Below, in pieces: positions 1 through 64,000 of a stretch of DNA of 64,000 nt (positions are counted from its first letter, which is position 1; every line of letters begins with the position of its first letter). Source of the stretch: Methyloversatilis discipulorum (GTDB taxonomy: Bacteria; Pseudomonadota; Gammaproteobacteria; Burkholderiales; Rhodocyclaceae). The stretch covers positions 62,001 through 126,000 of the forward strand of contig NZ_JADMJL010000038.1 in assembly GCF_018780585.1 (NCBI RefSeq), read 5' to 3'. Both the position numbers and the translations under genes were made by a program. A model generated the notes under the pieces. The model made no database searches and was not told where the DNA came from. It saw only the letters and a program-made list of their open reading frames with translations.

Positions 1-315
1 CGTGTCGGCTGCAATCGGGTTTTTTCGATGGGAACGGACTGGGGGACGTGGAGGGGTCTGCCAACTCTCAATGCAGCCGCGCTTTCGCGACTGCCTGGGG
101 GATTCTGCCTGTACGGTACTCGCGCTACTCAGTACACTCGCTACTTTGGGTGAGCGGGATTAACCCGTGATCCGGTTTTCGTCTGCCAAGAAGGACTGCA
201 TGAGGAAGCACTTCACCGTCAATCTGTCACCCGGCGTCCGCCACTTCGAGCTGGATGTGCTCCACACTGCGTCTGCTTCGAAATCAGACCGAAAACCCGA
301 CGCAGTATATTTGAA
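1..315. other. Intergenic leader upstream of rluC, probably the rne 5' leader
   Basis: I see no credible gene in this stretch. In betaproteobacteria, as in E. coli, rluC is usually divergent from rne (RNase E), whose mRNA has a long autoregulatory 5' leader. The window edge would then lie within or just before the rne leader on the minus strand. This is inference from gene order, since rne itself is outside the window. Confidence 0.4.
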
Positions 316-332
316 ATGAAGGAGTTGGGTAA
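304..332 (-). promoter_or_regulatory. Candidate minus-strand sigma-70 promoter overlapping the rluC start
   Basis: Read on the minus strand, TTTACC (about 327-332), an 18-bp spacer and TATACT (304-309) form a plausible -35/-10 pair. It would drive a leader of more than 300 nt leftward, which suits the long rne leader known from enterobacteria. It overlaps the first codons of rluC. Confidence 0.35.
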
Positions 333-1314
333 AGCTCCGAAAGTTGTGCGGCATGTCGTGGATGCGGAGGAGGCCGGGCAGCGCATCGACAACTTCCTGT
401 TGCGGGTGTGCAAGGGTGTGCCGAAGAGTCACGTCTATCGCATCCTGCGCTCCGGCGAAGTGCGTGTTAACAGCAAGCGGGTCGATCAGACCTACCGTCT
501 GGCCGAGCGCGACGAGGTGCGCATTCCGCCTGTCCGCATGGCGGATCCGGGTACGCCGGTCGCCATTCCGGCGCTGGAATTCGACATCCTGTACGAGGAC
601 GACGCCTTCCTGGCTATCAACAAGCCGGCCGGTATTGCCGTGCATGGGGGGTCCGGCGTCAGTTTCGGCGTCATCGAAAGCCTGCGCCGGGCGCGCCCGC
701 AGGCGAAGCTGCTCGAGCTGGCGCACCGGCTGGACCGTGAAACCTCGGGCATCCTGCTGGTGGCGAAGAAGCGCTCGGCGCTGACCGCACTGCACGATGC
801 CTTCCGCGACGGCGGCATGGACAAGCGCTACTTTGCGCTGGTGAAGGGCCGCTGGCTCAATCCGCTGCAGCACATCAAGCTGGCGCTGACCAAGTACCTG
901 ACCGAATCCGGCGAGCGCCGCGTATCGGTCGATCCGGACGGCAAGGCGGCCCACTCCATCGTCGAGCTGGAAGCACGCTGGCCCGGCTACAGCCTGCTCG
1001 GCGTGCGCATCAAGACCGGCCGCACGCACCAGATCCGTGTGCACCTGGCGTCCAGTGGCTTTCCCATCGCCGGCGACGAGAAGTACGGTGATTTCCCGCT
1101 GAACAAGGCTTTGCGCAAGGAGGGGCTGCCGCGCATGTTCCTGCACGCGCACAGTCTGGCTCTCAACCACCCCCTCACCGGCGAACGCCTGCAGATCGAG
1201 GCGCAGCTGCCCGACGATCTGGCTGGCTTCGTGCGCCGGCTCGACGCAAAGCATCCGCGCGATTTCGATCGCGCAGCCCGCAACACTGACCAAGACCATG
1301 CCCGCACAGTTTGA
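316..1314 (+). CDS. rluC: 23S rRNA pseudouridine synthase RluC
   Basis: RluA-family pseudouridine synthase of 332 aa, expected to modify 23S rRNA U955/U2504/U2580 by analogy with E. coli RluC. An N-terminal S4 RNA-binding domain (about residues 20-70, starting GQRIDNFLLR) precedes the catalytic domain. The family motif HRLDRETSG is at residues 137-145, with catalytic Asp140. The downstream RTHQIRVH motif is present. The ATG at 316 has no clear ribosome binding site, because GGAG lies just inside the gene, so the start is uncertain by a few codons. The 3' end overlaps the next gene by 17 bp, suggesting translational coupling. It could be another RluA-type paralogue (RluD), but the context next to sppA and yceF supports RluC. 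Confidence 0.9.
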   Translation: MKELGKAPKVVRHVVDAEEAGQRIDNFLLRVCKGVPKSHVYRILRSGEVRVNSKRVDQTYRLAERDEVRIPPVRMADPGTPVAIPALEFDILYEDDAFLAINKPAGIAVHGGSGVSFGVIESLRRARPQAKLLELAHRLDRETSGILLVAKKRSALTALHDAFRDGGMDKRYFALVKGRWLNPLQHIKLALTKYLTESGERRVSVDPDGKAAHSIVELEARWPGYSLLGVRIKTGRTHQIRVHLASSGFPIAGDEKYGDFPLNKALRKEGLPRMFLHAHSLALNHPLTGERLQIEAQLPDDLAGFVRRLDAKHPRDFDRAARNTDQDHARTV

Positions 1315-1954
1315 CCTCATCGTTTTCGACTGGGACGGTACGCTGCTCGATTCGGCGGCGGCCATCGTCCATGCCATCCAGCACGCCTGTGACGACCTGG
1401 GCGTTGTGCCGCCGGACGACGCGACCGCGCGTTCGGTGATCGGCCTCGGGCTGATCGACGCGCTGGCGCGTGCCGTCCCCGCACTGCCCGCTTCACGCCA
1501 CCAGGAACTGGCCGGCCGCTATCGCTATCACTACCTGGCGCGCGACCACGAATTGACACTGTTCGACGGCGTGCCTGAACTGCTCGACGAGTTGCGCGGG
1601 CGTGGTCACACGCTCGCGGTGGCCACCGGCAAGAGCCGCGTCGGCCTGAATCGCGCGCTCGGTCACACCGGCCTGGGGCCGATGTTCGCGTCCACCCGCT
1701 GTGCCGACGAATCGGTGTCGAAACCGGCGCCCGACATGGTGCTGGAACTGATGGACGAACTGTCGCACGCGCCTGAGCGCACACTGGTCATCGGCGATAC
1801 GACGCACGATCTGCTGATGGCGCGTCACGCCGGTTGCGAGGCGGTTGCCGTGAGTTACGGTGCGCATCCCCTGCACGAACTGCTCGACGCGGCGCCGCGT
1901 GCGCACGCTGCCAGCGTGGCCGAGCTGACGGAATGGCTGCGATGTCACGCATGA
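1298..1954 (+). CDS. HAD-superfamily phosphatase, phosphoglycolate-phosphatase-like
   Basis: HAD hydrolase of 218 aa, class I. Motif I, DWDGTLLDS, lies at residues 11-19 with nucleophile Asp11 and acid/base Asp13. Motif II is the Thr/Ser of VATGKS. The Lys lies before the motif IV region, and VIGDTTHDLLMA carries the Mg-binding acids. An inserted helical cap between motifs I and II fits the Gph/PGP subfamily. The substrate cannot be read from sequence: phosphoglycolate is the family default, but a nucleotide or pyrophosphate role is equally possible. It overlaps rluC by 17 bp and the next gene by a few bases, so it is part of the rluC operon. Confidence 0.8.
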   Translation: MPAQFDLIVFDWDGTLLDSAAAIVHAIQHACDDLGVVPPDDATARSVIGLGLIDALARAVPALPASRHQELAGRYRYHYLARDHELTLFDGVPELLDELRGRGHTLAVATGKSRVGLNRALGHTGLGPMFASTRCADESVSKPAPDMVLELMDELSHAPERTLVIGDTTHDLLMARHAGCEAVAVSYGAHPLHELLDAAPRAHAASVAELTEWLRCHA

Positions 1955-2295
1955 GCGTCTGCGCGTCGGACGCGCTGGAGGAAGGCGGAGCAGGGGTGCG
2001 GTTCGAGATCGCGGGCGCTGGCGACAAGTCGCGGCAGGCCTTCGCCGTACGTTTCCACGGGCGGGTGCACGGCTATATAAATAGCTGTCGCCATGTGCCG
2101 ATAGAACTCGACTGGAATCACGGCGAGTTCTTCGATACTTCAAAGTTATACTTGATCTGCTCCACTCACGGCGCCCTTTATGCACCGGACACCGGGCTGT
2201 GTGTCGGCGGTCCCTGCCGCGGCGCACGACTGGAACCGGTGAAGCTCGAAGAATCCGATGGACAGGTGTGGCTGTCCGAAGCACGCAGCGAGTAA
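1942..2295 (+). CDS. Rieske 2Fe-2S ferredoxin-like protein
   Basis: Small soluble Rieske-fold protein of about 117 aa. The two cluster motifs are CRH followed by the VPIELDW segment, and CSTHGALY. They give the C-x-H ... C-x2-H ligand set of Rieske [2Fe-2S] centres. There is no signal peptide or membrane anchor, so it is likely a cytoplasmic electron carrier. Three in-frame ATGs (1933, 1942, 1951) are possible starts. I chose 1942 because GGAA lies about 8 bases upstream, while 1951 would give an ATGA overlap with the phosphatase gene. Position between the HAD gene and sppA is common in betaproteobacteria. The redox partner is unknown. Confidence 0.8.
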   Translation: MSRMSVCASDALEEGGAGVRFEIAGAGDKSRQAFAVRFHGRVHGYINSCRHVPIELDWNHGEFFDTSKLYLICSTHGALYAPDTGLCVGGPCRGARLEPVKLEESDGQVWLSEARSE

Positions 2296-2305
2296 GCAAA
2301 ACATC

Positions 2306-3271
2306 ATGTCCGAACCCGACAATTCTTCAGATAAACGACCTGACGCCACCTGGGAGCGCAAGCTGATCGAGCGTCTCGCGCTCGAATCGGTCACCGAACA
2401 GCGCCGTCGTCGGCGCTGGAGCATCTTCTTCCGGATGATCGGCTTCGCCTACCTTGGCGTGCTCACCTTTGCGCTGATCGACTGGAGTTCCCTGTTCAGT
2501 CAGGCCGAACACCGCAAGCACACGGCGCTGGTCGAGCTCAGCGGTGTCATCGCGCCGAACGGCGAAGCGAGCGCCGAGCGCATCGTGTCCTCGCTGCAGT
2601 CGGCCTTCGACGACAAGAACACTCAGGGCGTCATCCTGAAGATCAACAGCCCGGGCGGCAGTCCGGTGCAGAGCGGCATCATCAACGACGAGATCGGCCG
2701 GCTGCGTGCGCTTTATCCGGACACGCCGCTGTACGCCGTGGTCGAGGACATCTGTGCATCCGGCGGCTATTACGTCGCCGTGGCTGCTGACCGCATCTAC
2801 GTGGACAAGGCGAGCATCGTGGGTTCGATCGGCGTGCTGATGGATGGCTTCGGTTTCACCGGGCTGATGGACAAGGTGGGGATCGAGCGCCGGCTGCTGA
2901 CGGCTGGCGAGAACAAGGGTTTTCTCGATCCGTTTTCGCCACAGGATGAACGGCACAAGGACCATGCGCGTCAGCTTCTCGGTGACGTGCACCAGCAGTT
3001 CATCGAGGTGGTGCGCAAGGGCCGCGGCGAGCGGCTGAAGGAATCGCCGGACATGTTCTCCGGCCTGATGTGGAGCGGCTCGCGCAGTATCGAACTGGGT
3101 CTGGCCGACGACCTGGGCAGCGTCGAGTACGTTGCGCGCGACGTCGTCAAGGCTGCCGACATCGTCGATTTCACGCAGCGTCAGAACATCGCCGAGCGTT
3201 TTGCCAAGCAACTGGGCGCCGATCTGGGGGAGAGCGTGACCGGCGTGCTGAACCGCGTAGGGATGCGCTGA
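2306..3271 (+). CDS. sppA: S49-family signal peptide peptidase, SppA type
   Basis: Membrane-bound serine peptidase of about 321 aa that degrades cleaved signal peptides. A single N-terminal membrane segment (WSIFFRMIGFAYLGVLTFAL) follows a charged cytoplasmic stretch. The protease domain contains INSPGGSPVQSG, the nucleophile serine in ICASGGYYVA, and the presumed catalytic lysine in TAGENKGFLDPF. The Ser/Lys dyad and the length (half of E. coli SppA) match the short, single-domain form. The start was set at the ATG at 2306, just after the Rieske stop; an upstream extension would overlap the Rieske gene with no ribosome binding site. Confidence 0.88.
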   Translation: MSEPDNSSDKRPDATWERKLIERLALESVTEQRRRRRWSIFFRMIGFAYLGVLTFALIDWSSLFSQAEHRKHTALVELSGVIAPNGEASAERIVSSLQSAFDDKNTQGVILKINSPGGSPVQSGIINDEIGRLRALYPDTPLYAVVEDICASGGYYVAVAADRIYVDKASIVGSIGVLMDGFGFTGLMDKVGIERRLLTAGENKGFLDPFSPQDERHKDHARQLLGDVHQQFIEVVRKGRGERLKESPDMFSGLMWSGSRSIELGLADDLGSVEYVARDVVKAADIVDFTQRQNIAERFAKQLGADLGESVTGVLNRVGMR

Positions 3272-3290
3272 GGCGTTTGGCGACGCCTCA
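3269..3290. terminator. Hairpin over both convergent stop codons
   Basis: Perfect inverted repeat TGAGGCGT-6-ACGCCTCA. It spans the sppA stop (3269-3271) and the stop of the convergent methyltransferase gene (3288-3290). There is no T tract, so it may act as a weak bidirectional terminator or as an end-stabilising RNA stem. Confidence 0.5.
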
Positions 3291-4016
3291 ATCGGCCAGC
3301 AGGAGGAAAAGTGTCGGGCGGCGGTCGATGCGTCCGATCTCCTCCACCGTCCACTTCGACACCGGCTTCGTCCGCACGAACTGATCGGGCGCCGTCAGCG
3401 CTGCCGCCACGCACAGCAAGGTGCTGCCGCGGCAATGCGAGCGAATGGCGTCGAACATTTTCAGGTTGCGATAGGGTGTCTCGATGAACAGTTGGGTCTG
3501 TCTCAGTCGCGCCGACTGCTTCTCCAGCTCCGCCAGTGTCTTTGCCCGCGCGCCGTCCTCGACCGGCAGATAGCCGTGAAAAGCGAATGATTGCCCGTTC
3601 AGGCCGGACGCCATCAGTCCGAGCAGGATCGAGGATGGGCCGACAAGCGGCATGACCGGGACGCCCATCGTGTGGGCGGTACGTGCCGCCAGCCCACCCG
3701 GGTCGGCAACGCCGGGGCAGCCTGCGTCCGAAATCACGCCGGCGCTGCGGCCGGCGAGTACGGGCGCCAGCAGCTCGCGCAGCAGACGGCCGTCCTTTTC
3801 CGGCGGCAACTCGACGATTTCGAGCTCGCGCAGCGGCGTCGGGTGCTCGAGACGCTTCAGCGTGGCGCGGGCCGACTTGGCGCTCTCCACCAGGAAGTAG
3901 TCGAGGTGGTGTGCGCAGTCGCGCACCGCGGCCGGCGTGTCGAGCGCGCATGCGGCGCCTGCATCGAGCGGGCTGGGCAGCATGTAGAGCGTGCCCGACG
4001 AGGTCATCGTGCTCAT
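3288..4016 (-). CDS. SAM-dependent methyltransferase, RsmI-like (tetrapyrrole methylase fold)
   Basis: Protein of 242 aa in the tetrapyrrole methylase family. It starts GTLYMLPSPL where RsmI has a GTLY-V-TPIGNL motif. It keeps ISDAGCPGVADPG (RsmI SDAGTPGISDPG), the VGPSSILLGLMASGL segment and FIETPYRN. RsmI methylates the 2'-O of C1402 in 16S rRNA. The altered N-terminal motif and short length suggest the betaproteobacterial RsmI-like paralogue rather than RsmI itself, so the substrate is uncertain. Its ATG overlaps the yceF stop by 4 bases (ATGA), making a two-gene operon with yceF. Confidence 0.7.
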   Translation of the reverse strand: MSTMTSSGTLYMLPSPLDAGAACALDTPAAVRDCAHHLDYFLVESAKSARATLKRLEHPTPLRELEIVELPPEKDGRLLRELLAPVLAGRSAGVISDAGCPGVADPGGLAARTAHTMGVPVMPLVGPSSILLGLMASGLNGQSFAFHGYLPVEDGARAKTLAELEKQSARLRQTQLFIETPYRNLKMFDAIRSHCRGSTLLCVAAALTAPDQFVRTKPVSKWTVEEIGRIDRRPTLFLLLAD

Positions 4017-4603
4017 GGCAGCGGGTAACCGATGTCACGCAGCAAGGCGCTGAGACGGATCAGCGGCAGGCCGACCAGCGCTGTCGGGTCGTCGCCGCTC
4101 AGCCGCTCCAGCAAAGCAATGCCCAGCGATTCGGATTTGGCGGCGCCAGCGCAGTCCAGCGGGTCGTCGAGATCGACATAGCGCTCGATTTCCGGTCGAG
4201 ACAGCGGGCGGAACACGACTTCGGTCGGCACAAGGGCTTCATGCCGTGTGCCGTTGCGGCCATCGATCACGCACAGCGCAGTGTCGAACACGACGGTTTG
4301 GCCGCTCAACTCCGCCAGCTGGGCGATGGCGGCGTCGCGGCTGCCCGGCTTGCCGTAGCGACGTCCGCCGCAGGAGGCCACCTGATCGGAGCCGATGACA
4401 CAGGCGCCGGGAAAGCGCGCCGCGATCGCTTCGGCCTTGCTGCGCGCGAGGCGTATGGCCTGTTCGCGTGGCGTTTCGTCGCCGAGCATCGACTCGTCGA
4501 TGTCCGGTGACGCAGTGGTGAAGGGAACGCGAAGCCGGGACAGCAGCTCCTGGCGATAGCGTGAGGACGAGCCGAGGACCAGTGGAGGAAGATCTGGGGA
4601 CAT
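4013..4603 (-). CDS. yceF: Maf/YceF-family nucleotide pyrophosphatase (7-methyl-GTP type)
   Basis: Maf-family house-cleaning NTP pyrophosphatase of 196 aa. Conserved segments are LGSSSRYRQELL at the N-terminus, SPDIDES, the RLARSKAEA helix, and VIGSDQVA with the catalytic Asp. E. coli YceF hydrolyses 7-methyl-GTP and sits next to rluC, yceD, rpmF and plsX, as here, which supports the YceF assignment over the dTTP-specific YhdE type. The start at 4603 is the methionine just before PPLVLGSSS; longer readings extend into the promoter region of yceD. Divergent from yceD. Confidence 0.85.
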   Translation of the reverse strand: MSPDLPPLVLGSSSRYRQELLSRLRVPFTTASPDIDESMLGDETPREQAIRLARSKAEAIAARFPGACVIGSDQVASCGGRRYGKPGSRDAAIAQLAELSGQTVVFDTALCVIDGRNGTRHEALVPTEVVFRPLSRPEIERYVDLDDPLDCAGAAKSESLGIALLERLSGDDPTALVGLPLIRLSALLRDIGYPLP

Positions 4604-4665
4604 GTGCGGACGAGGGAAACGGAGTGCCGGCCCGCGTCTTCGCAGGCCGAAAGTCTGAACGTGCT

Positions 4666-4695
4666 TTGACAGCAGCTTCAAGGGGATAGTATCAT
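4666..4695 (+). promoter_or_regulatory. Sigma-70 promoter of the yceD-rpmF-plsX-fab operon
   Basis: Consensus -35 TTGACA (4666-4671), 18-bp spacer, -10 TATCAT (4690-4695). It would start transcription about 40 nt before the yceD ATG. Confidence 0.7.
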
Positions 4696-4743
4696 TTTGG
4701 GTTTGTTTCTCCGCCCATTGCATCATCGGGCAAGCAGACGTTC

Positions 4744-5313
4744 ATGACCGAAGCAGCCGGAGCCGGAAAGTCGACTGGTAATGTGTCGGCCGGCAATGAA
4801 TCGAGCGGCGACGAGGTACGCGTCCGGCTCGACGCACAGCAGCTGGCGCGTGCGCAGCAGCGTCTGACCGGACGTGTCGCGTTGGCATCGTTCGGGCGAC
4901 TGGCGGCGGAATGCCGCAGTGCCGATGGAATCGAGTGGTCGCTCACGGGTTCCGTGGATGTCGAGGGCGCCTGCTGGCTGACCCTCGCGGTGGCGGCTGA
5001 TGTGGTGGTGCAATGCCAGCGCTGTCTCGGCGACGTGCAGATCGATGTGCATAGCGAGTCCCGCTTCCGCCTGGTATTTGCCGGCGAGGCATGGGGCGAC
5101 GAAGATCTCGACGACGACAGTTTCGAGGCGCTGGAACTCGACGGGCCGCTCGATCTGGCAGCACTGGTCGAGGACGAAGTGCTGCTTGCATTGCCCGCGG
5201 TGCCGCTGCACGAGCAGTGCGAGGCGCCGGCGGTAGCAGGTGTGAACGAGCAGGAAACGACTTCGGTTAAGCCGTCACCGTTCGCGGTGCTCGGGCAGCT
5301 GAAACGGAATTGA
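4744..5313 (+). CDS. yceD: YceD family (DUF177) 23S rRNA accumulation protein
   Basis: DUF177 protein of 189 aa. It has the family's Cys pair in VVVQCQRCLGDV (about residues 95-100) and an acidic middle section rich in Asp and Glu. YceD is needed for normal 23S rRNA accumulation and is nearly always encoded directly upstream of rpmF, as here. The second Cys region is reduced to one Cys near the C-terminus (PLHEQCEAP), so a structural zinc site is uncertain. It is the first gene of the operon driven from the promoter at 4666-4695. Confidence 0.85.
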   Translation: MTEAAGAGKSTGNVSAGNESSGDEVRVRLDAQQLARAQQRLTGRVALASFGRLAAECRSADGIEWSLTGSVDVEGACWLTLAVAADVVVQCQRCLGDVQIDVHSESRFRLVFAGEAWGDEDLDDDSFEALELDGPLDLAALVEDEVLLALPAVPLHEQCEAPAVAGVNEQETTSVKPSPFAVLGQLKRN

Positions 5314-5389
5314 ATGAGGCTGGCTGGATCATCCGATCTGGCGGGCGCGGTTGTGTGGTTTTTTATCCGGTTATCCGGGGGAGTTGTTC

Positions 5390-5569
5390 ATGGCTGTCCA
5401 GCAAAACAAGAAGTCGCCGTCGAAGCGCGGCATGCACCGTGCGCATGATTTTCTGACCGCGCCGGCCACCGCCGTCGAGTCGACCACGGGTGAAGTCCAC
5501 CTGCGTCATCACATCTCGCCGAGCGGTTTCTACCGCGGCAAGAAGGTGCTCAAGACCAAGGGCGAGTGA
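5390..5569 (+). CDS. rpmF: 50S ribosomal protein L32
   Basis: 59-aa L32, starting [20 protein letters not shown], the standard bacterial L32 N-terminus, and ending with a lysine-rich tail. The ATG is preceded by a strong GGGGGAG ribosome binding site at 5376-5382. The zinc-binding Cys pairs of C+ L32 forms are absent, which is usual in proteobacteria. Lies between yceD and plsX. Confidence 0.97.
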
Positions 5570-5596
5570 TCATCGCTTTGTCGTTTTTTCCGGCAC

Positions 5597-5612
5597 GCCG
5601 CACCTGTGCGGC
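5597..5612. repeat. Perfect inverted repeat between rpmF and plsX
   Basis: GCCGCAC-CT-GTGCGGC forms a 7-bp stem with a very small loop and no following T tract. It may be an mRNA processing or stability stem separating the ribosomal-protein part of the operon from the lipid part. Confidence 0.4.
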
Positions 5613-5648
5613 CTCCCCGGGCGACTTTGAATTGATCGGATGCGCGGC

Positions 5649-6662
5649 ATGAGCTATACCCTGGCCATCGATTGCATGGGCGGGGATCATGGTCCGTCTG
5701 TCACCCTGCCGGCATCCCTTGCCTATCTGCGCAGGGATCCTGCCTGCAGTCTGCTGCTCGTCGGGCTCAAGGATGTGCTCGACGCTGAATTGAAGCGCCT
5801 CGGTGTGAGCGACGAGCCGCGGATTTCTGTCGTCCATGCGTCCGAAGTGGTGGGCATGGACGAGCCGCCCGCGCAAGCCATGCGCGGCAAGAAGGATTCA
5901 TCAATGCGTGTGGCGATCGACCTGGTGAAGGAAGGTCGCGCGCAGGCCGCGGTGTCCGCCGGCAACACCGGCGCGCTGATGGCGATCTCCAAGTTCGTCC
6001 TGAAGACGCTGCCCGGCATCGACCGGCCAGCGATTGCCTCCATCCTGCCGACCGTAAAGGGCCACACTTACGTGCTGGACCTCGGCGCCAATGTCGATTG
6101 CACCTCCGAGCACCTGTTCCAGTTCGGCCTGATGGGCGCGATGCTGGTGTCGGCGCTCGAGTCGCGCGAGCGCCCGAGCGTAGGGTTGCTCAACATCGGC
6201 GAGGAAGCGATCAAGGGTAACGAAGCGGTGAAGGGTGCAGCCGATTTGCTGCGCGCCAGCGATCTCAACTTCTACGGCAATGTCGAGGGTAACGACATCT
6301 ACAAGGGCACGACCGACGTCGTGGTCTGCGATGGATTCGTCGGCAATGTCGCGCTGAAGACGTCGGAAGGTCTGGCGCAGATGATAGGCACCTTCCTGCG
6401 GGAGGAATTCAGCCGCGGACCGCTGCGCAAGCTGATGTACCTGGTTGCCCGGCCGGTCATTGCCGCCTTCCGCCGCCGTGTCGATCATCGTCGTTACAAT
6501 GGCGCCAGTCTGCTCGGCCTGCGCGGTGTCGTCGTGAAGAGCCACGGCTCCAGCGATGCTTACGGATTCGAGCAGGCCATCGCCCGCGCAGCAGACGCAG
6601 TGCGCAATGATCTGATCGCCCGCATTACCGAATGCATGACACGTACCGAGGTAGCTGCATGA
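5649..6662 (+). CDS. plsX: Phosphate acyltransferase PlsX
   Basis: Converts acyl-ACP to acyl-phosphate for glycerol-3-phosphate acylation by PlsY. About 337 aa. It opens with the family signature [13 protein letters not shown] and contains [31 protein letters not shown] and the GFVGNVALK motif. Two ATGs are possible (5640 and 5649); I chose the second because it gives the usual N-terminus, although neither has a strong ribosome binding site. The stop overlaps the fabH start in ATGA, consistent with the plsX-fabHDG-acpP-fabF operon. Confidence 0.95.
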
Positions 6663-7621
6663 GTTTTTGCCGCATCACCGGCACGGGCGGCTATCTGCCC
6701 GGCGCGCCGGTGTCGAACCATGATCTGGTCGCACGGGGCATCGAAACGTCGGACGAGTGGATCGCCGATCGTACCGGCATCCGCTTCCGTCACTTTGCCG
6801 CCGAGCACGAGCATTCCAGCGACCTCGCGCTGAATGCCAGCCGTCGGGCGCTCGAAATGGCAGGTCGCGAGGCGAGCGAGGTCGATCTGATCATCGTCGC
6901 CACGTCGACGCCCGATCAGGTTTTCCCGAGCACCGCCTGCCTGCTGCAGCACAAGCTGGGTAACCGCGCGGCGACCGCGTTCGACGTGCAGGCGGTGTGC
7001 TCGGGTTTCGTCTATGCGCTGACCATCGCCGAGAAGTTCATCCGTTCGGGTTCGCACAAGTGTGCGCTGGTCGTCGGTGCCGAGGTGTTCTCGCGCATCC
7101 TCGACTGGAACGATCGTGGCACCTGCGTGCTGTTCGGTGACGGTGCGGGCGCGGTGGTGCTCGAAGCATCGAGCGAGCCGGGCATCCTGTCGTCGGCATT
7201 GCATGCCGATGGCCACTATCACGACATCCTGTCGGTGCCGGGCCAGGTCTGCAATGGCGCTGTCGCCGGCAAGCCCTTGCTGCAGATGGACGGGCAGGCG
7301 GTTTTCAAGTTCGCCGTGCGCGTGCTGGGTGATACCGCGGTCGAACTGATGCAGGCGGCCGAACTGCCGATGACTGCGCTCGACTGGCTGGTGCCTCACC
7401 AGGCCAATATCCGCATCCTGCAGTCGACCGCCAAGCGACTCGACATGTCGATGGACAAGGTCGTTACCACGGTGGCCGAGCACGGCAATACGTCGGCTGC
7501 GTCGGTGCCGCTGGCGCTGGATATCGCTGTCCGTGACGGCCGCATCAAGCGTGGCCAGAACGTGATGCTCGAGGGTGTGGGCGGCGGTTTCACCTGGGGC
7601 GGCGTGTTGCTGCGCTTCTGA
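6659..7621 (+). CDS. fabH: 3-oxoacyl-ACP synthase III (KAS III)
   Basis: Condenses acetyl-CoA with malonyl-ACP to start fatty-acid synthesis. 320 aa. The catalytic triad is visible: Cys in [10 protein letters not shown], His in [12 protein letters not shown] and Asn in [11 protein letters not shown]. The C-terminal GGGFTWGG loop is typical. The start at 6659 overlaps the plsX stop (ATGA); a longer reading from 6632 runs inside plsX and is unlikely. Confidence 0.96.
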
Positions 7622-7636
7622 TCCACCGATTTTCAG

Positions 7637-8584
7637 ATGTCTTCCATGCAGAAATTCGCATTCGTTTTCCCGGGCCAAGGTTCGCAATCGGTCGGCATGA
7701 TGGCCGCCTATGGCGACGACGCCGAAATCCGCGCGGCTTTTGACGAGGCTTCGCTCGCGCTCGGTGAAGATCTGTGGGCGATGGCGGCCGACGGTCCCGC
7801 CGAGCGCCTGTCGCTGACAACCAACACGCAGCCGCTGATGCTGACCGCCGGCGTCGCCGTGTTCCGCAGCTGGGTCAAGCGTACCGGTCGCACCCCTGAT
7901 GTCGTCGCCGGACACAGTCTCGGCGAGTACGCAGCGCTGGTTGCTGCCGGCGTGCTCAGACTGAAGGACGCCGTGCCGCTGGTTCGTCTGCGCGCGCAGG
8001 CGATGCAGGACGCCGTGCCGGCCGGTACCGGCGCGATGGCCGCCGTGCTGGGCCTGGACGCTGCCGCAGTGCAGGCCTGCTGCGACGACGCTGCACAAGG
8101 TGAAGTGGTCGCTGCGGTGAATTTCAACTCGCCTGAGCAGACGGTGATTGCCGGCCATGCCGCCGCCGTCCAGCGCGCGATGGCGCTGCTGTCGGAGCGC
8201 GGCGCCAAGCGCACGGTCGCGCTGCCGGTCAGTGCCCCCTTTCATTGCAGCCTGATGCAGCCGGCGGCCGAAAAGCTGGCCCAGGCGCTGCCCGACGTCG
8301 AATTCCGCCGGCCGCAGATCATGCTGGTCAATAACGTCGATGTCGCTTCGCCGGAAGAGCCGGACGCGATCCGCGATGCCCTGGTCCGTCAGGCGGCGGC
8401 GCCGGTGCGCTGGGTCGAGGTGATCCAGCGGATGGCCGAACTGGGCGTCGTCACGGTCGCCGAGTGCGGCCCGGGTAAGGTGCTGGCCGGCCTGACCAAG
8501 CGCATCGACCGCAACCTGAATGGTGTGGCGCTGTCCGACGGTGCTGCGCTGGAACAGCTTGCTCAACAGATCGGAGTGAATTGA
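7637..8584 (+). CDS. fabD: Malonyl-CoA:ACP transacylase
   Basis: Transfers malonyl from CoA to ACP. 315 aa. FVFPGQGSQ lies at the N-terminus, the nucleophile Ser in GHSLGEYAAL, a conserved Arg in VRLRAQAMQ, and the catalytic His in SAPFHCSLM. An alternative ATG three codons in (7646) is equally plausible. Its stop overlaps the fabG start (TGATG). Confidence 0.96.
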   Translation: MSSMQKFAFVFPGQGSQSVGMMAAYGDDAEIRAAFDEASLALGEDLWAMAADGPAERLSLTTNTQPLMLTAGVAVFRSWVKRTGRTPDVVAGHSLGEYAALVAAGVLRLKDAVPLVRLRAQAMQDAVPAGTGAMAAVLGLDAAAVQACCDDAAQGEVVAAVNFNSPEQTVIAGHAAAVQRAMALLSERGAKRTVALPVSAPFHCSLMQPAAEKLAQALPDVEFRRPQIMLVNNVDVASPEEPDAIRDALVRQAAAPVRWVEVIQRMAELGVVTVAECGPGKVLAGLTKRIDRNLNGVALSDGAALEQLAQQIGVN

Positions 8585-9330
8585 TGGGTGTTCTCGACGG
8601 ACAGATTGCGCTGGTGACCGGCGCCAGCCGGGGCATCGGCCGCGCGATTGCGCTGGCGCTCGGCCAGGCGGGAGCCACGGTGATCGGCACCGCGACCAGT
8701 GAAGCCGGCGCTGCAGGCATACAGCAGTCCTTCGAGACTGCTGGCGTCCGGGGGCGGGGCATCGTGCTCGACGTGACCGATACTGCGGCGATTCCCGCCA
8801 CGATCAGCGCGATTGAGAAGGACTTCGGCACCGTTTCCGTGCTGGTGAACAACGCCGGCATCACGCGCGACAACCTCGCAATGCGGATGAAGGACGACGA
8901 GTGGCAGGCGGTCATCGACACCAACCTGAAGGCGGTATTCACGATGTCGCGCGCCGTGATGAAGGGCATGATGAAGGCGCGCAGCGGCCGCATCATCAAC
9001 ATCACGTCGGTGGTCGGCGAAACCGGTAATCCCGGACAGGCCAACTACGCCGCCGCCAAGGCCGGCGTCGCCGGGATGAGCATGGCGCTGGCGCGCGAAC
9101 TGGGTTCGCGCAACATCACCGTGAATTGCGTGGCGCCGGGCTTCATCGCCACCGACATGACCGAGGCGCTGGGCGACGCCGCCCGTGACGCGTTGCTGGG
9201 CCAGATTCCGCTGGGTCGCCTCGGCTCGGCTGACGAAGTGGCCGCTGCCGTCGTGTTCCTCGCGTCGCCGCTCGCTGCCTACGTGACCGGCAGTACCTTG
9301 CATGTGAACGGCGGGATGTTCATGCATTGA
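8584..9330 (+). CDS. fabG: 3-oxoacyl-ACP reductase
   Basis: NADPH-dependent short-chain dehydrogenase of 248 aa. It has the TGASRGIG cofactor motif, NNAG, the catalytic Ser in ITSVVGETGN and YAAAK (Tyr/Lys). A C-terminal VNGGMFMH end is typical of FabG. The ATG at 8584 overlaps the fabD stop. Confidence 0.96.
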   Translation: MGVLDGQIALVTGASRGIGRAIALALGQAGATVIGTATSEAGAAGIQQSFETAGVRGRGIVLDVTDTAAIPATISAIEKDFGTVSVLVNNAGITRDNLAMRMKDDEWQAVIDTNLKAVFTMSRAVMKGMMKARSGRIINITSVVGETGNPGQANYAAAKAGVAGMSMALARELGSRNITVNCVAPGFIATDMTEALGDAARDALLGQIPLGRLGSADEVAAAVVFLASPLAAYVTGSTLHVNGGMFMH

Positions 9331-9393
9331 TATTCGGCGGTGTGCGGCGCGCAAGCGCCATACACCTCCAAAGGCGAAGTGGACCAGGCTTTC

Positions 9394-9402
9394 TGTTACA
9401 CT
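9394..9402 (+). promoter_or_regulatory. Candidate extended -10 promoter for acpP
   Basis: TG-T-TACACT forms an extended -10 about 65 nt upstream of acpP, in the only sizeable gap (136 bp) of the fab cluster. No good -35 is seen. A private acpP promoter would fit the known high expression of this gene. Confidence 0.4.
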
Positions 9403-9466
9403 CGCGCCACTTTTTTTTCGCGCTCTCACGCTCTAGTCAGGGCATACACAGGGAAGGAGTACCGCA

Positions 9467-9712
9467 ATGGAAAACATCGAACAACGCGTCAAGAAGATCG
9501 TTGCCGAACAACTGGGCGTCAACGAAGCCGAGATCAAGAACGAATCGTCTTTCGTCGACGATCTGGGCGCTGACTCGCTCGACACGGTTGAACTGGTCAT
9601 GGCGCTCGAAGAAGAGTTCGAATGCGAAATCCCCGACGAAGAAGCCGAGAAGATCACCTCGGTGCAACAGGCCATCGATTACGTGAACCGTCATCTGGCC
9701 AGCAAGGCCTGA
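9467..9712 (+). CDS. acpP: Acyl carrier protein
   Basis: 81-aa acidic ACP. The phosphopantetheine attachment Ser lies in [18 protein letters not shown]. Preceded by GGAAGGAGTA, a strong ribosome binding site. It is modified by AcpS, also encoded in this window. Confidence 0.98.
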
Positions 9713-9736
9713 TCGTTTCATCGAGCGGAGTACGTT

Positions 9737-10975
9737 TTGGCACGTAAAAGAATAGTTGTCACCGGCCTGGGCATCATCTCCCCGGTCGGGAACACGGTCG
9801 GACAAGCCTGGGAGAACATCCTGGCGGCGAAGTCGGGGATCCGTCGCATCACGCGTTTCGATCCGTCCGAATTGCCTGTCCAGATCGCGGGCGAAGTGCG
9901 CGATTTCGACGTCGCCAACTACCTGTCTCCGAAAGAGGCACGGCGTTTCGACACCTTCATCCATTTCGGCATCGCTGCCTCGATGGATGCCATCCGCGAT
10001 GCCGGACTCGAAGCGAATCCGGCCAACGCCGAGCGCATCGGCGTCTGCGTCGGCTCGGGCATCGGCGGTCTGCCGATGATCGAGGAAACCCACAACGCCA
10101 TGCTGGCAGGCGGCGTGCGCAAGGTGTCGCCGTTCTTCGTGCCGGGCTCGATCATCAACATGATCTCCGGCATCGTGGCGATCAACTACGGTTTCAAGGG
10201 CCCGAACTTTGCAACCGTCAGTGCCTGCGCGACGGCCAACCATTCGATTGGCGAAGCGATGCGCCTGATCGAGTATGGCGATGCCGACGTGATGATTGCC
10301 GGTGGTGCCGAATCGACGATGTGCCCGCTGGGCGTGGCCGGCTTCGCGGCTGCCAAGGCGCTGTCGGGCCGTAACGATGATCCGGAGACCGCCAGCCGTC
10401 CGTGGGACAGCGGTCGTGACGGCTTCGTACTGGGTGAAGGTGCTGGCGTGCTGGTGCTCGAGGAGTACGAGCACGCGAAGGCCCGCGGCGCCCGCATCTA
10501 CTGCGAACTCGCTGGCTACGGCATGAGTGCCGACGCGCATCACATCACTGCGCCCTGCGAGGACGGTGAAGGTGCATCGCGCAGCATGGCGAATGCGCTG
10601 CGCAACGGTGGGGTGGCGCTGGACGAGGTCGACTACATCAACGCTCACGGCACATCCACGCCGCTGGGCGACATTGCCGAAACGGTGGCGATCAAGCGCT
10701 GTTTTGGTGAGCACGCTAAAACGCTGTGCGTCAGCTCGACCAAGTCCATGACCGGTCACGCACTGGGCGCGGCCGCGGGTATCGAGGCGGTGGTGACGGT
10801 GATGGCGATCCACAAGCAGATCGCGCCGCCGACCGCCAATCTGCGCGACCAGGATCCGGCCTGCGATCTCGATTACGTGCCGCTGGTGCCGCGCGAGATC
10901 AACATCCGTTCCGCGCTGTCGAATTCCTTCGGTTTCGGCGGTACGAACGCGACGCTGGTCTTCCGTCGCATGTGA
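9737..10975 (+). CDS. fabF: 3-oxoacyl-ACP synthase II (KAS II)
   Basis: Elongation condensing enzyme of 412 aa. It begins ARKRIVVTGLGIISPVGN. The nucleophile Cys lies in VSACATANHS, the two catalytic His in NAHGTST and SMTGHALGAA, and FGFGGTNA is near the C-terminus. The start is a TTG (9737) with GAGCGGAG 7 bases upstream; no ATG is available at the conserved N-terminus. The transcript probably ends at the terminator at 11028-11062. Confidence 0.95.
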   Translation: MARKRIVVTGLGIISPVGNTVGQAWENILAAKSGIRRITRFDPSELPVQIAGEVRDFDVANYLSPKEARRFDTFIHFGIAASMDAIRDAGLEANPANAERIGVCVGSGIGGLPMIEETHNAMLAGGVRKVSPFFVPGSIINMISGIVAINYGFKGPNFATVSACATANHSIGEAMRLIEYGDADVMIAGGAESTMCPLGVAGFAAAKALSGRNDDPETASRPWDSGRDGFVLGEGAGVLVLEEYEHAKARGARIYCELAGYGMSADAHHITAPCEDGEGASRSMANALRNGGVALDEVDYINAHGTSTPLGDIAETVAIKRCFGEHAKTLCVSSTKSMTGHALGAAAGIEAVVTVMAIHKQIAPPTANLRDQDPACDLDYVPLVPREINIRSALSNSFGFGGTNATLVFRRM

Positions 10976-11018
10976 GCGACCGGCCTTGAACCGCGAGCGG
11001 CTTCAGGGCTTCCGGCAG

Positions 11019-11465
11019 ATGCATCTGAAAGGGTCACGTCTTCGCGACGTGGCCCTTTTTTTCGCCTCGCTTGCCGCTGTCGTCGCATCGGTACTGCTGG
11101 GTCCTCTCGCCATCGCGCTCTGTGCACCCTCGCTGCTGCTGACCGCAGCGGCGCGCGTGCGGGCGGGGCGCCTGTGCGGGCTGGCGAGCGAGGATGGCGA
11201 ATCCCTCACTTGCGTACAGTCCGTCGGCGAGGCGCTGAGCGGTCGCCCCTGCGCTGCGAGAATGGGGCGTGCATGGACTTCGGTCACGTTGGAAGGCGAG
11301 GGCGGGCGACAGCACCTGCTGCTGTTTGCGGACCAGTTCGACAGCGTCGACGATTACCGGCGCTTCAGACTGTGGTTGCGTGCAGTTCTTCTGGCTGACG
11401 CGAGCGACGCGGACGCAGGATGGTCGGGCTGGCTGCGTCGCTGGTATCGGGGTAGTCACGACTGA
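11019..11465 (+). CDS. YgfX/CptA-like inner-membrane protein
   Basis: Protein of about 148 aa with two adjacent membrane helices near the N-terminus ([16 protein letters not shown] and [15 protein letters not shown]). The C-terminal cytosolic domain [20 protein letters not shown] resembles the E. coli YgfX segment RQHLWLAADSMDEAEW. E. coli YgfX is a small membrane protein linked to cell shape and to SdhE. Similarity is by eye. The start is uncertain: the ATG at 11019 or a TTG at 10986. Either way the fabF terminator lies within its first codons. Its 3' end overlaps the nadB coding region by about 100 bp on the opposite strand. Confidence 0.55.
11028..11062 (+). terminator. Intrinsic terminator of the fab operon, inside the next gene's 5' end
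   Basis: Stem GGGTCACGTC / GACGTGGCCC (10 bp with one G-U pair), loop TTCGC, then seven T. Flanking A and T residues lengthen the stem. It lies about 50 bp past the fabF stop but within the first codons of the YgfX-like gene. Confidence 0.8.
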
Positions 11466-12993
11466 AATGCAGGCCGCGACTCTCGTGCCGCTGCATCGCG
11501 CTGCGCACGATGAGATGGGCGGTCATGACCAGATTGCGCAATTCGATCAGGTCATTGCTGATGCGGAAGTGCGCGTAGTACTCGTCGATCTCGCGTTCCA
11601 GCAGGCGGATGCGGTGCAGTGCGCGTTCAAGGCGCTTGTTGGTACGAACGATACCGACGTAGTCCCACATGAAGCGGCGCAGCTCGTCCCAGTTGTGCGC
11701 GATCACCACCTCTTCGTCTGCGTCGGTCACGCGGCTTTCGTCCCAGGCCGGCAGGTCGGGCAGGGAAGAGCCGGGTCGGGCGAGGATGTCCTGTGCCGCA
11801 GACTCCGCATAGACGAGGCATTCCAGCAGCGAATTGCTCGCCAGCCGGTTGGCGCCGTGCAGGCCGGTGTAGCTGGTCTCGCCGATCGCGTACAGGCCAT
11901 CGACATCGGTATGCGCACGCTGGTCGACCTTGACGCCGCCGCAGGTGTAATGCGCCGCCGGCACCACCGGAATCGGCTGCCGCGTGATGTCTATGCCGAG
12001 TTCGAGGCAGCGTGCGTGGATGTTCGGGAAATGGCTGATCAGGAAGTCGGCCGGCTTGTGCGACACGTCAAGATAGACGCAGTCGAGACCGCGCTTCTTC
12101 ATTTCGTAGTCGATCGCCCGTGCCACGACGTCGCGCGGCGCCAGTTCGGCGCGTTCGTCGTGCGCCGGCATGAAGCGTTCGCCGTCGGGCAGCCGCAGCA
12201 GGCCGCCTTCGCCGCGCATCGCCTCGGTGATCAGGAAGGACTTGGCGTGCGGGTGGTAGAGGCAGGTCGGGTGAAACTGGATGAATTCCATGTTTCCCAC
12301 CCTGCAACCGGCGCGCCAGGCCATCGCGATGCCGTCGCCGGTCGCAGTATCCGGATTGGTCGTGTACAGATAGACCTTGCCGGCACCGCCGGTTGCCAGC
12401 ACGACCACTGGCGCCGCAAAGGTATCGACGCGGTCGTTCTCGATGTCGAGGACGTAGGCGCCGGCGCAGCCCAGTTCGGGGCGACCGATCTTCCAGCCGA
12501 CGATTAGATCGACCGCCAGATGGCGTTCGAAGATATGGATGTTCGGGTGCGCCTTGACCTGACCGGTCAGCGTCATCTGGATGGCCGAGCCGGTCGCATC
12601 GGCCACATGCACGATGCGGCGGTGGCTGTGGCCGCCCTCGCGAGTCAGGTGGTAACCGAGCGAGGTCTGGTCGTCGCGCGTGAAGGGGACGCCGCGGCCG
12701 ATCAGCCACTCGATCGCGCGTCGGCCGTTCTCGACCACGAAGCGGCTGGCTTCCGGGTCGCACAGTCCGGCACCGGCGACCAGCGTGTCGCGCAGATGCG
12801 CCTCGACCGAGTCCTCGCTGTCGAGCACGGCAGCCACGCCACCCTGGGCCCAGCTGGAGGCGGAGTCCTCCAGCTTCTGCTTGGTGACCAGGGCGACCTG
12901 GCGACCGGCTTCCGCCAGTCGCAAAGCGAGCGCCTGTCCAGCCAGGCCGCTTCCGAGTACCAGCACGTCGAATGTCTGCACGGCGATCAGCAC
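11365..12993 (-). CDS. nadB: L-aspartate oxidase (quinolinate synthetase B)
   Basis: FAD enzyme of 542 aa that oxidises L-aspartate to iminoaspartate, the first step of de novo NAD synthesis. Dinucleotide motif [13 protein letters not shown] at the N-terminus, [11 protein letters not shown], the HPTCLYHP active-site segment, EAMRGEGG, and [14 protein letters not shown]. The start appears to be GTG (12993), with another GTG at 12981. After [12 protein letters not shown] the C-terminal tail of about 25 residues is variable and overlaps the convergent YgfX-like gene. Divergent from rpoE. Confidence 0.93.
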
Positions 12994-13063
12994 TTCAATG
13001 GGAGGGCTGCACTATATCGCAGCGCAGCGAGAGGATACCGGCTGCGGACGTGCCGACGGCAAT

Positions 13064-13091
13064 GAACTTTGTCGTCAGCCCCCGGTCTGTG
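13064..13091 (+). promoter_or_regulatory. Sigma-E type autoregulatory promoter upstream of rpoE
   Basis: GAACTT (13064-13069), 16-bp spacer, TCTGTG (13086-13091). This matches the RpoE/AlgU consensus GAACTT-N16/17-TCTGA. It would start transcription about 115 nt before rpoE. A separate TATACT (13150-13155) may serve a housekeeping promoter. Confidence 0.65.
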
Positions 13092-13213
13092 CTGGCATGG
13101 ACGCGACACTACACACCCTTCAAGTGGTACCCAGGCCTGCGCGCTCGGATATACTGCGCGCCAGTTCAAAACCCGCGCCGGTGAAAGACCCGGGTGGCAC
13201 AACATCGGCCCAG

Positions 13214-13813
13214 ATGAGCGAGCGAGAGGTTGACCAGCTGCTTGTCGAGCGTGCGCAGCGCGGCGACAAGCAGGCCTTCGGTCTGTTGGTCAGCAAGTAT
13301 CAGCGCAAGCTCGGACGGCTGCTGTCGCGCCTGATACGCGACCCGGCCGAAGTAGAGGACGTGGCACAGGAGGCCTTCATCAAGGCTTACCGTGCGCTGC
13401 CCTCGTTCCGCGGTGAGAGCGCGTTTTACACGTGGCTGTACAGGATAGGCGTCAATACGGCGAAGAACTACCTCGTGTCGCAGGGGCGCAGAGCCCCGAC
13501 CAGCACGGAGTTCGATTCCGAAGAGGCGGAAAACTTTGACGACAGCGACAACCTCCGGGACATCAACACCCCCGAGCGGCTGCTGCTGACCAAGCAGATC
13601 GGACAGACGGTGACCTCCGCAATGGAAGCACTGCCCGAAGAACTGCGCACAGCCATCATGCTGCGTGAGCTCGAAGGCATGGCCTACGAGGAGATCGCGA
13701 CAGTGATGGATTGTCCGATCGGGACGGTGCGTTCGCGCATTTTCCGTGCCCGGGAGGCGATCGCCGAGAAGCTACGGCCGCTGCTCGACACGGCTCCCGA
13801 CAAGAGGTGGTAA
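13214..13813 (+). CDS. rpoE: ECF sigma factor RpoE/AlgU
   Basis: Group IV sigma factor of 199 aa controlling envelope stress. Region 2 covers VSKYQRKLGRLLSR to FIKAYRALPSFRG; region 4 covers ALPEELRTAIMLRELEGM with the helix-turn-helix YEEIATVMDCPIGTVRSR. The start is the ATG at 13214 (MSEREVDQLL), the usual AlgU N-terminus; longer readings extend into the promoter. It is followed 5 bp later by its anti-sigma gene, the standard rpoE-rseA-rseB-rseC-mucD order. Confidence 0.95.
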   Translation: MSEREVDQLLVERAQRGDKQAFGLLVSKYQRKLGRLLSRLIRDPAEVEDVAQEAFIKAYRALPSFRGESAFYTWLYRIGVNTAKNYLVSQGRRAPTSTEFDSEEAENFDDSDNLRDINTPERLLLTKQIGQTVTSAMEALPEELRTAIMLRELEGMAYEEIATVMDCPIGTVRSRIFRAREAIAEKLRPLLDTAPDKRW

Positions 13814-13818
13814 CAGGC

Positions 13819-14325
13819 ATGAAAGAGAATCTGAGCGCATTCATCGACGACGAGCTCGATGAGCGCACGTCGCAGCAGGTGCTGGATCGCCTGCACGCGG
13901 ACGGCGATCTGCGCGATGAGTTTGCATTGCAGGTGATGATCGGTGATGTGCTGCGCGGCGACGATGGTTTCGACGCGCGTTTCACGGCGTCGGTCATGAG
14001 CAGGCTCGACGACGAGCCCACGGTGCTTGCGCCGGTCGCCTTCCGCGTCCAGCCCGAAGCCAAGCGGCTGTGGATGCCCGCAGCGGCAGCCGTTGCCGGC
14101 GTCGCGCTGGTGTCCTGGCTGGGGCTCGACTTCATGTCTGCACCCGACGTGCAGCCGCAACTGGCGGTTGCCCCGGTGGTCGTGCCGGTGCAGCTTGCAC
14201 AGACCGAATCGCCCCTTCGCGCCTATCTGGTCGCGCATCAGGGTTACTCGCCGACCGGCAGCATGCAGGGCGTCGCGCTCTACGCGCGCGGCGTTTCGGA
14301 TCCGCAGACCGACGACCGTCGATGA
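13819..14325 (+). CDS. rseA: Anti-sigma-E factor RseA (MucA-like)
   Basis: 168 aa. The N-terminal sigma-binding domain starts KENLSAFIDDELDE, the RseA_N signature. A single membrane helix (AAAAVAGVALVSWLGL, about residues 77-95) is followed by a short periplasmic tail that RseB should protect. It sequesters RpoE at the inner membrane until cut by DegS and RseP. The stop overlaps the rseB start (ATGA). Confidence 0.88.
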   Translation: MKENLSAFIDDELDERTSQQVLDRLHADGDLRDEFALQVMIGDVLRGDDGFDARFTASVMSRLDDEPTVLAPVAFRVQPEAKRLWMPAAAAVAGVALVSWLGLDFMSAPDVQPQLAVAPVVVPVQLAQTESPLRAYLVAHQGYSPTGSMQGVALYARGVSDPQTDDRR

Positions 14326-15290
14326 TCGTGCGGGCAGTCTGGCTGTTTGCGTCCTTGCTGTTTGCGCAGGGCGCGCTGGCCCAGGGGCAGCCTGAAGCGC
14401 TGTCCCTCCTCGGGCGAGCGGTGAGCGCCTCGCAGCGCACCTCCTACATCGGCACTTTCGTCTATCAGAGCGGTTCGAATGTTGAAACCTCGCGCGTCGC
14501 ACATTACGTCGACACCGAGGGCAATTCGGTCGAACGGCTGGAAGTGCTCGACGGCAGCCCGCGCGAGGTCATCCGCGTCAATGACGAGGTGCGTTGCTAC
14601 CTGCCGAAGGAAAAGATCATCATCGAGGACCGGCGTGGCGCGCGGAAGACTTTCCCGTCGCTGTTGCCGGAGTCGGTCGGTGCGCTCAGCGATTACTACA
14701 CGGTTCGCAAAGGCCCGCCCGGCCGCGTCGCAGGCTTCGATACCCAGTCCGTGCTGCTCGAGCCGAAGGACGGTTACCGTTACGGTCACATGTTCTGGAT
14801 CGAGGCGCAGACCGGCCTGTTGCTGAAGGCACGCATGGTGAACGAGCGCAGCGAACCGATAGAGCAGTTCGCCTTCGCCCAACTGCAGCTCGGCCCGGCG
14901 CTGACGCGTGAGGACGTGCAATCCAGACTGGCTGCCTCGTCGTCCGGCTGGAAGGTGCACACGGCGAATTCGACCCAGGCCCAGAATGCCGACCTCGGCT
15001 GGACGATGAATGGCGACGTGCCGGGCTTCCGCCAGATCGCCGGCATGAAGCGGTCGCTTGGCCCGGACCGCCCCGACATGGTCCACATGGTGTTCTCCGA
15101 CGGCCTCGCTGCAATCTCGGTATTCATCGAGCCCTACCGCAAGGAAGACGGAAACGTCGTCGGGCCGATGAAGCATGGCGCCGTGAATGTGTACAAGCGA
15201 CGGCTGGCGGGCTACGTCATCACCGCGCTCGGCGAGGTGCCGCCGCACAGTCTGCAGCGCATGGCGGACGCGGTGGGACAGAAGCGTTGA
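14322..15290 (+). CDS. rseB: Sigma-E regulatory protein RseB (MucB-like)
   Basis: Periplasmic protein of 322 aa that binds RseA and senses mislocalised lipid or LPS. A signal peptide ends at ALAQ. The mature part contains SYIGTFVYQSGSNVETSRVAH, split here as the LolA-like domain start, and a C-terminal SmpB-like domain including MVHMVFSDGLAAISVFIEP. Translationally coupled to rseA and rseC by stop/start overlaps. Confidence 0.9.
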   Translation: MIVRAVWLFASLLFAQGALAQGQPEALSLLGRAVSASQRTSYIGTFVYQSGSNVETSRVAHYVDTEGNSVERLEVLDGSPREVIRVNDEVRCYLPKEKIIIEDRRGARKTFPSLLPESVGALSDYYTVRKGPPGRVAGFDTQSVLLEPKDGYRYGHMFWIEAQTGLLLKARMVNERSEPIEQFAFAQLQLGPALTREDVQSRLAASSSGWKVHTANSTQAQNADLGWTMNGDVPGFRQIAGMKRSLGPDRPDMVHMVFSDGLAAISVFIEPYRKEDGNVVGPMKHGAVNVYKRRLAGYVITALGEVPPHSLQRMADAVGQKR

Positions 15291-15718
15291 TGAACGTCCG
15301 TTCGGGTCAGGTCCGCCGCGTCGCCGATGGTTTCGCCTGGGTCGATGTCGAGCGGCAGAGCGGGTGTGGTCGATGTGCCGAAAGCGGTGGCTGCGGTCGG
15401 GCCTGTGAATCGGCCGCGGCGACCTACGTGATACCCCTTGACGTCGCCGTGCGGCCAGGCGAACGCGTCGATGTCGTCGTGTCGCAGCGGGCGCCGCTGA
15501 TCGCCGCGCTGCTGACCTACGGCGTTGCGCTGCTCGCGCTGTTCGTGGGCGTTGCACTGGCCATGCTGCTGGCTGGCGATTCGGACCTTTCGGTGGCCGC
15601 AGGAGCCCTGGTCGGTCTGATCGCGGCAGCGGGCTGGCTGCGTGGCAGCCGCTCGCGCAGCACGCTCATTCCTTCCGTACGCATCCTTTCCGGTCGCGAC
15701 CTTTCGCCCAGATCATGA
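15290..15718 (+). CDS. rseC: RseC/MucC family positive regulator of sigma E
   Basis: 142 aa. A cytoplasmic Cys-rich N-terminal segment (SGCGRCAESGGCGRAC) could bind an iron-sulfur cluster. Two membrane helices follow (APLIAALLTYGVALLALFVG and LSVAAGALVGLIAAAGWL). Short N- and C-terminal cytosolic ends match the family. The ATG at 15290 overlaps the rseB stop, and the gene end overlaps mucD by 4 bases. Confidence 0.85.
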   Translation: MNVRSGQVRRVADGFAWVDVERQSGCGRCAESGGCGRACESAAATYVIPLDVAVRPGERVDVVVSQRAPLIAALLTYGVALLALFVGVALAMLLAGDSDLSVAAGALVGLIAAAGWLRGSRSRSTLIPSVRILSGRDLSPRS

Positions 15719-17157
15719 AATCCCTGTTCGCGGCTGCGGTGTTCAGCCTGAGTTGCCTGTTTGCCCTCGTTCCCCCGGCCAGCGCGCAACGCGAACTGCC
15801 GGATTTTTCTCAGCTGGTCGAGCAGCAGGGACGGGCGGTGGTCAATATCAGCACGACGCAGAAGGTCAGTACGCGTGCAATGCCGCAGCTTCCGCCGGGT
15901 CTGGACGAAGACGACCCGATGTTCGATTTCTTCCGCCGCTTCATTCCGCAGCAGCCGGGCGTACCGGGCTCGCAGGACGCGCGCTCGCTCGGTTCCGGCT
16001 TCATCATCTCGGCCGACGGCTATCTGATGACCAACGCGCACGTGGTCGATGAAGCCGATGAGATCACCGTCCGCCTGTCGGACAAGCGCGAGTTCAGGGC
16101 GCGCGTGATCGGTGCCGACAAGCGCACCGACGTCGCCGTGCTCAAGATCGACGCCTCCGGCCTGCCGGTCGTCCGTTTCGGCGACGCCAGCAAGCTCAAG
16201 GTGGGTGAGTGGGTCGTTGCCATCGGTTCGCCCTTCGGTTTCGAGAGCTCGGTCACGGCCGGCATCGTGTCGGCCAAGGGCCGCTCGCTGCCGCAGGAGA
16301 ACTTCGTTCCTTTCATCCAGACCGACGTCGCCATCAACCCCGGCAATTCGGGTGGGCCGCTGTTCAACCTGCGCGGCGAGGTGGTGGGCATCAACTCGCA
16401 GATCTACAGTCGCAACGGCGGCTTCATGGGCCTGTCCTTCGCCATTCCGATCGACGTCGCGATGGATGTGCAGTCGCAGCTGCGCGCCACCGGCCGCGTG
16501 CAGCGCGGGCGCATCGGCGTGGTCATCCAGGAAGTGACGAAGGAACTGGCCGACTCCTTTGGCCTGCCGAACGCCGAAGGTGCACTGGTCAGTTCGGTCG
16601 AGCCGCGTGGCCCGGCGGAAAAGGCGGGCATCGAACCGGGCGACGTGATCCTGCGTTTCGACGGCAAGCAGGTCGAGAAGTCGGGCGATCTGCCGCGGCT
16701 GGTGGGTGGAACGAAGCCGGGCACGGCGTCGGTCGCGCAGATCTGGCGCAACGGTGCGACGCGTGATATCCGCGTCACCGTGGCCGAACTGAGCGACGAA
16801 CGCATCGACCCGCGCAAGGCCCGCCGGGGCGCGGCGCCCGAGGCGGCACCCGCACCCAACCGGCTGGGTCTGGTGCTGTCCGAGCTGACGCCGCAGCAGA
16901 AGCGCGAACTGAAGGTCGAGGGCGGGCTGAAGGTGGAGGAAGTCGCGGGCAACCAGCGATCCGACCTGCGTGCCGGCGACGTCATCCTGGCGGTGATCGC
17001 CCGCGGCAAGCAGACACCGGTCGGCACGCTGGAGCAGTTCAACAAGATCCTCTCCAGCATCGAACCCAAGGTCGGGCTGACGGTGCTTGTACGCCGCGGT
17101 GACAGCCAGACCTTCCTGACGCTGCGCGCGCCGAACGGGCAGGGCGACGGCAAGTGA
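15715..17157 (+). CDS. mucD: Periplasmic serine endoprotease DegP/MucD
   Basis: HtrA-family protease/chaperone of 480 aa. The signal peptide ends near PASAQ. The trypsin-like domain has His in MTNAHVVD, Asp in RTDVAVLKID and Ser in GNSGGPLFN. Two PDZ domains follow, the first near GRIGVVIQEV, the second near LGLVLSELTP. Within a sigma-E operon it fits MucD. Starts with ATGA overlap to rseC; its stop overlaps the glutaredoxin-like start. Confidence 0.95.
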   Translation: MKSLFAAAVFSLSCLFALVPPASAQRELPDFSQLVEQQGRAVVNISTTQKVSTRAMPQLPPGLDEDDPMFDFFRRFIPQQPGVPGSQDARSLGSGFIISADGYLMTNAHVVDEADEITVRLSDKREFRARVIGADKRTDVAVLKIDASGLPVVRFGDASKLKVGEWVVAIGSPFGFESSVTAGIVSAKGRSLPQENFVPFIQTDVAINPGNSGGPLFNLRGEVVGINSQIYSRNGGFMGLSFAIPIDVAMDVQSQLRATGRVQRGRIGVVIQEVTKELADSFGLPNAEGALVSSVEPRGPAEKAGIEPGDVILRFDGKQVEKSGDLPRLVGGTKPGTASVAQIWRNGATRDIRVTVAELSDERIDPRKARRGAAPEAAPAPNRLGLVLSELTPQQKRELKVEGGLKVEEVAGNQRSDLRAGDVILAVIARGKQTPVGTLEQFNKILSSIEPKVGLTVLVRRGDSQTFLTLRAPNGQGDGK

Positions 17158-17411
17158 GCGGCGCTCAGCGCGAACTGACGCTCTACCTGCGGCGCTGGTG
17201 CCACCTGTGTGACGAGCTGATCGAGGCGCTTGAGCCGCTGATCGCCGGCCAGGGGATCAGCGTGCGCGAAATCGATATCGACGAGCACGAGGAATTCGAG
17301 GACGCCTATGGCGAGCACATTCCGGTGCTCTGTGCGGGCGATCGCGAACTGTGCCGGCACCGGCTGGACGAGGGGGCTGTACGGGCCTATCTGCTAGAAT
17401 CGCGCGCTTGA
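17154..17411 (+). CDS. Glutaredoxin-like protein
   Basis: 85-aa thioredoxin-fold protein of the DUF836 type. The redox motif is CHLC in LRRWCHLCDEL near residue 16, then a DIDEHEEFEDAYGEHIPVL segment with the cis-Pro. The start is GTG, overlapping the mucD stop (GTGA), so it is translationally coupled to the protease. Its role in envelope stress is not established. Confidence 0.8.
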   Translation: MSGAQRELTLYLRRWCHLCDELIEALEPLIAGQGISVREIDIDEHEEFEDAYGEHIPVLCAGDRELCRHRLDEGAVRAYLLESRA

Positions 17412-17440
17412 CTGCAGGCCCGGTCCGGCTGACCGCACAG

Positions 17441-17466
17441 GGGTGCCCGCCACGGCGCCCTTTTTT
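17441..17466 (+). terminator. Intrinsic terminator after the sigma-E operon
   Basis: GGGTGCC-CGCCAC-GGCGCCC (7-bp stem with one G-U pair) followed by six T. Separates the rpoE-mucD operon from lepA. Confidence 0.8.
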
Positions 17467-17513
17467 GTTTTCCGCCGCCCTTTTTTGATTCCGTTCCCGA
17501 TTCCATTCGACTG

Positions 17514-19307
17514 ATGCAGCACATCCGAAATTTTTCCATCATCGCCCACATCGATCACGGCAAGTCCACGCTGGCGGACCGGCTGATCCAGCGCTGCGGC
17601 GGCCTGTCCGACCGTGAGATGGAGGCGCAGGTGCTTGACTCGATGGATCTGGAGCGCGAGCGCGGCATCACCATCAAGGCGCAGACCGCTGCGCTGTCGT
17701 ACAAGGCCAAGGACGGTCAGGTCTATAACCTGAACCTGATCGACACTCCGGGGCACGTCGACTTTTCCTACGAGGTGAGCCGCTCGCTGTCCGCCTGCGA
17801 AGGCGCGCTGCTGGTGGTCGATGCCTCGCAGGGTGTCGAGGCGCAGACGGTGGCGAACTGCTACACCGCGCTCGACCTCGGCGTCGAGGTGGTGCCGGTG
17901 CTGAACAAGATGGACCTGCCGCAGGCCGATCCGGACAACGCGAAGCAGGAAGTGGAGGACGTGATCGGCATCGACGCGACCGACGCCATTCCGTGTTCGG
18001 CCAAGACCGGCATGGGCATCGACGACATCCTCGAAGCGGTGATCGCGCGCATTCCGGCGCCCAAGGGCGACCCGGACGCGCCGCTGAAGGCGCTCATCAT
18101 CGATTCCTGGTTCGACAATTACGTCGGCGTGGTGATGCTGGTGCGTGTGGTCGATGGCGCGCTGAAGCCCAAGGACAAGATGCTGCTGATGTCGACCGGT
18201 GCCCAGTACCAGTGCGACCAGGTCGGCGTGTTCACGCCGAAATCGGTGCAGAAGACCAGTCTGTCGGCCGGCGAGGTGGGTTTCATCATTTCCGGCATCA
18301 AGGAACTGCAGGCCGCCAAGGTCGGTGACACCATTACCCTGGCCGACCGCCGCGCCGACGCGCCGCTGCCCGGCTTCAAGGAAATCAAGCCGCAGGTGTT
18401 CGCCGGTCTGTATCCGGTCGAGGCCAGCGAGTACGACCAGCTGCGCGAGTCGCTGGAAAAGCTCAAGCTGAACGACGCCTCGCTGCAGTACGAGCCGGAA
18501 GTGTCGCAGGCGCTGGGCTTCGGTTTCCGCTGTGGCTTCCTCGGCATGCTGCACATGGAAATCGTGCAGGAGCGGCTCGAGCGCGAATTCGACATGGACC
18601 TCATCACGACGGCGCCAACCGTGGTGTACGAGGTGCTGATGAACGACGGCAGCGTCGTCATGGTGGAAAACCCGTCCAAGCTGCCGGAAACGTCCAAGGT
18701 TGCTGAAATCCGCGAGCCCATCATCAAGGCGGTCATCTTCATGCCGCAGGATTACCTGGGCGCGGTGATCACGCTGTGCGAGCAGAAGCGCGGTCAGCAG
18801 GTGAACATGCTCTACCACGGTCGCCAGGTGCAGCTGACCTATGACCTGCCGATGGCCGAAGTGGTGTTCGACTTTTTCGACAAGCTGAAGTCAGTGTCAC
18901 GCGGATACGCCTCGCTCGATTACGAATTCAAGGAGTACCGCGCCGCCGACGTGGTGAAGCTCGATCTGATGGTGGCCGGCGAGAAGGTCGATGCGCTGTC
19001 CGTCATCGTGCACCGAGCCAACGCGCAGTTCCGCGGCCGCGAGGTGGCGGCGAAGATGCGCGAACTGATTCCGCGCCAGATGTTCGACGTGCCGGTGCAG
19101 GCGGCGATCGGCGCCCACATCATCGCGCGCGAAACGATCAAGGCGCTGCGCAAGAACGTGCTGGCCAAGTGCTACGGCGGCGACATCACGCGGAAGAAGA
19201 AGCTGCTGGAAAAGCAGAAGGCCGGCAAGAAGCGCATGAAGCAGGTGGGCAATGTAGAAATTCCGCAGGAAGCCTTCCTTGCCGTGCTGCGCGTTGACGA
19301 CAAGTAA
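17514..19307 (+). CDS. lepA: Elongation factor 4 (LepA)
   Basis: Translational GTPase of 597 aa. G1 [13 protein letters not shown], switch [11 protein letters not shown]3 DTPGHVDF, G4 NKMDLP and G5 SAKTG are all present, followed by domains II, III, V and the LepA-specific C-terminal domain ending [17 protein letters not shown]. It is followed by lepB, the classic lepAB arrangement. Confidence 0.98.
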
Positions 19308-19334
19308 GGACCAACAGGCTCGGACGACAAACGA

Positions 19335-19352
19335 GGCGTCCGCCCGGACGCC
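19335..19352. repeat. Perfect inverted repeat between lepA and lepB
   Basis: GGCGTCCG-CC-CGGACGCC, an 8-bp stem with a minimal loop and no T tract, just upstream of the lepB start. Its layout resembles the stem at 5597-5612. Confidence 0.4.
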
Positions 19353-19376
19353 CGACAATACGACTGGATTTCCATC

Positions 19377-20189
19377 TTGAATTTCGCACTGATTCTTTTT
19401 GTGCTGTGTGTGCTCACGGGCATTCTGTGGGTGATGGACAAGGCGGTGTTTGCCAAGCAGCGCCCGGCCGGCACCCCTGACCCGTGGTGGGTCGAATACG
19501 GTGCCAGCTTCTTCCCCGTCATCATCGTCGTATTCACGCTGCGCAGCTTCGTCGTCGAGCCCTTCCGCATTCCGTCAGGCTCGATGATTCCGACTTTGCT
19601 GGTGGGCGACTTCATCCTGGTGAACAAGTACACCTACGGCGTGCGGCTGCCGGTGCTCAACACCAAGATCGTCGACATGAATGATCCGCAGCGCGGCGAT
19701 GTGATGGTGTTCCGCTACCCGGCCGATCCGTCGGTCGACTACATCAAGCGCGTGGTCGGCCTGCCGGGCGACAAGATCGCCTACCAGAACAAGCGGCTCA
19801 CCATCAACGGCGTCGAGGTGCCGGTGAAGGCGCAGGAGGACTACTTCCACAAGGAACGTGCCTACTATTCCAACCGTTACTCGGAAACGCTGGGCGAGGT
19901 CGAACATTCCATCCTGAACGACCGCGACGCGCGCGCCGACGTACCGATGGCGCTCGATTTTCCGGGGCGCGAGAACTGTGTCTACAATCACGAAGGGGTG
20001 CGCTGCGAGGTGCCGGCCGGCCACTATTTCGTGCTGGGCGACAACCGCGACCAGAGTGCGGACAGCCGCGTGTGGGGCTTCGTGCCTGACGCCAACATTG
20101 TCGGCAAGGCCTTCTTCGTCTGGTTCCACGCGGATGCCATCGTGCCGCCGAAGGGCATCGATTTCGGCCGCATCGGCAGCTTCCGTTGA
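19377..20189 (+). CDS. lepB: Signal peptidase I
   Basis: Inner-membrane leader peptidase of 270 aa. Two N-terminal membrane segments (LILFVLCVLTGILWVM and a second near FFPVIIVVFTLRSF). The catalytic Ser lies in IPSGSMIPTLLVGDF, the catalytic Lys in DYIKRVVGLPGD, and GDNRDQSADSR is box E. The start is TTG (19377), giving the typical MNFALILF N-terminus; no ATG is near. Confidence 0.95.
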   Translation: MNFALILFVLCVLTGILWVMDKAVFAKQRPAGTPDPWWVEYGASFFPVIIVVFTLRSFVVEPFRIPSGSMIPTLLVGDFILVNKYTYGVRLPVLNTKIVDMNDPQRGDVMVFRYPADPSVDYIKRVVGLPGDKIAYQNKRLTINGVEVPVKAQEDYFHKERAYYSNRYSETLGEVEHSILNDRDARADVPMALDFPGRENCVYNHEGVRCEVPAGHYFVLGDNRDQSADSRVWGFVPDANIVGKAFFVWFHADAIVPPKGIDFGRIGSFR

Positions 20190-20233
20190 TCCGGCAGCGT
20201 CAGACAATCAGAACAGGCAACAGGGAGACAGCG

Positions 20234-20599
20234 ATGCAGCGCAAGCAGTCCGGTCTGAGCATGGTGGGATTCATTCTGGTGGCGGGTCTGATCGCCATCG
20301 TCGTCATTCTCGGCATGAAGTCGGTGCCGGCGGTGATCGAGTACTACACCATCCTGAAGAACGTGAAAGCCATCGTGAAGAGCGGCGAGGTCAAGGGCGG
20401 TACCGTCGCCGACTACCGCAATGCCTACGCCAAGCGCGCGATCATGGACGAAATGTCCAGTGTCACGCCGGCCGATCTCGACATCGTCAAGGACACTCAG
20501 GGCGTCGAGATTTCCTTCGCCTACCAGCGCAAGGTGCCGCTGTTCGGGCCAGTGAGCCTGCTGTTCGACTTCGAAGGGTCGGCCTCGGGGTCGAACTGA
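20234..20599 (+). CDS. DUF4845 membrane protein
   Basis: 121-aa protein with one N-terminal membrane helix (MVGFILVAGLIAIVVILGM) and a periplasmic remainder. The N-terminal QRKQSGLSMVGFIL resembles a type IV prepilin leader but lacks the Glu at +5. GGGAGA lies upstream of the ATG at 20234. It occupies the lepB-rnc gap, its usual place in betaproteobacteria; function unknown. Confidence 0.75.
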   Translation: MQRKQSGLSMVGFILVAGLIAIVVILGMKSVPAVIEYYTILKNVKAIVKSGEVKGGTVADYRNAYAKRAIMDEMSSVTPADLDIVKDTQGVEISFAYQRKVPLFGPVSLLFDFEGSASGSN

Positions 20600-20603
20600 C
20601 GCG

Positions 20604-21281
20604 TTGAACCCGGATGCCCAGATCGAGCAGGCGCTCGGCCACGTTTTCGCATCGCGCGCACTGCTCGCTCAGGCGCTGACGCACAGCAGCTTCTCCTCCA
20701 CTCACAACGAGCGGCTCGAACTGCTGGGCGATGCGGTGCTCGACTGCGCCGCCACCGATCTGCTGTTCCGCCGCTTTCCGGATGTGCCCGAAGGTCTGCT
20801 GTCGCGGCTGCGCGCATCGCTGGTGAAGGAAGACACGCTCGCCGAAATCGCAGCCGCCATCGCTGTCGGCGACGCGCTGCGGCTCAGCGCGGGTGAGCTG
20901 AAGACCGGTGGTCGCAGCCGCCCGGCGCTGCTGGCCAATGCGCTCGAAGCGCTGATCGGCGCTGTCTTTCTCGAAGGTGGCTACGAGGCGGCACGCAAGG
21001 TGGTCGCGCGGCTGCTCGATGCCCGCCTGAATGCGCTGAACCCCGAGCGCGACGCCCGCGACCCGAAGACGGCGCTGCAGGAATGGCTGCACGCACGCGC
21101 GAAGAAGCCACCGCGCTACGAAATCGCCTCCACCTCCGGCCCGGCGCACGCACCGGTGTTCTGCGCCGCCTGCATCGTCGAAGCCTACGGTCTGCGCACC
21201 GAAGGCGAAGGGCGCAGCCGCCGTCACGCTGAGCAGGCCGCCGCCACGCGCGCACTCGAACAACTTCAGGGGCAGTCATGA
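20604..21281 (+). CDS. rnc: Ribonuclease III
   Basis: 225-aa dsRNA endonuclease that processes rRNA precursors. The catalytic signature NERLELLGDAVLD is present, with a second acidic cluster in NALEALIGAVFLEGG. A C-terminal dsRNA-binding domain includes KTALQEWLHARAKKPPRY. The start is TTG (20604). The stop overlaps era (ATGA), the conserved rnc-era-recO order. Confidence 0.95.
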   Translation: MNPDAQIEQALGHVFASRALLAQALTHSSFSSTHNERLELLGDAVLDCAATDLLFRRFPDVPEGLLSRLRASLVKEDTLAEIAAAIAVGDALRLSAGELKTGGRSRPALLANALEALIGAVFLEGGYEAARKVVARLLDARLNALNPERDARDPKTALQEWLHARAKKPPRYEIASTSGPAHAPVFCAACIVEAYGLRTEGEGRSRRHAEQAAATRALEQLQGQS

Positions 21282-22168
21282 CCGACATCACTCATTGCGG
21301 CTTCATCGCCATCGTCGGTCGGCCCAACGTCGGCAAGTCCACGCTGATGAACCGGCTGATCGGCCAGAAGGTGAGCATCACCTCGGCCAAGGCGCAGACC
21401 ACGCGTCACCGCATCCACGGTGTGCTGACGCGTGACGCGCACCAGTTCGTGTTCGTGGACACGCCCGGTTTCCAGACCAAGCACCGCAATGCGCTCAACC
21501 GCGTGATGAATCGCGCGGTCACGCAGGCGCTGGCCGACGTGGACGTGATCCTGTTCGTGATCGAGGCCGGTCGTCTGACCGAGGCCGACGAAGAAGTGAT
21601 CGCGCTGCTGCCCAAGGACCGTCCGGTGCTGCTGCTGCTGAACAAGACGGACAAGACCGGTGATCGCGCCAAGCTGCTGCCCTTCGTCGAGCGCATCGCG
21701 AAGCTGCACGACTTCCACGCCATCATGCCGGTCAGCGCGCAGCGCGGCGACGGGCTCGATGCATTGCTGAAGGTGGCCGGCGAACTGCTGCCGGAAGGTC
21801 AGGCGATGTTCGACGCCGACGACTTCACCGACCGCAGCGAGCGCTTCCTCGCTGCCGAATACATCCGCGAAAAACTGTTCCGGCAACTGGGTGACGAACT
21901 GCCTTACGGTCTGGCGGTCGAGATCGAGCGCTTCGAGGCGGAAGGCAATCTGCGCCGCATCGCCGCCTGTGTCATCGTCAGTCGCGAGGCGCACAAGGGC
22001 ATCGTGATCGGGCAGGGCGGCGAGGTACTGAAGTCGGTCGGCTCGGCCGCGCGCAGCGACATGGAGAAGGTGTTCGGTTCCAAGGTTTTCCTCGAACTGC
22101 ACGTGAAGGTCCGCAGCGGCTGGGCCGACGACGAGCGTGCGCTGAAGAGCCTGGGCTTCGAGCCATGA
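21278..22168 (+). CDS. era: GTPase Era
   Basis: Ribosome-assembly GTPase of 296 aa. G1 GRPNVGKST, G3 DTPGFQT, G4 NKTDK and a C-terminal KH domain (VIGQGGEVLKSVGSAAR) that binds the 3' end of 16S rRNA. The ATG overlaps the rnc stop. Confidence 0.97.
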   Translation: MTDITHCGFIAIVGRPNVGKSTLMNRLIGQKVSITSAKAQTTRHRIHGVLTRDAHQFVFVDTPGFQTKHRNALNRVMNRAVTQALADVDVILFVIEAGRLTEADEEVIALLPKDRPVLLLLNKTDKTGDRAKLLPFVERIAKLHDFHAIMPVSAQRGDGLDALLKVAGELLPEGQAMFDADDFTDRSERFLAAEYIREKLFRQLGDELPYGLAVEIERFEAEGNLRRIAACVIVSREAHKGIVIGQGGEVLKSVGSAARSDMEKVFGSKVFLELHVKVRSGWADDERALKSLGFEP

Positions 22169-22226
22169 CTTCGTCGGCGATGCGCGCCATCTGCACTGAC
22201 GGGCCCACTGCCGGGAAGGCCGTGCC

Positions 22227-22958
22227 GTGAGCTCCGGCAAGCAGCGGGTGGACGGCCAGCCGGCCTTCCTGCTGCAGTCCCACCCCTATCGCGAAACAAG
22301 CCTGGTGGTTGACGTGTTCAGCCGCGACTTTGGCCGCATTGGTCTGGTCGCGCGCGGTGCCAAGCGGCCGCGTTCGCAGCTGCGTGGCGTGCTGGTCGAA
22401 TTCCAGCCGCTGGATCTGGGCTGGTTCGGTGCCGGCGAACTGCGCACGCTGGCGCGTGCCGAATGGCAGCGTGCATGGCCCATGCTGTCCGGTCCGCGCC
22501 TGCTGCTGGGCTACTATCTGAACGAATTGCTGCAGCGCCTGCTGGCGCGCGACGACGCGCATCCGGCGCTGTTCGACCTCTATGCCGAAGCCGTTCAGAA
22601 GCTCGCGCTGGCGCCGGCCGAAACGGTGCGCCACGAAGCCCTGCTGCGCGGTTTCGAAAAGGCGCTGCTGCGCGAACTGGGCTACGGGCTGACGCTCGAT
22701 CACGACGCCAACGGCGACGCGATCGATCCGGCGGCGCACTACATGTACAAGCCCGAACTCGGTCTGCTCGAAGGCGAGGGGGGCGTGGACGACGTCAGCC
22801 TGAGCGGCGCGCAGGCGCTGGCCATCCACGCCGACGACTACGCCGACACGCAGGTCGCGCGGCTGGCGAAGACATTGATGCGCGTGCTGATCGCGCATTA
22901 TCTGCAGGGACAGGAGCTGCGCACGCGGCGCGTTTTCATCGAACTACAGGATCTCTGA
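22227..22958 (+). CDS. recO: DNA repair protein RecO
   Basis: 243 aa. N-terminal OB-fold beginning [20 protein letters not shown], typical of RecO, followed by a helical domain. It loads RecA through RecF/RecR pathways. The start is GTG (22227) with GGGAAGG about 8 bases upstream. Confidence 0.92.
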
Positions 22959-22960
22959 AC

Positions 22961-23716
22961 ATGATCGAACTGGGCGTCAATATCGACCACGTGGCCACGA
23001 TACGGCAGGCGCGCCGCACCTACGAACCGGATCCGGTGTGGGCGGCGGTCGAGGCCCATCTGGGCGGTGCCGACGGCATCACCGTGCATCTGCGCGAAGA
23101 CCGCCGCCACATCCAGGATGACGACGTGCGTCGGCTGCGCGATCTGGTGCACATCAAACTCAATCTCGAAATGGCGGCCACCGAGGAAATGGTGGGCATC
23201 GCCTGCGCACTGAAGCCGGAAATGGCCATGCTGGTGCCGGAAGGCCGGCACGAGGTGACGACCGAGGGCGGGCTGGACATCGTGTCGCAGGAAGAGAGGC
23301 TGACCGGCGTGGTCGGACGCCTGCGCGACGCCGGCATCGTCACCAGCGTATTCATCGATGCCGAGCCGGCGCAGATCGAGGCGGCCGCCCGCATCGGTGC
23401 CCAGGTGTGCGAAGTACACACCGGCCCCTACGCGCACGCTTTCCACGGTCTGGGCCGCGACCGCGAATCGCAGGCCGTGGTGGTCGAACTGGACAAGGTG
23501 CGTGCCGGCGGCAAGATGATCCGCGACCTCGGCATGCGCTTCAACGCCGGTCATGCGCTGAACTACGCCAACGTGCAACCGGTGGCCGAACTGCCGGGCG
23601 TGCGCGAACTGCACATCGGCCACGCCATCGTCAGCCGCTCGGTGTTCGTCGGCCTGCGCGAGGCCGTGCGCGAAATGAAGGCACTGATGCGCGAGGCGGC
23701 CGGGAGGGCTGCGTGA
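22961..23716 (+). CDS. pdxJ: Pyridoxine 5'-phosphate synthase
   Basis: 251-aa TIM-barrel enzyme that condenses aminoacetone phosphate (from PdxA) with deoxyxylulose phosphate. [16 protein letters not shown] opens the protein, [16 protein letters not shown] carries active-site His and Glu, and the barrel ends with [15 protein letters not shown]. Two bases separate it from recO; its stop overlaps the acpS GTG. Confidence 0.96.
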
Positions 23717-24102
23717 TCTTCGGCATCGGCACCGATCTGTGCAGCATCGCGCGTTTCGAGCGCATGCTGGCGGAGGACGGTGACGGCATCGCGCGGCGCA
23801 TCCTGGCCGCCGCCGAAGTGTCCGAGTACGAATCGGCGAAGCAGCCGGCGCACTTCCTGGCCAAGCGCTTCGCGGCCAAGGAGGCGCTGGGCAAGGCGCT
23901 GGGCACCGGCATCCGGACGCCGGTGCTGCTGCGCTCGATCGCCGTGACGCACGACGATCTCGGCAAACCGGCCTTCGCCTACGACGACACGCTGACGGCG
24001 TGGATGAACGCGCGCGGCCTGCGTGCCCATCTTTCGCTGTCCGACGAAACCGAACACGCGCTCGCCTTCGTGGTGGTCGAGCGCACGGAGAACATTGCAT
24101 GA
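23713..24102 (+). CDS. acpS: Holo-ACP synthase
   Basis: 129-aa phosphopantetheinyl transferase activating Acp[18 protein letters not shown] contains the Mg-binding Asp, and [15 protein letters not shown] is the second motif with the catalytic Glu/Lys. GTG start overlapping the pdxJ stop; stop overlaps nagZ. pdxJ-acpS linkage is widespread. Confidence 0.94.
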
Positions 24103-25133
24103 GAACGACCCCGCCCGGACCGGTCATGATCGACGTGGCCGGTTTCGAACTGGATGCCGAAGACCGCGAACTGCTGGCTCACCCGTCGGTCGGCGGGCTC
24201 ATCCTGTTCGCCCGCAACTTCCATGATGCGCAACAGCTGGCAGCGCTGACCGAAGCCATCCACGCTGTGCGCAGACCGCCACTGCTGATCGCGGTCGATC
24301 ACGAGGGCGGGCGGGTGCAGCGCTTCAAGACCGATGGTTTCACCCATCTGCCGTCGATGCGCACGCTGGGCGAGCGCTACGAGGTCGACGCGCAGCGCGC
24401 GCTGGCCGATGCGCGCGCCGCCGGCTATGTGCTGGCGGCCGAACTGCGTGCGCTGGGTGTGGACCTGTCCTTCACGCCGGTGCTCGATCTCGACTTCGGC
24501 CGCAGCGGCGTGATCGGTGATCGCGCCTTCCATCGCGACCCGGCCATCGTCGCACCGCTGGCCGGCGCACTGGCGGAAGGCCTGCGTGCGGCGGGCATGA
24601 AGTCGGTCGGCAAGCACTTCCCCGGCCACGGTTTCGTCGAAGCGGATTCGCACGTCGCGATTCCGGTCGACGAGCGTGATTTCGACACCCTCTGGGCCGA
24701 CGACATCCGCCCCTACATCGACCTCGGCAAACAGATCGACGCCGTGATGCCGGCGCACGTGATCTATCCGGCGGTCGACCGCATGCCGGCCGGTTTTTCG
24801 CGTGCATGGGTGCAGGGCATCCTGCGTGACAAGCTCGCCTTCGACGGCGTCGTGTTCAGCGACGACCTGTCGATGGAGGGGGCGTCGGTGGCCGGCGACG
24901 TGGTGGCGCGCGCCGAAGCGGCGTGGGATGCCGGTTGCGATATGGTGCTGGTGTGCAATGCGCGCGACCAGACGGTGAAGCTGATCGACGGCTGGCGGCC
25001 TGCTTTCGACAGCGTGCGCAGCGCGCGTGTCGAGTCGCTGATGCCCCGCCAGCCCTACGGCGACCGCACGGTGCTGGCGCAGGACGCGCGCTACCGCGAT
25101 GCCCTCGGCACGGTGCAGCGCCTGATCGCCTGA
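24099..25133 (+). CDS. nagZ: Beta-N-acetylhexosaminidase NagZ
   Basis: GH3 cytosolic enzyme of 344 aa that removes GlcNAc from anhydro-muropeptides during cell-wall recycling. The family motif KHFPGHGFVEADSH holds the His/Asp dyad. ALIL-type LIAVDHEGGRVQRF and VVFSDDLSMEGA (nucleophile Asp) are also visible. The ATG overlaps the acpS stop; a second ATG nine codons on is also possible. Confidence 0.94.
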   Translation: MRTTPPGPVMIDVAGFELDAEDRELLAHPSVGGLILFARNFHDAQQLAALTEAIHAVRRPPLLIAVDHEGGRVQRFKTDGFTHLPSMRTLGERYEVDAQRALADARAAGYVLAAELRALGVDLSFTPVLDLDFGRSGVIGDRAFHRDPAIVAPLAGALAEGLRAAGMKSVGKHFPGHGFVEADSHVAIPVDERDFDTLWADDIRPYIDLGKQIDAVMPAHVIYPAVDRMPAGFSRAWVQGILRDKLAFDGVVFSDDLSMEGASVAGDVVARAEAAWDAGCDMVLVCNARDQTVKLIDGWRPAFDSVRSARVESLMPRQPYGDRTVLAQDARYRDALGTVQRLIA

Positions 25134-25151
25134 CAGAGGACACTCCGAGGC

Positions 25152-26930
25152 ATGGGTTTCGACGCGAAGGCCTGGCTGCCGACGGTGCCGGAAGACCCCG
25201 GTGTCTATCGCATGATAGGCGCCGAGGAGGACGTGCTCTACGTCGGCAAGGCGAAGAACCTGCGCCGGCGCGTGTCGTCCTACTTCCAGCGCACGCCGTC
25301 GAGTCCGCGCATCGGCATCATGGTGGCGCAGGTCGCGCGGGTGGACATCACCGTCGTCAGGTCGGAAGCCGAGGCGCTCATCCTCGAAAACAACCTGATC
25401 AAGAGCCTGCGGCCGAAGTACAACATCCTGTTCCGGGACGACAAGTCCTATCCCTATATCCGGATCAGCAACGACCGCTTTCCGCGCATCGGCTTCTTCC
25501 GCGGCACCGTTGGGCGCGACGCACGCTACTTCGGGCCGCTGCCGAACGTGTGGGCGGTGCGCGACACGATACAGCTGGTGCAGCGCGCCTTCCTGCTGCG
25601 CACCTGCGAGAACAGCGTGTTCGCCAACCGCTCGCGGCCCTGTCTGCTGCACCAGATCCACCGCTGTTCTGCGCCCTGCGTCGACCTCGTGTCGAAGGAG
25701 GACTACGACGAGGACGTGCGGCTGACCGCGCTTTTCCTGAACGGCCGTCATTCCGAGGTGATCGACAAGCTGTCGGCGCAGATGAACGCTGCCGCCGAAG
25801 CGCTCGCCTTCGAGAAGGCGGCGCAGATACGCGACCAGATACGGGCGCTGTCCAAGGTGCTGCACAAGCAGTTCGCCGACAGCGCGCGCGACGAGGACCT
25901 CGACATCGTCGTGGCCATCGAGCGTGACGGCGCCGCCTGCGTCAATCACGCGATGGTGCGCGGCGGGCGCCACCTCGGCGATCACGCCCACTTCCCGGCG
26001 GCCGGGCAGGGCAGTGCCGCCGACATGCTGGTGGCCTTCCTGAGCCAGCACTACGCAAGCGGTAATGCGCCCAAGCGCATCGTCGTCAACGTGCTGCCGG
26101 AAGACGAGGTCGAAGCACCGCTGCCGGGCTCGACGCTGGCGCTCGCGCGCAACGAGCGCGAGCGCGCGTGGGCCGACATGGCACTGAAGAACGCCGAGAT
26201 CGCGCTGCGCGCGAAGATCGACGCCGGCGCGCGCGCCTCGCATCGTGTAGCGGCACTGGTCGATGTGCTCCAGCTCGACGTCGCGCCCGAGCGCATCGAA
26301 TGTTTCGACATCAGTCACACGATGGGGGAGGCGACGGTCGCCTCCTGCGTCGTGTGGGCCCATGGCGCGATGCGCAACGGCGAGTACCGCCGCTACAACA
26401 TCGACGGCATCACGCCGGGTGACGACTACGCGGCAATGCGCCAGGTGCTGACGCGGCGCTACGAGAAGGTGGCGAGCGGCGAGGGCGCGCGGCCCGACCT
26501 GGTGCTGATCGACGGCGGCAAGGGCCAGCTCGGTATCGCGGTCGAGGTGATGGCCGAACTCGGACTCGACCTGCCGCTGGTCGGCGTGGCCAAGGGCGAA
26601 GAGCGCAAGATGGGGGCGGAAGAACTGATACGCCCCGGTGTTGCGGCCGGTCTGGTGCTCGGGCCCGACCATCCGGCGCTGCACCTGATCGCCGAGATCC
26701 GCGACGAAGCGCACCGCTTCGCCATCGCGGGGCACCGTGCCAAGCGCGCGAAGAAGCGCCTCACTTCGACGCTGGAAGACATTCCGGGCATCGGTCCGGC
26801 GCGCCGCAAGCGACTGCTCACGACCTTCGGCGGGCTGGCTGGCGTGCGCAATGCCACGGTCGAGGATCTGTGCCGGGTCGAAGGCATCAGCCGCAAGCTC
26901 GCCGAACAGATACAGCGGCAGTTAAACTAG
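25152..26930 (+). CDS. uvrC: UvrABC system protein C
   Basis: 592-aa excision endonuclease subunit. GIY-YIG domain (GVYRMIGAEEDVLYVGKAKN) for the 3' incision, a UVR motif near LSAQMNAAAEALAFEKAAQ, an RNase H-like domain (CFDISHTMGE, LVLIDGGKGQL) for the 5' incision, and C-terminal helix-hairpin-helix pairs (IPGIGPARRKRLL). Upstream of pgsA as in many proteobacteria. Confidence 0.97.
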   Translation: MGFDAKAWLPTVPEDPGVYRMIGAEEDVLYVGKAKNLRRRVSSYFQRTPSSPRIGIMVAQVARVDITVVRSEAEALILENNLIKSLRPKYNILFRDDKSYPYIRISNDRFPRIGFFRGTVGRDARYFGPLPNVWAVRDTIQLVQRAFLLRTCENSVFANRSRPCLLHQIHRCSAPCVDLVSKEDYDEDVRLTALFLNGRHSEVIDKLSAQMNAAAEALAFEKAAQIRDQIRALSKVLHKQFADSARDEDLDIVVAIERDGAACVNHAMVRGGRHLGDHAHFPAAGQGSAADMLVAFLSQHYASGNAPKRIVVNVLPEDEVEAPLPGSTLALARNERERAWADMALKNAEIALRAKIDAGARASHRVAALVDVLQLDVAPERIECFDISHTMGEATVASCVVWAHGAMRNGEYRRYNIDGITPGDDYAAMRQVLTRRYEKVASGEGARPDLVLIDGGKGQLGIAVEVMAELGLDLPLVGVAKGEERKMGAEELIRPGVAAGLVLGPDHPALHLIAEIRDEAHRFAIAGHRAKRAKKRLTSTLEDIPGIGPARRKRLLTTFGGLAGVRNATVEDLCRVEGISRKLAEQIQRQLN

Positions 26931-26935
26931 GGCAC

Positions 26936-27508
26936 ATGTTTACGCTGCCAACCGCGCTGACCTGGGCGCGCATCCTGCTCATTCCGCTGTTCGTCGGCGT
27001 TTTCTTCCTGCCTGACCAGACGCTGGTCATGCCGGACAAGAACCTGATCGCCACCGTGGTGTTCGTCATCGCGGCCATCACCGACTGGCTCGACGGCTAC
27101 CTCGCCCGCACGCTGAACCAGACATCCGCCTTCGGTGCCTTCCTCGACCCGGTGGCCGACAAGCTGATGGTGGCGGCGGCCTTGATCATGCTTGTCGAGC
27201 TCGACCGCACCAGCACCGTCATCGCCCTCATCATCATTGGTCGCGAAATCACCATTTCCGCGTTGCGCGAATGGATGGCCAAGGTGGGGGCCGCGCGCAG
27301 CGTCGCCGTGTCGATGATAGGCAAGGTGAAGACGACAGCGCAGATGATCGCGATACCGATGCTGCTGTACTTCGATCCGCTGTTCGGGATCGACGTCGGG
27401 TTCATCGGCGGCAAGCTGATCTGGATCGCGGCGGTGCTGACCGTGTGGTCCATGGTGTACTACATGCGAAAGGCATGGCCCGAACTGCGTGCGCGCAAGG
27501 CGATCTGA
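26936..27508 (+). CDS. pgsA: CDP-diacylglycerol-glycerol-3-phosphate 3-phosphatidyltransferase
   Basis: 190-aa inner-membrane enzyme committing CDP-DAG to phosphatidylglycerol. The CDP-alcohol phosphotransferase signature D-G-x2-A-R-x8-G-x3-D-x3-D is complete in DWLDGYLARTLN through GAFLDPVADKL. About four or five membrane helices. Start ATG at 26936, six bases after the uvrC stop. The uvrC-pgsA-tRNA-Gly order is also found in E. coli. Confidence 0.95.
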   Translation: MFTLPTALTWARILLIPLFVGVFFLPDQTLVMPDKNLIATVVFVIAAITDWLDGYLARTLNQTSAFGAFLDPVADKLMVAAALIMLVELDRTSTVIALIIIGREITISALREWMAKVGAARSVAVSMIGKVKTTAQMIAIPMLLYFDPLFGIDVGFIGGKLIWIAAVLTVWSMVYYMRKAWPELRARKAI

Positions 27509-27538
27509 GCGCGCCGCAAAAATCTTCGGCGCGAAGTG

Positions 27539-27566
27539 TTGACAGCTTTTTCGGCAGGCCTATAAT
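27539..27566 (+). promoter_or_regulatory. Consensus promoter of the tRNA-Gly gene
   Basis: TTGACA (27539-27544), 16-bp spacer, TATAAT (27561-27566): both hexamers are perfect. Transcription would start a few bases before the tRNA. Confidence 0.9.
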
Positions 27567-27579
27567 GCGCGCCTGTCTT

Positions 27580-27655
27580 GCGGGAATAGCTCAGTTGGTA
27601 GAGCGCAACCTTGCCAAGGTTGAGGTCGCGAGTTCGAGCCTCGTTTCCCGCTCCA
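27580..27655 (+). tRNA. tRNA-Gly (anticodon GCC)
   Basis: 76-nt tRNA with encoded CCA. The acceptor stem GCGGGAA / TTCCCGC pairs fully; D-stem GCTC/GAGC; anticodon stem CAACC/GGTTG with loop TTGCCAA (anticodon GCC); T-arm GCGAG-TTCGAGC-CTCGT, closing with a G-U pair. Its 3' end is the presumed attachment site of the accessory element that follows. Confidence 0.97.
27638..27655 (+). other. Presumed attachment site (attL) in the tRNA-Gly 3' end
   Basis: GCCTCGTTTCCCGCTCCA, the last 18 bases of the tRNA. From memory, ICEclc-family elements use the last 18 bp of tRNA-Gly as the crossover repeat. The matching attR copy is not seen in this window, so this is inference from integrase type and position. 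Confidence 0.6.
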
Positions 27656-27697
27656 AATTATGATCTACAGACTTCTACTGACGTCTGTAAGTCATTG

Positions 27698-27722
27698 AAA
27701 AAAGGGGCTTCGGCCCCTTTTT
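27698..27722 (+). terminator. Intrinsic terminator downstream of tRNA-Gly
   Basis: A tract, GGGGC-TTCG-GCCCC stem-loop and T tract, symmetrical and likely active in both directions. It lies in the element side of the junction. A weaker inverted repeat TACAGAC-10-GTCTGTA is at 27666-27689. The rest of the 27656-27881 gap shows nothing else I can name. Confidence 0.75.
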
Positions 27723-27881
27723 CCATTCCAGCGAGCGCCACGGAAATCCACCCACAGCTACCGTTTTTGAGTGACCAATTGAGGCACAAGAATACGGGTG
27801 GGACGGCTACCGGATAGTTGCTGGGGCTGAGCGGGAACCATGACGAGCATAGGGCCTAAGTCATTACTTAGGAGCCTCGAA

Positions 27882-29825
27882 ATGGCACTCTCTGATCTGA
27901 CCGTCCGGCAGGCAAGAACCACCGGAAAACGCTACACCCTCTCCGATAATGACTGCCTGGGCCTGATGGTCTCTGCTGCAGGCGGTAAGTCGTGGATGTT
28001 TCGCTACTACTGGCTGGGCAAGCAAAAACGTATGTCCCTGGGCGGATATCCTGCCCTCAGCTTGCGCGAGGCCCGCGCCGAGCGGGATAAGGCCCAAGCC
28101 CTGCTTGCCAGGGGGGTTGATCCGCAAATCGAGCGTGACCAGCGCCGGCACGCGGCCAAATTGGCGGGTGAATACACCTTTAGGAACGTTTTTGATGCCT
28201 GGGTCGAGCATCGCCGCAAGGAACTCAAGGAAGGCCGCCAGAGCACCCTGTCGCAGATTCTGCGCATCTTCAACAAGGACGTGCTGCCCGCCTTAGGGAA
28301 GATGTCGATCTACGACATTCGCCGCCCTCAGCTCCTGGGAGTTCTGGCGGCGATCGAGAAGCGCAAAGCGTTCACCACCGCCGAGAAGGTTCGCACCTGG
28401 TTCAACCAGATGTTCCGCTATGCCTTGGTCGTTGCCGAGGGCTTGGAGGTCAACCCTGCTGCTGACCTGGATGTGGTGGCCGAACCCAAGCCCCCGGTGA
28501 CCCACAATCCCTATCTGCACCTGCCCGAGATGCCCGAGTTCCTTCAGAAGCTTCGGCTCTACACCCCCCGCGGCTGGCAGACCCAGCTTGGTGTGCGGCT
28601 GCTGTTGTTAACTGGGGTGCGGACGGGCGAATTGCGGCTGGCCGAGCCTGAGCAGTTCGACCTCGACCGCGGCTTGTGGATCATCCCGCCACAATTCGTC
28701 AAGCAGCTCCAGGACGAAATGCGCAAGGCCGGTAAGCGGCCGCAGGACGTGCCGCCCTACATCGTGCCCCTCTCTCTGCAGGCCATCGAGATCGTGCGCT
28801 ATCTTCTGAGCGCGATGCGGCCGGCGCAGAAGTACTTGTTGGCTCATACCAGCGAACTCAAGAAGCGCATCAGCGAAAATACGCTGAACAAGGCCTTGCA
28901 GCTCATGGGTTACGAGGGGCGCCTGACCGGGCACGGCATCCGCGGCACCATCTCGACGGCGCTCAACGAAATCGGCTATCCGAAAATTTGGGTGGATGCA
29001 CAGCTATCGCACTCCGACCCCAACAAGGTCAGCTCGGCCTACAACCACGCCAAATACGTGGAGCCGAGGCGCCGGATGATGCAGGACTGGGCCGATCGCC
29101 TCGACCTGCTCGAACAGGGCGAGGTAGAAGCTGCGAGCGCACACCTGACCATCCGCATCGATGGGGTGCCTGCGATGGCAGAAGTGGAAGAGGCGGTGGG
29201 TGCGGCCCCCATCGTGGCCGAGCCCCCTGTGCCCGGCGTGCAGTCCCTTGTCGCAACGCCCATTGTCGTCACTTCGAGCAGCGGCGGAATCACGTTCCGG
29301 AGACTGTCGCATCTGCCGCCGCCTCCGGTGCATGTCCCAGAGCCGGAAGTGTCCGCGATCCAGCGCGAGCGCGAGGAAATGCTGGCTATCTATGAGTCGC
29401 CGAACAGCCTGCCGGTCCCGTTGTTCGGCAAGCTGGCCGGGAAGTCCAAGGACCAGATCAACCGCGAACTGAAAGCCGGAAAGTTGCTGGCTATCAGCCT
29501 TGGCAATCGGGGACAGCGTGTTCCGGACTGGCAACTGGTGCCGCTCAAACACAGGCTGGCCCAGGTGCTCATGAACCAGTGCCCGCACGCGGATTCTTGG
29601 GGACTTTACCGCATGCTGACCCAGCCGCACCCTGACCTGGGCGATCGCGCCGCCATCGATGCGGTCACGCCGACCAACGTGCCGGCGATCGTACGGGTCA
29701 TCATGGGCGACTACCAGCATCACGAGGATGTGCCCAAGGCCGTCGCCCCGCAGCCCGTCCCGGAAGATGTGCGGCAGAGCGTTCGTAGGCTAGTGGACAG
29801 CGCTGTGGTGATCGAGGGAACCTAA
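27882..29825 (+). CDS. P4-type tyrosine integrase with long C-terminal extension (IntB13-like)
   Basis: Site-specific recombinase of about 647 aa, expected to integrate and excise the element at tRNA-Gly. The N-terminal DUF4102 arm-binding domain spans MALSDLTVRQA to about residue 85. A core-binding domain follows, then the catalytic domain: Arg247 (LLLTGVRTGEL), His351-x-x-Arg354 (HGIRGT), His377 and Tyr387 or Tyr392 (YNHAKYVEPRR). A C-terminal extension of about 230 residues is absent from ordinary 400-aa P4 integrases but present in IntB13 of ICEclc (about 657 aa). The start at 27882 has TAGGAG eight bases upstream; a longer frame from 27840 has no site. It faces away from the tRNA, as in ICEclc. 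Confidence 0.9.
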   Translation: MALSDLTVRQARTTGKRYTLSDNDCLGLMVSAAGGKSWMFRYYWLGKQKRMSLGGYPALSLREARAERDKAQALLARGVDPQIERDQRRHAAKLAGEYTFRNVFDAWVEHRRKELKEGRQSTLSQILRIFNKDVLPALGKMSIYDIRRPQLLGVLAAIEKRKAFTTAEKVRTWFNQMFRYALVVAEGLEVNPAADLDVVAEPKPPVTHNPYLHLPEMPEFLQKLRLYTPRGWQTQLGVRLLLLTGVRTGELRLAEPEQFDLDRGLWIIPPQFVKQLQDEMRKAGKRPQDVPPYIVPLSLQAIEIVRYLLSAMRPAQKYLLAHTSELKKRISENTLNKALQLMGYEGRLTGHGIRGTISTALNEIGYPKIWVDAQLSHSDPNKVSSAYNHAKYVEPRRRMMQDWADRLDLLEQGEVEAASAHLTIRIDGVPAMAEVEEAVGAAPIVAEPPVPGVQSLVATPIVVTSSSGGITFRRLSHLPPPPVHVPEPEVSAIQREREEMLAIYESPNSLPVPLFGKLAGKSKDQINRELKAGKLLAISLGNRGQRVPDWQLVPLKHRLAQVLMNQCPHADSWGLYRMLTQPHPDLGDRAAIDAVTPTNVPAIVRVIMGDYQHHEDVPKAVAPQPVPEDVRQSVRRLVDSAVVIEGT

Positions 29826-29836
29826 TCCACGGGTCA

Positions 29837-29870
29837 GCCTATGGCCGGGATGACGCTTCCGGCCGTAGGC
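29837..29870. terminator. Hairpin between integrase and convergent LysR-domain gene
   Basis: GCCTATGGCCGG / CCGGCCGTAGGC, a 12-bp stem with one G-U pair and a 10-base loop, between two convergent stops. No T tract. Likely a bidirectional terminator. Confidence 0.55.
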
Positions 29871-29873
29871 CCA

Positions 29874-30515
29874 TCACCTTGCACCTTCCCCAGCAATCTG
29901 TAGCGCTCTACGCTCGAACCGCTTGGCAGCAGAATCGGCTTGCGCGTGGGGCCGTTGGAGGTACGTCACGATATTGTAGGGGCCATCGGCGAGCGGTCGC
30001 ATGCCGATCCCCCATTGATGGGCACGCTCGATGCGCGATTGCGCGCATACGCCGATGCCGTAGCCGGATGAGACCCACAGCGCCATCATCTCGAATGAAG
30101 TTGCAGACAGGATGTTCTCTTGGTCCACTGGCATGAGGGAGGCCAACCTCTCGTCCAGCAAGGGGCAAGCCTCCACCCGCCAGCGATAGATTGGATAATC
30201 CTGAAGATCTGAGATGGTGAGCTTCGCCTGGTTAACTAAGCGGGACCGCGGTGGTATCGCAACGGCCATGCTTTCGCACCATAGCCTCCGGCTACTCGTC
30301 AGGTGATCCCCCGCACCGCTAAGAGATAGTCCCGCGTCGTAGCGGCCCTCCTGCAGGCCCGTCATCAACTCTTGATCCGAAACTTCACGCACGGCCATCG
30401 CGACGCCCGGCTCCTGCGCTCGCTGCAGTGCAAGCAGCGCCGACAGCCGTGAAGACGGTACACCTGGCGCTATGGCGAGTGTGAAATTCGGGGGCGGACT
30501 GATGACGTCATGCAT
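29874..30515 (-). CDS. LysR effector-binding domain protein lacking the DNA-binding domain
   Basis: About 213 aa covering only the periplasmic-binding-like co-inducer domain of LysR regulators. It begins FTLAIAPGVPSSRLSALLAL where a LysR protein would be at about residue 90, and no winged helix-turn-helix is encoded upstream. It resembles the same part of the LysR protein at 30946-31839 (SRLSALLALQRAQEP against PRLSALLALCRQEEP; both end with a RPL...TYL-RP segment), so it may be a truncated duplicate. The ATG at 30515 is preferred over a TTG at 30527. Divergent from an XRE gene with a palindromic intergenic region. It could act as a ligand-sensing partner or be a remnant; I cannot tell which. 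Confidence 0.7.
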   Translation of the reverse strand: MHDVISPPPNFTLAIAPGVPSSRLSALLALQRAQEPGVAMAVREVSDQELMTGLQEGRYDAGLSLSGAGDHLTSSRRLWCESMAVAIPPRSRLVNQAKLTISDLQDYPIYRWRVEACPLLDERLASLMPVDQENILSATSFEMMALWVSSGYGIGVCAQSRIERAHQWGIGMRPLADGPYNIVTYLQRPHAQADSAAKRFERRALQIAGEGAR

Positions 30516-30570
30516 GGATACCCCCAAAGAGGCGGCGGGAGGGGATCGAAAAGATCTACCGACATCATAC

Positions 30571-30599
30571 TAAAGAGATATCTTTAACGTGGTTAAAGA
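30571..30599. promoter_or_regulatory. Palindromic operator between the LysR-domain and XRE genes
   Basis: Three copies of one half-site: TAAAGA (30571-30576), then the perfect inverted repeat TCTTTAAC-GTG-GTTAAAGA (30581-30599). The first copy also pairs with TCTTTA across GATA. The position in a divergent promoter, next to an XRE regulator, suggests an autoregulatory operator. Confidence 0.6.
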
Positions 30600-30610
30600 T
30601 CAGTGATTCC

Positions 30611-30919
30611 ATGACGCTTCTGCGAATGCAGAAGCGCACTATTCGGCCTGGACGGCCCGCCGGAGTAACCACCTATGAGTCCGCACCGGCGTTGGCGTTC
30701 GGGCAAGCGGTGCGAGCCGCTCGCCTGGATCAGGGGATTGCTCAGGATGAGTTCGCGGGCTTGGCGGGGATCGCGCGTTCGCACATGGGCAAGATTGAGC
30801 GCGGCGAGCACATGCCGACACTCGCTCTCATTCTAAAAATTTCCCTGGCTCTCAAGATCAGCTCGGCCGAACTGATGACGGCCACGGAGCGCAACCTCTA
30901 CCTTCAGGGCGATGCGTGA
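30611..30919 (+). CDS. XRE-family helix-turn-helix regulator
   Basis: 102-aa protein with a Cro/C1-type helix-turn-helix: FGQAVRAARLDQGIAQDEFA then LAGIARSHMGKIERGEHMPT. This is nearly the whole protein, with no effector domain. The start at 30611 is uncertain; another ATG is at 30626. It probably binds the half-sites at 30571-30599 and controls itself and the divergent LysR-domain gene. Confidence 0.8.
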   Translation: MTLLRMQKRTIRPGRPAGVTTYESAPALAFGQAVRAARLDQGIAQDEFAGLAGIARSHMGKIERGEHMPTLALILKISLALKISSAELMTATERNLYLQGDA

Positions 30920-30945
30920 CGCCGGGTGTGGCGCAGGCGCCGTAG

Positions 30946-31839
30946 CTAATCGCTCTTTGGCGAACGCAAACGCTCGATGAAGCGCTCTACGGGAACGGAT
31001 AGTCCGCTACCGCCTTCGGGCCGAAGCAGGTAGGTGATGATGACGGCCGAATCGAGCGCCAACGGCCGGATCACCACGTCGGGACGTTGGCATACCGCGA
31101 TTCGGGTCGCCGTTGCGAAGCCGATGCCGTAACCAGCTCCGACCAACGTGAGCATCATGTCCAGCGACGAGACATGCTCAACGATGGTGGACTCGCGCTC
31201 CAGGGGATGTAGCAGCCGGGTCAATTCGCGGCAGTAGCCCTCGCAAAGCTGCGGATCGCACATCACCAGCGGGTAACTCACGAGTTCACGTAGCGACACT
31301 TCCTTGTGGGCCAGCAACGGGTGCCGGATCGGCAAGGTCACCACCAGCGGGTCCTGCCAGATGGGCTCCGTCACCAGTCCGTCGCCGACGTCCGCAGTGT
31401 GTGCGAAACCGATCGCGAAGTCGCCGGATCGCAGCCCCCGCAACTGTTCCGCCAGGGTGACCTCGGAGAGCCGTATTTCGATCTCCGGCTCCTCCTGGCG
31501 GCACAGGGCAAGAAGTGCAGACAGCCGCGGGTCGATGGCGCCATCGGAGATGGCGATGCGCACGCTGCCTCTTAGGCCTGCGGCGATCGCCCTGACGTTT
31601 TCTCGTGCCTGCTCCAGGTTGGTGAACAGCCGGCGAATGTCCTGAAGGAAGGTGGTACCCGCTGGCGTCAACCGCGTTCCCCGCCGATCGCGGTCAAAGA
31701 GCAGCACCCCCAGTTCGTCTTCCAATTCCTTGATCGTGCGGGACAGCGGCGGCTGCTCGATGTGCAAGCGCTCCGCAGCACGGGTGAAATGCAGCTCTTC
31801 GGCGAGAGCCACGAAGCAGCGCAAATGACGAAGTTCCAT
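30946..31839 (-). CDS. LysR-family transcriptional regulator
   Basis: Full-length LysR protein of about 297 aa. The winged helix-turn-helix is MELRHLRCFVALAEELHF through AAERLHIEQPPLSRTIKEL. The effector domain follows. The pattern EELHFTRAAERLHIEQPPLS places it near the BenM/CatR group of aromatic-pathway regulators, but no such operon adjoins. Start at 31839 has GAAGGAC eight bases upstream. Its target is unknown. Confidence 0.88.
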   Translation of the reverse strand: MELRHLRCFVALAEELHFTRAAERLHIEQPPLSRTIKELEDELGVLLFDRDRRGTRLTPAGTTFLQDIRRLFTNLEQARENVRAIAAGLRGSVRIAISDGAIDPRLSALLALCRQEEPEIEIRLSEVTLAEQLRGLRSGDFAIGFAHTADVGDGLVTEPIWQDPLVVTLPIRHPLLAHKEVSLRELVSYPLVMCDPQLCEGYCRELTRLLHPLERESTIVEHVSSLDMMLTLVGAGYGIGFATATRIAVCQRPDVVIRPLALDSAVIITYLLRPEGGSGLSVPVERFIERLRSPKSD

Positions 31840-31973
31840 GGGCACGTCCTTCAGCAATCCTGGTCATTGGGTTGGCCACGGCGCATTGCTGCCGAAGTGC
31901 GCTTAGAGGGGGCGAGGTAGTGCTGGGTCCCTCTTCAGGGCGAGGAAAAAGGCCATCGGTGTATCTGAATAAG

Positions 31974-31987
31974 AATACATATGTTCA
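31974..31987. promoter_or_regulatory. Orphan copy of the TGAACA-N2-TGTTCA motif
   Basis: AATACA-TA-TGTTCA: the right half is perfect, the left half weak. It lies within AATACAT-6-ATGTATT (31974-31993), about 135 bp upstream of the LysR start. No metal gene adjoins. Confidence 0.3.
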
Positions 31988-32046
31988 TGTATTAACTCAA
32001 GTCAAGAGTGGTAGCAACTGTTTCGGAACGTGACGCCGAACCCAAC

Positions 32047-32065
32047 CCGCTCAATGCTTGAGCGG
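32047..32065. repeat. Perfect inverted repeat downstream of hppD
   Basis: CCGCTCAA-TGC-TTGAGCGG. One of two stems in the gap after the hppD stop; no T tract. Confidence 0.45.
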
Positions 32066-32091
32066 CTAAGGCCGTACTGACGCCAAAGTAG

Positions 32092-32115
32092 CGCGAGCCC
32101 ACAGAGGGGCTCGCG
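32092..32115 (-). terminator. Strong hairpin after hppD
   Basis: CGCGAGCCC-6-GGGCTCGCG, a 9-bp GC-rich stem about 45 bp past the hppD stop on the minus strand. No clear T tract. Confidence 0.5.
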
Positions 32116-32159
32116 AGATGTAGGACCGAAGGCGCTCTGCCTTCATGGAAAAGCCCAAA

Positions 32160-33248
32160 TCAGGCCGGGTTGATTTCCAACGAGCCACGGTTGATCTGGT
32201 CGCGTTCCATCGACTCGAACAAGGCGCCGAAGTTTCCTTCGCCGAAGCCCTCGCGGTAGTTGCCCTTGCGCTCGATGAACTCGAAGAACACCGGGCCAAG
32301 CAGCGGCTCGGAGAATATCTGCAGCAGCAGGCGGGGCTGGCCGCCTTCGGTCGTGCCGTCGAGCAGAATGCCGCGCGCCTGCAACTCGGGCACGGGCTGG
32401 CCATGGCCGGGCAGGCGCTTTTCCAAGTTTGCGTAATAGATGTCGTTGGGGGCGGTCAGCAGCGGGATACCGGCCATCTGCACGCGGTCGAGCGCATCGA
32501 GTAGGTTGTCGCACAGCAGGGCGATGTGCTGGATGCCCTCGCCGCTGAACTGCATCAAGAATTCCTCAATCTGGCCGCCGCCCTGGCGTGCTTCCTCGTT
32601 CAGCGGGATGCGGATCAGGCCGTCCGGCGCGCTCATCGCCTTGGAAGCCAGGCCGGTGTACTCGCCGTTGATGTCGAAGTAGCGGATCTCCTGGAAGTTG
32701 AAGAACTTCGTGTAGAAGTCGGCCCAGTACGTCATGCGGCCGCGATAGACGTTGTGTGTGAGGTGATCGACGATCGAGAAGCCGTGGCCTTTGGGACGGC
32801 GATCCACACCGGGTAGGAATTCGAAGTCGATGTCGTAGATGGACTTGCCGTCCTCGAAGCGATCGATCAGGTACAGCGGCGCGCCGCCGATGCCCTTGAT
32901 CGCCGGTAGGCGCAACTCCATCGGGCCAGTGGGAATGTCCATCGGCTGCGCGCCCAGCTCCAGCGCGCGGTGGTAGGCCTTGTGCGAATCCTTGACGCGG
33001 AACGCCAGCCCGCAGGGGCTGGGGCCGTGCTCGCCCGCGAAATACGCCGCCTGGCTTTTAGGCTCGCGGTTGACGATGAAGTTGATGTCGCCCTGGCGGT
33101 AGAGCGATACGTCCTTGGAGCGATGCCGGGCCACCTCGGTGAAGCCGAGCTTCTCGAACAGCGGCTCCAGCACGCCGGGCGTCGGCGAGGCGAACTCGAC
33201 GAATTCAAAGCCGCACAGGCCCATCGGGTTGTCAAAAAGGTCGGTCAT
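32160..33248 (-). CDS. hppD: 4-hydroxyphenylpyruvate dioxygenase
   Basis: Non-heme Fe(II) dioxygenase of 362 aa converting 4-hydroxyphenylpyruvate to homogentisate in tyrosine catabolism. Fe ligands are visible: His in [11 protein letters not shown], His in [13 protein letters not shown] and Glu in [13 protein letters not shown]. The C-terminal [19 protein letters not shown] is characteristic. Full length for the family. It stands alone with a divergent Lrp regulator; no hmgA or fahA is nearby, so the element carries only this step. Confidence 0.95.
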
Positions 33249-33323
33249 CAGGGGTGTCTCTCTTGGGTTTGGGGTGGAAATCTGGACACCCTAGATGGTA
33301 AGAAAAAGCCCGCACATCATTTC

Positions 33324-33341
33324 TGCAAAATCAATTGCAAA
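33324..33341. promoter_or_regulatory. Direct repeat in the hppD/lrp divergent promoter
   Basis: TGCAAA twice with a 12-bp period (33324-33329 and 33336-33341). A candidate Lrp-family binding element between the divergent hppD and Lrp genes. Confidence 0.4.
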
Positions 33342-33379
33342 TAGACTTCTTGATGCCTGATTCCTGCGTGGTGAAAGAA

Positions 33380-33862
33380 ATGAGCACAGAAATAGTCCTT
33401 GATGGTACGGATAGACGCCTTATTGATGCATTGCAACGCAATGGAAGGTCCACCTTCGACGAACTGGCCGAACACGCAAGCCTGTCGTCCTCGGCCACGC
33501 TGAGGCGGGTGCGCCGCCTCGAAGAGGCTGGCGTCATCGCCGGCTATGTGGCCCTGGTGCACCCCGAACGCATCGGCCTCACCCTCACGGCCTACCTGAA
33601 CGTGCGCCTCGAAAAGCACTCTGATTCGCACAAGCGCAACCCCATGGACGTGTTCCGCGCGTCGGTTCAGAACTGGCCCGAGGTGGTGGAGTGCCACGCG
33701 CTGACCGGCGACATGGACTACCTGTTGCGGGTGGTCGTCAGAGATATGGCCCACTACTCCCGCTTCGTGCTCGATACGCTGCTCAAGCACCCCAGCGTGC
33801 AAGACTGCAAGACCAGCTTCGTGCTGGACCGCGTGAAGAGCACCACGGCCTTGCCCCTATGA
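33380..33862 (+). CDS. Lrp/AsnC-family regulator, probably of hppD
   Basis: About 160 aa. Helix-turn-helix in TDRRLIDALQRNGRSTFDEL followed by SLSSSATLRRVRRLEEAGVI, then the RAM ligand-binding domain (VEVVECHALTGDMDYLLRVV-type segment, LLKHPSVQDCKTSFVLDRVK). Start at 33380 is chosen for usual length; ATG/TTG at 33353 and 33335 are possible. Divergent Lrp-hppD pairs are common, and Lrp proteins there respond to aromatic amino acids, which is inferred here. Confidence 0.85.
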   Translation: MSTEIVLDGTDRRLIDALQRNGRSTFDELAEHASLSSSATLRRVRRLEEAGVIAGYVALVHPERIGLTLTAYLNVRLEKHSDSHKRNPMDVFRASVQNWPEVVECHALTGDMDYLLRVVVRDMAHYSRFVLDTLLKHPSVQDCKTSFVLDRVKSTTALPL

Positions 33863-33901
33863 ACATTCGGCAGGTTGGTGTGGCGGGGATGCAAATAGCG
33901 C

Positions 33902-33932
33902 TTGACCTTCCAACCGTGGCAAGGATCAAACT
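33902..33932 (+). promoter_or_regulatory. CueR-type promoter of the copZ-like gene
   Basis: -35 TTGACC (33902-33907) and a weak -10 CAAACT are separated by 19 bp. The spacer carries the dyad CTT-C-AC-GT-G-AAG. The shared pattern TTGACCTTCC-AC-TGG-AA also occurs at the copA promoter. Confidence 0.6.
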
Positions 33933-33962
33933 TTAAGCATCCCAACCCGAAAGGAGTTTTCC

Positions 33963-34157
33963 ATGCAATTCCATCTCGAAGACATGACCTGCGGCGGCTG
34001 CGCCCGCACTGTGACGAAAACGATCCAAACGATCGACCCCAACGCCAAGATCGTTACGGACCCGCCGACCCGCCGTGTCGAGGTCCAGACCTCGGCCTCG
34101 CAAGAGCAGATCGCCGCGGCCCTGAGCGAAGCTGGCTTCCCGCCGCGCGCGCAGTAA
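33963..34157 (+). CDS. copZ: CopZ-like heavy-metal-associated domain protein
   Basis: 64-aa cytosolic metallochaperone with a single HMA domain. The metal-binding motif MTCGGCARTV holds the C-x2-C pair near the N-terminus, and the rest follows the ferredoxin-like fold. Probably carries Cu(I) to CopA; a mercury role (MerP) is less likely because there is no signal peptide. AAAGGAG lies seven bases before the ATG. A CueR-type promoter precedes it. Confidence 0.82.
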   Translation: MQFHLEDMTCGGCARTVTKTIQTIDPNAKIVTDPPTRRVEVQTSASQEQIAAALSEAGFPPRAQ

Positions 34158-34205
34158 CACCGCGTCGTGGCCGGCATGCACACAGGACGGCCGATGCGAG
34201 CACGT

Positions 34206-34231
34206 GCGCTGCGCCATATCTGGCGCGGCGC
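34206..34231. terminator. Hairpin between copZ and the convergent glutaredoxin-MauE gene
   Basis: GCGCTGCGCCA / TGGCGCGGCGC with a TATC loop, an 11-bp stem containing one G-U pair, ending at the stop of the convergent gene. Bidirectional terminator candidate. Confidence 0.55.
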
Positions 34232-34990
34232 TCAGTGCATCCCAAGGTAGGCGACCTTGGCCCACATCCACAGGGCCATCGCCACCATCATCAGGTTCTC
34301 GGTCAGGGACACGAAGTCCAGCGGCACGTTGCTGTCCCCGCCCACGCAGGCGCACTTGAGTTCCCGGCGATCGACATAGACCGCCTTGAAAACCGACACG
34401 GCCCCGACGGTCCCGATGAACAGCGCCAACGGAATCGACACCCACATCCCCACGCCCGCGACCATCAGGACGCCTGCGATGGCCTCCGCGAACGGGTAGA
34501 AATAGGCATACCGAACCCAGCGCTTGGCCAGCAGGTCGTAGTTGAGGAACATCGTCGCGAAGCCGTCCACGTCCTTGAGCTTCTGCAGCGCCAGGAGACA
34601 CATGGCAAAGGCCACGAGCCACTCTGCCGCCTGAATGCTCCAGAGCTGGCCGAAGGCCGCCCAGCTCGCCGCCAGCGCCATCGCGGCCGCCATGGCGAAC
34701 AGCGCGATCACAGGGGTGTAGGTCACGGCGTTCTTGTCCTTCACGGACATGCCGAAGAATTTGCGTAGGTCGTCGTAGCCGCCCACGCGCCGCCCGTTTA
34801 TGAAGACCTGGGGCGTGGTCTCGACGCCATGCTCCTTCTTGAACGCATCCGTCTGCTCGCGGCTCGCCAAGTGTTTGTCCTCGACCTCGTAGCCCTTGCG
34901 TTTGAGCAGATCGAGCGACTTCAGCCCGTAGGGGCAGGTATGGCCGGGCATGACCATTCGGTAGAGCGTGGCTAGCTTGGGCGCAGACAT
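34232..34990 (-). CDS. Glutaredoxin fused to a MauE/DoxX-like membrane domain
   Basis: 252 aa. The N-terminal glutaredoxin domain (about residues 1-80) has the redox motif C-P-Y-G in MVMPGHTCPYGLKSLDLL, and TTPQVFINGRRVGG with the cis-Pro and glutathione-site residues. The remainder has about four membrane helices in the MauE/DoxX redox-protein pattern, with a C-A-C pair in ELKCACVGGDSNVPL. AGGAGAAG precedes the ATG at 34990. The architecture suggests transfer of reducing equivalents across or at the membrane. Its place in the copper cassette suggests a role in thiol or copper handling, which is inference. Confidence 0.75.
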   Translation of the reverse strand: MSAPKLATLYRMVMPGHTCPYGLKSLDLLKRKGYEVEDKHLASREQTDAFKKEHGVETTPQVFINGRRVGGYDDLRKFFGMSVKDKNAVTYTPVIALFAMAAAMALAASWAAFGQLWSIQAAEWLVAFAMCLLALQKLKDVDGFATMFLNYDLLAKRWVRYAYFYPFAEAIAGVLMVAGVGMWVSIPLALFIGTVGAVSVFKAVYVDRRELKCACVGGDSNVPLDFVSLTENLMMVAMALWMWAKVAYLGMH

Positions 34991-35213
34991 GCAGGACTTC
35001 TCCTGTGTGACTTTCCATGGGCCGGCCGTCACGGATTTAAGGACGTTGATGACCTTTCCAGCCTAACCGACGACCGTGCAAAGGGAGTGTAGACACCTGG
35101 CTCGCGGGTTGGTCTGGCCCACGGGTTGGTTATCTGGCTGCAATGCCGTCAGTCCTCCATCTGCCAGAGCAACCCTGCCGCAGGCCGGTGCGCCTGAGGC
35201 AGCACGCAGGCTC
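34991..35213. other. Intergenic region upstream of the glutaredoxin-MauE gene
   Basis: 222 bp holding the promoter region of the minus-strand gene and the 3' side of the ferredoxin gene. I see no convincing MerR-type promoter or other element here. Confidence 0.4.
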
Positions 35214-35552
35214 CTAGTGGTTCTCCTTGGCATGGTTGATCGTGTACTTGGGGATCTCGACGGTCAGGTCTTCGGTCGCAACGATGGCCTGGCAGCTCAG
35301 CCGCGACTGCGCCTCCAGTCCCCAGGCCCGGTCGAGCAGATCATCCTCGCACTCCTCGACTTCGTTTAGAGAATTAAACCCCTTGCGCACGATGCAGTGA
35401 CAGGTCGTGCAGGCACAGCTCATGTCGCAGGCATGCTCGATCTCGATGCCGTTGTCCAGCAGGGCCTCGCAGATCGAAGTGCCTGCTGGCACGTTCAGTT
35501 CGGCTCCCTCGGGAGCCAGTTCAGGATGGGGCAAGACTGTGATTTTGGGCAT
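35214..35552 (-). CDS. ISC-type [2Fe-2S] ferredoxin
   Basis: 112-aa adrenodoxin-type ferredoxin. Cluster ligands follow the pattern ACDMSCACTTCHCIV (C-x5-C-x2-C) and the distal Cys in SRLSCQAIV. This is the Fdx family normally encoded in the isc operon. Here it is the third gene of copA-cueR-fdx, 15 bp after cueR, so probably copper induced. It may replace a ferredoxin whose cluster is damaged by copper; that is inference. Confidence 0.88.
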   Translation of the reverse strand: MPKITVLPHPELAPEGAELNVPAGTSICEALLDNGIEIEHACDMSCACTTCHCIVRKGFNSLNEVEECEDDLLDRAWGLEAQSRLSCQAIVATEDLTVEIPKYTINHAKENH

Positions 35553-35567
35553 ATCTCTCCTGGCTGC

Positions 35568-36047
35568 TCAGTGCGCACGCGGCTTTTTTCCTGCTGCGTT
35601 GGCTCGCGCGCGGCGCGGCACTGCGCCAGTGCGCGCTTCGGGCTTGTTGTCACTGGTATCGGGCTGCTCCAGCGTGTGCAGGATCGGGCAGTCGGGCCGT
35701 TCGTCGCCGGCGCAACACCGGATCAGCGCCTTGAGCGTCGCGGCCATCTCCAGCATGCTCTCGATGCGCCGGTCCAACTCGTCGATGTGTTGCTGGGCCA
35801 GACGCTTTACATCAGCACTCTGGCGCGACTTGTCATTCCACAGTCCCAGCAAGTCCGTGATCTCGGCTACCGAGAAGCCGAGGTCGCGCGAACGCCGGAT
35901 GAAATGCAACCGGTGAACGTCGTCCTGGGTATAGGCGCGGTAGCCCGAATCGGTGCGGTCAGCCGGAGGGATCAGACCGATTTGCTCGTAGTAGCGGATC
36001 ATTTTGGCCGAGACCTTCGAGGCCTTGGATGCTTCACCGATGTTCAT
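35568..36047 (-). CDS. cueR: CueR-type MerR regulator
   Basis: 159 aa. MerR winged helix-turn-helix (MNIGEASKASKVSAKMIRYY), a dimerisation helix, and the Cu(I)-binding loop C-x7-C in CAGDERPDCPIL, as in E. coli CueR (Cys112/Cys120). The C-terminal tail is longer and Arg/Ala/Lys-rich. Lies 15 bp downstream of copA, so it is probably autoregulated from the copA promoter (38595-38625). Confidence 0.9.
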   Translation of the reverse strand: MNIGEASKASKVSAKMIRYYEQIGLIPPADRTDSGYRAYTQDDVHRLHFIRRSRDLGFSVAEITDLLGLWNDKSRQSADVKRLAQQHIDELDRRIESMLEMAATLKALIRCCAGDERPDCPILHTLEQPDTSDNKPEARTGAVPRRARANAAGKKPRAH

Positions 36048-36062
36048 GGTGTTCCTCCTTTC

Positions 36063-38558
<2,496 letters not shown>

Positions 38559-38594
38559 GGTGTGCTTCCCATAGTTGAAATTCGACATGGAGGG

Positions 38595-38625
38595 AGCTTA
38601 GGGTTTACCATCGTGGGAAGGTCAA
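38595..38625 (-). promoter_or_regulatory. CueR-type promoter of copA
   Basis: On the minus strand: -35 TTGACC (38620-38625), 19-bp spacer (38601-38619), -10 TAAGCT (38595-38600). The spacer holds the dyad TT-CCA-3-TGG-AA. The long spacer is diagnostic of MerR-family activated promoters. Confidence 0.8.
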
Positions 38626-38793
38626 GCGCTTTTTCGGATGCTGTCAGGTTTCAGAAATGACCCGGTGCACGGGGAGCGGAGGCCTTGCCTGCCAGGCTCG
38701 CACTGGTTCTTTGCTGCGCGCGCCTAAGCGGCTGCTGCCTTGTTAATTCTGAAGGGCGAAAACAGCCATTCGAGGTTAGGAAATATTTTAAAA

Positions 38794-39150
38794 ATGAATA
38801 CAAGTAAGCCATTCAGTACCCCACCGAAGGATCCCAGCGCCAATTTGGAATCGCTGTCACAGAATGACGTGACCATCTTGGCTGAGACATTCCGCCTCCT
38901 GGGTGACCCGTCCCGGCTGAGAATCATGCTGTGCTGCATGAAGGGCTCATCCTCGGTCGGGGATATCGCTGAAACCCTCGAACTCTCGCAGTCGCTGGTG
39001 AGCCACCACCTGCGGCTGCTGCGCGGTGCTCGCCTGGTCAAGGGCGTGCGCCAGGCCAAACAGATCTTCTATGAGGTGGCGGACAAGCACGTGAACCAGG
39101 TGCTGCTGGATATGGCCACCCACATCGCGGAAGACCACAACGACGAGTAA
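38794..39150 (+). CDS. ArsR/SmtB-type zinc-responsive repressor 1
   Basis: About 118 aa. Winged helix ETFRLLGDPSRLRIMLCCM ... LSQSLVSHHLRLLRGARLVK. The C-terminal helix has DKHVNQVLLDMATHIAED, the D-x-H-x10-H-x2-E alpha-5 site of SmtB/CzrA zinc sensors. Close to the second ArsR of the island (50491-50868). No operator copy is seen in its own upstream region. Its target may be the TGAACA-N2-TGTTCA sites. Start at 38794; a frame from 38740 lacks a ribosome binding site. Confidence 0.88.
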   Translation: MNTSKPFSTPPKDPSANLESLSQNDVTILAETFRLLGDPSRLRIMLCCMKGSSSVGDIAETLELSQSLVSHHLRLLRGARLVKGVRQAKQIFYEVADKHVNQVLLDMATHIAEDHNDE

Positions 39151-39259
39151 CTGTTGGGCATAGCATGCCGTTGCAGCGTGGCCTACGTTCCATGGCGATA
39201 TGCGCCCCACCGCCCGCAGCTGCGTTCGGTGAGGCGGTTTGGATGCCGCTTCCGATCAA

Positions 39260-40687
39260 TCAGAAGTTGAGCGCGCGCTTGTCCACTGCCAGCGAGGCCT
39301 CTTTGAACGTCTCGGAGAGGGTCGGATGGGCAAAGCAGATGCGGGCGATGTCTTCGCTGCTGGCCTTGAACGCCATGGCGATCACGGCCTCGGCCACCAG
39401 TTCGCTGGCCTGCGGGCCGACTACATGCACGCCGAGTATCTCGTCCGTGGCAGAATCGGCGATCACCTTGACGAGGCCCGTCGTGTCGCCCAGTGCACGC
39501 GCGCGGCCATTGGCCATGAACGGGAAGGAACCGATTCGATAGGCGGTGCCCTGCTCTTTGAGCTGCTGCTCGGTGCGGCCTACCCAGGCAATCTCCGGGC
39601 TGGTGTAGATGACGTTGGGGATCGTGTTGAAATCGACGTGACCGTGCTGGCCGGCAATGCGCTCGGCCACTGCGACACCTTCCTCTTCCGCCTTGTGCGC
39701 CAACATCGGGCCACGCACCACGTCACCGATGGCCCAGATGCCGGGCACACTGGTGCGGCATGCATCGTCCACCACCACGGCGCCGCGCTCATCCAGTTGG
39801 AGTCCCACGGCGGCCGGATTCAGGCCTTCGGTGTTGGGCACACGGCCGATAGCCACGATCACTTTGTCTGCCTGCAAGGACTGCGTCTGGCCCTGGCTGT
39901 CGGTGTAGTGAATAGTCACGCCGGCCTCGGTTGCATTGACTTCGCGAACCTTCGCACCTAGTTCGATCTTCAGGGCTTGCTTGTCGAACGCCTTCTTCGC
40001 CTCCTTGGCGATGGCTTGGTCGACGATTGGCAGGAAGCTGGGCAAGCCTTCGAGGATCGTGACATCCGCCCCCAGGCGGCGCCAAACGGAGCCCAGCTCC
40101 AGGCCGATCACGCCGGCACCGATGACGGTCAACCGATTGGGCACGGCCGCGATGTTCAGCGCGCCGTCGTTGGAGAGCACGACCCGCTCATCGAACGGTA
40201 GGTTGGGGAGCGGCCGCACGTTGGAGCCTGTGGCAACGATGATCTGCTTGCCCACCAAGGTAACAGCCTCATCGGCGGCGACGCTCACCTCGAAGCCACC
40301 ATCGACAGTCCTGGTGAAAGACGCCAGGCCGTTGAAGAACTGGACCTTGTTTTTGCGGAACAGATAAAGGATGCCTTCGTTGCTGGACTTCACCACCTGA
40401 TTCTTACGTTCCAGCATCGTGGTCACATCCATGCGCAGATCACCCGTGGAGATGCCGTGCGTGCCAAAGTGGTGCTTGGCTTGTTCAAAGTTCTCTGACG
40501 ACTGCAGTAGCGCTTTCGAAGGGATACAACCGATGTTGTTGCAGGTACCGCCAGGTGCTGGCTTTCCGTCCTTGTTCTTCCAGGCATCTACACAAGCGAC
40601 CTTCATGCCTAATTGGGCAGCGCGAATGGCCGCGATGTATCCGCCAGGGCCGGCACCGATAACAATGACGTCGAAATGCATGTCCAT
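39260..40687 (-). CDS. lpdA: Dihydrolipoamide dehydrogenase
   Basis: E3-type flavoprotein of 475 aa. FAD motif VIGAGPGGYIAAIRAAQL, redox disulfide GGTCNNIGCIPSKALL (C-x4-C), NAD-binding GAGVIGLELGSVW, and the active-site His-Glu in HPTLSETFKEA. Full length. It stands alone, with no E1/E2 genes, between an ArsR gene and the czc operon. A mercuric reductase is excluded by the lack of the C-terminal Cys pair. TTGGAGAT precedes the ATG at 40687. Role in metal resistance unproven. Confidence 0.92.
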   Translation of the reverse strand: MDMHFDVIVIGAGPGGYIAAIRAAQLGMKVACVDAWKNKDGKPAPGGTCNNIGCIPSKALLQSSENFEQAKHHFGTHGISTGDLRMDVTTMLERKNQVVKSSNEGILYLFRKNKVQFFNGLASFTRTVDGGFEVSVAADEAVTLVGKQIIVATGSNVRPLPNLPFDERVVLSNDGALNIAAVPNRLTVIGAGVIGLELGSVWRRLGADVTILEGLPSFLPIVDQAIAKEAKKAFDKQALKIELGAKVREVNATEAGVTIHYTDSQGQTQSLQADKVIVAIGRVPNTEGLNPAAVGLQLDERGAVVVDDACRTSVPGIWAIGDVVRGPMLAHKAEEEGVAVAERIAGQHGHVDFNTIPNVIYTSPEIAWVGRTEQQLKEQGTAYRIGSFPFMANGRARALGDTTGLVKVIADSATDEILGVHVVGPQASELVAEAVIAMAFKASSEDIARICFAHPTLSETFKEASLAVDKRALNF

Positions 40688-40792
40688 GATTTACATCTCC
40701 AAAGTTTTTGAGGAAATAGTGAGCGCCTATGTCGCGCCTTTTGTCAGGTGGTCGCCAGATTACAGCTCGTTCCCTGACGATCACGTTGAACA

Positions 40793-41191
40793 CTACGGAA
40801 GAACGAACCGGGCGCTCGCGGTATTGCCCCCACGTTCGACTTGGACAACGGCCTTCGTGCCCTTGGCTGCGGCGAAGGTCCCGCTGCCTTCGAGGCGGCT
40901 TCCGTCCGCGGCAGGCGTGAGTTGCACCTCCTGCTTTTGTGAGCCGGTCAACAGCGTGAGCTTGGCTTTGGTGTTGCTTACGTTGACCTGCTTGCCGTGG
41001 TCGCGCAGGTAGAGTTGCGCTGCTGCGGGCTGAACGACCAACTCGTAGTCCACGTCCCGGACTTCGGTCACGACGCCACCATGCAGCGGCTTGTGGTCAT
41101 GCGCGTGGTCATGGTCGCCTGCGGCGAAGGCGGTGACGGATGCCAGGGCGAGGGCGGTGCCAGCCGTGAGGGAACGAAATCGAACAGACAT
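40793..41191 (-). CDS. Periplasmic His-rich protein of the czc operon
   Basis: 132 aa with a signal peptide (LTAGTALALASVTAFA). The mature N-terminus is His-rich (GDHDHAHDHKPLHGG), followed by a small beta-rich domain. TAGGAGC precedes the ATG at 41191. Last gene of the czcC-x-czcB-czcA set, 53 bp after czcA. It resembles small periplasmic zinc or copper binding partners of RND pumps in layout only; I do not recognise the family with certainty. Confidence 0.65.
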   Translation of the reverse strand: MSVRFRSLTAGTALALASVTAFAAGDHDHAHDHKPLHGGVVTEVRDVDYELVVQPAAAQLYLRDHGKQVNVSNTKAKLTLLTGSQKQEVQLTPAADGSRLEGSGTFAAAKGTKAVVQVERGGNTASARFVLP

Positions 41192-41244
41192 GAAAGCTCC
41201 TATAGGGTTACGGTGGTTGAAATCGGGTGACAGAAGGCGTTGCA

Positions 41245-44200
41245 TCAGAATGCCCCCGCGTCGCGGTCGTCCAGCAGGCGTTCGGCAGGCTTGCGGCCGA
41301 ACAGCCAGAACATGGCGGGTGTAAGGAAGGTGTCCAGCAGCGTGGAGCTGACCAGCCCCGAGAAGATCACCACCGCGACGGGGTGCAGGATCTCAGTACC
41401 GGGTCGTGACGCCTCGAACAACAGCGGGGCCAGTGCGAAGGCCGTGACCAGCGCGGTCATCAGAACCGGGGAAAGCCGTTCGAGCGAGCCACGCACGATC
41501 ATCTTCTGGTCGAAGTCCTCGCCCTCCATGCGCATGAGGTTGAGGTAGTGGCTCACCTTCAGGATGCCGTTGCGCACAGAAATACCCGCGAGCGTGATGA
41601 AGCCGACCAGAGCGGCCACGGACAACGGCTGGCCAGACAGCCACAGCCCCAGCACGGCGCCGACCAGGGCCAATGGAATGTTCACCATGATGAGCGCCGA
41701 TAGGGCGACCGACTTGTAGCGCGTGTACAACACCACGAACATGAGCGTCAGGGAGACGATGGACAGCAGGCCCACCAGTCGCGAGGCTTCCTCTTGTGCC
41801 TGGAACTGGCCGCCCAGCGTGATGAAGTAGCCTTCGGGCAAGCGCACTTCTTGGACGACGCTGCGTATGTCGGCCACTACTTCGGACAGCGGCCGTCTCT
41901 GAGCGTTGGCCGACAAAACTATGCGCCGACGGCCATCGTCGCGGCTGACCTGGTTGGGGCCGTCGCTGTCTTCGATGGTGGCAAGGCGCGACAACGGGAC
42001 CCGACCCATGGGCGTGTCGATGAGGATGCGGCTCAAGCCCTCAATCGACCGCGCCTGCTCGGGCAGGCGAACCACCAGCGCGAAGCGGCGGTTGCCCTCG
42101 ATGACCTCGGTGATCTTTTCGCCTTCGACCAGGCTTTGTAGCGTGGACAGAATTTGCGGTGCGGCCACGCCGTAGCGTCCCGCCGCCGCATAATCCACGC
42201 GGATTTTGATCTGCGGCGCAAGGACCTGCTTTTCGATCTCCAGGTCAGCAAGCCCCGGAATTCCGGCCAGCTTGGCGCGCAGCAGATCCGCCTGCCCGCG
42301 CAGGACGTCCAGGTCCTCGCCGAACACCTTGATGGCGATCTGCGAGCGCACCCCCGACAACATGTGGTCGATGCGGTGCGAGATCGGCTGGCCAATGCCG
42401 ATGGAGCCGGGCAAGTGAGCCAGACGCGAACGGATGTCGGCGGTGATCTCCTCCATGGAGCGCTTTAGCTCCGAGGCGGGCAGCAGGCCCACGTCCAGCT
42501 CGCTGACATGCACGCCTTCGGCATGCTCGTCCAGCTCGGCCCGTCCGCTGCGCCGGCCCACGTGCTGCACCTCTGGCACCTGCGCGACCAGCAGCTCGGC
42601 TTGCTGGGCAAGCGCCGAAGATTCGGCCAGCGTCACACCGGGATTCAGGCGCAGGCCCACCAGCAACGTTCCTTCATTGAACGGGGGCAGGAACGTGGTC
42701 GGGAAGAATGGCACCGCGGCGACAGCCAGTGTGACAGCCACAGCGGCCATGCCAAGGGCGGCACGCGGCCGCTGCAAGACCCGCTGCAGGCCGCCCTGAT
42801 AGCGCGTCTTCAACCAGGCTAGAAGCCGAGTGTCGCCATGGTCCAGCGTCCTCATCTTGGGCAGCAGGTAGTACGAAAGCACCGGAGTGACCGTCACAGA
42901 GACCAGCAGCGAGGCCAGCGTGGAGACGATGAAGGCGATGCCCAGCGGCACGAACAAGCGCCCCTCCATCCCCGGCAGCGCGAACAGAGGCAGGAACACC
43001 AGCACAATGATCATCGTGGCGTAGAGAATCGCCGAGCGAACCTCCATCGAGGCCCTGGCAACGATGACCAGGGGCGTCAGCCGGTTCTCAGGGTGGCGGG
43101 TGCGGTCCTCCTTGAGCCGCCGCATGATGTTCTCCACATCGACCACAGCATCGTCCACGAGACCGCCGATGGCGATCGCCAGCCCACCGAGCGTCATGGT
43201 GTTGATTGATAGGCCGAAATAGTGGAACACCAGCCCGGTCACGAAGATCGAGGCAGGAATCGCGGTCAACGCGATCACCAGGGGGCGCAAAGTGCCCAGG
43301 AAGAAGAACAGGATCACCGCCACGAAGACCGATGCGCCGATGAGCTTGCCTTGCAGCGTGCTGATGGACGCCTCGATGAAGTTGGCTTGTCGGAAGGTCA
43401 CCTGTGGCTCGGCCATGCCAGCCGGCAGTGAGCCCTTCATGTCCGCCAACGCTGACTCGATCGAGCGGGTCAGTGCAATCGTATCGGCCGTGGGCTGCTT
43501 TTGGATGCCCAGGATCACGGCTGGCAGGCCCTCGAAGCCCGCATCGCCGCGCTTGATGGCTGGCGCAAACTGAACATCGGCGACCTGGTGGAGCAGGATG
43601 GGTTGGCCCGCACGCACCGCGAGAGGCAGGTTACGCAGGTCGTCGAGTCGGGACGTGCGGCCCAGGTTGCGGATCAGGTACTCGCGGCCATTGATCTCCA
43701 GGAAGCCGCCGGAAGTGTTCGCGGAGAAGCCCTTGAGAGCCGCATCCAGATCGGACGCAGTCACGCCCAGCTCTGACATACGCGTGGTGTTGGGCTGGAC
43801 CTGGAACTGACGGACCTCGCCTCCGATCGGGATGACTTGGGCAACACCAGGTATGGCCATCAGCCGGGGGCGTAGCACCCAGTCCGCGTACTCGCGAGTG
43901 TCCATGGCCGACAGCGGCGGGGCTGCGTTCTTCTGCCCTGAGGGCTTGGCACCGATGGGGATTGCAATCTGCATGATCTCGCCCATCACTGAGCTGATTG
44001 GCCCCATAGTGGGCGTCACGCCCGGGGCTAGCCCTTCCTCCATGGACGTCAGGCGTTCGGAGACCATCTGGCGCGCCCGGAAGATGTCGGTCTTCCAGTC
44101 AAATGTCACGTAGATGAAGGAAAGCCCGGCGCTGGAGACCGAGCGCACGCTTTCGACGCTGGGCAGGCCGTTCATGGCCGTTTCGAGCGGGAACGTGATG

Positions 44201-44391
44201 AGTTGCTCGACTTCTTCGGCAGCCATGCCGCCAGCCTCCGTCATGAGAGTGACGGTCGGCTTGTTGAGATCGGGAAAGACATCTACCGGCGTGCGCGTCA
44301 GGGTGAACGCGCCATACGCCATCAGCACCAGCGCCCCGATGATGACCAGGAGCCGGTTTCGTAAGCTATTTTCGAGAAGCCACTTGAACAT
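41245..44391 (-). CDS. Heavy-metal RND efflux pump, CzcA/CusA family
   Basis: Inner-membrane proton antiporter of 1048 aa in the HME-RND family. N-terminal LENSLRNRLLVIIGALVLM, twelve membrane helices with two large periplasmic loops. The helix-4 motif reads AIGGLVDDAVVDVEN: the acidic proton-relay residues are there, but the motif is not the DFG-x3-DGAV form of CzcA. The partners czcB and czcC, plus zinc-type control, point to Zn/Co/Cd, but substrate subtype is open. 14 bp after czcB. Confidence 0.9.
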   Translation of the reverse strand: MFKWLLENSLRNRLLVIIGALVLMAYGAFTLTRTPVDVFPDLNKPTVTLMTEAGGMAAEEVEQLITFPLETAMNGLPSVESVRSVSSAGLSFIYVTFDWKTDIFRARQMVSERLTSMEEGLAPGVTPTMGPISSVMGEIMQIAIPIGAKPSGQKNAAPPLSAMDTREYADWVLRPRLMAIPGVAQVIPIGGEVRQFQVQPNTTRMSELGVTASDLDAALKGFSANTSGGFLEINGREYLIRNLGRTSRLDDLRNLPLAVRAGQPILLHQVADVQFAPAIKRGDAGFEGLPAVILGIQKQPTADTIALTRSIESALADMKGSLPAGMAEPQVTFRQANFIEASISTLQGKLIGASVFVAVILFFFLGTLRPLVIALTAIPASIFVTGLVFHYFGLSINTMTLGGLAIAIGGLVDDAVVDVENIMRRLKEDRTRHPENRLTPLVIVARASMEVRSAILYATMIIVLVFLPLFALPGMEGRLFVPLGIAFIVSTLASLLVSVTVTPVLSYYLLPKMRTLDHGDTRLLAWLKTRYQGGLQRVLQRPRAALGMAAVAVTLAVAAVPFFPTTFLPPFNEGTLLVGLRLNPGVTLAESSALAQQAELLVAQVPEVQHVGRRSGRAELDEHAEGVHVSELDVGLLPASELKRSMEEITADIRSRLAHLPGSIGIGQPISHRIDHMLSGVRSQIAIKVFGEDLDVLRGQADLLRAKLAGIPGLADLEIEKQVLAPQIKIRVDYAAAGRYGVAAPQILSTLQSLVEGEKITEVIEGNRRFALVVRLPEQARSIEGLSRILIDTPMGRVPLSRLATIEDSDGPNQVSRDDGRRRIVLSANAQRRPLSEVVADIRSVVQEVRLPEGYFITLGGQFQAQEEASRLVGLLSIVSLTLMFVVLYTRYKSVALSALIMVNIPLALVGAVLGLWLSGQPLSVAALVGFITLAGISVRNGILKVSHYLNLMRMEGEDFDQKMIVRGSLERLSPVLMTALVTAFALAPLLFEASRPGTEILHPVAVVIFSGLVSSTLLDTFLTPAMFWLFGRKPAERLLDDRDAGAF

Positions 44392-44404
44392 GGAATGGTG
44401 CCCC

Positions 44405-45520
44405 TCAACGAACTTGATTGATCAGGGACGCGCCCTCGACAACCACGCGGTCGCCGTCCGCCAGGCCCGAAGTGACAGCGATGGATGCACCATCCAAAGG
44501 AGTGATGTTCACGACACGCGGCTCGAAGCGCTCGGCCTGGTCTTTGACCCAGACGATGTTCTGGTTGGCAGGGTTCTTCATCAGCGCACCGGAAGGCACG
44601 CGGTAGCCAGGTACCGTCGTCGCCTCTTGCACGAAGACCACCACCGGCATACCGACCGCCAAGCGCGAGAGGCTTTCGCTGGTGCCCTTGAACAGCATGG
44701 GCAGGGCCTGCTCGCGCAGGCTGCTGGCGGCACCGACGAAGCTCAGCGGCACCTTCTGACCGCCTACTGCGAGTGCAGCACCGGCCAGGTTCTGTGCCAT
44801 TGCCGGATCGTAGGCAAGCGCCTCGATGCGCAGTTGGGTCGGATCGACCACCTCAAACACCAGTTCGCGCGCATCCACGACCTGCCCGGCAACTGCGGGG
44901 CTGGATGCGATGACGCCGCTGACTGGGGCCTTCAGTACGTCCCTGCCGGCGAGGCCCCCGCTCAAGGCGCGGGCGCGTTCGGTCAGGCTGTTCACTTCGC
45001 TTTCGGCTGCTTCGATCTCCTTGCGGGGCACGGTCTCCGACAGCTCGCGCAGCCGGGCCAAGCGCTTCTGCGCGAGCGCTTGGCCCGCACGCAGCTCGGC
45101 AACCTGGGCCATCTGGCCTGAGCGCTCCAGCACACCGCTGGCCGGTTCGATGTAAGCCAGCACCTGGCCCTTGCGCACGGATTGGCCGATCTGCGGCAGA
45201 CCATCCGGCCCGGGCACCAGCCGGCCCATTACCATTGCCTGGACCTTGCCGCCTGTCGTCGGGTCCATGATTACTTTGCCAGCCAGTTCATGGCTGCGGG
45301 CCAAGGGCTCCTGCTTGATCAGCTGGGTGCGTACACCGATCTGACGTTGCGACGGTTTCGGAAGAAACACGCTGCCATCAGGCTGGCGCTGGGGGCCATT
45401 GGAAGACGCAGCCGGCGCTTCGTCGCCGTGGTCATGGCCGTCGTGAGCGAACGCGGGAGCAGCCAGAGCCAATGCAGCCGCCATGGCCGTCGTCATTAGG
45501 AAACGGAAGTTGCGCTTCAT
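44405..45520 (-). CDS. czcB: Heavy-metal RND periplasmic adaptor, CzcB family
   Basis: Membrane fusion protein of about 371 aa. Signal peptide (MAAALALAAPAFA), a His-rich mature N-terminus (AHDGHDHGDEAP), then the lipoyl/alpha-hairpin/beta-barrel adaptor order: VLAYIEPASGVLERS, the coiled-coil segment around RLRELSETVPRKEIEAAES, and VVEGASLINQ at the end. The ATG at 45520 overlaps the stop of the preceding gene (ATGA). Confidence 0.9.
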   Translation of the reverse strand: MKRNFRFLMTTAMAAALALAAPAFAHDGHDHGDEAPAASSNGPQRQPDGSVFLPKPSQRQIGVRTQLIKQEPLARSHELAGKVIMDPTTGGKVQAMVMGRLVPGPDGLPQIGQSVRKGQVLAYIEPASGVLERSGQMAQVAELRAGQALAQKRLARLRELSETVPRKEIEAAESEVNSLTERARALSGGLAGRDVLKAPVSGVIASSPAVAGQVVDARELVFEVVDPTQLRIEALAYDPAMAQNLAGAALAVGGQKVPLSFVGAASSLREQALPMLFKGTSESLSRLAVGMPVVVFVQEATTVPGYRVPSGALMKNPANQNIVWVKDQAERFEPRVVNITPLDGASIAVTSGLADGDRVVVEGASLINQVR

Positions 45521-46068
45521 GCTGCACCTCGCAGTGCACCGTTGGTGCGTGTACGTCTGCGCAGCGCCCACGCTAGGACACCGACGCCGAGGACTGCGGC
45601 ACCGCCACCTAGTACGACCACACGGCCGGATGCGACGGCATGCTCGTGTTCGGCGTCTTCGCTATGAACATCGAGAACGCCCGTCAACAGGTCCGATTGG
45701 CCCTGCGCAGTAATAGTGGCCATGATTGAGGTCTCGCCATCGGATAGCGGCTCAGTCAGATCGGCCTCGAACTCTCCAACCCCGTGTGAGCTGACCTTTA
45801 CCTGTTGACCACCCAGCTCGAGGGTCAGCTCGCCATCGGTCACCGGCCGGTTGTCGGCAGCATGGTCGAGGTAGAGTGTGAGACGCTGGCCGTTCAGCAC
45901 ACCCACCAGTTCGAAGTCATCGGAAACTGCGGCAAAGCGCGGAAGCGCGGCCGCTGCGGGGGCAGGAGCGGCTTCGCCATGGTCATGGCCGTCGCCGGCC
46001 CACGTTGCGCTACTGCCAAGCAGGAGGCTGGACAAGGCAGCTGCACGCCAGAAAGAGGATTGCGACAT
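45517..46068 (-). CDS. Membrane-anchored periplasmic protein of the czc operon
   Basis: About 183 aa. Signal peptide (ALSSLLLGSSATWA), a short His-rich stretch (GDGHDHGEAAP), a beta-rich periplasmic domain with repeated VSSHGVGEFEADL-like strands, then a C-terminal membrane helix (VVVLGGGAAVLGVGVLAWAL) and Arg-rich tail. It is translationally coupled to czcB by a 4-base overlap. The domain may be an independent version of the extra N-terminal region of some long CzcB proteins; this is a guess. Function unknown. Confidence 0.6.
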   Translation of the reverse strand: MSQSSFWRAAALSSLLLGSSATWAGDGHDHGEAAPAPAAAALPRFAAVSDDFELVGVLNGQRLTLYLDHAADNRPVTDGELTLELGGQQVKVSSHGVGEFEADLTEPLSDGETSIMATITAQGQSDLLTGVLDVHSEDAEHEHAVASGRVVVLGGGAAVLGVGVLAWALRRRTRTNGALRGAA

Positions 46069-46102
46069 TTCTAAGGTTCCAGGATGGTTGAGCGCGCGCC
46101 GA

Positions 46103-47431
46103 TCAGCGCGTGCCGGAGATGTCAGTGAAAGTCTCGGTCGGCTGCGGCAGCGTGCCTTGTGCCTGCAACAGGGACGAGATGGCCGCGGCATGCTCCACCT
46201 TGGCGAGCAGCGCCGCGCGCTCGGCCTCGGTGGCCTCCTGCTCGATGCGAAGGCGTGTCGGCATGTCCGTCTCGCCCATCGCGAACGACTTTTGGTAGAA
46301 GGTGCGCGTTTGTTGGGCTAGTCGCTGGCGCTCCGAAGCGGCCTGCATCTGGGTGCTGGTTGCCAGTTCGCGCGATTGGGCAGTTCGAATTTCCGAGAGT
46401 AGCCGGGTGCGCTGGGCCGCGAGTGCCGACTCAGCCTCCAGTGCCTGCGCATTGGCGCTGGACAATTGCTCGGTATGACGGCTACCCGTACCGAAGGGAA
46501 TGCGCACACCCACCGTGATCGTCTGGTTGTAGCGTTCGCCGTAGCCGCCCCGATCCCGCGTGGTCGCCAGGGTCAGTTCGGGGTTGGCGTACTTCTGATG
46601 GGACACCAGTTCCGCAGAGCGGCGGGCCGCCAGCGCCTTGTGCTGCAGTTCCAGCAGCGCAGGGTGGTTACCCAACAACGCGCCGGACGGCTGTGCCGAT
46701 GCCGGTTGAACTCGGACACCTGACTGCTCCGGCTGCGCGGAATCGGCCTGCGACGGGATACTCTCGATGCCGGTCAGTGCCAACAACGCCTCGCGCTGCG
46801 TGATTTCTTCGGCCTGAGCAATGGCCAGGGCACTACGAGCCGACGCCAAGGCGCCATCGGCCTGGTTTCTGTCGGCTTGCGCCAGGTCGCCCGCGCGAAC
46901 CCGGCGAGCCACATCTTGCGCCAACTCGTCCGCGCTGCGGGTGCGATCCTGCGCCGCCACCAATTCGGCCTGGGCACGCTGCCATGCCCACCATGCCTGG
47001 CGAACCTGTCCGGCCGTGCGTAGCTTGGCGGCCAGCATCCGGCTGGATAGCGCGAGGCTTTCCGCGTCCGCCCAGCGTGCCGACGAGGCGCGCTCACCAG
47101 GCATCCAAAGGGGAATAGCCACCCCGACTTCATATTCGCGCTGTCCGTTGCGGTTGTTGAACCGATCAGTTTTGGTGGAGGCTTCCAGCGCCATCGGACC
47201 TGCCACCCAACTGCCGGCCGTCTCTTGGCGTGCTTGGGCGGCCTGCTGCCAGGCGCCTTCTCCAGCGGCTTCTGGCTGCCGCTGCCAAGCTGACTCCCAC
47301 AATTGGGCGACCATGTGGCTGTCTGGTCTGGATGGGACGTGAGGGGCGGCTACTGGCTGGGCTAGCACGGTGCCGGCCCAAAGCGTGGATACCGCCCAGA
47401 TCCATCCCTTGCGTATGTCTTTGCGAAGCAT
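46103..47431 (-). CDS. czcC: Heavy-metal RND outer-membrane factor, CzcC family
   Basis: TolC-like outer-membrane protein of 442 aa. Signal peptide ending near AQPVAA, then two long alpha-helical regions (QVRQAWWAWQRAQAELVAAQ and RTRLLSEIRTAQSRELATST) typical of the tunnel. First gene of the operon czcC-x-czcB-czcA-x. TGGAGAAT precedes the ATG. The promoter region (47432-47560) contains an SmtB-type operator copy. Confidence 0.88.
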   Translation of the reverse strand: MLRKDIRKGWIWAVSTLWAGTVLAQPVAAPHVPSRPDSHMVAQLWESAWQRQPEAAGEGAWQQAAQARQETAGSWVAGPMALEASTKTDRFNNRNGQREYEVGVAIPLWMPGERASSARWADAESLALSSRMLAAKLRTAGQVRQAWWAWQRAQAELVAAQDRTRSADELAQDVARRVRAGDLAQADRNQADGALASARSALAIAQAEEITQREALLALTGIESIPSQADSAQPEQSGVRVQPASAQPSGALLGNHPALLELQHKALAARRSAELVSHQKYANPELTLATTRDRGGYGERYNQTITVGVRIPFGTGSRHTEQLSSANAQALEAESALAAQRTRLLSEIRTAQSRELATSTQMQAASERQRLAQQTRTFYQKSFAMGETDMPTRLRIEQEATEAERAALLAKVEHAAAISSLLQAQGTLPQPTETFTDISGTR

Positions 47432-47533
47432 TCAATTCTCCATCGGTGTTGCATCAGTACTTACCCCCGGCTGGGTGTTCTCTTTCCGAGCAAGTGCTTG
47501 TCGTTGAAAAGCCACTGTTCACTGGCTTAGATA

Positions 47534-47547
47534 TGAACAATTGTATA
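47534..47547 (-). promoter_or_regulatory. SmtB-type operator upstream of czcC
   Basis: TGAACA-AT-TGTATA, 10 of 12 to the TGAACA-N2-TGTTCA core. A second palindrome ATTCAT-ATGAAT (47551-47562) lies next to it, giving several TGAA/TTCA half-sites in the czc promoter, about 100 bp upstream of czcC. Confidence 0.6.
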
Positions 47548-47682
47548 TCTATTCATATGAATGGGAAAGAAAACCTTACATCCTTTGAGCACCAATCGCC
47601 TTAGAGAGGGCGTCGGGCGCAAGACATCGAGAGGCGAGGTGGGGCTAATCCACTGCGCAAACAGCTATGCAGACTCCTTGAG

Positions 47683-47705
47683 CATATCCCCCGGGGGGGG
47701 ATATG
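47683..47705. promoter_or_regulatory. G-tract operator of the CsoR/RcnR-type regulator
   Basis: Perfect 10-bp inverted repeat CATATCCCCC-GGG-GGGGGATATG ending eight bases before the regulator ATG. A/T flanks around a G tract match CsoR/RcnR/FrmR operators. It occupies the place of the ribosome binding site. Confidence 0.75.
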
Positions 47706-47713
47706 ATTGCTGC

Positions 47714-47971
47714 ATGAAAGAGATGCACAAGCACACCAGCCACCCAGATCTCGTGAAACGGCTCAAGCGCGCCGAGGGTCATCTGCGACACGTCATCGGG
47801 ATGATCGAAGGAGAAGAAACCTGCCTGGACATCGCTCGCCAGCTCGCTGCGGTGGAGAGCGCCGTCACAGCGGCCAAGCGCGTCCTGATCCATGACCACA
47901 TCGACCACTGCCTATCTCATGATGAGGACTCCGTTCTAGCCGAAATGAAGGCGCTAACCAGACTGCTCTGA
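47714..47971 (+). CDS. CsoR/RcnR/NreA-family metal-responsive repressor
   Basis: 85-aa all-helical regulator. It has the RLKRAEGHLRHVIGMIEGEE core, Cys in EETCLDIARQL, and the later ligands in HDHIDHC. This Cys-His-Cys layout matches the copper-sensing CsoR fingerprint, while the His-rich N-terminus (MHKHTSH) recalls nickel-sensing RcnR/NreA. The next gene is an NreB-like exporter, favouring nickel, so the metal is not settled. Start set by the conserved family N-terminus; its operator lies at 47683-47705. Confidence 0.85.
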   Translation: MKEMHKHTSHPDLVKRLKRAEGHLRHVIGMIEGEETCLDIARQLAAVESAVTAAKRVLIHDHIDHCLSHDEDSVLAEMKALTRLL

Positions 47972-47980
47972 GGTCTCTCG

Positions 47981-49291
47981 ATGCTCTCCGTCCTAAAGAA
48001 CCGCACCTACCGCCACCTGTTCACCGCGCAGGTGATCGCACTCGTCGGCACAGGCCTGATGACGGTAGCGCTCGGCCTACTTGCCTACGAGCTGGCCGGG
48101 GCCGATGCAGGTGCGGTGCTCGGGTCGGCGCTGGCTATCAAGATGCTGGCCTATGTGGGAGTCGCTCCAGTCGCACAGGCCTTCGCCGACCAGTTCCCGC
48201 GACGGTCATTGCTCGTAGCGCTGGACCTGGTACGAGCGGTTGTCGCGATCTGTTTGCCCTTTGTCACCGAGGTCTGGCAGATCTATCTGCTGATCTTTGT
48301 CCTGCAAGCGGCATCCGCCGGCTTCACGCCGACTTTCCAAGCCACTATCCCGGACATCCTTCCCGATGAAGAGGACTACACGAAGGCGCTGTCGCTGTCC
48401 CGGCTGGCCTATGACCTGGAAAGCCTGATTTCCCCGATGCTGGCTGCTGCGCTGCTGACCGTCATCAGCTTTCACAACCTGTTCGCGGGAACAGTGCTCG
48501 GTTTCCTCGTTTCAGCCGCGCTCGTGGTCAGCGTGCGGTTGCCCACAACTATTCCCGGACCGCGCCGCGGCATTTGGGATCGCACGACCCGCGGCACACG
48601 CATCTATCTCGCTACGCCACGCCTGCGGGGCCTGCTGGCGATCAGCTTGGCCGTCTCGGCGGCGGGCGCCATGGTGATCGTGAACACGGTGGTTCTCGTG
48701 AAGGCGCGCTTTGGCCTAGGCGAGGTCGAAGTGGCGTCGGCACTGGCGGCATTCGGAGGCGGTTCGATGGTGGCAGCCTTCGTTCTGCCATCCTTACTGG
48801 AAAAGGTGGCCGACCGAACCGCGATGCTCACCGGCGCTACCGTACTGGTCGTGGGCACGGGGATCGGCGCACTGCTGCCGAGCTATGCATTGTTGCTGCC
48901 GCTGTGGTTGATCATCGGCTTTGGCTACAGCGTGGCGCAAACGCCATCCGGCCGTCTTCTGCGCCGCTCGGCCCATGCCGAGGACCGTCCTGCGATCTTC
49001 GCGGCACACTTCGCGCTGTCGCACGCCTGTTGGCTCATCTGCTACCCACTTGCCGGCCGCTTCGGCGCGGTCATGGGCTTGCCATCGACCTTCATTGTCA
49101 TGTCCCTGGTCGGCTTGGCCGGCGTGGCGCTGACGCTCTGGCTGTGGCCGGCCAGCGACCCTTCTGACGTGGCGCATGACCACCCCAGCTTGCCGCCGGA
49201 TCACCCTCATTTACGCACACACGCAGACCAAGGCAGGCACCATCACCAGCTGATTCTGGATGACCTGCACCGTATCTGGCCGAAAGGATAG
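47981..49291 (+). CDS. nreB: NreB-like MFS metal exporter with His-rich tail
   Basis: Major facilitator of 436 aa with about twelve membrane helices. Begins SVLKNRTYRHLFTAQVIALVG. The segment TPSGRLLRRSAHAEDRPAIF and the His-rich C-terminus (HDHPSLPPDHPHLRTH, GRHHHQ) match NreB of nickel-resistance loci. It follows the CsoR/RcnR regulator by 9 bp, the nreAB arrangement. Nickel export is inferred; other divalent metals are possible. Confidence 0.75.
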   Translation: MLSVLKNRTYRHLFTAQVIALVGTGLMTVALGLLAYELAGADAGAVLGSALAIKMLAYVGVAPVAQAFADQFPRRSLLVALDLVRAVVAICLPFVTEVWQIYLLIFVLQAASAGFTPTFQATIPDILPDEEDYTKALSLSRLAYDLESLISPMLAAALLTVISFHNLFAGTVLGFLVSAALVVSVRLPTTIPGPRRGIWDRTTRGTRIYLATPRLRGLLAISLAVSAAGAMVIVNTVVLVKARFGLGEVEVASALAAFGGGSMVAAFVLPSLLEKVADRTAMLTGATVLVVGTGIGALLPSYALLLPLWLIIGFGYSVAQTPSGRLLRRSAHAEDRPAIFAAHFALSHACWLICYPLAGRFGAVMGLPSTFIVMSLVGLAGVALTLWLWPASDPSDVAHDHPSLPPDHPHLRTHADQGRHHHQLILDDLHRIWPKG

Positions 49292-49359
49292 GCACATTTT
49301 CTCGTTGCGGCATCACAACGCATGGCTTCGGAGGCTGAGAAGGGTGAGCGAAAATATAT

Positions 49360-49381
49360 CACATGAACACATATTCATGTG
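49360..49381 (+). promoter_or_regulatory. SmtB-type operator upstream of czcD
   Basis: CACATGAA-6-TTCATGTG, a perfect 8-bp dyad containing TGAACA-CA-TATTCA (49364-49377). About 45 bp before the czcD ATG. Confidence 0.8.
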
Positions 49382-49424
49382 TTATATTTCGCCATAGTCA
49401 AACACTCAACCAGCAGAGGCGCCC

Positions 49425-50447
49425 ATGTCCCAATCCAATGCACATGACCATGGTCACGACCATGATCACGACCACACCCCCACAGTGACGAGCGCCAACG
49501 AGCGCAAGGTTCTGGTTTCCTTCTTCCTGATCTTCGGCTTCATGCTCGTGGAAGCTGTCGGCGGCGTGCTGTCGGGCTCGCTAGCCCTACTTGCCGATGC
49601 TGGCCACATGCTGACCGACGCCGTGGCACTTGCCCTGGCTTACGCTGCCTTCCGATTCGGTCGCCGCGCAGCCGACAGCAAACGCACATTCGGTTACCTG
49701 CGCTTCGAGGTCATCGCCGGCTTCCTGAACGCCGTGACCCTGTTCGCGATCGTCGCATGGATCGCCTACGAGGCGTGGGAGCGGCTGCAGGCGCCGCCCG
49801 TCATCCTCGCCGGCCCGATGATGATCGTCGCCGTGCTCGGCTTACTGATCAACGTCCTCGTGCTGTGGATCATGACCCGCGGCGAAACCGATCACGTCAA
49901 TGTGAAAGGTGCCATCCTCCACGTGATGGGTGACCTGCTCGGCTCTGTCGGCGCCATCGTTGCAGCGATCGTCATCTACTTCACCGGCTGGACTCCGATC
50001 GACCCCATCCTGTCGGTTCTAGTAGCGGCGTTGATTCTGCGCAGCGCCTGGAAGCTCCTGGCCAAGTCGATCCATATCCTGTTGGAGGGTGCGCCAGAGG
50101 ACGCTTCGCCGGAAAAGGTGGAACAAGGCCTGATGAGCACTGTGCCCGGCCTGGCGGCTGTCAGCCATGTTCACGTGTGGCAACTCACTTCCGGTCGCAC
50201 GATGGCCACGCTACACGTTCGACCCAACGTGGACGAGGAGGCGCGAGCTGTGGTCAAGCGCGTCGAGGCGGTGCTGCGAGAGCAGTTCAGCATCGAACAC
50301 GCCACAGTCGGAATCGACTGGAACTCGGAGGCTGACGAGAACATCTGCAGCCTGCAACCCACGACAGGCCGTCAGGACCACAGCGGCCACGACCACAGTG
50401 AGCACAATCATGACCATGACCACTCCGCTCCCGGTCACAAGCATTGA
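49425..50447 (+). CDS. czcD: Cation diffusion facilitator CzcD
   Basis: CDF-family Zn(II)/H+ antiporter of 340 aa, exporting Zn, Co or Cd from the cytosol. Six membrane helices; metal sites HMLTD in helix 2 (DAGHMLTD) and HVMGD in helix 5, plus the cytosolic domain with SHVHVWQLTSG. His/Asp runs at both ends (HDHGHDHDHDH, and HSGHDHSEHNHDHDH) may buffer zinc. Cotranscribed with the following ArsR gene and preceded by its operator. Confidence 0.93.
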   Translation: MSQSNAHDHGHDHDHDHTPTVTSANERKVLVSFFLIFGFMLVEAVGGVLSGSLALLADAGHMLTDAVALALAYAAFRFGRRAADSKRTFGYLRFEVIAGFLNAVTLFAIVAWIAYEAWERLQAPPVILAGPMMIVAVLGLLINVLVLWIMTRGETDHVNVKGAILHVMGDLLGSVGAIVAAIVIYFTGWTPIDPILSVLVAALILRSAWKLLAKSIHILLEGAPEDASPEKVEQGLMSTVPGLAAVSHVHVWQLTSGRTMATLHVRPNVDEEARAVVKRVEAVLREQFSIEHATVGIDWNSEADENICSLQPTTGRQDHSGHDHSEHNHDHDHSAPGHKH

Positions 50448-50490
50448 GGCCGTGCTAGACGGTTCGCAGTTCACTTGAGGGTTTGAATCC

Positions 50491-50868
50491 ATGACATCCC
50501 GCAAAACCACCAGCGCCGCTATTGTGCAATGTTCGACCTCTAACCACGGCACGACCACTGATGTCCTCGCACTATCGCAAAGTGACGTCGCTGTTCTGGC
50601 AGAGACCTTCCGCCTGCTGGGCGACCAATCGCGATTGAAAATCCTGTTGCAGTGCATGCGCGGATCGGTCGCAGTGGGCGACATTGCTGGCTCGCTAGAC
50701 CTGTCGCAGTCCTTGGTCAGCCATCACCTGCGCCTGTTGCGCGGCGCGCGCCTCGTGCGCGGCGAGCGCCAAGCCAAGCACATCTTCTACGGCATTGCCG
50801 ACCAGCACGTCAGCCAGGTACTCCAGGACATGGCGGTTCACATTTCGGAGGACAGACACGACGATTGA
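50491..50868 (+). CDS. ArsR/SmtB-type zinc-responsive repressor 2
   Basis: 125 aa, closely similar to the ArsR at 38794-39150 (ETFRLLGDQSRLKILLQCM; SLVSHHLRLLRGARLVRGE). Alpha-5 zinc site D-x-H-x10-H-x2-E in DQHVSQVLQDMAVHISED. Placed 43 bp after czcD, so it is likely autoregulated from the operator at 49360-49381. Best candidate for the repressor of all TGAACA-N2-TGTTCA sites. Confidence 0.9.
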   Translation: MTSRKTTSAAIVQCSTSNHGTTTDVLALSQSDVAVLAETFRLLGDQSRLKILLQCMRGSVAVGDIAGSLDLSQSLVSHHLRLLRGARLVRGERQAKHIFYGIADQHVSQVLQDMAVHISEDRHDD

Positions 50869-50890
50869 CTGAACATGTGAGTGCGCGCCG

Positions 50891-50920
50891 GCCTACGCCT
50901 TCAAGGGGTAGGCTTTTTTT
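50891..50920 (+). terminator. Intrinsic terminator after the czcD-arsR operon
   Basis: GCCTAC-11-GTAGGC followed by seven T. The rest of the 50869-51097 gap holds the operator at 51000-51021. Confidence 0.75.
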
Positions 50921-50999
50921 GGCTATTAATCTAGAGAGACACCGGCGCGCCTTGCTGAATGCCTAGAAGACCCCAAGCAAAAAGCACTCTAAAAATAAA

Positions 51000-51021
51000 C
51001 ACTTGAACATATCTTCATGTG
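51000..51021 (+). promoter_or_regulatory. SmtB-type operator upstream of the DUF4148-like gene
   Basis: CACTTGAA-6-TTCATGTG, 7 of 8 dyad matches, with core TGAACA-TA-TCTTCA (51004-51017). About 75 bp before the ATG at 51098. Confidence 0.78.
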
Positions 51022-51097
51022 TGTTATTATTTGTCTACGGGGTATCCGAAAGGCGTAAGGACCACGCCATTATTTTTAACGTCAAGGAGTATTGACC

Positions 51098-51667
51098 ATG
51101 TCCAAGAAAATTCGCTTTGCTGTTCTGCTTTCCGCACTTTTTGCTGCTGGAGTAAACGCTCAACCGTTCGCCGCAGATATGACACGGCAACAGGTCCAGG
51201 AGGATCTGGCTGCTTGGAGGCAATCTGGGTTGGAAGCGTTGTCTCGCGGCGAAAGCGGCCCGGATACGTTCAGCCCTCAATACCAGGCTGCCTTTCAGCG
51301 CTACTTGCAATTGACCCAAGGTGATATGTATCAGGCGCCCTCAGCAGGAAAGACTCGTGCTGAAGTGATGGCTGATTTGGAACTGTGGAAAATCTCCGGC
51401 ATGCACGCGTTCACCTCGCGCGGAATCACCACCGCTTCGCACACCCAAGCCTACCAACAAGCCTACGAGAGCTATCTCCAGCTCAAGCTGGGTGCGGCTT
51501 ACAAGGCTCCGGTGGCATTGACTCGTGCTCAAGTAAAGAGTGATTTGGCAGATTGGCAGGTTGCGGGAATGGCTGGATTCTGGGCTGGTGAGCAGACGCC
51601 TGATACCTATAGTGATGCCTACCGCACCGCATTTGAAACCTACCAGATGCTGCGCAACAAAAAATGA
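51098..51667 (+). CDS. Secreted protein of three DUF4148-like repeats
   Basis: 189 aa with a signal peptide (FAVLLSALFAAGVNAQ). The mature part is three tandem copies of about 55 residues, each starting T-R-x2-V-x2-DL-x-W-x2-SG: TRQQVQEDLAAWRQSG, TRAEVMADLELWKISG, TRAQVKSDLADWQVAG. Each copy ends near Y-x2-A-(F/Y)-x2-Y. The copies resemble the single DUF4148 motif common in betaproteobacteria. AAGGAG precedes the ATG. No metal-ligand cluster is obvious. Control by a zinc-type operator suggests a periplasmic metal-stress role, which is inference. The 5' codon use looks less GC-rich than its neighbours. Confidence 0.65.
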   Translation: MSKKIRFAVLLSALFAAGVNAQPFAADMTRQQVQEDLAAWRQSGLEALSRGESGPDTFSPQYQAAFQRYLQLTQGDMYQAPSAGKTRAEVMADLELWKISGMHAFTSRGITTASHTQAYQQAYESYLQLKLGAAYKAPVALTRAQVKSDLADWQVAGMAGFWAGEQTPDTYSDAYRTAFETYQMLRNKK

Positions 51668-51744
51668 CTTAATGGCAGCTGCATAAAGCAGCGGTCGGAT
51701 GGTTCAGCCAGAAAGAGATTCTTTCTTTTTTTTGAATAAACATA

Positions 51745-51766
51745 CAAACAAGTGTTCATTTGTTTG
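51745..51766 (+). promoter_or_regulatory. SmtB-type operator upstream of the Zn/Cd ATPase gene
   Basis: CAAACA-AG-TGTTCA (51745-51758) within a 22-bp imperfect palindrome CAAACAAG-6-TTTGTTTG. About 70 bp before the ATPase ATG. Confidence 0.6.
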
Positions 51767-51833
51767 CATAACATTCCGATCGCTGATTTGTGCGTCCTGC
51801 CACGGCGATTACTCAGAGAACCAGGAGATTGAT

Positions 51834-54542
51834 ATGTCTTTGGAAACATTGGACGGCACAGGAGCGCAGGACGAACAACTGGGCTTTCGGGTCGAAGGTA
51901 TGGATTGCGCCAGTTGCGTCGGCAAGATTGAAACAGCGCTTGGTCGAATTGATGGCGTATCAAATGTACAGGTTAATTTTACAAATGAGACGCTGACGTT
52001 GACGCGCAGCACAAGTAGCCGAAATACTGCACGCGACATTGCCAAGAAAATCCGGTCCCTGGGCTTCGACGTGCAGGCACTGCCCGCGTCCGAAATGTCC
52101 GCAGCACCTGCACCGTGCCATGCGGCCCACGCGCATGACCACGCCGGCTGCGGCGGCCACCATGACCATGGGCATGCCCACGACCACGGGCACGATCATT
52201 CGCACGGCAAAGCGTGCGGTGATGACCATGGGCATGGCCATGCTCACGGCCATGCCCATGACCACGGTCACGATCACGGGGCCTGCAGCGGGCATGACCA
52301 TGCGCCGGCCTCTGCCTCCCGTGGAGCACCCAGCACGCCCCCCAACGTGTCCATGCGCGTCGAGGGCATGGACTGCGCCAGTTGCGTCGGCAAGATCGAA
52401 ACGGCGCTCGCTCGCATGGATGGCGTGTCCGATGCCCGCATAAACTTCACCGCAGAAACGCTGGAATTGACGCTCGCGTCTGGCGGCCCCACGCAGCTCG
52501 GCCACATCGAGAAGACCATCAAGAGCCTGGGCTTCGGCGTCTCCGACGTGCGCCGCCATGATGGCTCAGCACCCGCGGCCCCAGCAGCAGCATCGACGGC
52601 GCGCCATCAGCGCTGGTGGCAGACGAAGAAAGGCAAGCACGTGCTGGGCCTGGGCGGCCTGATGGGCTCGGCCTACGCGATCGCGCAGTTCGTTCCTGGC
52701 TACGCTGAATGGATCTTCGCCGCTGCGGTGATCGCGGGCGTGCTGCCGTTCGCTCGCAAAGCCTTCGCGCTGGCTGTGTCAGGCTCGCCGTTCTCTATCG
52801 AAACGCTGATGGTCGTCGCCTCGCTGGGCGCGCTCGTGATAGGCGAGGCCGAGGAAGCTGCTGCCGTGGTGTTCCTGTTCGCGATCGGCGAGCTGCTGGA
52901 AAGCGTGGCCGCCGGCCGCGCGCGCGCCGGCATCAAGGCGCTGGCCTCCCTGGTGCCTAAGACGGCGGTACTGCTCGATGCCGCGGGCGGGCAGCGCGAA
53001 GTGCCCGCCGCTTCCCTGCGCGTGAGCGACCGCGTGCTGGTGCGCCCTGGTGACCGGGTGCCTGCGGACGGCAAGATCCTCCGCGGTGAAAGCAGCCTGG
53101 ACGAGTCGCCTATCACCGGCGAGTCCGTACCGCGTCAAAAGGCTATCGGTGCCGACGTGTTCGCCGGCTCCATCAACGTCGATGGCGTGCTCGAAGTACA
53201 AGTCGAGAAGACGGCATCGGACAACACCATTTCTCGCATCATCCAACTGGTGGAGCAGGCGCAGTCCTCCAAGGCGCCCACGGCTCGCTTCATCGAAAAG
53301 TTCAGCCGCTACTACACCCCTGCCGTCATGGCCATCGCGGCGTTGATCGTGGTGGTTCCGCCACTTGCCATGGGTGGCGACTGGGGTACCTGGCTGTACC
53401 GCGGCCTCGCACTGCTGTTGATTGCCTGCCCATGTGCGCTGGTGCTCTCCACACCGGCGGCCATCGCCTCGGGCCTTGCGGTGGCCACGCGACGGGGCCT
53501 GCTGATCAAGGGTGGCAACGCGTTGGAAACCATCGGCCGCGTGCGCGCCATTGCCTTCGACAAGACTGGCACGCTGACCGAGGGCAAGCCGCGCATCACC
53601 GAGGTCCTGCCCTTCGGGCTGTTCAAGCATCAACAGGTCCTTGCGCTTGCCGCCGCTGTCGAGTCCGGCTCAAACCATCCCTTGGCGAAGGCCATTGTCG
53701 CCCATGCCAAGAGCCTGGACGTGGCGATTCCCCAGGCCACGGGCGCATCGGCCATTGCCGGCAAGGCGGTGCGCGCCACCGTGAACGGCAGTGCGCTCGC
53801 TGTCGGATCGCCCGCCCATGCGGAACAGACGGCCACGCTGACAGCCGCGCACCGCAGGGAAATCGACAAGCTGGAGGATGGCGGCAAGACCGTGGTGGTC
53901 CTGTTCGACGAAGCCAGCAAGAACGTTCTGGGCCTGCTGGCCCTGCGCGACGAGCCCCGCCGCGACGCGCGCGAAGGCGTGGCCCAGCTCAACGCCATGG
54001 GCGTGCGCTCGGTCATGCTGACCGGCGACAACCGCCGCACCGCGCAGGCGATCGCCGGCAAGCTGGGCATCGAGTGGGAGGCCGAGCTGCTGCCGCAGGA
54101 CAAGCTGCGCTTGGTCAACGAGATGAAGCGTGATGCCAAGGTGGCGATGGTCGGCGACGGCATCAACGACGCGCCGGCCCTGGCGACCGCCGACGTGGGT
54201 ATCGCCATGGGCGGCGGCACGGACGTGGCGCTGGAAACCGCCGATGCCGCGCTGCTCAAGAGCCGCGTCACGGACGTGGCCCACCTGGTGGCCCTGTCGC
54301 GGGCGACGATGGCCAACATTCACCAAAACGTCGTATTCGCCATTGGCCTCAAGGGCTTGTTCCTGGTCACCACCGTGTTGGGTATCACCGGCTTGTGGGT
54401 TGCCGTGCTGGCCGACACCGGCGCCACGGCCCTGGTCACGCTGAACGCACTGCGCCTGCTGCGCTTCAAGGGCGCGCCGGAGGCCAACCACGGCGACGAC
54501 GCCGGGCGTCCCACCACCTTGTCCGTGCCGTCTGCCCGCTGA
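51834..54542 (+). CDS. Zn/Cd/Pb P-type ATPase with two HMA domains and a His-rich linker
   Basis: P1B-2 ATPase of 902 aa, ZntA/CadA type. Two HMA domains with the same GMDCASCVGKIETAL stretch flank a linker of about 85 residues rich in HDHGHAHDH-type runs. Core motifs: CPC in [44 protein letters not shown], and the late-helix KGLFLVTTV / ADTGATALV pair (Lys and Asp of ZntA). It exports Zn(II), Cd(II) or Pb(II). Start at 51834 has AGGAG seven bases upstream. An operator copy lies in its promoter. Confidence 0.93.
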   Translation: MSLETLDGTGAQDEQLGFRVEGMDCASCVGKIETALGRIDGVSNVQVNFTNETLTLTRSTSSRNTARDIAKKIRSLGFDVQALPASEMSAAPAPCHAAHAHDHAGCGGHHDHGHAHDHGHDHSHGKACGDDHGHGHAHGHAHDHGHDHGACSGHDHAPASASRGAPSTPPNVSMRVEGMDCASCVGKIETALARMDGVSDARINFTAETLELTLASGGPTQLGHIEKTIKSLGFGVSDVRRHDGSAPAAPAAASTARHQRWWQTKKGKHVLGLGGLMGSAYAIAQFVPGYAEWIFAAAVIAGVLPFARKAFALAVSGSPFSIETLMVVASLGALVIGEAEEAAAVVFLFAIGELLESVAAGRARAGIKALASLVPKTAVLLDAAGGQREVPAASLRVSDRVLVRPGDRVPADGKILRGESSLDESPITGESVPRQKAIGADVFAGSINVDGVLEVQVEKTASDNTISRIIQLVEQAQSSKAPTARFIEKFSRYYTPAVMAIAALIVVVPPLAMGGDWGTWLYRGLALLLIACPCALVLSTPAAIASGLAVATRRGLLIKGGNALETIGRVRAIAFDKTGTLTEGKPRITEVLPFGLFKHQQVLALAAAVESGSNHPLAKAIVAHAKSLDVAIPQATGASAIAGKAVRATVNGSALAVGSPAHAEQTATLTAAHRREIDKLEDGGKTVVVLFDEASKNVLGLLALRDEPRRDAREGVAQLNAMGVRSVMLTGDNRRTAQAIAGKLGIEWEAELLPQDKLRLVNEMKRDAKVAMVGDGINDAPALATADVGIAMGGGTDVALETADAALLKSRVTDVAHLVALSRATMANIHQNVVFAIGLKGLFLVTTVLGITGLWVAVLADTGATALVTLNALRLLRFKGAPEANHGDDAGRPTTLSVPSAR

Positions 54543-54653
54543 GGCAACAAGAGGGCTTGACCTTGCCGTCGTTGTAACGCCTAGCCTCCACACAAATGTC
54601 TGCAGAGCGCTTCGGAAGGGCCGGAGTCCTGCATCCAAGAAAGGGTCACTTCC

Positions 54654-55961
54654 ATGCGTAAAAAAATCAGAATCATTGTGGTGGCAGGCGTCATCGCAGC
54701 CGTCGGGGGGATAGCGATCGCTGCCCGCGACGCCAAGGACGAGGGCAAGGCCGCGGCGCCCCCGGCGGGCGCGCCGATGGCGCCGCAGGTGCCCGTGGCC
54801 GAGGTCATTACCCGCACGGTCGCGCCATCGGCCGAGTACACCGGCTTCCTGGCCGCGCCCAAGACCGTCGAGCTGCGCTCGCGGGTCGGCGGCGCCGTCG
54901 ATGCGGTGAGCGTTCCCGAAGGTAGCCTCGTGCGCAAGGGCCAACTGCTGTTCCAGATCGACCCGAGGCCGTTCCAGGTTGCGCTCGACACGGCCGTGGC
55001 GCAACTGCGTCAGGCCGAGGTGCTGGCCAGCCAGGCCCAGGCCGACTTTGACCGCGCCGAGCGCCTGGTGGCGACCGGCGCCGTCGCGCGCAAGACCTAT
55101 GACGATGCCGCCTCCGCACGCAACGCGCGCCAGGCTCAGGTGCAGGCGGCTAAGGCCGCCGTTGCTGCGGCTCAGCTGGACCTGTCCTACGCCCGCGTCA
55201 CTGCGCCCATCGCCGGGCGCGTCGACCGCGTGCTCGTGACCGAGGGCAACTTGGTCAGCGGTGGCGGCGCCGGCGCGGCCACGCTGCTGACCACGATCGT
55301 ATCCATCGACCCGTTGCACGTGTACTTCGACATTGATGAGGCCACCTATCTCAACGTCGTCAGCCGCTCGCGGCCCGCTGCGGGCGCCGGTAGCAAGGCT
55401 TCGCTGCCCGTGCAGGTCGGGCTGACCACGGACAAGGGTTTCCCGCACAGGGGCGCGCTCGACTTCGTGGGCAACACCATTGACCGAAGCACCGGCACGA
55501 TCCGCGCGCGCGCCGTTGTGCCCAACCCGGATGGGCGCATGGCACCCGGCATGTTCGCCCGGGCCAAGCTGTCCACCGGCGCGGCGCGCGAGGCCGTCCT
55601 GATCGACGATCAGGCCGTGGGCACCGACCAAGGGCGCAACTACGTGCTGGTCGTGGGCGAGAACAACCAGGCCCAGTACCGGCCCATCGAACTGGGGCCG
55701 GTGGTGGACGGGCTGCGCGTCATCAACGGCGGCCTGCAGGCCGGTGAGAAGATCATCATCAAGGGCCTCGTGCGCCCCGGCATGGCGGTCACGCCGCGCA
55801 TGGTGCCCATGCAGGCGCCCGCGGCACCGGCCGCCGGCGCGACCGGCGCGACCAAGGCTGCGGCAAACGCTCCGGCTCCCGCTGCGGCGCCTGCCAAGGC
55901 CGGTGGCGCGGACCCCGCCAAGGCTGACGGCGCGGCCGGCTCGGCGGAGGCCCGCAAATGA
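54654..55961 (+). CDS. RND periplasmic adaptor, MexE/AcrA family
   Basis: Membrane fusion protein of 435 aa. N-terminal anchor or signal (IIVVAGVIAAVGGIAIAA), lipoyl half-motifs RVGGAVDAVSVPEGSLVRKGQ and APIAGRVDRVLVTEGNLV, a coiled-coil hairpin between them, and a beta-barrel with VYFDIDEATYLNVV, the MexE-type signature. An Ala/Pro-rich tail of about 50 residues follows the normal end. It overlaps the mexF-like start by 4 bases. Likely antibiotic or solvent efflux rather than metals. Confidence 0.88.
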   Translation: MRKKIRIIVVAGVIAAVGGIAIAARDAKDEGKAAAPPAGAPMAPQVPVAEVITRTVAPSAEYTGFLAAPKTVELRSRVGGAVDAVSVPEGSLVRKGQLLFQIDPRPFQVALDTAVAQLRQAEVLASQAQADFDRAERLVATGAVARKTYDDAASARNARQAQVQAAKAAVAAAQLDLSYARVTAPIAGRVDRVLVTEGNLVSGGGAGAATLLTTIVSIDPLHVYFDIDEATYLNVVSRSRPAAGAGSKASLPVQVGLTTDKGFPHRGALDFVGNTIDRSTGTIRARAVVPNPDGRMAPGMFARAKLSTGAAREAVLIDDQAVGTDQGRNYVLVVGENNQAQYRPIELGPVVDGLRVINGGLQAGEKIIIKGLVRPGMAVTPRMVPMQAPAAPAAGATGATKAAANAPAPAAAPAKAGGADPAKADGAAGSAEARK

Positions 55962-58900
55962 ATTTCCCCCGCTTCTTCATCAACCGGCCGATCTTCGCCA
56001 TCGTCCTGTCGGTGCTGATGCTGATCGCGGGCGCGATCAGCTATTTCCAGCTCCCCCTGAGCGAGTACCCCCAGGTCACGCCGCCGACGGTGCAGGTCAC
56101 CGCCAGCTATCCCGGCGCCAACCCGCAGGTGATCGCCGACACCGTGGCATCGCCGCTGGAGCAGGCGGTCAACGGCGTGGAAGGCATGATGTACATGCAG
56201 TCCCAGATGTCCACGGACGGGCGGATGGTGCTGACCATCTCGTTCGAGCAGCACATCGACCCCGACGTCGCGCAGATCCAGGTGCAGAACCGCGTCTCAC
56301 GCGCGCTGCCCCGGTTGCCGCCCGAGGTCCAGCGCATCGGCGTGGTCACCGACAAGACCGCGCCCGATATTCTCATGGTGGTGCATATGCTCTCGCCGGG
56401 GGACCGCTACGACCCGCTGTACGTGTCCAACTACGCGATGCTCAACGTGCGCGACGAACTGGCGCGCCTGCCGGGCATCGCCAACGTGATCATCGGCGGT
56501 GAAGGCGAGTACGCAATGCGCGTCTGGCTCGACCCCGAGAAGGTCGCATCGCGGGGCATGACCGCCAGCGATGTGGTCGCCGCCATCCGCGAGCAGAACG
56601 TGCAGGTCGCAGCCGGCTCGATCGGCCAGCAGCCGAATGCGTCGGCCGCCTTCCAGGTCAGCGTCAATGCGCTGGGGCGCCTGACCACCGAAGAGCAGTT
56701 CGGCGACATCGTGATCAAGGCCGGCGCCAACGGCCAGGTGACCCGCCTGCGCGACGTCGCACGCCTGGAACGGAACTGGGCTCGGACAACTACACCATGC
56801 GCGGCCAGCTCGACGGCGAGAACGCGGTCGGCCTGCAAATCCTGATGACGCCCGGCTCCAATGCCCTGGACACGTCCAGCGCGGTGCGCGCGACGATGGA
56901 GCGGCTGCAGGCCAAGTTCCCCGAAGGCATCGAGTACAAGATCGCCTACGACCCCACAGTCTTCGTGCGCGCCTCGCTCCAGTCCGTCGCCGTCACGCTG
57001 CTGGAGGCCATCCTCCTGGTGGTGATCGTGGTGGTGCTGTTCCTGCAATCTTGGCGCGCGTCGATCATTCCACTGATCGCCGTGCCGGTCTCGCTGGTCG
57101 GCACGTTCGCGGTGATGCACATGTTCGGCTTCTCGCTGAACACGCTGTCGCTGTTTGGCCTCGTGCTCTCCATCGGCATCGTGGTGGATGACGCCATCGT
57201 GGTGGTGGAGAACGTGGAGCGCCACATGGCGCTGGGCGAATCGCCCAAGGATGCGGCGCGCAAGGCGATGGATGAAGTGACTGGCCCGATCCTGGCCATC
57301 ACCTCGGTGCTGGCAGCGGTCTTCATCCCCTCGGCGTTCCTGTCGGGGCTGCAGGGCGAGTTCTATCGCCAGTTCGCGCTGACCATCGCGTTCTCGACCA
57401 TCCTGTCGGCGATCAACTCGCTTACGCTGTCGCCAGCGCTGGCCGCCATCCTGCTCAAGCCGCACCACGGCGCGGCCAAGCCCGATCGTCTCACGCGCAT
57501 CATCGACGGCGTGTTCGGCGGCTTCTTCCGCCGCTTCAACCGCTTCTTCGATCGCGCCTCGAATTCCTACGTCGGGGGCGTGCGCCGCGCGGTGCGCGGC
57601 AGCGCCATCGTGCTGCTGCTCTACGTCGGCTTCCTGGGCCTGACCTGGCTGGGCTTCCACAAGGTGCCTGCGGGCTTCGTGCCGGCCCAGGACAAGTACT
57701 ATCTCGTGGGCATCGCCCAGCTTCCGACCGGCGCCTCGCTGGATCGCACCGAGGCGGTCGTCAAGGAGATGACCAAGATCGCACTGGCTGAGCCGGGCGT
57801 CGAGAGCGTGGTGGCCTTCCCGGGCCTGTCGGTCAATGGACCGGTGAACCAGCCGAACACCGCGCTGATGTTCGCCATGCTCAAGCCCTTCGATGAGCGC
57901 AAGGACCCGTCGCTGTCGGCCTTCGCCATCCAGGGCAAGCTCATGGGCAAGTTCAGCCAGATCCCGGACGGCTTCGTTGGCATCTTCCCGCCGCCGCCGG
58001 TGCCGGGCCTGGGTTCGATGGGCGGCTTCAAGCTGCAGATCGAGGACCGGGCGGGCCTGGGTCCCGAGGCGCTTGCGCAGGCACAGGGCCAGATCATGGG
58101 CAAGGCCATGCAGGCGCCCGAGCTGGCGAACATGCTCGCCAGCTTCCAGACCAATGCGCCGCAGTTGCAGGTGGACATCGACCGGGTGAAGGCCAAGTCG
58201 CAGGGCGTATCGCTGACCGAGGTGTTCGACACCCTGCAGGTCAACCTTGGCTCGCTCTACGTCAACGACTTCAACCGCTTCGGTCGCACCTACCGGGTCA
58301 TGGCCCAGGCCGATGCGCAGTTCCGCATGCAGGCTGAGGACATAGGCATGCTCAAGGTGCGCAATGCAGCGGGCGACATGATCCCGCTGAGCGCGATCGC
58401 GACCATCGAGCGCAGTTCCGGCCCCGACCGGGTGATGCATTACAACGGCTTTCCCTCGGCCGACATCAGCGGCGGGCCAGCGCCGGGCTACTCGTCCGGC
58501 CAGGCCACCGCCGCGATTGAGAAGATCGTGAGCGAATCGCTGCCGGACGGTATGACCTACGAATGGACGGACCTGACTTTCCAGGAAAAACGGGTTGGCA
58601 ACACGGCGATCTACATCTTCGCGCTGGCGGTGCTGCTCGCCTTCCTGTTCCTGGCGGCCCAGTACAACAGTTGGTCGCTGCCGTTCGCTGTGCTGCTGAT
58701 TGCACCCATGGCGCTGCTCTCGGCGATCGCCGGCGTCTGGCTCTCTGGGGGCGACAACAACATCTTCACGCAGATCGGTTTCGTGGTGCTGGTCGGCCTG
58801 GCTGCCAAGAACGCGATCCTGATCGTGGAGTTCGCCCGCGCGAAGGAAAGCGAAGGGGCCGATCCGCTGGCAGCCGTGCTCGAAGCCGCGCGCTTGCGGC

Positions 58901-59139
58901 TGCGCCCGATCTTGATGACGTCGTTCGCCTTCATCGCTGGCGTGGTGCCGCTGGTGCTGGCCAGCGGTGCGGGCGCCGAGATGCGCCACGCCATGGGCAT
59001 CGCGGTGTTCGCCGGCATGCTGGGCGTGACGGTATTCGGCCTGGTGCTGACGCCGGTGTTCTACGTTGTGGTGCGCAAGCTGGCGCTGCGCCGCGAAGCG
59101 CGCCATGCCCGTGGCGGCATGACCGACCAGCACGCATGA
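55958..59139 (+). pseudogene. RND pump inner-membrane gene, MexF-like, split by a 5-bp tandem duplication
   Basis: The first frame (55958-56845) encodes a normal HAE-1 RND N-terminus: FFINRPIFAIVLSVLMLIAG, then the first periplasmic domain. At 56767-56776 the pentamer GGAAC occurs twice in a row. With one copy the reading would continue RLELGSDNYTMRGQLDG, as expected for MexF, and yield about 1058 aa. With two copies the frame shifts and stops at 56845. The rest of the pump (helix-4 VDDAIVVVENVE, GAPAP-type loop, C-terminal helices) is intact in another frame, with an internal ATG at 56797. No intact pump can be made unless the repeat reverts. Confidence 0.85.
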
Positions 59140-59159
59140 CGGCCAGGAGGACATACGAC

Positions 59160-60665
59160 ATGAAAACATCTTTCGCATTCACACGACCCGCCAGGACGCT
59201 GGCGCCGCTCGCCCTCGCGGCGGCGCTGGCTGGCTGCTCCATGGCACCGAAGTATGACCGGCCCGCAGCGCCGATCGACACGGCCTATCCCTCGGGCGCG
59301 GCCTATGTGGAACTGGCGGCCGCGACGCCCGACGACGCGATCACGGCCGAGATCGGTTGGCGGGACTTCTTCCGCGACCCGCTGCTGCAGCAGTTGATCG
59401 GCATTTCGCTGGAGAACAACCGCGACATGCACAAAGCCGCGCTCAACGTGGAGGCGGCTCAGGCGCTGTACCGTATCCAGCGTGCCGAGATGCTGCCGAA
59501 CCTGGGCGTTTCCGCCCGCGGCGCGTCAGAGCGCGTACCGGCCGACCTCAGTACCACGGGGCAAAGCGACGTGCTCCGGCGCTACGACGTGGCCGGGGTG
59601 ACGGCCGCCTGGGAGCTGGACCTGTGGGGCCGCATCCGCAGCCTCAACGACCGGGCGCTGGCGTCCTACCTGGCCCTCGACGAGACCCGCATCGCCACGC
59701 AGATGAGCCTGGTGTCCGAGGTGGCCAGCGCCTACCTCACGCTGCGCGCCGACCAGGAACTGCTGCGCCTGACGAGCGACACCCTCGCCACACAGAAGCG
59801 CTCCTATGACCTGACCACCCAACTGGTGGAAGCGGGAAATTCCACGCAGCTCGACCTGCGCCGCGCGGAGATCGCGCTGCGCACCGCCGAGGCCAACCGC
59901 GCCGCCTACACGCGGCAGGCGGCCAAGGACCGCAACGCGCTGGTGCTGCTGCTGGGCCAGCCGCTGACGCCGGAGCTGTCCCGGCAGCTTGACGAGGCCG
60001 TGGCGCTGCCGGACGACATCGTGCCGACCGACCTGCCGAGCGGCCTGCCGTCCGAACTGCTCGCGCGTCGGCCGGACATCCGCGCCGCCGAGCAGATGCT
60101 GATCGGCGCCAACGCCAACATCGGCGCGGCGCGGGCCGCGTTCTTCCCGACGATTAGCCTCACGGGCTCGGCGGGCACGGCCAGCGCTTCGCTGGACGGC
60201 CTGTTCGATTCGGGCTCGCGGGCCTGGAGCTTCCTGCCGCAGATCACGCTGCCCATCTTCCGCGGCGGCGCGTTGCGAGCCAATCTGGACGTGGCACAGG
60301 TACAAAAGAGGATCGAAATCGCCAACTACGAGAAGTCTATCCAGGCGGCCTTTGCTGAGGTGGCTGACGGCTTGGCGGGCAAGCGCACGCTTGATGAGCA
60401 GATCCGCTCGGAGCAGCTCCTGGTAGCGGCTAGCCAGAAAGCCTACCAACTAGCCGAGCAACGCTTCCAGGAAGGCGTGGACGACAACCTCACCTTGCTC
60501 GATGCGCAACGCACACAGTACGGTGCGCAGCAGACCCTGGTGCGCACGCGCCTGACGCGGCTGAACAACCTCATCCACCTCTACAAGGCGCTGGGTGGCG
60601 GCTGGACTGAGCACACGGTGCAATCGGGCGCCACCGGGCAACCATCCGCCCGGTCGCCGGGATAA
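59160..60665 (+). CDS. Outer-membrane efflux lipoprotein, OprM/NodT family
   Basis: 501 aa. Signal peptide with lipobox LAGC (AAALAGCSMAPKYDRP), so it is lipidated at Cys. Two TolC-like repeats: DLWGRIRSLNDRALASYLAL and VSEVASAYLTLRAD in the first half, PDIRAAEQMLIGANANIGAARAAF-type segment in the second (P-x-I-x-A-AEQ). AGGAGG lies eight bases before the ATG. Completes the mexEF-oprM-like tripartite pump, whose inner-membrane gene is broken. Confidence 0.9.
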   Translation: MKTSFAFTRPARTLAPLALAAALAGCSMAPKYDRPAAPIDTAYPSGAAYVELAAATPDDAITAEIGWRDFFRDPLLQQLIGISLENNRDMHKAALNVEAAQALYRIQRAEMLPNLGVSARGASERVPADLSTTGQSDVLRRYDVAGVTAAWELDLWGRIRSLNDRALASYLALDETRIATQMSLVSEVASAYLTLRADQELLRLTSDTLATQKRSYDLTTQLVEAGNSTQLDLRRAEIALRTAEANRAAYTRQAAKDRNALVLLLGQPLTPELSRQLDEAVALPDDIVPTDLPSGLPSELLARRPDIRAAEQMLIGANANIGAARAAFFPTISLTGSAGTASASLDGLFDSGSRAWSFLPQITLPIFRGGALRANLDVAQVQKRIEIANYEKSIQAAFAEVADGLAGKRTLDEQIRSEQLLVAASQKAYQLAEQRFQEGVDDNLTLLDAQRTQYGAQQTLVRTRLTRLNNLIHLYKALGGGWTEHTVQSGATGQPSARSPG

Positions 60666-60714
60666 GGGCTATGCGCAACGGCGGCGTTCCCCATCGTTGC
60701 GCACGGAGAACCGG

Positions 60715-61100
60715 ATGAGGATCGGTGAACTTGCGCGCTTGACGGGCACCCCCCGGAGAACATTCGGTTCTACGAGCGGGAGGGCCTGTTGCAAGCCCCG
60801 GAGCGGTCACGCAACAACTATCGGCGCTATGGCCCGGCCCATGTCGAACGGCTTCACCTGATTCGCAACTACCGTGCCTCGGGAATCGGCCTGGATGACG
60901 TGCGCCGCCTACTGGGTTGGGCACATGAGGGGTTCCTGGAACCTGAGCTGCTAAGGCAGGCTGTCCAAGGCCATCTCGCCTGTGTTGAGGAACGCATGGA
61001 GCAACTGATCCAGGTGAAAGAGCACCTGCTCGCATTGGCCCTGCACGGTGCTGCTTCCGCCGGGGCTTCCGAGGATGGACCGGCTCGCGATGGTTCGTGA
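60715..61100 (+). pseudogene. MerR-family regulator with a frameshift in a C tract
   Basis: The start MRIGELARLTGTP and the remainder IRFYEREGLLQAPERSRNNY ... YGPAHVERLHLIRNYRAS read in two different frames. They join if the C6 run at 60749-60754 had one more C, giving TGTPPENIRFYEREG, as expected for MerR. The product would be about 128 aa. The PbrR/CadR Cys-rich metal site is not seen; only HLAC is present, so a metal or drug ligand is unclear. GGAG precedes the ATG. Located 49 bp after the OprM-like gene. Confidence 0.75.
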
Positions 61101-61120
61101 GCATCGCATGTCCATATAAC

Positions 61121-61134
61121 TGAATATATATTCA
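61121..61134 (+). promoter_or_regulatory. SmtB-type operator upstream of the MFS gene
   Basis: TGAATA-TA-TATTCA, 10 of 12 to the core and a perfect dyad. About 45 bp before the MFS ATG. Confidence 0.65.
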
Positions 61135-61179
61135 TGCGTGTAATATTTCCGGCCAGACAAACGAATAAGAAAGACGCCC

Positions 61180-62376
61180 ATGACCGACCAGAGCATCACG
61201 CGCCGAAACATCGGCGTTCTCACCGCCGCGCAGGCGCTCGGCGGCGCCAGCGCGCCCATCGTGATGTCGCTGGGTGGGCTGGTCGGCCAGCAGCTTGCCA
61301 AGAATTCGGCCTGGATCACCTTGCCCGTGAGTCTGTTCGGCCTGGGTCTTGCCATCGGCACCTTGCCTGCCGCCTTCATCATGCGGCGCCATGGCCGCCG
61401 CAACGGATACGTGGTGGGGGTCGGCTTCGGCGTGGCCTCGGGCCTGATCGCCGCGTTGGGCATCATGCTGGCCTCGTTCTGGATCTTCTGCGCCGGCACC
61501 TTCCTGGCGGGCTTCTACGGCGCGTATGTGCAGAGCTACCGCTTCGCAGCCGCCGACACCGCCGAGGACGCGCTTAAGGCCAAGGCCATTTCCTGGGTCA
61601 TGGTGGGCGGTCTCGCGGGCGCCATCATCGGGCCGCAGTTGGTGATCTTCACGCGCGATGCGGTAGCGGGCACGCCCTACGTTGGCAGCTTCCTCAGCCA
61701 GGCGCTGCTGCCGCTGATCGCCTTGCCGATCCTGCTGATGCTGCGCACGCCGAGCCAGACCCAGGCCGAAGCAGTCGCCGATAGCGGTCGGACGGTGCTG
61801 CAGCTCTTGGCGATGCCGCGCTATCTGCTGGCCGTGGCTGCGGGCGTGGTGTCCTATGGGGTGATGGCGTTCGTGATGACGGCCGCGCCGGTGGCGATGG
61901 TCAACCACGGGCATTCGGTGGACAACGCCGCCCTAGGAATACAGTGGCACCTGCTGGCGATGTTCGGGCCGAGCTTCTTCACCGGGCGACTGATGGTGCG
62001 CTACGGCAAGGAGCGCGTGACCGCCGTCGGCATGGTGCTGCTCGCCGCCTCCGGGGTGGTGGCCCTGGGCGGGCTCGGCCTGTCCCACTTCTGGGGCTCG
62101 CTGGCGCTGCTGGGCATCGGCTGGAACTTCAGCTTCATCGGCGCGACGGCGATGGTCACCGACTGCCACACCCCGGCCGAGCGGGGCAAGGCGCAGGGCA
62201 TGAACGATTTCTTCGTCTTCGCCGCCACGGCGGCCGTGTCGTTCCTCGCGGGATCGATCCTGCACAGCTCGGGCTGGCAGGCGGTCAACTGGATGATCTT
62301 CCCGGCCCTGGCGCTGATCCTGGTGCCGCTGCTGTGGCAGGCCGCGCGAAAGCCGGCGCTGCCAGCTCCGGTCTGA
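61180..62376 (+). CDS. MFS transporter
   Basis: 398 aa with about twelve membrane helices. Begins ITRRNIGVLTAAQALGGASAP; loop FIMRRHGRRNGYV is the motif-A region. It has no His-rich tail. I cannot assign a substrate. The upstream SmtB-type operator suggests zinc-linked expression, although the family usually exports small organic compounds. Convergent with the next gene. Confidence 0.75.
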   Translation: MTDQSITRRNIGVLTAAQALGGASAPIVMSLGGLVGQQLAKNSAWITLPVSLFGLGLAIGTLPAAFIMRRHGRRNGYVVGVGFGVASGLIAALGIMLASFWIFCAGTFLAGFYGAYVQSYRFAAADTAEDALKAKAISWVMVGGLAGAIIGPQLVIFTRDAVAGTPYVGSFLSQALLPLIALPILLMLRTPSQTQAEAVADSGRTVLQLLAMPRYLLAVAAGVVSYGVMAFVMTAAPVAMVNHGHSVDNAALGIQWHLLAMFGPSFFTGRLMVRYGKERVTAVGMVLLAASGVVALGGLGLSHFWGSLALLGIGWNFSFIGATAMVTDCHTPAERGKAQGMNDFFVFAATAAVSFLAGSILHSSGWQAVNWMIFPALALILVPLLWQAARKPALPAPV

Positions 62377-62422
62377 TCGGAGCGGTGCAAGAGGCGCTCC
62401 GCGCAGTGGGTCGCCTCGGCCG

Positions 62423-62926
62423 CTACAGCACCTGCTTCCACTGGCGCAGCCTCGACAGCGCGTCGTCGTAGGCGGTGGAGGTGAAGAACTGGATCTTGCG
62501 CCCGAGGGTCTTCATCGGGCTCAACGCGGGATCGAAAAGCGAGGCGTTCGAATGGTGCGCCACGCAGTCGAGCACCCGGTCCTGTCCCTCCGTGAGCATG
62601 GCTTCCAGCTCGCGAAGGTCTCTGCCCGCGAAACGGCGCTGGAAGCCGGCAGAAAGACGCTCGGCCCGCTGCGCCATCGCACTCGGCGAGTAAAAGGACG
62701 CCGAAGGTCCAGGCGTCCGATCATGCGCGAACTGCAGGATCATCGTGTTCCAGACGATGACGTCCACCAGGACCATCGCAGCGTTGGTATGCAGGCGCGG
62801 CTCCTGCCAGATCATGGCCGTGTGCCGGTAGTGGCTGGCGGGAATGGTGGCAGCTTCTACCCCGAGCTTTCGGTGGCTGGCGCGAACCTTGTCAAGGAGT
62901 TCCTGCTTCGTGGTTGGTAGTTTCAT
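62423..62926 (-). CDS. ClbS/DfsB-family four-helix bundle protein
   Basis: 167 aa, all-helical, no signal peptide. The N-terminus LPTTKQELLDKVRASHRKL matches the family opening (T-K-x-E-L-L). Some members (ClbS) protect against colibactin, others are DinB-like thiol or cyclopropane hydrolases. Metal-binding His of DinB proteins are not clearly conserved (HYRHTAMIW only). Function here unknown. Confidence 0.55.
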   Translation of the reverse strand: MKLPTTKQELLDKVRASHRKLGVEAATIPASHYRHTAMIWQEPRLHTNAAMVLVDVIVWNTMILQFAHDRTPGPSASFYSPSAMAQRAERLSAGFQRRFAGRDLRELEAMLTEGQDRVLDCVAHHSNASLFDPALSPMKTLGRKIQFFTSTAYDDALSRLRQWKQVL

Positions 62927-63107
62927 TCGGGATTTCTATTTCATCGAGACAAGGCTCGATAACCGGCGTGTCAGATATTCATCAAGTCACCAGCGCAATT
63001 ACCTTGGATTGAGGAAAAGCGCTTGCCTCACCGCTGCGCTGGCGGCGCCGAGGGCTTGTGCATGATGAAGCGGGACATGTCGGTGATTTCCTGTTTGCGG
63101 ATTTACG

Positions 63108-63650
63108 TTACTGCTGAAGCTGCTTCTGCATGGTGTTGTGGTTGTAGTAGTCGCTGGCATAGACAATCTTTCCGTTCGAAACACGGAAGAAGCTCGCGCC
63201 GAAATAACTGATGGTCGAACTGGAGGGCGACGTCCCGCCATTGCTGTTCTTGGTGGCGGTGAATTCCCACTCGATCGCCACACCATCGCCGGAGGCAACC
63301 GGCTGCGAACGGATTTTCATTTTTCGGTCGGGCAGGATTTTCATCAGAAACTGCGAGACTTCGGTAATGGCTTGAGGCCCAGTGCGGGACGCTTCATTGC
63401 TGGTATTGAAATAGACGACGTTGGAATCGAGCACTTTTTCCATCGCGTCGGTTCGCCCGCCATTCCAGGCGTCAAGGTATTGCTGGACCACCTTCACGTT
63501 CTCTGGCTCATCTGCCGCCTGCGACGTGACGCTATAGGCGAGTGAAACCAGCCCGAGGAATATCGCTCCCAAAGCCTGCACCGGACGGCAGCGCAAGCCG
63601 TCTGAAGAACGAAGGGGCCTGAATGACAGGGCGTGCTGCATGTTGTTCAT
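63108..63650 (-). CDS. Exported SnoaL/NTF2-like protein
   Basis: About 180 aa with a probable signal peptide (FLGLVSLAYSVTSQA) cleaved before ADEPEN. The mature domain has VVQQYLDAWNGGRTDAMEKVL and the ASFFRVSNGKIVYASDYYN end typical of NTF2/SnoaL folds. Ligand unknown. GGAG lies about ten bases before the ATG at 63650. Divergent from the GntR gene. Confidence 0.6.
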   Translation of the reverse strand: MNNMQHALSFRPLRSSDGLRCRPVQALGAIFLGLVSLAYSVTSQAADEPENVKVVQQYLDAWNGGRTDAMEKVLDSNVVYFNTSNEASRTGPQAITEVSQFLMKILPDRKMKIRSQPVASGDGVAIEWEFTATKNSNGGTSPSSSTISYFGASFFRVSNGKIVYASDYYNHNTMQKQLQQ

Positions 63651-63762
63651 GGTCGAAATACTCCAAAAGGTGTTGAAAAAAATCCCGCTCGCACGGGCGT
63701 GGTGGAAAATCGCATGTCGCGCGCAACGAAGCACAGGCCGTCGGCAATTGCTCTTTTGTCAA

Positions 63763-63785
63763 ATACATAGAATCATCCTATGTAT
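63763..63785. promoter_or_regulatory. Palindromic operator between SnoaL-like and GntR genes
   Basis: ATACATAG-7-CTATGTAT, perfect 8-bp arms. A -35-like TTGTCA (63756-63761) with TATGTA 17 bp on overlaps it. Probable GntR operator in the divergent region. Confidence 0.55.
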
Positions 63786-63850
63786 AAGGCCTGAGTTGCT
63801 ACAATCGAGGTCCGATGGGCTCCCGTCTCTACGTCATTTGAGAACCGCGA

Positions 63851-64000
63851 TGAATAACCGCTTCACACTCCCACAGGCGCCGCGGCGTTCGCTCGTCGAT
63901 TCGACGATTGAGCTGATCCGCGGCCAGATCGAGGGAGGCGCCTGGAAGGTCGGCGAGCGCATCCCCAGGGAGCAGGAACTGGCCGAGATGCTGGAGGTTG
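63851..64000 (+). CDS. GntR/FadR-family regulator (partial, cut by window end)
   Basis: The first 50 codons, MNNRFTLPQAPRRSLVDSTI and then ELIRGQIEGGAWKVGERIPR followed by EQELAEMLEV, form the start of a FadR-type GntR helix-turn-helix. The effector domain and family subgroup lie outside the window. Confidence 0.8.

Follow-up and report, generated by a model that had tools for sequence, protein, structure and literature searches.

We analysed a window of 64,000 nt from Methyloversatilis discipulorum (GCF_018780585.1, contig NZ_JADMJL010000038.1, positions 62,001-126,000 of the forward strand), the window being the whole stretch of DNA under study, and ran genome searches over 4,562,796 bases (4.56 Mb). 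The metal-resistance island it carries is mobile and has at least five separate gene units, each preceded by one shared type of operator. The features are listed below; no strand is assigned to operators or operator-like sites, and bits are held-out matrix scores.

27580-27655, tRNA-Gly
from 27840, integrase gene
31969-31992, weaker sixth candidate operator, ahead of a minus-strand LysR-type gene at 30946-31857
38794-39150, plus strand, arsR1, a paralogue of arsR2 with the same zinc motif, adjoining copA
41245-47431, minus strand, czcCBA-type heavy-metal RND efflux unit
47526-47562, operator block before czcC (24-mer at 47537-47560; half-sites TGAACA at 47534 and TATTCA at 47550), 22.9 bits
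47683-47705, G-tract palindrome before nreA, from its sequence a possible NreA operator outside the ArsR set
49359-49382, operator before czcD-arsR, 35.9 bits
49425-50447, plus strand, czcD, cation diffusion facilitator
50491-50868, plus strand, arsR2, ArsR/SmtB repressor with the α5 zinc-site motif
50999-51022, operator before the DUF4148 gene, 34.5 bits
51098-51667, plus strand, three-repeat DUF4148 protein
51740-51763, operator before the Zn/Cd ATPase, 27.5 bits
51834-54542, plus strand, zntA, Zn/Cd/Pb-type P-type ATPase
61116-61139, operator before the MFS exporter, 27.7 bits
61180-62376, plus strand, MFS exporter (PF07690)

The permease of the czcCBA unit was assigned to the CusA/CzcA family (795.2 bits, cut-off 701.45), the czcB adaptor model gave 85.8 bits, below its cut-off of 94.9, and czcC, for which no family match was found at E 1e-20, is named by its position. 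No response regulator was found near czcCBA on contig C62 among the PF00072 matches listed (118 counted in the genome), and this czcCBA is thus found without the CzcR neighbour of a CzcRS-type arrangement. CzcD matched TIGR01297 at 275.9 bits (cut-off 82.35) and the ZitB model at 330.6 bits, below the cut-off of 408. Similarly, ZntA matched TIGR01512 at 536.4 bits (cut-off 313.5) and PRK11033 at 918.4 bits, below the cut-off of 1005, both computed on a longer frame from 51699; adjacent to zntA lie the frames of DUF4148 and an RND adaptor. The DUF4148 protein (PF13663, E 2.5e-18) has a signal-peptide-like start by eye, and its predicted structure consists of helices only (mean pLDDT 60, pTM 0.31). 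The MFS gene is preceded by a MerR-type gene with a broken frame, its start and remainder lying in different frames.

The winged helix of ArsR2 was confirmed by PF01022 (HTH_5, E 5e-12) and by NF033788 (HTH_metalloreg, 79.9 bits with a cut-off of 55), and its best solved relative is SmtB (E 1.2e-17). The motif D-x-H-x10-H-x2-E, which the first-pass annotation had claimed for both ArsR proteins, is indeed present in ArsR2 and ArsR1; D-x-H-x10-H-x2-E/H is what we take to be the α5 zinc ligand motif of ArsR/SmtB repressors. A 19-residue recognition-helix stretch, LSQSLVSHHLRLLRGARLV, is also common to the two proteins. The arsR2 gene is encoded behind the czcD operator, so that a 12-2-12 operator lies before its own operon. 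Relatives of ArsR2 are rare among the genomes sampled, being found in one of 198 others of the family (E 1e-20) and two of 273 others of the class (E 1e-25), and absent at E 1e-20 from 12 of 12 other genomes of the genus.

Copies of TGAACA-N2-TGTTCA had been claimed at 47534, 49364, 51004, 51745 and 61121, each matching 10 or 11 of 12 core positions. All five are present (two, one, one, two and two mismatches, respectively), and they are the only places in the 64 kb window within two mismatches of the 12-base core. With up to three mismatches allowed, 17 copies were found vs 12.95 expected, a number reached by 15 of 100 shuffles, and the bare core was rejected as evidence for want of an excess. 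Palindromy alone was rejected equally, since coding stretches of the window have inverted-repeat scores that equal or exceed those of the sites. The 12-base core alone being no evidence, the case rests on the longer sites and on relatives.

Across the whole genome, TGAAYANNTRTTCA occurs exactly in two places, 49364 and 61121, both inside the island, and with up to one mismatch in 19 places, four of them in the island. The 20-base pattern AHWTGAAYANNTRTTCATDT was found with up to two mismatches in seven places, five of which are the reported sites, a count that is partly circular since the pattern was composed after the sites were known; the held-out matrices are the fairer test. A census of the same pattern in 60 other genomes gave no more than three forward matches in 58. 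Two genomes of the order had 7 and 10 forward matches (reversed controls, 3 and 5), and each of the 12 other genomes of the genus had one to three vs seven in this genome. A palindrome at C37:58506 was rejected as an ArsR site because its region has matches in 10 of the 12 other genomes of the genus, none with ArsR2 (E 1e-20); it lies between a response-regulator gene and a gene that we read as TolC-like. The candidate at C77:267681, at the start of a gene that we read as TetR-type, was likewise rejected.

For the held-out matrices, each unit was omitted in turn and the matrix was built from the remaining units and their relatives. A weight-matrix comparison with background DNA, of the kind that the first-pass annotation had proposed, came out in favour of all five sites: their scores of 22.9-35.9 bits exceed the maxima of 9.3 to 14.1 bits that these matrices reach in 20 stretches of this genome totalling 400 kb. 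With a matrix made from eight czcD operators of relatives, the six best-scoring places in the window were 49364, 51004, 61121, 51745, 47542 and 31974, and a matrix of 13 relatives' sites, none occurring in the window, returned the identical six; some circularity remains in the held-out scores as in these rankings, in that the relatives' training sites were first found via a matrix of the window sites 49364, 51004 and 61121, from which the czcC and zntA sites were absent. Under the czcD-only matrix 47542 scored 21.3 bits and 31974 scored 19.9 bits; in 3 Mb of random sequence of matched AT content, 20 bits was reached twice, 18 bits six times and 25 bits never. These two sites are therefore the least secure. 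The sixth candidate, at 31969-31992, scored 18.9-22.1 bits with the held-out matrices, values that also turn up a few times in 3 Mb of AT-matched random sequence; locus L033 has a site resembling 31974 before apparently the same gene, which the end of the locus cuts. The czcC and zntA sites are both imperfect. At zntA the left half is degenerate in the window, and the counterparts of this weak site in the diverged relatives L032, L033 and L040 are stronger.

Conservation was assessed in 30 related loci, 27 of them close (75-100% identity, many being near-identical copies) and three remote, with an operator threshold of 17 bits. All 27 close loci have the czcD operator; among them, the zntA operator was found in all 21 that have zntA, the DUF4148 operator in all 18 that have the gene and the MFS operator in all four that reach the exporter (L035, L037, L038, L039). 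The site between czcC and nreA reached 17 bits in 17 loci (L016-L032). The remote ArsR loci L043-L045 (30-36% identity) were without any site above 17 bits. Footprint alignments were made from hand-chosen loci and plasmids, with 9 distinct sequences for czcD, 6 for zntA, 5 for DUF4148, 4 for czcC and 2 for MFS, including the window. Mean pairwise identity in operator and flanks, respectively, was 0.84 and 0.56 (czcD), 0.77 and 0.58 (zntA), 0.95 and 0.64 (DUF4148), 0.98 and 0.76 (czcC), and 0.96 and 0.69 (MFS). The 24-column windows as conserved as the operator, which may include windows overlapping it, numbered 9 of 123 for czcD, 13 of 147 for zntA, 14 of 174 for DUF4148, 15 of 252 for czcC and 49 of 150 for MFS. 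Two relatives with a DUF4148 protein of only about 50% identity retain its operator, as does L040, where the gene itself is absent.

Outside the island, no operator was found at a threshold of 10 bits upstream of eight MFS orthologues examined of the 52 found, a weak control in that these are 40-73% identical and come from other lineages, in genomes unscreened for ArsR2. In L095, three AT-rich matches lie elsewhere (14.4, 12.0 and 11.6 bits), and in L091 and L092, which match L095 in context, a 19.6-bit site separates the MFS gene from the ArsR gene after it. The two distant ArsR genes found in the class, those of L118 and L119 (53 and 55% identity), each have an operator next to their start, scoring 35.7 bits in one and a weaker 20.0 bits in the other, so that regulator and operator go together beyond the island as well; one of the two precedes a gene read as a cation transporter. 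Held-out scores, conservation in relatives and this pairing with remote ArsR genes agree on one operator class at the five units. The match to the SmtB/CzrA operator core that had been proposed is supported as to form, and one of the sites is followed by a gene for an α5-type ArsR.

We consider it quite probable, from these sequence comparisons, that one ArsR2-type repressor, released by Zn/Cd, jointly controls czcCBA, czcD-arsR2, DUF4148, zntA and the MFS exporter. Dimers of apo ArsR2 would bind the 24-base inverted repeat of 12-2-12 type (consensus ACACATGAACATATGTTCATGTGT), and their presence on the repeats at five promoters would keep the genes from being transcribed. When the α5 D-x-H/H-x2-E ligands take up Zn(II) or Cd(II), the affinity for DNA would fall and all units would be released together. 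ArsR2 would be made from one of its own targets, which would make the circuit self-limiting. For binding, repression, metal release and co-induction alike, we infer the behaviour from the SmtB/CzrA family. A simple promoter scan gave four matches vs a mean of 1.8 in shuffles: the DUF4148 operator covers the first hexamer of a sigma-70-like match at 51003-51030 together with most of its spacer, a minus-strand promoter-like match for czcC (47567-47540) overlaps the czcC operator block, and no match was found over the czcD, zntA and MFS operators.

The shared recognition-helix stretch and zinc motif suggest that ArsR1 may be a second repressor sharing the same sites. A stronger claim, that some or all of them are mainly repressed by ArsR1, on its own or jointly with ArsR2, we think rather unlikely. 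In its favour, the ArsR proteins of L047 and L103, closer to ArsR1 by eye, precede an operator and a metal ATPase gene, and the operators of L040 persist despite an in-frame stop in its arsR2; L041 and L042 gave the same match values as L040. Against this, arsR1 adjoins copA and no operator of its own was found upstream, neither above 17 bits in the relatives scanned nor by eye in about 260 bases in the window and three distinct relatives, and on these grounds autoregulation of ArsR1 was rejected. Moreover, an IncQ plasmid of 8132 bases carries czcD-arsR with its operator alone, beside sul2, and the genes listed for it include no other ArsR.

The site before czcC calls for a correction. The claimed copy is present at 47534, but a better register with a two-base gap starts at 47542, and TGAACA and TATTCA in the conserved block are ten bases apart. 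The block is identical in three of the four distinct aligned sequences, and the fourth differs by one base. Conservation of the entire 37 bases exceeds the needs of a 24-base site, and the held-out score of 22.9 bits is the lowest of the five, which is what one might see if the block were a different element under another regulator, the operator being real at czcD-arsR, DUF4148, zntA and MFS. We regard this as unlikely, as 22.9 bits is still above the background maximum of 12.1 bits in 400 kb and the block overlaps the minus-strand czcC promoter-like match. A match on a Vibrio plasmid begins just past the block, with nreAB-czcD-arsR and without czcCBA, and only the czcD operator is kept there; this points to czcC as the probable owner of the block. 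Although the bare core has no excess at up to three mismatches, a MerR-type gene precedes the MFS gene and, in the available text of PMC10393844, Pseudomonas czcCBA is under CzcRS and cadA under CadR, the held-out scores, the background and the conservation, together with the broken MerR frame in the window and the lack of a response regulator on the contig among the matches listed, make it very improbable that the units are under local regulators (CzcRS, MerR/CadR type, NreA) and the sites chance AT-rich palindromes.

The operator set that we assign to ArsR2 does not clearly span the whole island. The nreA gene belongs to the CsoR/RcnR family (PF02583). The G-tract palindrome before it presumably resembles an RcnR/CsoR-type site, as the copA promoter region presumably does a CueR site, and nreAB and copA are probably under other sensors. 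On the Vibrio plasmid, nreAB-czcD-arsR is flanked by Tn3-type elements. On a Klebsiella plasmid, nreAB is inverted yet still adjoins czcD-arsR, nreA facing away from czcD with an operator between them; this counts against a clean separation, and the reading of nreAB as a freely moving cassette, which had come from a partial Klebsiella match, was withdrawn. The group czcD-arsR-DUF4148-zntA occurs together in 18 of the 27 close loci, mostly near-identical, which stop short of the MFS gene. Taken with the plasmid cases, this means that some units are separable while much of the block usually stays together. Of the earlier proposal of a single regulon of separately acquired cassettes, the shared operator class at five units has held up, but separate acquisition is only partly borne out. 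As a tentative extension, which we think somewhat less likely than not, the island might be a modular, operator-defined mobile regulon, in which cassettes that elsewhere are under CzcRS, MerR or a private ArsR came under a single α5-type ArsR because they acquired or retained its operator, with the periplasmic-type DUF4148 protein as a dedicated member of the zinc response.

The principle is known from other bacteria, and the set of target genes looks unusual. In the available text of PMC5189952, CzrA of Bacillus subtilis is a sensor of zinc excess over two separate efflux genes, cadA and czcD. The arrangement proposed here is alike in placing one zinc sensor over separate efflux genes, but differs from the CzrA system as described there in having at least five units, known from sequence, which include an RND pump, a DUF4148 gene and an MFS exporter and lie on a proteobacterial mobile element. 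The cyanobacterial regulators SmtB, ZiaR, AztR and AzuR have 12-2-12 inverted repeats at promoters, and AATACCTGAACA-GA-TGTTCAAGTATT, a repeat built the same way, appears beside hypothetical genes in a pattern-match table for the Anabaena genome (PMC8790569, available part). The 12-2-12 repeats are shared with this group, to which SmtB, the best solved relative of ArsR2, belongs; the targets and hosts differ from those given in that text, here being a mobile multi-cassette island. For Pseudomonas, the zinc regulators named in the available part of a review are Zur, CzcR and CadR (PMC10393844). The same kinds of exporter would be under zinc control here, but in contrast to the two-component activator CzcRS and the MerR-type CadR of that account, this czcCBA has an ArsR-type operator, with no response regulator on the contig among the matches listed. 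This regulon was not recognised in the literature searched, coverage of which was partial.

If the proposal is true, the coordination of several exporters on a mobile island falls to one small repressor gene, unlike the CzcRS/CadR scheme of Pseudomonas as given in the available text of PMC10393844. It would also tie DUF4148, a domain of unknown function, to the zinc response via its operator, and would help to explain how the co-regulation of cassettes survives transfer among distant Proteobacteria.

The palindrome ACATGAACAGACGTTCATGT lies on another contig of the same genome, C37, at positions 58506-58525 (locus L011), with a response-regulator gene on one side and a TolC/czcC-like gene on the other. 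The C37:58506-58525 region was matched in 10 of the 12 other genomes of the genus examined, and ArsR2, the ArsR/SmtB-type repressor encoded behind the czcD operator, was absent from all 10. Because the region is kept in genomes without this repressor, the palindrome probably serves a regulator other than ArsR2.

In a Klebsiella plasmid (L101, 6378-6860), nreAB adjoins czcD-arsR in inverted orientation, and a single predicted operator of 30.7 bits separates the two divergent units. The nreB match at L030 (4110-6792) is split in two by a gap of approximately 1.5 kb. On a plasmid of Pseudomonas juntendi (L105), a group II intron maturase gene (12272-13693) separates arsR from the operator of the DUF4148 unit. 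At L040, the ArsR2 relative (8001-8366) carries an in-frame stop ahead of the zinc-site helix, despite which the nearby operators are kept; the stop was read in L040, whose match values are shared by L041 and L042. The operator of the DUF4148 unit is also retained there (8634), with the DUF4148 gene itself absent. The DUF4148 protein of the window (51098-51667) is predicted, with low confidence (pLDDT 60), to contain helical repeats.

Upstream of the MFS exporter, a MerR-type gene (window 60715-61100) is broken, with its start in one frame and the remainder in another. In Sphingobium plasmids L091 and L092 (2700-3123), an ArsR gene comes next after the MFS orthologue, and a 19.6-bit operator lies between the two; the ArsR protein in L091 matches ArsR2 at 66% over 100 residues. 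A sixth, weaker candidate operator (window 31969-31992) was found upstream of a LysR-type gene, and a similar site stands ahead of apparently the same gene at position 884 of locus L033.
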